Origin: a virus
Direction: 5' to 3' (one strand)
IMG/VR virus record: IMGVR_UViG_3300031957_000883
Coordinates: 1 to 24,545 of that record
Length of the DNA stretch: 24,545 nucleotides
In this document: positions 1 to 24,545 of the stretch, in pieces
Layout of the letters: each line of letters starts with the position of its first letter
How positions within the stretch are numbered: the first letter of the stretch is position 1
Position numbers and translations under genes: made by a program
Notes under the pieces: model-generated
The model's database searches: none
The model's input: only the letters and a program-made list of their open reading frames with translations
What the model was told of the DNA's origin: nothing

Positions 1-73
1 GTAACTTTGGAAGAGGTTCACCGAACTTTCTATCCCAAACATTTTCTTTAATTAGTTTTTTTAACTTAATCAT
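1..73 (-). CDS. Head/internal protein with leader motif (5' part only)
   Basis: This is the beginning of a minus-strand gene that runs off the left edge, so only 24 codons are visible. They read MIKLKKLIKE followed by NVWDRKFGEPLPKL. This is almost the same leader as in the next two head genes upstream (starts at 438 and 1290). The start ATG overlaps the stop of the preceding gene by one base (TAATG), and no strong ribosome binding site is seen, so translation is probably coupled. The L-I-K-E tetrapeptide fits the gp21-type cleavage motif (hydrophobic, any residue, Glu). By position after the scaffold genes it could be another internal protein or the major capsid protein. The visible part cannot decide this. 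Confidence 0.75.
   Translation of the reverse strand, partial: MIKLKKLIKENVWDRKFGEPLPKL
1..73 (-). repeat. Leader repeat copy 3
   Basis: Third copy of the leader coding sequence shared with 367-438 and 1213-1290. The stretch encoding VWDRKFGEPLP is almost identical in the three genes at DNA level. Confidence 0.85.
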
Positions 74-438
74 TATTTCATTTTTTTAACGTATGAAACA
101 ACATCTTTCATAAATGTAGTTACGTGTTTTTTATACGATGCTTTTATATCTTTTGCTATTTTCATATTTTCTGGTCGTGGGTCAGATAAGAAAATTTGTT
201 CTAACTTCATCATCCTTTCACGAAGTTTTGCTTCAGCTTTCATAATTCTCTGTAATTCTTTTTTAGATTTTCTAACGTCATCTGGACCTTCAGTTACCAC
301 TGCTTCTTTAACTCCACAACAAGTACCACCACAATCACAATCATTATGTTTTTCTATTACTGATGATAATGTAGGTAACGGTTCACCGAACTTTCTATCC
401 CAAACGTTTTCACTAAGTATATTTTTTAATTTTATCAT
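73..438 (-). CDS. Small internal head protein with targeting-type leader
   Basis: This gene encodes a basic protein of 121 residues. Residues 1-24 are the shared leader: MIKLKNILSE, then NVWDRKFGEPLPTL. A cysteine-rich patch (CDCGGTCCGVK) follows at about 35-45, and the rest is Lys/Glu-rich and probably helical. Two adjacent ATGs exist (441 and 438). I chose 438 because AAGGA sits about 6 nt before it but only 3 nt before the first, and because it makes the leader match the neighbours. I-L-S-E just before Asn11 fits a gp21 prohead-protease site. From this I infer a protein packaged in the prohead core, with the leader removed on maturation. No named family is recognised. The CxC and CC cysteines could bind metal or form disulfides. 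Confidence 0.8.
   Translation of the reverse strand: MIKLKNILSENVWDRKFGEPLPTLSSVIEKHNDCDCGGTCCGVKEAVVTEGPDDVRKSKKELQRIMKAEAKLRERMMKLEQIFLSDPRPENMKIAKDIKASYKKHVTTFMKDVVSYVKKMK
367..438 (-). repeat. Leader repeat copy 2
   Basis: Encodes MIKLKNILSE, then NVWDRKFGEPLPTL. Closest at DNA level to the copy at 1-73: the block ttcaccgaactttctatccc is the same in both. Confidence 0.85.
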
Positions 439-465
439 CATTTTCCTTTTTAAAGTAATTAAACT

Positions 466-1290
466 TTATTTTTTACTGATTCTTTCAAACATTTCTCTTA
501 GAGAATGTTTATCTGTAATTTTTTTTTCTTCTTTAACTTTTTTATATTTTTTACCATTAATTTCTACTGAATCTCTTATTCCTATTCCACCACGTGTACT
601 TCTACCACTCATACCAGTCGTTGGCATTTGAGGTTTTAGTAATTGTAGAATTTTATTTTGATTTTTGACTGCAGTACTCCGCATATCCTGAGATTCTTTT
701 TCCCAATCTGTGTCGCCTTGACTGTCAGCATCTTCTATATCATATTCCATCTTTTGTTTATGAGCTTGTAAATCCATAAATTTTTGTTTAAGAGTTGTTT
801 TATCCATATCTTCTAAACCATCTAAATTAGGAGACTCAAACGAATCATCTTCGGGGTCATAATCATCTGAACCTAAATATGTTCTATCGTCATCATTAGA
901 AAATGGTTCGTCATCAAAGTTAGCTAATTCTTTTCTTGACATTTTAGATACTTTTTCTTTACTATCTGGTTCTTCATCACCTTTTGGTTCACTATCATCA
1001 GAATCTCTTTCAAAATCATCAGGTTCAAGACCTTTACCTTTTGGTTCTTCTTCTCCACCTTTATCTGCCAGGTTATCCCATGCTTGTTTTGCTGGATGGT
1101 CTTTATCCATTTTCTTAGCTGCACCAGCAGTCATTTCTTGAGACTCACCATCTTTATCTTTATATTTTAAAATCGTATCATCATCTACTTCAGCTTCTTT
1201 CATTACATCCTCTAAAGTAGGAAGTGGTTCACCAAATTTTCTATCCCATACATATCCTTCTGATAATATTTTTTTTAATTTAATAATCAC
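466..1290 (-). CDS. Acidic scaffold / prohead core protein (T4 gp22 position)
   Basis: A 274-residue, very acidic, low-complexity protein. Residues 1-26 are the shared leader (MIIKLKKILSE, then GYVWDRKFGEPLPTL). Residues 35-160 are rich in Asp, Glu, Lys and Ser, and the C-terminal part is helical and charged. In T4 the scaffold gp22 lies just downstream of the gp21 protease and is destroyed by it. Here the gene lies one small gene downstream of the protease, is acidic like a scaffold, and has an L-S-E|G site at residues 9-12. The start is GTG at 1290: it overlaps the upstream stop (GTGA) and has AAGGA 9 nt before it. A phrase near residue 40-70 (KYKDKDGESQEM, then KDHPAKQAW) is one I associate with related marine phages. 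The scaffold role is inferred. Confidence 0.8.
   Translation of the reverse strand: MIIKLKKILSEGYVWDRKFGEPLPTLEDVMKEAEVDDDTILKYKDKDGESQEMTAGAAKKMDKDHPAKQAWDNLADKGGEEEPKGKGLEPDDFERDSDDSEPKGDEEPDSKEKVSKMSRKELANFDDEPFSNDDDRTYLGSDDYDPEDDSFESPNLDGLEDMDKTTLKQKFMDLQAHKQKMEYDIEDADSQGDTDWEKESQDMRSTAVKNQNKILQLLKPQMPTTGMSGRSTRGGIGIRDSVEINGKKYKKVKEEKKITDKHSLREMFERISKK
1213..1290 (-). repeat. Leader repeat copy 1
   Basis: Encodes MIIKLKKILSE, then GYVWDRKFGEPLPTL. This copy is more diverged at DNA level than the other two but keeps the protein, which suggests selection on the peptide. Confidence 0.85.
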
Positions 1291-1595
1291 GTGTTTTTCC
1301 TTTTAAATTGCTTAAATTTTACATCCATCTCAGTCACATATTTTTTATAGAACGATTGTAATTCTTTTACTTGTTTTTTGTAATCAGCATCACCATCTTT
1401 TGTATCTTGAGCTAAATCTTTAATTAAAGTCTTTAGACTACGACCCACACTTGCCATATGTCCTTCGATAGTTTTAAAGTAATTGTCAAATCCAGCAAAT
1501 CCCATTTTGATTTTATCTTCTGAAATTTTTAGAGATGTATCTTCGTCAAGTCTCCAATCTTTCCATTTTTCCATCATATTTTTATAATTAGCCAT
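1287..1595 (-). CDS. Small helical head-region protein, unknown function
   Basis: Encodes about 102 residues, Lys-rich and predicted helical, between the prohead protease and the scaffold-type gene. Two ATGs stand in tandem directly after the protease stop (TAATGATG). The second, at 1595, has the better spacing from the GAGGGG ribosome binding site; the first is at 1598. The C-terminus (FYKKYVTEMDVKFKQF) resembles the end of the 121-residue protein encoded at 73-438 (SYKKHVTTFMKDVVSYV), so the two may be distant relatives. The protein lacks the shared leader. A prohead core component, as for the small T4 core proteins gp67/gp68, is possible but unproven. Confidence 0.75.
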   Translation of the reverse strand: MANYKNMMEKWKDWRLDEDTSLKISEDKIKMGFAGFDNYFKTIEGHMASVGRSLKTLIKDLAQDTKDGDADYKKQVKELQSFYKKYVTEMDVKFKQFKRKNT

Positions 1596-1597
1596 CA

Positions 1598-2221
1598 TTA
1601 ACCCCTCATAATATCATTGATGATTGATTCTACCTTACAATAATCACCACAAGTTCTACCCATTGTTACCTTTTTATCTACAGATTCATTTACACCAGCT
1701 GGATGCATGAACGCTCCGTGTGTAGATGGATTGGAAACAAAATCAAATGCTATAAGTTCAAAATCTGGTTGAACTTGTGTTACTTCGTCACCATTAGATT
1801 CACTAACAGTTTCTACTGAACCCATACCTCTTGAAGAGATACCTAACTTAATTCCTGCTTTAAATAATTCTTTTAATATATTACCACTTGGTGTACCTAA
1901 TACTTCAACTTCACCTAAAAGGTTATCACCTTCCCAATGCATATCTTTAATATTATGAGATACGTTTTGTAAATTAACTACTGAACTCTCTGGATGGTCA
2001 AGTTCTCCCATAGCTCTTCGTTCTGATATAAATTCTTTTGTGTACTTTTTAGCTTCACGTTGTAAAATCTCACGAGGATAAACTCTACCATTTTGATTCT
2101 TAGCTTCAGCACGTTGTAATATACCACGAACAATTAACTTACCATTGTTTTCTTTCATTGATTCGTTAATCTGTTCTGGTTTTATTTCAAATGGTAAGTA
2201 ATCTACTATTAAGTTCTTCAC
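1598..2221 (-). CDS. gp21: Prohead core protease (T4 gp21-like)
   Basis: This 207-residue serine protease should cleave scaffold and capsid proteins inside the prohead after Glu in (L/I)-x-E motifs, as T4 gp21 does (212 residues, so the length matches). Visible family features are GELDHPE with the probable catalytic His76, LGISSRGMGS with the probable nucleophile Ser129 or Ser130, and a following strand (FELIAFDFVSNPS, 154-166). The start is GTG: a strong GGAG lies 6 nt upstream, and no better ATG is present. Candidate self-cleavage sites exist at I-N-E|S (18-21) and V-N-E|S (177-180). An odd C-terminal pair, Cys191 and Cys195, lies in a short tail. The gene sits in the expected order portal - core proteins - protease - scaffold. 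Confidence 0.93.
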   Translation of the reverse strand: MKNLIVDYLPFEIKPEQINESMKENNGKLIVRGILQRAEAKNQNGRVYPREILQREAKKYTKEFISERRAMGELDHPESSVVNLQNVSHNIKDMHWEGDNLLGEVEVLGTPSGNILKELFKAGIKLGISSRGMGSVETVSESNGDEVTQVQPDFELIAFDFVSNPSTHGAFMHPAGVNESVDKKVTMGRTCGDYCKVESIINDIMRG

Positions 2222-2223
2222 AT

Positions 2224-2424
2224 TTAACTCCGTGTTTTAATTATTTCGTTTTTTAAATCTTCTAGTTTTTTTATCCACCTATCTATAAAAAAAATAGTTT
2301 CGACTTTATTTGGTTCTTCACCTTTTACTTTTGTCTCTTCGATGAGCCAACGTTTTTTTAACTTGGATAGACTTAACAATCTACCTAAAAAGTTAAGTCC
2401 ATCTTTATCCCAAGATGGTTTCAT
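2224..2424 (-). CDS. Small hypothetical protein between core gene and protease
   Basis: Encodes 66 residues, strongly charged (Lys/Glu), with a short central hydrophobic stretch (VETIFFIDRWI) and probable helices at both ends. It fills the gap between the 232-residue protein and the protease with only 7 nt upstream and 2 nt downstream, in the direction of the operon, which is the main reason to accept it. No clear ribosome binding site is seen before the ATG; coupling to the upstream stop is likely. I recognise no family. T4 has two short core proteins (gp67, gp68) in the same interval, but I see no sequence likeness that would support naming it so. Confidence 0.6.
   Translation of the reverse strand: MKPSWDKDGLNFLGRLLSLSKLKKRWLIEETKVKGEEPNKVETIFFIDRWIKKLEDLKNEIIKTRS
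2228..2231 (-). promoter_or_regulatory. Ribosome binding site fixing the GTG start of the protease
   Basis: GGAG on the minus strand lies 6 nt before the GTG at 2221. It overlaps the last codons of the upstream 66-residue gene, which suggests coupled translation. Confidence 0.6.
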
Positions 2425-2431
2425 AATAAGA

Positions 2432-3130
2432 TTAGTAAAGTTGACCGACTTTATTTGCTAGTTTTACTAACCTTTCACTAATTTTTTTCATAGCTCCGTG
2501 AGTGTTTTTCCAATAGGTTTTAGAATCAACACCTATTTCGTTTTTCAATCTCACATTCATTTTAACAAGTTTATCCAACTCGTTTAATTTATCTCGAACT
2601 TCTCTCATCGAGTAACCAATTTTTTGTTTTGCAGATAAAGATTCATCATTTCTGTAATTATGGTAATGACCTTCAGATACAGATTCTTTTTTTCTTTTTT
2701 CTTCTGGTTCATCTCCAATAGTTGTTTTTTTCCCAGCAGGATGAAATGGTATATGAGCTTCAAGTTTCTTATCAATCTGTTTTGCTTTACCAGCTTGAAC
2801 TCTGGTTACACTTGTAATAGCTTTAACACCACCCTTTAGTTTTTTAGCGACTATCATTTTAGCTTCACCTTTACCACTAGCGTCAACTATAACACTACCT
2901 AAATCTCCCACCTTTACGTGAAATTTTGCTTCTTTAACTTTCATATATCCACCAGCTGTAGCTATTCTTTTTTCTTTTTCTTTATCTTTTTTACGTTTAC
3001 CACTAAAAGCATATGGTGTTTTTGGAGGCCCTGCACCACCGTCAAGATTACCGGTTACAGATACTTCTTCTAATTCTTTTTTAATTAATTCTCTTACTAA
3101 GGCTTCTAATTTTTTAAGAGGTGTGGACAT
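2432..3130 (-). CDS. Conserved head-region protein, unknown function
   Basis: A 232-residue Lys-rich protein. A helical N-terminus (1-22) runs into the phrase VSVTGNLDGGAGPPKTPYAF (23-42), a motif I associate with T4-like phages from the sea. A β-rich middle section follows (about 68-115), then a Lys-rich linker and a helical C-terminus (155-232). L-E-E|V (20-23) and V-S-E|G (151-154) fit the gp21 cleavage motif and would release the N-terminal helix and separate the two halves. AGGAGA precedes the ATG, which lies 17 nt inside the end of the upstream gene. By position (portal to protease) it lies where T4 has gp67/gp68. A prohead core role is inferred from that and from the candidate sites. 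Confidence 0.82.
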   Translation of the reverse strand: MSTPLKKLEALVRELIKKELEEVSVTGNLDGGAGPPKTPYAFSGKRKKDKEKEKRIATAGGYMKVKEAKFHVKVGDLGSVIVDASGKGEAKMIVAKKLKGGVKAITSVTRVQAGKAKQIDKKLEAHIPFHPAGKKTTIGDEPEEKRKKESVSEGHYHNYRNDESLSAKQKIGYSMREVRDKLNELDKLVKMNVRLKNEIGVDSKTYWKNTHGAMKKISERLVKLANKVGQLY

Positions 3131-3983
3131 TTTTTATCTCCTTAACTAATTCATAATATCTCATTAGTGTTAGAACCTGTTTTTCATTAACTACTTTACC
3201 TTTTGTTATGTTATCCATTTGGTTAACAGCTTCTGTTAATTTTATTTTAGTAATAGTATCATTAACTTTTGGTAAATGTTTTTTTAATTCTTTTTTAATC
3301 TTAGATGATTCAGTATCAACAAACTCTCTCAAAGAATTTGTGTTACTAACATTATTAATATAATGTTTAAGTAAGTTTCTTTGTGATTCATTAAGTGTTT
3401 TATACTTTGTATTAAATTTATCAACAAGAATTTGATAGGCAAGCAATCTTAAATCTTTATCTGTTTTGTTATACTCTTTAAGAACGTGTGCTTTAACTTC
3501 TTTATTACTAATTTTTTTACTTGTAATGTGTTCTAAAATAGTAAACTTAGCATTAACAGTTTGTTCTGGATTAAATGTTTCATCTACAGTTTCTGCTTGG
3601 AATGTATTATAGATAGAAGCTAAAAGTTTATAATTTGAAATACGACCATTAAAAAAGTCATTTGAATTATAATTTTCTTTTATTTCTTTAATTAAGTTAT
3701 ATTTTTCATTACGAAGTTTAGAATTACTTAATTTTTTTCTTGATTTTAATACAATAGTTACTAAATCATTTGCACGATTTTCAGATTCATAGTGTTTTTC
3801 TGATAATAGACGATACAATTGAAGTTCTTTACCCAATTCTGTATCTTCGTTAAAATATTTCTTTACAATTTTAACTGATTTAGTACTTTTTCCGGCTAAT
3901 ACATCTGCTGTTATCTGCCTTGTTAATAATTCAAAAAGAATACTTGTATTCTTTATTTTAGAATGCTTTAATTTCCGAGCCAT
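3114..3983 (-). CDS. Conserved phage protein downstream of portal, unknown function
   Basis: A 289-residue, mostly helical, basic protein beginning MARKLKHSKIKNTSILFELL. It continues TRQITADVLAG, a pattern I recall as conserved in marine T4-like phages but without assigned function. I use the ATG at 3983, which has GGAG 9 nt upstream. A longer reading from TTG at 3998 would place that ribosome binding site inside the coding region. Its last 17 nt overlap the start of the next gene. A 61-nt AT-rich leader separates it from the portal stop, the widest gap in this part of the operon. A role in head assembly is suggested only by its place between portal and protease. Confidence 0.85.
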   Translation of the reverse strand: MARKLKHSKIKNTSILFELLTRQITADVLAGKSTKSVKIVKKYFNEDTELGKELQLYRLLSEKHYESENRANDLVTIVLKSRKKLSNSKLRNEKYNLIKEIKENYNSNDFFNGRISNYKLLASIYNTFQAETVDETFNPEQTVNAKFTILEHITSKKISNKEVKAHVLKEYNKTDKDLRLLAYQILVDKFNTKYKTLNESQRNLLKHYINNVSNTNSLREFVDTESSKIKKELKKHLPKVNDTITKIKLTEAVNQMDNITKGKVVNEKQVLTLMRYYELVKEIKNVHTS

Positions 3984-4044
3984 TACAAAATACTCCAATA
4001 TTTAATTATATTTACTCATAAATAAATATAAAGTTAAACAATAA

Positions 4045-5886
4045 TTAGTCATTTGATTTATCTTTGGTTAAAGAAGTTACCTCATTTTTGTATACTTCTT
4101 CAACTTCAGATGCCTCATTAATAATTTTTGCGTCAGTATTACCAAATTTCATTGATTTTTTTAGTTTGTCATAGTGTGATAGAGCTAATGGTTTACCATA
4201 CTTAGGAGAACCACTTCCACCTTTTTTCATATCGTGAGCTCCAAGTGGGTCTCTCCCTCTTGCACCACTATCTTTTCCATATTTATTTGCTTCTTTAGGA
4301 CGACCTGCACCTTCAAATCCACCTTCTGGTGCTCCACCTTTGTCATCTAATTCGTGACCTGTTCTACCCATAGCCATATCTGATGGCGTTCCTTGAGATT
4401 CTCCACTTTTAGCTGGGTCATTACCCTCAGATTCTATCTGTTGTCGTCTAAATTTATTTTTATAATCAAAAACAATACCATCATCTTCTTTTTGAATTTG
4501 TTCTTCTGTAAATCCAAATATATTTTTATAAATCCACTCTGAAGATACTAAACCATCTTGTAACATTGAAGATGCTAATTGTGTTTTATTATTCCATAAC
4601 TCAATTTTTTCTTGTTCATATATTGTAGATGGATTAGTTAATCCTAATTCAAAATCAACTAAATCTGCGTCTGTATATCCTTGTGCATACAAATGAACAA
4701 TTGCAATTTTAGTTAATTCACTAACTACAATTCTTTGTATTCTTTCTATAGTTCTTGCAAATCTAACATCTTCTGCTGCTAATGTTGCCTTTGAACCAAT
4801 TTGGTCTTCAAAACCTAAAAACGCTTTAGGTATTCTAAGAGCTGATAGTAATTTATTTTTTAAATACTCAATATCCTCTGTCGCTTCATAGGTTAAACCA
4901 GGCATTGACTCAATACTTGTTCCACTATCACCACCTCTAACTGGTAAGAAAAAATCTTCCGTTATATTTTGCATATTATATTTTAAGTTATAATCACCTG
5001 TGGTCTCATCAACAACTGGTGCTTTTTTCATTTTGTTAATAACTTGTTGCATATAATTGTCAACTTCATTTGGTGGAATGTTACCAATATCTAATTTAAA
5101 TACTCTTTTTTCTGGTGCTCTCATAATACGATGTATTAACATAGCGTCTTCCATAAGAGTTAATTGTTTATAAATCTTACGGCCACCTTCAACTTGTGAT
5201 TTACCATACGGTAAATAATTAGAATCAGACAATAATCTAAAGTGAGCAACTTCATAATTTTCTAACTCTTCTCTTGTAGCAGATTTTTCTGATTTATATC
5301 TATGTTCACTTGTTGTTGATTCAACTAAAAATTTTACATACTCTGGATTTTCAGGGTCTAAACCTTCTAATCTTGAAACGTCATATACAGACATGGGTAC
5401 AACATTTGTAATACCATATTTTTCATTAATTTCTAATTTTAAAAAGAAATCACCATACTTACACATATTACGAATCCAAGGCCATAGATTAAATTCAATA
5501 TTTAATATATCATAGAATAAATTATGTAATATTTGTTTTATCTGTTCGTTATCAGATTTAATTAGTAATACTTCACCATATTCTGATTTCATAGTAGACT
5601 CATCTGAATATATGTCAAGTGCAGAAGAAATTATAGCATCACTATCCATTGCTTCATAATCTTTAAAAAGATTTAATCTTAATGATTTTGTTAATAGTGA
5701 ATCTGAATATCCACTTAGGCCTGCACCCGTAAATATTTTTTGATATCTATCAACTAGATTGTTTTTTGATATTGATTGCGTACGACTTGTATCGGCAACT
5801 TTTAATCGTTTACCACCTACATTTCTTACTATTACGTTGGTAGAGAATAATCTTTGTAATCTACCAAATAGACTTGTGTCAGCCAT
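4045..5886 (-). CDS. gp20: Portal vertex protein (T4 gp20-like)
   Basis: This is the dodecameric portal, through which DNA enters the head and to which the tail attaches. It directly follows the large terminase gene. The 613 residues exceed the 524 of T4 gp20. Residues 1-480 hold the portal fold, with recognisable stretches such as DSDAIISSALDIYSDE (81-96), PYGKSQVEGGRKIYK (226-240), the MEDAMLIHRIMRAPEKR helix (245-261) and LRIPKAFLGFED (350-361). The excess is a Gly/Lys/Asp-rich, probably disordered tail (485-613) ending in a short helical segment. The tail contains I-N-E|A (589-592), which fits the gp21 cleavage motif. GAGGT lies 6 nt before the ATG. The upstream stop is 8 nt from the start. 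Confidence 0.95.
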   Translation of the reverse strand: MADTSLFGRLQRLFSTNVIVRNVGGKRLKVADTSRTQSISKNNLVDRYQKIFTGAGLSGYSDSLLTKSLRLNLFKDYEAMDSDAIISSALDIYSDESTMKSEYGEVLLIKSDNEQIKQILHNLFYDILNIEFNLWPWIRNMCKYGDFFLKLEINEKYGITNVVPMSVYDVSRLEGLDPENPEYVKFLVESTTSEHRYKSEKSATREELENYEVAHFRLLSDSNYLPYGKSQVEGGRKIYKQLTLMEDAMLIHRIMRAPEKRVFKLDIGNIPPNEVDNYMQQVINKMKKAPVVDETTGDYNLKYNMQNITEDFFLPVRGGDSGTSIESMPGLTYEATEDIEYLKNKLLSALRIPKAFLGFEDQIGSKATLAAEDVRFARTIERIQRIVVSELTKIAIVHLYAQGYTDADLVDFELGLTNPSTIYEQEKIELWNNKTQLASSMLQDGLVSSEWIYKNIFGFTEEQIQKEDDGIVFDYKNKFRRQQIESEGNDPAKSGESQGTPSDMAMGRTGHELDDKGGAPEGGFEGAGRPKEANKYGKDSGARGRDPLGAHDMKKGGSGSPKYGKPLALSHYDKLKKSMKFGNTDAKIINEASEVEEVYKNEVTSLTKDKSND

Positions 5887-5894
5887 TTTTTACC

Positions 5895-7478
5895 TCACTT
5901 AATTAACCAAGTTAAATCTTCTTGTTTTTTATTTACTTCCATAGTCCAAGAATCATTTTGGTTATTTGTTGGTGTATAAACACCTTGATTAGATGTTATA
6001 CTACTCATTGCTTTTTTTTGTAATTCTACGCCTTCAGCTCTTAATCTGAGAGCCGTTTCTCGTATCCATAATCCCATAGCGTAAGACATTACTAGGTCAT
6101 CATTGTACCCACTCATAGCTTCTGCCCTACTACCATTATATATAAATACAAACAGTTCATCTATTAATCTTTGTGAATGAACCGTCACTAATTTTTCTCT
6201 AAAAAATTCTTCTAACTTAGACACAACTAATGGTCTTGTCTTAGAAGTTATTGTAAATCCTGGTATAAGTTGTTTTTCAGTTCTATTAATTTTATTATTA
6301 ATTTGTTTGTGAACATCTACCACTTGTAAATCTTTACTCATATAAAATAGGTTTTCATATTCCCTATCAATCACCTGTTGGATTGTAGCCCAACCAATGT
6401 TGTTGTTCTCAATAACAAGTAATGCATTATTATATTCGGTTGCCATATTAACTAAAAGATTACCATAATCTCTAGTAGACATCCTACCTTTATATTCAGC
6501 TACTTGTTCTAAACTTTCTACATCTAAAATATGAAATGCAGAATAGTCTGTTGAATCACCTCTACTAACGTCAGCACATACCACATAGTCTTTTGTATAA
6601 TTTGGTGGCTCCCATATCCAAACATTTGAATCAATACCACGTTTCTCCATTGGTTCTTTAACTTGTGTAGTTCTATATTCTTCTAAAATAATACCATCTA
6701 CTACACTTTGACCAGAGGTTATAAAGTCACAATCACATTCTTGAGCCGCTAACGAAGGCCCTAATAGAGCGTCTTGTTCATCTCTCCATTCTTGTTCTCT
6801 ATCTGGATGAACCGTCCAATGAAGTCTAATAAAATTAAAATCATTTAAGTGGTCTTCAGCATCCATCCAAGTTTTATGAAACCAATTACCAACACCATTT
6901 GGTGTGGAAAGTGCAATACATTGACCACCTGTTGATAAGGTCTGTGATGCTGCAGCCCATATACTATCAATTCTATCAATAAACGCCGCTTCATCAAGTA
7001 TCAATAAAGACAAAGCTTCTGAACGACCAGCATCCTCACCACTTGATACAGCTTTTATTTGAGAACCATTTTTGTATCTCAAACTTAATTTGTTATCTTC
7101 AACACATTTTTGTTTTAACCAACTCGGTAAGTTTGCGTGCATAACACGAACCTTTGTTACCAAGTTTTTTGCTACTTCTTGTTTAGTAGCAATTACTAAG
7201 ATATTTTTATCTTGATGAAATGTCATCATCCATAAAGAATATCCAGCAGTTAAGGTACTAATACCTAACTGACGAGCTTTTAAGATAATATTAAATCTAC
7301 TCTGTACAAAATCCTCAACCGTTTTTTCTTGAAAGGGATAAAGATGAAATGGTATTTTTCCCTTTATTGGATGTTGTATCAAACAGTATTTTTTTAAAAA
7401 ATATACTGGGTCAGCAGCACATTTTACATACTCTTGTTTAATTACGTCTTTAAGTTGTCCTTGTGTATTGCGTTTCAT
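5895..7478 (-). CDS. gp17: Terminase large subunit (T4 gp17-like)
   Basis: This is the ATP-driven DNA packaging motor and headful nuclease. The 527 residues have the two expected domains. In the ATPase, a Walker A-like KARQLGIST occupies residues 67-75, Walker B LLILDE 158-163 with catalytic Glu163, and the coupling motif STPNG 191-195. In the RNase H-like nuclease, acidic residues are in VVCADVSRGD (Asp303), LLVIENNN (Glu357) and YNDDLVMSYAMG (Asp460/461). Length is somewhat short of T4 gp17 (610). The start overlaps nothing but follows the upstream stop by 1 nt, without a clear ribosome binding site, so coupling is likely. No small-terminase gene is recognisable by sequence; see the gene at 8077-8598. 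Confidence 0.97.
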   Translation of the reverse strand: MKRNTQGQLKDVIKQEYVKCAADPVYFLKKYCLIQHPIKGKIPFHLYPFQEKTVEDFVQSRFNIILKARQLGISTLTAGYSLWMMTFHQDKNILVIATKQEVAKNLVTKVRVMHANLPSWLKQKCVEDNKLSLRYKNGSQIKAVSSGEDAGRSEALSLLILDEAAFIDRIDSIWAAASQTLSTGGQCIALSTPNGVGNWFHKTWMDAEDHLNDFNFIRLHWTVHPDREQEWRDEQDALLGPSLAAQECDCDFITSGQSVVDGIILEEYRTTQVKEPMEKRGIDSNVWIWEPPNYTKDYVVCADVSRGDSTDYSAFHILDVESLEQVAEYKGRMSTRDYGNLLVNMATEYNNALLVIENNNIGWATIQQVIDREYENLFYMSKDLQVVDVHKQINNKINRTEKQLIPGFTITSKTRPLVVSKLEEFFREKLVTVHSQRLIDELFVFIYNGSRAEAMSGYNDDLVMSYAMGLWIRETALRLRAEGVELQKKAMSSITSNQGVYTPTNNQNDSWTMEVNKKQEDLTWLIK

Positions 7479-7479
7479 A

Positions 7480-7794
7480 CTAATATACTACTGCTACTCT
7501 TCCACTCCCACTAACTCTCTGAACTCCAATTGGGTAAAGTTCTTTTGCAGTAATATTTCCTGCAACAATGCTTCCACCTTTAATTGGTGTTATTACTGTA
7601 TTTCCAGCCACTTCTACTATAAATCCTTTAGAGCCATTTTGTGAACCCGTAGCAAAGTAATCTATCTGAGCACCACCTGCACTTCCACTAACAATAACAA
7701 CACTTTTAAATTGAGCGTTGTCTCTACGATCTATAGAACCACTACGACTAGATATATCGGTTCTACCTACAGAACCAGCTTTTATAGTTGCCAT
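7480..7794 (-). CDS. Small β-rich protein, probable virion component
   Basis: Encodes 104 residues rich in Gly, Ser, Val and Ile with an alternating pattern that suggests an all-β fold (for example VVIVSGSAGG, GFIVEVAGNTVITPI and the C-terminal VSGSGRVAVVY). The ATG follows the upstream stop with no spacer (TAGATG), and AGGAGA is 6 nt upstream. It immediately precedes the terminase gene. No named family is recognised. Small β-sandwich proteins of this size are often head decoration or tail-fibre accessory proteins, but nothing here decides it. Confidence 0.78.
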   Translation of the reverse strand: MATIKAGSVGRTDISSRSGSIDRRDNAQFKSVVIVSGSAGGAQIDYFATGSQNGSKGFIVEVAGNTVITPIKGGSIVAGNITAKELYPIGVQRVSGSGRVAVVY

Positions 7795-8064
7795 CTATTT
7801 TCTCCTGTTTGTTGTTAATCCAACATTTTTTAACATTTTATCAAAGGTGTATTCACCTATTAAATCTTCAAATTCAATATCCTCAAAAGAATCTGATTTA
7901 AGAATATTTGATATTAAATCTTCATATACTTCTTCAACTTCTGTAGAATCTTCATCTTTTAAATGAGAATATTCAACTGCTACATTACGTAGGTCATTTA
8001 ATAAAGAAATAATTTTTTTTATATTTCTACCAGAAATTATGTATATTTTGCTCTCTCTTACCAT
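7795..8064 (-). CDS. Small acidic protein, unknown function
   Basis: Encodes 89 residues. A basic N-terminal strand and helix (VRESKIYIISGRNIKKIISLLNDL in two parts) leads into a markedly acidic helical region (about 35-75) and a short basic tail (TTNRRK). The gene is preceded by 12 nt after the zinc-protein stop, has no strong ribosome binding site, and abuts the next gene (TAGATG). I recognise no family. Its small size, acidity and place just before the terminase make a DNA-packaging or regulatory partner conceivable. Confidence 0.72.
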   Translation of the reverse strand: MVRESKIYIISGRNIKKIISLLNDLRNVAVEYSHLKDEDSTEVEEVYEDLISNILKSDSFEDIEFEDLIGEYTFDKMLKNVGLTTNRRK

Positions 8065-8076
8065 TAAATAAATATA

Positions 8077-8598
8077 TCAACTTAAAGATTCTTCTAATTT
8101 ATCGAGGTATTCAAAAGCTTCTTTTGCTTTTTCTTTTAATTCTTTACTATTTACAGACCATTTTTCTTTATCTACCGAATACCCATCAGGTCTATTTTGT
8201 AAAAGATATTCTGGTGTTTTTTGATTTGAAAATTCTATTAATTTTTCTTTTTGTTCTTTTATCCAAGATAATTTATTTTCTTTTATTTTATTATCTTTCC
8301 ATTCATCATACTTACCATCAATACGAAGTTTATTTTCAAAATCAACCTGACAATCAAAACAATGATTGTGTACAGCCCAAGTTTTATTGTCCAATCTTTT
8401 TTTCATCACTACTTTACAAGATGGACAAAACCAAGGCATTCTAGCTTCTTTCATAATATCAGATAGTCTATCAATTTGGTCACCACTTGGTTTCTTATTG
8501 GTATCATATCCAACCATAATTCTTTTTTCAGGATTTTCACCTCGTAAGATAGATTGCATTGCTTTATTCTCTCTTACATTTTCTTTACTTCTAGCCAT
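8077..8598 (-). CDS. Zinc-finger-like protein upstream of terminase
   Basis: Encodes 173 residues. Near the centre is a four-cysteine finger: Cys58-x2-Cys61 in MPWFCPSC, and Cys80-x2-Cys83 in HNHCFDCQ, with 18 residues between the pairs. His77 and His79 could also take part in binding. The N-terminus is basic (MARSKENVRENK) and contains RGENPEKRIMVG; the C-terminus is a long charged helix. I recall similar proteins in T4-like cyanophages near gp17, without assigned function. T4 encodes its small terminase gp16 (164 residues) directly before gp17, so this could be a DNA-recognition subunit, but gp16 is not known as a zinc protein. AGGAG, overlapping the upstream stop (TAGGAG), lies about 5 nt before the ATG. 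Confidence 0.85.
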   Translation of the reverse strand: MARSKENVRENKAMQSILRGENPEKRIMVGYDTNKKPSGDQIDRLSDIMKEARMPWFCPSCKVVMKKRLDNKTWAVHNHCFDCQVDFENKLRIDGKYDEWKDNKIKENKLSWIKEQKEKLIEFSNQKTPEYLLQNRPDGYSVDKEKWSVNSKELKEKAKEAFEYLDKLEESLS

Positions 8599-8606
8599 TG
8601 TAACTC

Positions 8607-9827
8607 CTAAAAATTTAATAAACCTAATATTTGATTGACTGGAGCAAAAGCACCAGTAAACTTATATGTTTTACCTTTGTACTTAAATACAATTCCTTCT
8701 GATGGAACTATTGAAGATAAACCACCAATTTTTTCTAATTTATCTAATTGTAACTTTAATGTTTGTATTTTTTTTATGTCACCACCACTTTTAACAGTTT
8801 TAATTGCGTTAATCACGTCTTTTCTTATTTTTTGCACTGCTTTTTTTGGTGACGCAACTAAGTAACCACTAATATTTTTTAATATCTCAGCACCAACATC
8901 AAAGAATAAAACCTCAAATGGTTTCATATTTTGTTTTACCCATTTTTGATGGTCGTTTTTATCAAATGATAAAACCCAATCAAGAAACTTCTCATTATCT
9001 ATATCTTTTCGTATCGTTGGAATCTTATATGATTTATCAAAGAACGCCCATCTCTTAGTTAAGTTAACTAAAACACGATTTGGTATTTTATATTTATATT
9101 GTTTAGATGCATTAAAGATAAACTCTTCCCAAAATGATTGGTGATATTTAGCTAACGTATCATTGTCTTTTAATTTATATTGATTTTGTAATTTTTTTAG
9201 TCTACCTAAATATGTTTTTTTCTTTTTTCCAAAATCTTGTACTTTTGGTATTTGTAAAAAATTTGGTTTACCAATTGAATATTTTTTTTGTACGTTTTGA
9301 TTAACTTGTTTAATCATACCAGCTAATATGCGAGCTGAATCTTTAGGTTGTCCAATAGCTCTACCACTTTCATCATATTCTAATGTTCCGTGAAATATAA
9401 TTTCAGTTTTGTCATAATCAATCACATTAGCTGAAGCTGGATATATAACCTCAAGGTTCATCCACCGTTTTCCGTTACCAAAAACTTTTTCTTTTTGTTT
9501 ATCCGACAAAGAACTTACTGCTTTACTCAAATCTTTCATAGCAAAAACAAACGCGTTTTTTATATCACCTCTACCTGCAAACTTAGAAGCAACACTTGCT
9601 GTGTCCATTGCCGTTGCTCCAAAGTTTTTTAGTTGTCCTTTGTTTCGTGCCGTAACTAATTTACCGTTTACCCAACTAATCATTAGGTTTTGTCCGTCAA
9701 GTTTTTCAGTAACACCATCTTCTCTATTTAAATTCCCACCTAGCCCATTAATAATTATCTGTTTTAAATCTGAAAATGTAATGTTTTTGTCGTCAAACGG
9801 ATGATTCATATGTCCGTATGCTCCACC
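8607..9827 (-). other. Module: ligase-like nucleotidyltransferase (residues 1296-1701)
   Basis: Covalent nucleotidyltransferase motifs are present in order: motif I EKLDG with Lys1337 as the likely AMP-binding residue, ARNKGQ (1355-1360), WMNLEVIYP with Glu1421, then SEGIVFKYKG (motif IV, Glu1672) and lysines 1677-1684 (motif V). About 190 residues of helical, Lys-rich sequence separate the middle and late motifs, more than in T4 RNA ligase. Cyanophage proteins starting GGAxGHMxHPF, which I recall as an unnamed family (perhaps DUF6267), look alike. Confidence 0.65.
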
Positions 9828-12800
9828 TTCTAATAATAAGTGTTCTTTAATCTCTTTTTTTTGTTTTTTTGATTGTGAGTTTATTGCACTTCCGTGAGTA
9901 GCACCTGGAACCACTAAGACTTTTTTACCTTGTTTTTTATAATCTTCCATCTTCTCAGCCATATTATCTCGTCTCAACTGATTCCAAGCTAACTGAGCTT
10001 CACCTAATGTGGTTGAACCAGCTTTACCTGTATCTTCAGGAAAACTTTGATTGAATAGTTGTTTTACTTCTTCACCACTTGGTGGAAACTTACCTTTATA
10101 CCCATTATCTTTTAGATATTGCTTACCTTCATCTGTTAGATACGTAGCTTCTTTAGGGTTATCACCTTGTCCTACTAAAAATGCATACATAGCACCTGTC
10201 ATTTGTGATGGTGTAGCATTCATCTTTTTGGCTAAGTCCTTATAGATTGGTGCATCTTGATTAGTGTGTTCGTTGTATTTACCATCCCAAGTATCAACAC
10301 TACCACCTGCTTTTTCAACCATCTTACCAATAAGTTCTTGTTCTGTACCCTCGTGGTAATTGTGTCCATCACCTTGTCCACCCTCTCCTAAAAACACTAC
10401 GTTTTCTGCTCCGTGCTTTTTTATAAAATCTTGAACCATTGGAACTACTTGTTTCTTTACAAACTCACCAGCCTTTGGGTCATCATCACTCATATGAGGT
10501 GTTCCAATAACCATACTATTTTCATCTTCGGTTACGTATTGAGCTTTGTGAACTTTTGGTTCGTAACCAACTTCTTCATCACCTAAGTATAGATTACCGT
10601 GTGGGTCTTTACCAAAACTTTTGATTTTATCCATTCTTTTTTTAGAAGAATCACTATTTTTTTTAGAATCTCTTGGTTCTTTACCAGATGGATTGGCTAG
10701 TTCTATTGCCTTTGGACTGTTTGGATGATTACTTAAATATTGTTGTTGTGCTTTAGCCGACATATCAGTCCACCAATCTTCTGTAATAAGTTTTACATAA
10801 TCATCTAAATTAATTCGTTCTTTTAAATCTAACTTATCTAATTCAGTATTTCCCACATTATCTTTACCGATACCAGGTAGTACTGGAGTTTCTACTTCTA
10901 CACCTGTATAATTTTTACCATCGGGCGTTATACCCATCCATTTTATTATTGTATACCCTAAATTTTTTAAAATAACATTTTCTATTTGATTTTTATAAGA
11001 GTCAATGGGACTATTAACTCCAAATCTAGTACCATAATCACCAGATTGTTTTCTACCATATGCTACTGCAGGCACTGTATTATATTTAAGAGTATAATCA
11101 TAATCAGGGTTTATAGCGTGTTTTCCTAAAATGTATTGTAGTACTTCCCAACCAGCTCCAGCATACATATCATCTATCCATTTTTTAGAGAATTTTTTAT
11201 AATCACTAAATCCTTTATAAAATGTTGGTGGGCCGTCATCTGTTGGTGATGTTACTGTTGAACTACTTTCTTTTAAAAGTTTACTTATATCATTTTTAAT
11301 TAAAAACTCATCTATAGATTCAAATAATTTTTTAAATTTATTAGTCATCATATTATAGATACCTTTATCAAAGTATCCAAAAGATGTTTTAAATAACTTT
11401 TCTCTATTTTTTTCATAGTCAGGTGAACCAAGTAATTGTCTCATTACTGTGCCACTAACTTCTTTACCACCTACACTAACAGAAACGTGAGGTGCTGTAA
11501 GAACGTATCCATTATCTTCATAACCATTGATATTATTTTTGTTTTTCTTATAATCTTGAAAGTATTTACCACCTGATAATCTACCAGCATCTTTTTTACC
11601 AAAAATATAAATTACCGCGGTGGTATCTTTGTCATATTTCTTTAATACGTTTTTAGCTACATAAGGTGACTTCTCTTCTATGATACGATTTTTTGGTACA
11701 CCCATCTTTGTCATATGACGAACTTTTTCTTTAAAGTTCATTGGATGTCTTGGTGGTTGTTTTATATTAGATGTAGTGATGTAAGCGTCATCTACTCTTT
11801 TCTTTAACCACTCATAAGTTTTTTTATGATGTGGGCCAAATGGTTGAAATCTACCACCATATACACCAACTATTTTTTTAATTTCTTTTTGTTCTTTTAG
11901 TTTTTTACCCGTATCTGTTTTAAGAAAAGGGCCTCTTCTAAGTGTTTGAAATCTTACAGGTACTTCTTGACCAAATAAATTTTTAGGTGATAAGATTCTT
12001 AGTGTAACCATTTTTTTAGGATTATCAACTTTAACAGTTTCAAATTCTATCTCTTTATACTTTCTACCCTTATGTGTAAGATTCTTACCAGTTATAAACT
12101 TCTCTACTTTATTACCTCTGACTGCAAAAGCTTCATTAACTTTTTTATAACCACTACCATAGGGAACTGAAGTGTGACCTTTTTTCTTCATCTTAGCAAC
12201 ACCTTTACGACTTGGTGATGGAATGGTAGTTTCATTCTTCTTCTTAGTTTTCTTTTTCATTTTATTGATGAAAGCTCTATATACTGCCGCTTGAGATGCT
12301 TTACCCATCTCTTTTGCTCGTTGTTCCATAGCAACAGCAGCTTGTATTTTGTGAGCATGAGACTTACCACTACCTTTTATTTTACTTACAGAAGCTTTAG
12401 CATCTTTTACCGTAGCAAACTTCAATCCTTTTATTGTACCTTTTGGATTCTCATCTGTGTATAAATCTGAATGGGATTTAGAACCTCTGTGTTGTCCTTT
12501 TTTTCTTGGAACTCTTGGTGCTTCTTCTACAGGTTCATAACCTTTTTTCTTTTTATTTGGTTTTTCATTTTGATTACCACCTATTTCTTTATCATCATCA
12601 TCAAAATCATATGTATCTGGTTCTGACCAATTACCCATACTATCAGCACTCATAGAATATTTATGATGTTGTGAAAAATCTTTACCTGCATCTGTTTCAG
12701 GTTTATTTTTTAATTTTTTAAACTTATCTTTTATTTTAGTTGGTAGTGATTCTGAAAGTCCTTTTCTTTTTAGTATTTGTTGTTTTTTAATCCAACGTTT

Positions 12801-13712
12801 AGCTAGTTTATTTTTTATAGGTAACTTTACAAATTTACTCACACCCTTTCTAACTAAGGATGCAAATTTCTTTTGAGCTTGTTTTGGTTTTAAAAATTTA
12901 GAATTATCAACAATTAAAAAGTTTTGTTTAAAAAGATTTTGAAACTTACCTAAATTTGATTGAACATCTTTCCAACTTTTTTCTAATAAATCTGGTGGTA
13001 ATATTCTATCTCGTTCTTGGTTTCTCTGTTGTGCAACTTCTAAAGTTGTGTTAACAAATACCATATAGGTGTCATAACCATCTTCTTGTAATTCTCTTTT
13101 CATTTTAGCAAGTTTACCAAAGTCGTGACCAGTGCCATCTATAATCATACCTAACTTACCAGCCTGATATTGTTTCATTCTTTGTTTTGTAAGTTCTTTA
13201 CTATATGTTCTTAACCCACTATAATCTTTATCTTTTGGATTTGTAAGTTGACTAAATAACTCATCAGGCATCTTATCTAAATCTGTACCGAATCCAAACT
13301 TATTTAAAAGAAACTTTAACTCTTTATCCGAGTTTACCATCTTTAAACCACTCATACTAATATTGAATCTTTCAGGTATTCCAAATAGTTGTTTAGCTAC
13401 ATAAGTCTTACCACTACCTGGCCCACCAGCTAAAAAAACTGCTTTAAATATGCCAGGATCGTTTACACCCTCTGTAACATCTGGTCTTTTTTTACTATTG
13501 ATTATTTTTGTGTCGTCTTTTTTAGGGATTCTGAATGTAGTTGCTTTTCTACCATTGATAGTTGGCATACCGTGTTGGTCTTTACCAATATCTTTGACAA
13601 TCATTTTCTTGTTTTTGAATTTACCAACAAGAATAGTATCACCAACCTTTACTGGTAGTTTGATATCCTCTTCTAAAAAAGGTTTAGTTAACCATTTGGT
13701 TAATTTGTTCAT
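8607..13712 (-). CDS. Giant 1701-residue multi-enzyme protein, possible polyprotein
   Basis: One uninterrupted reading frame joins several recognisable modules. Residues 20-62 are a small motif (VGDTILVGKFKNKK). Residues 90-290 are a P-loop kinase, and 425-490 a basic helical segment (HAHKIQAAVAMEQRAKEMGK). Residues 612-765 form a nicotinamide-mononucleotide-adenylyltransferase-like domain, and 828-945 an unassigned domain. Residues 1065-1280 are TraB/ChaN-like, and 1297-1701 a ligase-like nucleotidyltransferase. Between modules lie charged low-complexity linkers and motifs fitting gp21 cleavage: LEE|D (13-16), VTE|G (79-82), LSE|S (319-322), VNE|A (525-528), LKE|S (813-816), ITE|D (976-979) and LLE|G (1293-1296). 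The ATG overlaps the lysozyme stop (TAATG). In other T4-like marine phages I recall such modules as separate genes. Packaging with proteolytic release is inferred, not shown. Confidence 0.9.
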   Translation of the reverse strand: MNKLTKWLTKPFLEEDIKLPVKVGDTILVGKFKNKKMIVKDIGKDQHGMPTINGRKATTFRIPKKDDTKIINSKKRPDVTEGVNDPGIFKAVFLAGGPGSGKTYVAKQLFGIPERFNISMSGLKMVNSDKELKFLLNKFGFGTDLDKMPDELFSQLTNPKDKDYSGLRTYSKELTKQRMKQYQAGKLGMIIDGTGHDFGKLAKMKRELQEDGYDTYMVFVNTTLEVAQQRNQERDRILPPDLLEKSWKDVQSNLGKFQNLFKQNFLIVDNSKFLKPKQAQKKFASLVRKGVSKFVKLPIKNKLAKRWIKKQQILKRKGLSESLPTKIKDKFKKLKNKPETDAGKDFSQHHKYSMSADSMGNWSEPDTYDFDDDDKEIGGNQNEKPNKKKKGYEPVEEAPRVPRKKGQHRGSKSHSDLYTDENPKGTIKGLKFATVKDAKASVSKIKGSGKSHAHKIQAAVAMEQRAKEMGKASQAAVYRAFINKMKKKTKKKNETTIPSPSRKGVAKMKKKGHTSVPYGSGYKKVNEAFAVRGNKVEKFITGKNLTHKGRKYKEIEFETVKVDNPKKMVTLRILSPKNLFGQEVPVRFQTLRRGPFLKTDTGKKLKEQKEIKKIVGVYGGRFQPFGPHHKKTYEWLKKRVDDAYITTSNIKQPPRHPMNFKEKVRHMTKMGVPKNRIIEEKSPYVAKNVLKKYDKDTTAVIYIFGKKDAGRLSGGKYFQDYKKNKNNINGYEDNGYVLTAPHVSVSVGGKEVSGTVMRQLLGSPDYEKNREKLFKTSFGYFDKGIYNMMTNKFKKLFESIDEFLIKNDISKLLKESSSTVTSPTDDGPPTFYKGFSDYKKFSKKWIDDMYAGAGWEVLQYILGKHAINPDYDYTLKYNTVPAVAYGRKQSGDYGTRFGVNSPIDSYKNQIENVILKNLGYTIIKWMGITPDGKNYTGVEVETPVLPGIGKDNVGNTELDKLDLKERINLDDYVKLITEDWWTDMSAKAQQQYLSNHPNSPKAIELANPSGKEPRDSKKNSDSSKKRMDKIKSFGKDPHGNLYLGDEEVGYEPKVHKAQYVTEDENSMVIGTPHMSDDDPKAGEFVKKQVVPMVQDFIKKHGAENVVFLGEGGQGDGHNYHEGTEQELIGKMVEKAGGSVDTWDGKYNEHTNQDAPIYKDLAKKMNATPSQMTGAMYAFLVGQGDNPKEATYLTDEGKQYLKDNGYKGKFPPSGEEVKQLFNQSFPEDTGKAGSTTLGEAQLAWNQLRRDNMAEKMEDYKKQGKKVLVVPGATHGSAINSQSKKQKKEIKEHLLLEGGAYGHMNHPFDDKNITFSDLKQIIINGLGGNLNREDGVTEKLDGQNLMISWVNGKLVTARNKGQLKNFGATAMDTASVASKFAGRGDIKNAFVFAMKDLSKAVSSLSDKQKEKVFGNGKRWMNLEVIYPASANVIDYDKTEIIFHGTLEYDESGRAIGQPKDSARILAGMIKQVNQNVQKKYSIGKPNFLQIPKVQDFGKKKKTYLGRLKKLQNQYKLKDNDTLAKYHQSFWEEFIFNASKQYKYKIPNRVLVNLTKRWAFFDKSYKIPTIRKDIDNEKFLDWVLSFDKNDHQKWVKQNMKPFEVLFFDVGAEILKNISGYLVASPKKAVQKIRKDVINAIKTVKSGGDIKKIQTLKLQLDKLEKIGGLSSIVPSEGIVFKYKGKTYKFTGAFAPVNQILGLLNF
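9828..10778 (-). other. Module: TraB/ChaN-like domain (residues 979-1295)
   Basis: The order VVFLGEGG (1106-1112), LRRDNMAEKM (1246-1255) and VVPGATHG (1267-1274) matches the pattern of the TraB/ChaN/erythromycin-esterase superfamily: a Gly-Glu, an Arg-x-x-Met helix and a late Gly-x-x-His. These are metal- or haem-linked hydrolase-type folds. Only motif likeness supports this. It is preceded by ITE|DWWTDMSAKAQQQYL, a phrase found at starts of phage virion proteins as I recall. Confidence 0.45.
11268..12131 (-). other. Module: NMNAT/cytidylyltransferase-like (residues 528-815)
   Basis: VGVYGGRFQPFGPHH (615-629) is the first motif of the HxGH nucleotidyltransferase superfamily (Gly-x-Phe-x-Pro and a His pair). 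VSGTVMRQLL (752-761) matches the closing ISSTxxR-type motif. The best known relatives join AMP to nicotinamide mononucleotide (NadM/NadR). The superfamily also makes CDP and ADP sugars and lipids, so the substrate is open. A small β-domain (528-605) precedes it. Confidence 0.7.
12750..13469 (-). other. Module: P-loop kinase (residues 82-321)
   Basis: Walker A is GGPGSGKT at residues 96-103, preceded by the strand FKAVFLA. A second strand with MIIDGTGHD (189-197) could supply the Asp of Walker B. The Arg-rich QQRNQERDR (228-236) resembles the lid of polynucleotide or nucleoside kinases. The substrate cannot be told from the sequence. The module is framed by VTE|G and LSE|S. Confidence 0.7.
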
Positions 13713-14209
13713 TATACAGACAAGGCTCTTTTATACCAACCGTAAATAAATCTCTCTTGTTCTGGTTTTTTATTAACTAAATCGTAATAGTGTTTTAATC
13801 TATAGCAACGAACTCTATCTGTAGATGGTTTGTATTTTTCTAACGCACCTTTTGTACCAGGCCCGAATCCACCATCGACTTTTAAATCACCACCTTTACC
13901 ATTGATTGCTCTCTGTAAAATCTTAACTGCAGTTCCTCTACCTTGATTCACACACATATCAAAAAAGATATGTTTTAAATCATCAGTTAATTCATCTACT
14001 TTATTCTTATCCCAATAATCTCTTTTATAGATTTCTTTAGCACCTTCTTCTGTAAGGTTCTTAATATCTACGTCAGGATAGAATCGTTTTGCTATACCAA
14101 AATTAGTTTCGCCACCTAAATCAGTCGGGTCGTGAACATAACCACCTTCGTGGTCAAGTGTAATTTGAATTATCTCATCAAATGTGGTTAAAGTTTTATC
14201 ACTTTTCAT
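13712..14209 (-). CDS. Lysozyme, GH108 / N-acetylmuramidase type
   Basis: Peptidoglycan hydrolase of 165 residues from the chosen start. The family hallmark HEGGYVHDPTDLGGETNFGI, including the catalytic Glu (Glu39 counted from the longer start, Glu21 from the chosen one), is followed by the helical region with YWDKNKVDEL and FDMCVNQG. The C-terminal DGGFGPGTKGAL matches the peptidoglycan-binding domain (PG_binding_3) that usually follows GH108. I place the start at the ATG at 14209 because GGGAG lies 7 nt upstream; an in-frame ATG at 14263 would add 18 residues (MSIYEILKQIINILGSK), with no ribosome binding site. No signal peptide is seen, so a holin or virion delivery would be required. No holin is recognisable nearby. 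The stop overlaps the giant gene's ATG. Confidence 0.9.
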   Translation of the reverse strand: MKSDKTLTTFDEIIQITLDHEGGYVHDPTDLGGETNFGIAKRFYPDVDIKNLTEEGAKEIYKRDYWDKNKVDELTDDLKHIFFDMCVNQGRGTAVKILQRAINGKGGDLKVDGGFGPGTKGALEKYKPSTDRVRCYRLKHYYDLVNKKPEQERFIYGWYKRALSV

Positions 14210-14216
14210 AGGTTTA

Positions 14217-14221
14217 CTCCC
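14217..14221 (-). promoter_or_regulatory. Ribosome binding site supporting lysozyme start at 14209
   Basis: GGGAG on the minus strand lies 7 nt before the ATG at 14209. The upstream ATG at 14263 has only AT-rich sequence before it, so the shorter protein is favoured. Confidence 0.55.
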
Positions 14222-14296
14222 TAATATATTAATAATTTGTTTAAGAATTTCGTATATACTCATATATAAATATCAATTATGGGTATAAATGATAAA

Positions 14297-15271
14297 TTAA
14301 AGTTTGTTTTTTAATTTTAACCATTTTTTTATTTCACCAATTACTTGTTCACTACTTATTTTTTTTGTACACTCAAACTGTCTATCTGTATCTTTATGTT
14401 CTGGACACCATAAGAAGTCCGTTTTCATATCATTAAACCAATTACTATTTACATCATTGAAACAACCACTACAAACATCAGAGTTGGTTTGTGATATCCT
14501 TGTTATATTTGATTTAAACTCAGCCCAAGGCTCACTAAAACCTGATATCATAAATGTGTGAGTTCCAACTGCCCAAGATAACCAAGATAATCCAGAACCA
14601 AGTCCTATAAAAAAATCTGCATATTTTAAATCTATAATTCTATCTTCTAAATCAAGACCACCATTTGTTTTATCTATAATATTTTTTGGAGCATAATTAT
14701 ATGAGCCAGGCACTCCATATCCTCTGTTATTATCAATACATACAACGTTGTAATCAATACTTCGTAAAAAATCAACAACTTCTTGCCAACCTTTATCATT
14801 GTTCCAAAATTTAGCTTGAGCCGTTGCTTTTGTTCCTATACAAACATACTTACCCAATATATTAGGTTTTCTATCTAAAATATCAACTTTAGGTTTTATC
14901 TCTTTGTATTCAAGTCCAAGTATATCGGATGCTACATTTTGTAAAGGCATTTCATATGGGTTCTTGTAATGAATCGTTTGGTCATAACCATTTTTAGAAA
15001 AGAAATATCCAATGGTGTAATTAGCTTCAAAATCATTTCCGTGTGTAAAATTTTCAAAATTTATATTTGGGTATGACTTTTTAAATAATTGAATATGTTC
15101 ACACTTTACAATAACTTTACATTTATATTTTTTTCTAAATTGTTCTATAACTGGAATCCAAGCTATAGTATCACCAAGAGCTGGACTTGCTAATGATATC
15201 CTAATAGTTTCTTTTTCTTTGGGGGCATTAAAAGGATAACTTAACTTATTTAGTTTTTTACTGTGTTTCAT
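14297..15271 (-). CDS. Aah/TibC-like O-heptosyltransferase (glycosyltransferase family 9 type)
   Basis: A 324-residue glycosyltransferase of the GT-B fold. LASPALGDTIAWIP (27-40) is the family's N-terminal motif, with Asp34 the likely general base. GLGSGLSWLSWAVG (223-236) and ISGFSEPWAEF (242-252) belong to the sugar-nucleotide side. Cys267, Cys270 (CSGC), Cys289 (LWCPEH) and Cys301 (FECTK) match the four-cysteine iron finger described for TibC. Bacterial Aah/TibC attach heptose from ADP-heptose to Ser residues of autotransporter adhesins. Here the gene follows two Ser/Thr/Gly-rich adhesin-type genes, so modification of the phage's own fibre tip is a reasonable inference; altering host surface sugars is the alternative. 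Starts at an ATG with no clear ribosome binding site, 52 nt after the extended end of the upstream gene. It lacks the extra N-terminal domain of full-length TibC (about 400 residues). Confidence 0.85.
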   Translation of the reverse strand: MKHSKKLNKLSYPFNAPKEKETIRISLASPALGDTIAWIPVIEQFRKKYKCKVIVKCEHIQLFKKSYPNINFENFTHGNDFEANYTIGYFFSKNGYDQTIHYKNPYEMPLQNVASDILGLEYKEIKPKVDILDRKPNILGKYVCIGTKATAQAKFWNNDKGWQEVVDFLRSIDYNVVCIDNNRGYGVPGSYNYAPKNIIDKTNGGLDLEDRIIDLKYADFFIGLGSGLSWLSWAVGTHTFMISGFSEPWAEFKSNITRISQTNSDVCSGCFNDVNSNWFNDMKTDFLWCPEHKDTDRQFECTKKISSEQVIGEIKKWLKLKNKL

Positions 15272-15323
15272 TTATATAATAAATAGTTTATTAAATTGTC
15301 ATATAACAATATATTTTTTTCTA

Positions 15324-15410
15324 TTAAATTAAAATTGTAATTGCAGTTCCAGCGTTACCACTTCCCCCAGCTGTTACACCATCTGCTCCACCAGACGCTC
15401 CTACTGCTCA
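15324..15410 (-). other. In-frame continuation of the glycine-rich gene beyond TGA
   Basis: After the TGA the frame reads AVGASGGADGVTAGGSGNAG and then TAITILI before TAA. The composition is that of the preceding gene, and the end is a typical hydrophobic strand closing such domains. One base change (GGA to TGA) would create the stop. Nonsense mutation, sequencing error and programmed readthrough all fit. Confidence 0.7.
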
Positions 15411-15809
15411 ACCAGCACCACCTGTTAAGTTCATCGTAAATGGATTCGTTATAGTTGTCGTACATAATACAATCACTCCACCATTTCCACCAGCTCCACC
15501 ACCACCTTTTCCACCAGCACTATCTTCATTCCCAGTTCCACCAGCACCACCAGCTACACTATTATTACTTGCAATACAATTAGAAACAGCGACTCCAGCT
15601 GTTCCAGCTACACCAGCTCCAGTATTATCACCACCGCCTCCACCTCCACCAGGAGCTCCAGCACACACCTTTAATGGTATTGCAGTGGTGGCTGAATCCA
15701 TTACATCACGCATCATCATAACGATGTGTGGGTCTATACTTCCTAATTTTGTTACAGCGGTTGATGTTGCTCCTGTACCACCAGTTCCACCCGATGCTCC
15801 TCTAGGCAT
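15408..15809 (-). CDS. Glycine-rich adhesin-type protein (up to in-frame TGA)
   Basis: Encodes 133 residues, dominated by Gly, Ala, Thr and Ser. Runs such as GASGGTGGTGATST, AGAPGGGGGGGDNTG and GGKGGGGAGGNGG are separated by less regular segments. This layout recalls the glycine-rich motifs of T4-type tail-fibre adhesins (T2 gp38 and relatives), which stack as polyglycine-II helices and bind host receptors. GGNGGVIVLCTTTITN, then NLTGGAG, resembles the end of the 1794-residue upstream protein (GGSGGIVFIYARVLQE, then STGGTGGQGG). AGGAGA lies before the ATG. The frame stops at TGA (15408-15410), but the same frame goes on with equally glycine-rich sequence to TAA at 15324. Receptor binding is inferred. 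Confidence 0.75.
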   Translation of the reverse strand: MPRGASGGTGGTGATSTAVTKLGSIDPHIVMMMRDVMDSATTAIPLKVCAGAPGGGGGGGDNTGAGVAGTAGVAVSNCIASNNSVAGGAGGTGNEDSAGGKGGGGAGGNGGVIVLCTTTITNPFTMNLTGGAG

Positions 15810-15833
15810 ATCTATTCTCCTATGTTATATTTG

Positions 15834-18800
15834 TTAAACTTCAGCACTACTACCACCTTGACCACCAGTTCCGCCTGTAGAGGTAATTGTTCCTGTTCCA
15901 GTTTCTTGTAATACTCTTGCATAAATAAAGACGATTCCACCTGAACCACCTCCTCCGCCTCCGCCTCCTCCGCGAAAGGTATCTCCTGAACCACCAGCTC
16001 CACCCCTTGAACCAGCTGTTCCAGCCTGTAAACTTCCACCTGGCCCACCAGAACCACCATTTCCACCACTTGCACCACCAGTTGAACCACCTGAACCATT
16101 ATTTCTAATTGTTGCAGCATTAAGGTGTAATGTATCTTTTACGAAAACCCTATAACCATTTGTAGTTAAAAAACAACTCGTTACTGTTAAATCTTTGTAA
16201 TACATATCTCTAGTAAGACTTGTGTTTGATGTTATAGCAACAACTCCATCTGAACCATCACCAAATAATTTTGATTTTTCAAGAATACTACCACTAACAA
16301 TAATTTCAGCTCCTGATATAGATATAATATCAGTAGTATCATTTCTTAAAGCTATACCACTATCAGTTATATTAACATTTTTATTACCACTTCCTGTTCG
16401 ACCAACCAATACTCCATTACTTGACATTGTAACTCTGTCGTTACCACCTTCTGTAAGAGTGATACCACCTGAACTTATTGCAATTTTATCATCGTTACTA
16501 TTATTACCACGAAGTGTAATGGTTGTTCCAAATTCAGCAGCTGCTGTCGAAGCATTACCTGCGTGTACATCTATTCCACTAGCGTGTACTTTAACAAAAT
16601 CTGTTGAGTTCTGATAAATAAATACTCCTGTGCCTGGTTGTATTCTAACTACATCATCAGTAGATGTATTACTAACATCTGTACTAGCAGCACCACCAAA
16701 TGACGCAATACCTGAGGCGTTAATATTAACTCTTTTTATTGGTGTATCTGCACCATCATACATATCAATATTGGCATCAGAGATTTCTGTTCTTGCTTGT
16801 CCACTTCTTCCTATTCTTATGTTAGTTCCATAATCTGCAATACTTGTTCCATTTACATCTTGTAAATCCATACCCTCATTATCTATCACCACTCTTGCAG
16901 CGACTCTTACACCTGGAGTTGCGTAAGCTGCAGCTGATGATGATATTGCAGAACCTGATGCTGTAGAACCTTGTGCTCGCAGATTAGATTTTGTATCAGC
17001 TAAGGATGCAGATGCAGTTGCTCCAGCTGCTCTATTTGAAGCTTTTGTATCAGCTAAAGATGCCGATGCAGTTGCTCCAGCACCCCTTGCTACACTTCTC
17101 GCCTCTTTGTCATTTGACGAACCACTAATTTGATCTCTTAAAGCGGCAGTCATTGTTATAGAACCTTCTAAAGCTAAATTACTTCCATCCCAAGAAAATT
17201 TATTACCTAAAGAAAAATTACTAGCACTATCTATATAAAATGGTGTATTAGAATTTGCGTGAGTTCCAGCTCCATTAAATAACTTATTATTTTCCATCTT
17301 AATGCCACCAATAGAACCACTACTAGCTTTTATCTGTCCTGATAGGAATACGTTTTCAGCTGCTAAACCAAAACCTGGAGTTCTTGTTATCCCAACTGAA
17401 TCACCTAATGCAGAATCTGGAAGTCCACTTAAATCTCCTATACGAGTTCTAAGCCTATAATCGTAAATATCACTACCAGTTCTTTCTTTAAAATCTATAT
17501 AAGGTGTTGCTCCATAATTAGGATTTGCATTCATTTCTATCCAACCACTACCCGTGGTGTTATTTTTTGTACCACCCATAAATTTACCAGTAGATACAAG
17601 TGTTTGTCCAGGATTATATTCAACAGCTGGTGATACCAATCCACCTAAAATAGAAGCTTCAAAAGACAACTGATTTACATCAGCATCCACTGCGTGTGAA
17701 GTTTGAGGTGTACCATCAACACCTCTTAATACGTGTATTATGTTATTACTTGTAGACCCAGTAATTTTCATTATTTCCGTATCAACCATTATCAATCTAC
17801 CATTAAGAGCAAATCCAGTATTTGAATCTACAGCTATATCTGTTTGTGTAGCATTTGGTTGTGTTCTTATTTCTGTTATTTTTGTTCTTGAACCAGACAC
17901 AGTTGTAGCATTACCAAGACTACGAGTTACCACAAGAAAACCTGATTGGTCATTATCAGATGCTAAATCCTTTCTACTTGAAGTATGTACTCTCATAAAC
18001 TCTTTTGTAAATCCAGTAGCATTTACTTTTTTAGCAAATAATATTTCACCTCTTTCAAAAGCACTTACATTATCACAATGTATAATAGAAGATGTTGCTG
18101 GTACTGAAGCACTAACCGTTGTAGCATTAGCTACCCATAGTTGACCACCAACCACATTGACTTGTTCTTTTTCAAAAACAGTTGTTGCGAGTGTACCACG
18201 AATATTCACATTTTCAAATTCAGCAAAACCATTTCCTAATGATGATATAATCCAACCAGTTGTACGAGGGTCATAATCCTTTGACCTTATTGTACCTCTA
18301 TCTTCAAGTATTAAATTACTACTACTAATTGTACTATTACCTATTGTAAATCCACCAATTTGACCACCTGTAAATAATACTTGTGAACCAGTTATATCAC
18401 CACTTGATGATAATATTAGATTATTATTAGAAGACCTTATTTTACTTGGTGATACTTGGAATCCACCAATGGATGCAGAAACAAATCTTGCAAGTCCATC
18501 AGCTTTTATTGAAGATGATGCATTAAAAACATTAGATGCAGCACCACCTATATTTGCAGGTGTTAAAATTTGATTAGCAGCAACTGTTCCCAAAACTTGA
18601 ACATCTGATGTTATAACACCACTTTCCATTAAAAAATTTGATGCAGTTATATTACCTTGTCTTGTTAAGTGAAGATTGCTTGCACTTATTTCTATATTAC
18701 CATTTGAACCACTTACAAATGAAGACGACTGATTACCAAAGAAAAACCTTGAAGTTTTTACATCAAAAGATGAACTATAATTATTGTCTGCATCTATGGT

Positions 18801-21218
18801 TCTAAACTTAAAAAATGATTCATTTACACCAGTATTACCATCGTGTATTTCTAACCCAGCACCTGTATAATTGTCTTGTGTCTCACCACCAGGTTTTACA
18901 GAACCTGACCACATAAAAAATCCACCACCTTGTCCAGCTGATGCACTTTTGAATCCTTGATAACCTACAGCTCTGATAAAGGCAGAACCACCTTTCATTT
19001 CTATTCCACTTCCCTGTACATCACCTATAAACAAAGAACCAGCTAATAAATTATCTTCACCATCAATCATTAAAGCAGAACCTGATATTTCTACATCTCT
19101 TAAAACTGTAAAAGTTTCTGATTCAGTATTATTTTTATCATAATATTGTAACAAAAAAGTAAATTTATCAGGTCTTAAAGTTCCAGTTGGTATTGGAACT
19201 CTAACTTTAAATTGGTCTGGTGAAAAACCAGTATCCATTGCTGGTCTCAGAGATATACTTTTTATATCCCACTCTCCAGAATCAACTCTAATTTGAAATG
19301 TTGTATCCGTGTTTGTTGCTGTATTTGATTTTAATTGTGCTTTAAATGTATGACTTACTGTAAGAAAATCTTTTTCATCATCATCACTTGGTTTTAGTTG
19401 TAAACCAACCGTATTACCAGATTCATCTTTTAAAGTCGCACCATAATTTTTAGAGTCGTTATATTTTGGATTTTCATCTAATGATATGTTAGAACCTGAT
19501 AGGTGAAAAAATAACTTTGCAATTCTTTTAACAATTCCATCAGATTGTAGTTTTGGGCCTTTTTTACCCTTTACTTCCATACTCAATGTATAAACAACAT
19601 CTCTATCTACAGTAAATGTATAAGCTGAATCTACATTGAATCTGGCATTTTCACCATATTGACTGTAACTGCCTGATAGATGTACTGAATCTGTAAAAGG
19701 ATCATTTTGATATGTAACCGTTACATTTGAGCCACTATCCCAATATTTGTTAGTGTGAGCTTGAGATTGAAAATATCCTGACCTCAATACACCTGAGGGT
19801 GATGTTGTATCTACTAATAATTGTGGTGATTCTAAAATTGTATCTAATAAAACAGGAAATTCACTAACACGAGTTTGACTACCACCTGAAACCTTTAATC
19901 TATATACTTCTCCACTAAAGGTTCTAGCTCTTTTAATATGCATATCAACAAACGAGTCAAATTGAAATGATGATGTAACAGATACAATATCTTGAAATGA
20001 AGATGTAAAATTTGCACGTGGTGAACCTGGTACAGAAAGAGGCACATATGTATGATTACCAAAGGGTGCAATATAATATTTTTCAGGTGGTGTAGATTGC
20101 CCCATAAATGGTTTGTATTTAAAATAAAATGGTTTATCTACGTGTATTTCTTTATCAGATATAACTTCTTGAATTGAAGCCGTATAATCAGATACTATTA
20201 TACCCACATTAGCTGTTTCTAAATCAGCGTCACCGCCTGGTAAATCAAGTTGACTTGGAATCTCACCCTTTGGGCCTTCAGTAATAAATTCTGATGGTCT
20301 GAATATTACTATACTTTCTTTTGGTATTTTTATTCTTGCACCAGCCATCTTAGAGTTAAAGGTATCTGAACCTGTTGCAAATATTTTATATACGGGTGGG
20401 TCTGGTGAACCCCTATTTTCTTTTATCGCCGTCTTGTTAAAAAAAGCAGGAGCTTTAACTTCACCTGTTAGATACTTATGTAGATTTTTAACTGCTTTAG
20501 CTTCTTCTTTATTTTCACCATCTTTTGGGTTTTCTTGTGTATCTCCACTATCAACATAATCATCATCTTGTTCTTCTTGGCCTTGTGAGTCTGTTGTGGA
20601 TGAATCTGGATTATATTTTTGACCTGGATTTAACGGTACACCAAAAAGACCACTACCTGATATAACTGTTGTTATTTGTGTGTTTGTTCCAGGTGATAGT
20701 AATGCTTTTTTTACTAATTCTTGTGCAACTACTTTTGGTTGTCTATAAAAGAAAATAGGTGATAAATTTTCTGACGCAGAGGAATCTATGTTTATTGTTT
20801 TTTGATATTTTACATTATATCTACCAATAAATTCTTGTGGAACATTAATTTTAGTATCATCTAATTCAGCTAATATAACTAATTGTGCATTTCCACCAAT
20901 ATTTACTGGTGGTGCATATACTTCTACACTAACATAAGTAAAAGCTACAGTTGGTTGTTTATTACCATATCCATCGTCTTCATATAGATATCTTACTGGT
21001 TGTTGATAAACTGTATTACCATTACGATCTAAAATTTCTATTTTAAGAGGAACATTTTCTTTTAACAAATCAGAACCAAGTATTTTAAATACAGTTCTAC
21101 CCTGTGTAAAAGTATCAGGTACATCCTGTACTTTTACGTATTCATTTTGTACATCATCTATGAATACTTCAACTTCATTGAGGTTTTGTTTTGTTAATCT
21201 ACGAGCAAGAACACCCAT
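15834..21218 (-). CDS. Giant fibre/adhesin-type structural protein with glycine-rich tip
   Basis: 1794 residues, β-rich throughout. N-terminal 1-190 is a probable attachment domain. An acidic linker with Asp/Glu runs from about 205 to 250. β-domains follow (about 270-740). The middle (about 740-1370) has short repeats typical of trimeric fibres: SASIGGFQV, GGQIGGFTIGN and SGSIGGIKM; RLIMVDTEIMKI with VLRGVDGT is a small β-domain common in phage tails. Two 18-residue repeats (1378-1413) lead into a repetitive shaft and a C-terminal glycine-rich tip (about 1715-1794) like a polyglycine-II adhesin. AGGAG precedes the ATG, and a late promoter box lies 44 nt upstream. Likely sits at baseplate or fibre and touches the host. 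Individual T4 counterparts (gp34, gp37) cannot be assigned. L-N-E|V near residue 15 fits the protease motif, perhaps by chance. Confidence 0.88.
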   Translation of the reverse strand: MGVLARRLTKQNLNEVEVFIDDVQNEYVKVQDVPDTFTQGRTVFKILGSDLLKENVPLKIEILDRNGNTVYQQPVRYLYEDDGYGNKQPTVAFTYVSVEVYAPPVNIGGNAQLVILAELDDTKINVPQEFIGRYNVKYQKTINIDSSASENLSPIFFYRQPKVVAQELVKKALLSPGTNTQITTVISGSGLFGVPLNPGQKYNPDSSTTDSQGQEEQDDDYVDSGDTQENPKDGENKEEAKAVKNLHKYLTGEVKAPAFFNKTAIKENRGSPDPPVYKIFATGSDTFNSKMAGARIKIPKESIVIFRPSEFITEGPKGEIPSQLDLPGGDADLETANVGIIVSDYTASIQEVISDKEIHVDKPFYFKYKPFMGQSTPPEKYYIAPFGNHTYVPLSVPGSPRANFTSSFQDIVSVTSSFQFDSFVDMHIKRARTFSGEVYRLKVSGGSQTRVSEFPVLLDTILESPQLLVDTTSPSGVLRSGYFQSQAHTNKYWDSGSNVTVTYQNDPFTDSVHLSGSYSQYGENARFNVDSAYTFTVDRDVVYTLSMEVKGKKGPKLQSDGIVKRIAKLFFHLSGSNISLDENPKYNDSKNYGATLKDESGNTVGLQLKPSDDDEKDFLTVSHTFKAQLKSNTATNTDTTFQIRVDSGEWDIKSISLRPAMDTGFSPDQFKVRVPIPTGTLRPDKFTFLLQYYDKNNTESETFTVLRDVEISGSALMIDGEDNLLAGSLFIGDVQGSGIEMKGGSAFIRAVGYQGFKSASAGQGGGFFMWSGSVKPGGETQDNYTGAGLEIHDGNTGVNESFFKFRTIDADNNYSSSFDVKTSRFFFGNQSSSFVSGSNGNIEISASNLHLTRQGNITASNFLMESGVITSDVQVLGTVAANQILTPANIGGAASNVFNASSSIKADGLARFVSASIGGFQVSPSKIRSSNNNLILSSSGDITGSQVLFTGGQIGGFTIGNSTISSSNLILEDRGTIRSKDYDPRTTGWIISSLGNGFAEFENVNIRGTLATTVFEKEQVNVVGGQLWVANATTVSASVPATSSIIHCDNVSAFERGEILFAKKVNATGFTKEFMRVHTSSRKDLASDNDQSGFLVVTRSLGNATTVSGSRTKITEIRTQPNATQTDIAVDSNTGFALNGRLIMVDTEIMKITGSTSNNIIHVLRGVDGTPQTSHAVDADVNQLSFEASILGGLVSPAVEYNPGQTLVSTGKFMGGTKNNTTGSGWIEMNANPNYGATPYIDFKERTGSDIYDYRLRTRIGDLSGLPDSALGDSVGITRTPGFGLAAENVFLSGQIKASSGSIGGIKMENNKLFNGAGTHANSNTPFYIDSASNFSLGNKFSWDGSNLALEGSITMTAALRDQISGSSNDKEARSVARGAGATASASLADTKASNRAAGATASASLADTKSNLRAQGSTASGSAISSSAAAYATPGVRVAARVVIDNEGMDLQDVNGTSIADYGTNIRIGRSGQARTEISDANIDMYDGADTPIKRVNINASGIASFGGAASTDVSNTSTDDVVRIQPGTGVFIYQNSTDFVKVHASGIDVHAGNASTAAAEFGTTITLRGNNSNDDKIAISSGGITLTEGGNDRVTMSSNGVLVGRTGSGNKNVNITDSGIALRNDTTDIISISGAEIIVSGSILEKSKLFGDGSDGVVAITSNTSLTRDMYYKDLTVTSCFLTTNGYRVFVKDTLHLNAATIRNNGSGGSTGGASGGNGGSGGPGGSLQAGTAGSRGGAGGSGDTFRGGGGGGGGGSGGIVFIYARVLQETGTGTITSTGGTGGQGGSSAEV
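16980..17087 (-). repeat. Two tandem 54-bp repeats in the fibre gene
   Basis: Two adjacent 54-bp units encode 18-residue repeats with the shared core AGATASASLADTK (residues 1378-1413). A decayed third unit (GSTASGSA) follows in the protein. The units are clearly alike at DNA level, with most differences at unit edges. Confidence 0.85.
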
Positions 21219-21261
21219 ATTATAGTTCTCCTAATATACAATAAATATTAGTTAAACAAAT

Positions 21262-21269
21262 TATTTATA
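21262..21269 (-). promoter_or_regulatory. T4-type late promoter for the late gene block
   Basis: Minus-strand TATAAATA matches exactly the late promoter box read by the T4 gp55 sigma-like factor. It sits 44 nt before the ATG of the fibre gene in the only divergent gap of the window, where a promoter is expected. The same octamer also turns up inside genes, as expected in AT-rich DNA, so position is the stronger argument. Confidence 0.6.
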
Positions 21270-21297
21270 TAAAGTGGTTAAAAAAGAATTAAAAAGT

Positions 21298-21474
21298 ATG
21301 TATATTATACTTATTTATATGGAAGACAAATTTGTAAATATTAAAATACGAAAAGAATTTCGTGATATGATTAAGGAATATTCAAAAAATCACGGATATA
21401 AGATGTATGCTCTAATTGAAGAGCTTATAAAGGAAAGATGTACGAAAAGAATACTATATTCTAACCAAAATTAA
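21298..21474 (+). CDS. Small ribbon-helix-helix-like protein on the opposite strand
   Basis: The only plus-strand gene I accept. About 58 residues from the ATG at 21298 (51 from the ATG at 21319; 66 from a GTG at 21274). The core FVNIKIRKEFRDMIKEYSKN, followed by HGYKMYALIEELIKERC, has the strand-helix-turn-helix layout of ribbon-helix-helix DNA-binding proteins (Arc/MetJ/CopG type). Such proteins are dimeric repressors, so an autoregulator or early/late switch is possible. No start has a good ribosome binding site, and the start is uncertain. Its end overlaps the end of the gp47-gp46 gene by 14 nt, tail to tail. Its upstream region is the same short gap that carries the late promoter for the fibre gene, so it could act there. 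Confidence 0.6.
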   Translation: MYIILIYMEDKFVNIKIRKEFRDMIKEYSKNHGYKMYALIEELIKERCTKRILYSNQN

Positions 21475-24400
21475 TGTTACTATAATCTTTTTCTTTTTTA
21501 ATTTCTAATAACGTATCTACGGCATCCCTCATAGAATCTATATGAGATACAATCAATGTGAATTGAAATTGCGATTTAAGATATTGGAATAAACTATATA
21601 CTGAGTTTAAGTTATCTGAATCCATCGTTCCCCAACCCTCATCAATAGCTAAGAAGTTACTTCGTGGTAAGTTAGATACATTAATTAATGCAACTCTAAT
21701 AGCAAGACTTGATATAAATCGTTCCATACCACTACTTAACTCAAGTGGCCAAACATTATCATCATCATATACAATATAGTTATTTATATTTTTACCATCC
21801 ATTTCAAATAACATCTGGAAGTCAACGAGTTGTGAAAGAATGTTGTTTACTTCACCCTCAATGGTTGGAAGTGCTTTTGTAATTAAGTCGTATGGTACAC
21901 CATCACGTTTTACAGCGTCAAGATAGAATTGATAGGCTTCATACTTATCTTCAAGTTCTTCTACCTTTTTAATATTGTCTAAGATAGTTCGTCTTTTAGT
22001 ATCCACTACCTTTATCTCACCAAACATATTATTGGCATTATCAGTAACCATATCAAGACTATTGTTTACATCATCAAGTTCGGTTTCAACTTTTTTAATT
22101 TCGTTCTCTATTTGTTGATTGAACATTATATCATTTTCTTGTTCATAATACTTGACTATTTTTTCTTCAATAGAAGTTAGCTGATGTAAAACATTTTTAC
22201 GTTTTTCTTCTAATAAAACTTTACTACTATTAGTTTCATTCATTAGTGTTGATACTTGTTGTAGTTTATTTATATTGTCATCTAAGTCTGATTTAGATTG
22301 TCTTAATTCAGGTAACGTTTTCATCTCATATGAAATATCATCCATTTTTTGTAGATGTTCTTTTACTCTATCCTTATCAACCTCAACTAATTTTTTTGTT
22401 TCTATAGCATCAAGAGTAAATGGATTCTTCATACAATAATCACACTCTTCATCGTACTCTAAATCACCAAGTGTTTCTATTTTATCTAATTTAGTTTTTA
22501 CTTCTATTTTAAGTTTATATAATTCTTGACTTAATCTATCGTGTTCAGTATTTAGTTTCTCACTCTCAACAAATTTTTCATTTGTTTTTTGTTCTTCGTG
22601 ATATTTTATTTTTAATCTTATTTGTTTTTCTAATACATTAACCTTTTCAGTTTTTGAAGTTACCTCACCTAATTGATTATCTATTCCACTTAGCGTTCTT
22701 GTCAATACTTCTTTATTATCTTTTAAGTTAGTTATATCACCAATTGATTTATCTGTAGGTTTTAGTTTCTTAGTTAATGTTATTATCTGACTTTCAACTA
22801 ATTTCTTTTTAGATTGAATCTCATCCTTTTCACTTAACAGTTTTTTATGTGTCTTTTTAAAATCTTCTTTTTGTTCTTTGATGTCGGCTAAGTCTCGTTC
22901 CCAATCATTCTTTTTAAAGTTTTTAAGAACTGCAGATACATCTCGTATTTCCTCTGTAGCAGATACCCATAACTTATCAAATATCTCTAATCCCATAAAT
23001 TGAGCTAGAAGTGTTTTCTTTTCTTTTTGTGTTTTTTCAATAAAGACAGAATTTTTAATTTGAGAAGAAAGAGCTGTTAGGATGAAGTCATCATATGAAC
23101 CGATAACCTTTTTAATATTATTTTGTGTAGTTCTTCTTTGGTCTCCGTTCATAGAAACCTTTTCACCAACATCACCGAATGTATAAAAATCTACATCTAC
23201 TTTAACATTACCCTTTCTTTGTTTTTTAGCTACACGTTCTATATGATAATCTTGTCCATCTATCTCAAAGTTAACCTTACAAAAGAAATCACCTTTCTTA
23301 TTGTTAAGAACATTTTCTGCCTTAAAAGCTCGTGTGCACGTATCAAATAAACAAAAGGAAAGAGCATCTAAGAGAGAAGACTTACCAGCGGCGTTTGGAG
23401 CAAACATTCCAACTATACCATTTAGTTTAGTAAAGTCTACTTTGTTATTTTCACCATAACTAAACATATTAGAGAACTCAAACTTTTTAAGTTTCCAATT
23501 AACATTTCTATAGACTTCTTCTTCAGGTATTATCTGATTTAACGATTCATTAATATTTTTTATTTTAATTAAAACATCTTCACTTACGATGTGATTATTA
23601 TTTAAGTAATCACGAATCAAATCAAACTGAACATCAGTACTATTGATATCACCTACAGCTATATTACCATTTCTAACCCTATCGTTACTGTAGATTGTAT
23701 CAGTTCTTGTAACCGCCATCTCTTCTACACCATACTTATCGTGTATGACTGCAAGAGCTTTCTTTAATTCTGTAGCAGAGGTATTAGCAACTCTTACACG
23801 AAGTCTAGCTTTAGATGGCATATCATCTACATCTGGAACTATACCATTATCAATATCTAATGTGTAATAACCATAATCATTTTTTACTTCAATGTATTCT
23901 GAAGTTCTCTTTGGAACATCCCATAAAAGATATCCGTGAGATAAACCTTCACCGTGATTCTGTTGAACTAAGGAACCACAATAAGAAATAGTTTCTTCTT
24001 TATTAAGATGTTGACGCTTATGGATATCACCAAGTAATCCCATATCATATCCATCAAACTTTGTAATCTTTACATCCGAGGGTAATCTAAATCCTAAATC
24101 AGTTTCACATCTATCTACAGTTCCGTGAAATAATACAACCTTAGTATCACCTTCTACGTCTTTAGCTTCTATAAAATCTTTTTCATCTGTCCAACAATCC
24201 CATACTACGAATGTAGTGTCTGCACATTTATATGCACCTGTATCTTTTAGATAGTGTAGGTTAGGGTGTTTTAAATTATCTACTATTGGGGAAAGACAGT
24301 CCATACGAGAACGATTGTTTAAATTACAATCGTGATTACCTGCAATGATAATCGTAGGACATATGTCAGCTAGATTTTTAAATAACCGTGATAATTGGTC

Positions 24401-24545
24401 AATCAATTCTGGTGACATATCAGTTTTAGAGTGAGCTATATCACCACCGATATAAGCTACTGCATTATCTTTATTTTTTCGTACTTCCTCATAAGTTCTT
24501 TCAAAAACTTCTTCGTATTCTTTATGTCGCTTAAGATTACGAATC
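21461..24545 (-). CDS. gp46/gp47: Mre11-Rad50 (gp47-gp46) fusion recombination nuclease, 5' end missing
   Basis: The frame is open to the right edge, so the true start and the first nuclease motif (D-x-H) are missing; 42 codons precede the first visible ATG at 24418. Numbering from that Met: nuclease motifs are YIGGDIAH (before residue 1), AGNHD (26-30), LFHGT (96-100) and GLLGDIHKR (127-135). The ATPase begins about 308 with Walker A MFAPNAAGKSS (338-348), then a coiled coil, a zinc hook CDYC (659-662), a second coil, the ABC signature ELSSGMERF (893-901), Walker B NFLAIDEGWG (921-930) and VSHID (957-961). T4 makes these as two proteins that resect DNA ends for recombination-dependent replication. 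Here they are one chain of more than 1027 residues. Confidence 0.95.
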   Translation of the reverse strand, partial: IRNLKRHKEYEEVFERTYEEVRKNKDNAVAYIGGDIAHSKTDMSPELIDQLSRLFKNLADICPTIIIAGNHDCNLNNRSRMDCLSPIVDNLKHPNLHYLKDTGAYKCADTTFVVWDCWTDEKDFIEAKDVEGDTKVVLFHGTVDRCETDLGFRLPSDVKITKFDGYDMGLLGDIHKRQHLNKEETISYCGSLVQQNHGEGLSHGYLLWDVPKRTSEYIEVKNDYGYYTLDIDNGIVPDVDDMPSKARLRVRVANTSATELKKALAVIHDKYGVEEMAVTRTDTIYSNDRVRNGNIAVGDINSTDVQFDLIRDYLNNNHIVSEDVLIKIKNINESLNQIIPEEEVYRNVNWKLKKFEFSNMFSYGENNKVDFTKLNGIVGMFAPNAAGKSSLLDALSFCLFDTCTRAFKAENVLNNKKGDFFCKVNFEIDGQDYHIERVAKKQRKGNVKVDVDFYTFGDVGEKVSMNGDQRRTTQNNIKKVIGSYDDFILTALSSQIKNSVFIEKTQKEKKTLLAQFMGLEIFDKLWVSATEEIRDVSAVLKNFKKNDWERDLADIKEQKEDFKKTHKKLLSEKDEIQSKKKLVESQIITLTKKLKPTDKSIGDITNLKDNKEVLTRTLSGIDNQLGEVTSKTEKVNVLEKQIRLKIKYHEEQKTNEKFVESEKLNTEHDRLSQELYKLKIEVKTKLDKIETLGDLEYDEECDYCMKNPFTLDAIETKKLVEVDKDRVKEHLQKMDDISYEMKTLPELRQSKSDLDDNINKLQQVSTLMNETNSSKVLLEEKRKNVLHQLTSIEEKIVKYYEQENDIMFNQQIENEIKKVETELDDVNNSLDMVTDNANNMFGEIKVVDTKRRTILDNIKKVEELEDKYEAYQFYLDAVKRDGVPYDLITKALPTIEGEVNNILSQLVDFQMLFEMDGKNINNYIVYDDDNVWPLELSSGMERFISSLAIRVALINVSNLPRSNFLAIDEGWGTMDSDNLNSVYSLFQYLKSQFQFTLIVSHIDSMRDAVDTLLEIKKEKDYSNINFG

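Follow-up and report, generated by a model that had tools for sequence, protein, structure and literature searches.

A leader and WDRK module shared by the N-termini of unrelated head-region proteins in marine T4-like viruses: a probable capsid-targeting propeptide

In phage T4, gp21 cuts its substrates behind L/I-x-E, and in the 10-residue leader of the internal protein IPIII, residues 4 and 7 serve targeting and residues 8 and 10 serve processing; D at position 10 allows targeting and blocks cutting (PMC9026906). T4 gp24 also loses its first 10 residues (PMC9958956). In SPN3US, gp53 and gp54 carry long propeptides with extra cut sites (PMC5694885), and the N-terminal 30-residue signal of P1 DarB suffices to package a reporter (PMC9024508).

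The window, that is, the whole stretch of DNA analysed here, is a phage record of 24,545 bases whose minus strand encodes a T4-like head module. The order of genes is terminase, portal, three small genes, gp21-type protease and then the leader genes A, B and a third gene, with the following features.

5895..7478, minus strand: large terminase, a landmark
4045..5886, minus strand: portal protein (gp20 homologue), a landmark that adjoins the terminase
2432..3130, minus strand: conserved head-module protein, start MSTPLKKLEALVRELIKKELEE, with hydrophobic-x-E ahead of a conserved SVTGN core
1598..2221, minus strand: prohead protease, gp21 homologue (Peptidase_S77), with its own N-terminal I-N-E site
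1287..1598, minus strand: neighbour gene with a different leader type, MANYKNMMEKWKDWRLDE
466..1290, minus strand: gene A, an acidic 274-residue protein with leader and WDRK module; GTG start at 1290
1258..1290, minus strand: gene A leader MIIKLKKILSE, ending in L-S-E
1213..1248, minus strand: gene A module WDRKFGEPLPTL
73..438, minus strand: gene B, 121 residues, with leader, WDRK module, Cys-rich spacer and helical hairpin
409..438, minus strand: gene B leader MIKLKNILSE, ending in L-S-E; helix predicted at residues 4-11 with low confidence
367..402, minus strand: gene B module WDRKFGEPLPTL
289..297, minus strand: second putative protease site of gene B, V-T-E (E50), directly ahead of the confident helical hairpin
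1..73, minus strand: third gene, start only (contig end), ATG at 73; MIKLKKLIKE-NV-WDRKFGEPLPKL

The first-pass annotation of this DNA had reported that three neighbouring genes share MI(I)KLKxxLxE followed by WDRKFGEPLP, and that the rest of genes A and B differ. All three N-termini were confirmed at 1290, 438 and 73, gene A beginning with MIIKLKKILSE-GYV-WDRKFGEPLPTL and gene B with MIKLKNILSE-NV-WDRKFGEPLPTL, and no similarity between A and B was found when they were compared without the cassette. The ATG at 438 was taken as the start of gene B, the ATG at 441 being a possible alternative. Neither gene had a match in Pfam, in PHROG or among 50,697 phage records. The counterpart of the third gene in a close relative (L091:7113-7664, contig G002) encodes 183-184 residues and represents a third family (F), whose predicted model, with a pLDDT of 32, was too poor to be of use. 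The window protease matches PF03420 in the Pfam comparison (E 2.5e-30), and this gp21 homologue at 1598..2221 is likely the processing enzyme of the leaders.

Several other features of the window were observed. Between module and core, gene B has a Cys-rich spacer, CDCGGTCC (window 316-339), which is present in many members of family B, also in those without the module, and which could bind metal. A 1701-residue protein with AAA_33 kinase and cytidylyltransferase (NadR-like) domains is encoded at 8607-13712, and its counterparts among the relatives differ in length and splitting. Glycine-rich ORFs at 15408-16120 adjoin the glycine-rich end of a large structural gene (15834-21218) and look as if they were a duplicated or broken part of it.

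The first-pass annotation had proposed a search of related phages for the leader and motif, together with a check for their clustering in the head region. When IMG/VR was searched with a 23-base degenerate DNA pattern for WDRKFGEP, 65 stretches were found, giving 77 distinct proteins with the module just behind an N-terminal leader, which indicates that the leader-module pair in the window is not due to chance. These 77 proteins, which all come from relatives of this phage, represent many unrelated families; beyond the module there is no detectable similarity from one family to another, with the reservation that the acidic 'gene A' clusters may overcount real families. Relatives of gene A were found in 13 loci by a separate search. 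The leader has either a short form, MIKLKxxLxE, or a long form, MKILxSYKKIAKxMLxE, and the same module is found behind either of them. In a sample of contigs picked by terminase, not by the motif, and having at least 3 kb after gp21, 9 of 12 contained the module. All copies except two or three directly follow an N-terminal leader; internal copies were seen at L012:4836-4858 and in the L009 gene at 8079, and one of these is close to the C-terminal end of a protein related to gene A.

Comparison of leader plus module with isolated phages gave chance-level weak hits only (E 4 or more). Microcystis phage Mel-JY01 and Flavobacterium phage immuto lack the module in their head regions but keep the cut site in MCP and gp21. 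The exact 29-base pattern had no match in GTDB, searched with one genome for each of 84,980 species, and thus no host mimic or isolate was found. The string RKFGEPL was not found in the literature searched. The WDRK module is real and had no precedent in the collections of isolates, genomes and papers that were searched, and the group that carries it is one of abundant uncultured marine T4-like viruses.

The end of the leader is [LIMV]-x-E in 77 of the 77 module proteins. Its P3 residue is L in 53, I in 11, M in 10 and V in 3 cases, that is, L/I in 64/77 and M/V, outside the L/I-x-E of T4, in 13/77, indicating that the marine site is slightly wider than that of T4. Inspection of 73 short leaders showed L at position 4 (73/73), L/I/M at 7 (73/73), L/I/M/V at 8 and E/D at 10, in a set whose filter itself required residues 7, 8 and 10. 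In a control scan of short leaders position 10 was left unconstrained, and there E was found in 61/61 module-bearing leaders, and the leaders without the module comprised 28 with E and 3 with D, with 6 lookalikes carrying other residues. The T4 targeting rule (residues 4, 7, 8 and 10) would thereby be extended beyond the close relatives of T4.

The three D10 leaders, MIKLTELLKD (L121:14209), MIKLKELIQD (L122:8005) and MIKLKNLIKD (L002:3673), are all from family B, and none is followed by the WDRK module. From T4 genetics, targeting without cutting is predicted for them, and they constitute a natural test of the T4 rule. Since D10 blocks cutting in T4, these leaders speak against the reading as a cleaved propeptide, and they would fit a leader that is a permanent structural helix, bound to scaffold or shell and never cut. 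We consider such a helix improbable, because E10 is otherwise invariant and hydrophobic-x-E is kept even where the entire leader has been replaced.

Further evidence for a cut site comes from other N-termini of the head module. The site survives unrelated N-terminal extensions in family D and in the fam9 orthologue of phage Mel-JY01 (VREVIAE-N), whose unrelated N-terminus ends in V-I-A-E, and the MCP of the locus carries the site in alignment with the end of the T4 gp23 propeptide. Within residues 2-45 of head-module families, [LIM]xE was more frequent than the reversed Ex[LIM] (1.33 versus 0.76; 46 families versus 13), and no such excess was found in families outside the head module (0.33 versus 0.47), which supports a cut site in head-module N-termini.

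The same end signal is also found on neighbouring head genes with other leaders, of the types MSKKSxYKKLMxE and MxNYxxMMxxWKDWRLxE. The latter was found at 32 distinct N-termini in 8 families, and the site follows at once in 17/32; the window gene at 1287-1598, beside gp21, has a leader of this type. The expectation of the first-pass annotation that the leader can be used to find all capsid cargo is therefore only partly true: since these interchangeable types exist, a search with MIKLKxxLxE alone would miss the genes that bear them.

The clustering proposed with the search was found. Across 13 loci that contain portal as well as MCP, a leader was present on 37/156 genes between the two and on 0/99 outside (p 3.7e-9, which is only a guide because the loci are related and not independent). 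In 15 contigs that were read over all or almost all of their length, two kinds of exception lie outside the interval. NUDIX-like genes far from the head module (L081:10065-11264 and contig G002:32055-32927) start with MIKLKQIIES or MIKLKHILES, which are leader-like but lack E10. The second is a family E gene bearing both leader and module, found by pattern in L065 (contig G001) and L069 (contig G009). It is separated from gene B by about 13 kb and is not within the portal-MCP interval, although other contigs have this family next to gene B.

Recent recombinational copying of the 5' ends of genes, or an AT-rich bias at gene starts, could in principle give similar N-termini with no targeting role, and cassettes do swap: gene 3 of L012 has the long leader of gene 1, and contig L028 carries a pair of identical 30-nt copies. 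Over the 30 nt that encode RKFGEPLPTL, however, 5 of about 7 synonymous sites differ between the two complete window copies under identical peptides (the path method adds 1 non-synonymous step for this pair although the peptides are identical), indicating that the window pair did not arise by a recent duplication at the DNA level. Most copies elsewhere have also drifted far apart at synonymous sites, genes beyond the head module lack leaders, and the reversed-pattern control was negative, so that copying or bias is very improbable as the explanation.

From the 10-residue register, the [LIMV]-x-E end, the clustering between portal and MCP and the presence of a gp21-type protease, we infer a capsid-targeting-like propeptide, which agrees with the reading of the leader as the T4 equivalent in the first-pass annotation. 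All the sequence tests made on the leader agree with such a role. The leader is probably a targeting propeptide of the T4 kind, cut by the gp21-type protease, and the WDRK module would be an optional second element, more likely cut away than retained.

The fate of the module is the less certain part. The first-pass annotation took WDRKFGEPLPTL as a retained docking motif: after a cut at E10 it would stay as the new N-terminus and dock the protein to, for example, the inner shell, DNA or portal. In accordance with that, the module comes after the leader site, and in 56/77 proteins two residues separate this site from the W; the two clear internal copies also come after hydrophobic-x-E (VKE-YAW in L012 and ITE-NKN in L009). 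In addition, paralogues within a contig are strongly conserved in the module, with pS of 0.50 and pN of 0.056, the latter being pushed down by the motif-based sampling.

Three observations stand against retention. First, a second conserved [LIVF]-x-E is located between module and core in families B, C and D, even under unrelated extensions; just ahead of the core, hydrophobic-x-E is found in 31/31 members of family B, 9/9 of C and 7/8 of D. In family B, E50 is invariant, with V/I/F at P3, in 31/31 orthologues, and in family C the core KKELGG comes after LNE, LTE or ISE whether the module is present or absent. Second, families B, C and D also include proteins that keep the leader and lack the module, and others that have an unrelated N-terminal extension. 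Third, the predicted model of family B has a confident helical hairpin at residues 52-118, right behind E50, and both the tail and the module region are of low confidence, so that a fold boundary at the second site is seen in this one family. When the hairpin was compared by Foldseek with viral models, none matched below E 0.001.

The second site is missing in the module-bearing copies of family A, which have VMKEAE or VMKESE ahead of the core, and family E has none between module and core. Over all motif proteins, sites behind the module showed a modest excess (1.12 versus 0.95 in reversed and 0.78 in shuffled sequences; nonredundant set, first 9 residues skipped). In the gp21 tree only 3 loci with at least 3.5 kb after gp21 were counted as module-less, which is too few to time gain or loss. 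Because the second hydrophobic-x-E lies between module and core in several families, the module is perhaps part of a two-step propeptide. Judging from these sequences, we rank this as more likely than the retained docking motif, which is not established and to which we give a distinctly smaller chance.

WDRKFGEPLP might instead extend the recognition site downstream of the cut, for the protease or its core partner to read, and not be a separate address. The module lies 1-4 residues behind E in nearly all copies, and E10 accompanies the module in every short-leader copy of the control scan, the three D10 leaders all being without it. Nevertheless, the 28 E10 leaders without the module show that it is not needed for keeping the site, and we regard this role as rather unlikely, below retained docking. 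The module is an undescribed element, acting as an assembly peptide or as a retained address.

For the preferred reading, the targeted and cleaved propeptide, we infer the following order of events. The leader would form an amphipathic 10-residue helix that the prohead core or scaffold recognises, and would bring unrelated small proteins into the prohead; the gp21-type protease of the phage would then cut behind hydrophobic-x-E. WDRKFGEPLP(T/K)L would be an additional, optional part of this N-terminal region, acting during assembly, through core binding or cut-site presentation, and then cut away, which is more likely than its staying on the mature protein. On this basis a testable sequence rule can be given for which unknown small genes of this marine phage group ride in the head and hence may reach the host. 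A more speculative proposal, which we hold with considerable doubt, is that WDRKFGEPLP(T/K)L represents a second, portable head-sorting signal, different from all those described, and that in combination with the interchangeable cleavable leaders it turns the region between portal and MCP into a plug-in site for many unrelated head-borne, possibly injected proteins.

Among the known systems, the likeness to P1 DarB is that of an N-terminal packaging signal, with no claim of sequence relation. The closest known likeness of the marine leader is the N-terminus of T4 gp24, MAKINELLRE, which likewise has 10 residues, hydrophobic at 4, 7 and 8 and with E at 10, and which is removed by gp21 in head maturation. 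Unlike gp24, where the leader is on one shell protein, the marine pattern is on many unrelated small proteins, often with the extra module. In this reuse on unrelated mature proteins, as well as in length and in targeting and processing positions, it resembles the leader of T4 IPII and IPIII (MKTYQEFIAE), although only the letters M1 and E10 are identical and the likeness is one of pattern. In T4 the genes for internal proteins are located apart from genes 20-23, whereas the marine leader genes are inside that interval, and no WDRK module was seen in the T4 proteins examined. The inner-body proteins of SPN3US and phiKZ share with the marine proteins the occurrence of diverged paralogues with identical N-termini, but they belong to another phage group and have A-x-E or S/A-x-E cut motifs and propeptides of more than 100 residues. 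Since the SPN3US propeptides have more than one cut, they provide a precedent for a two-step propeptide.
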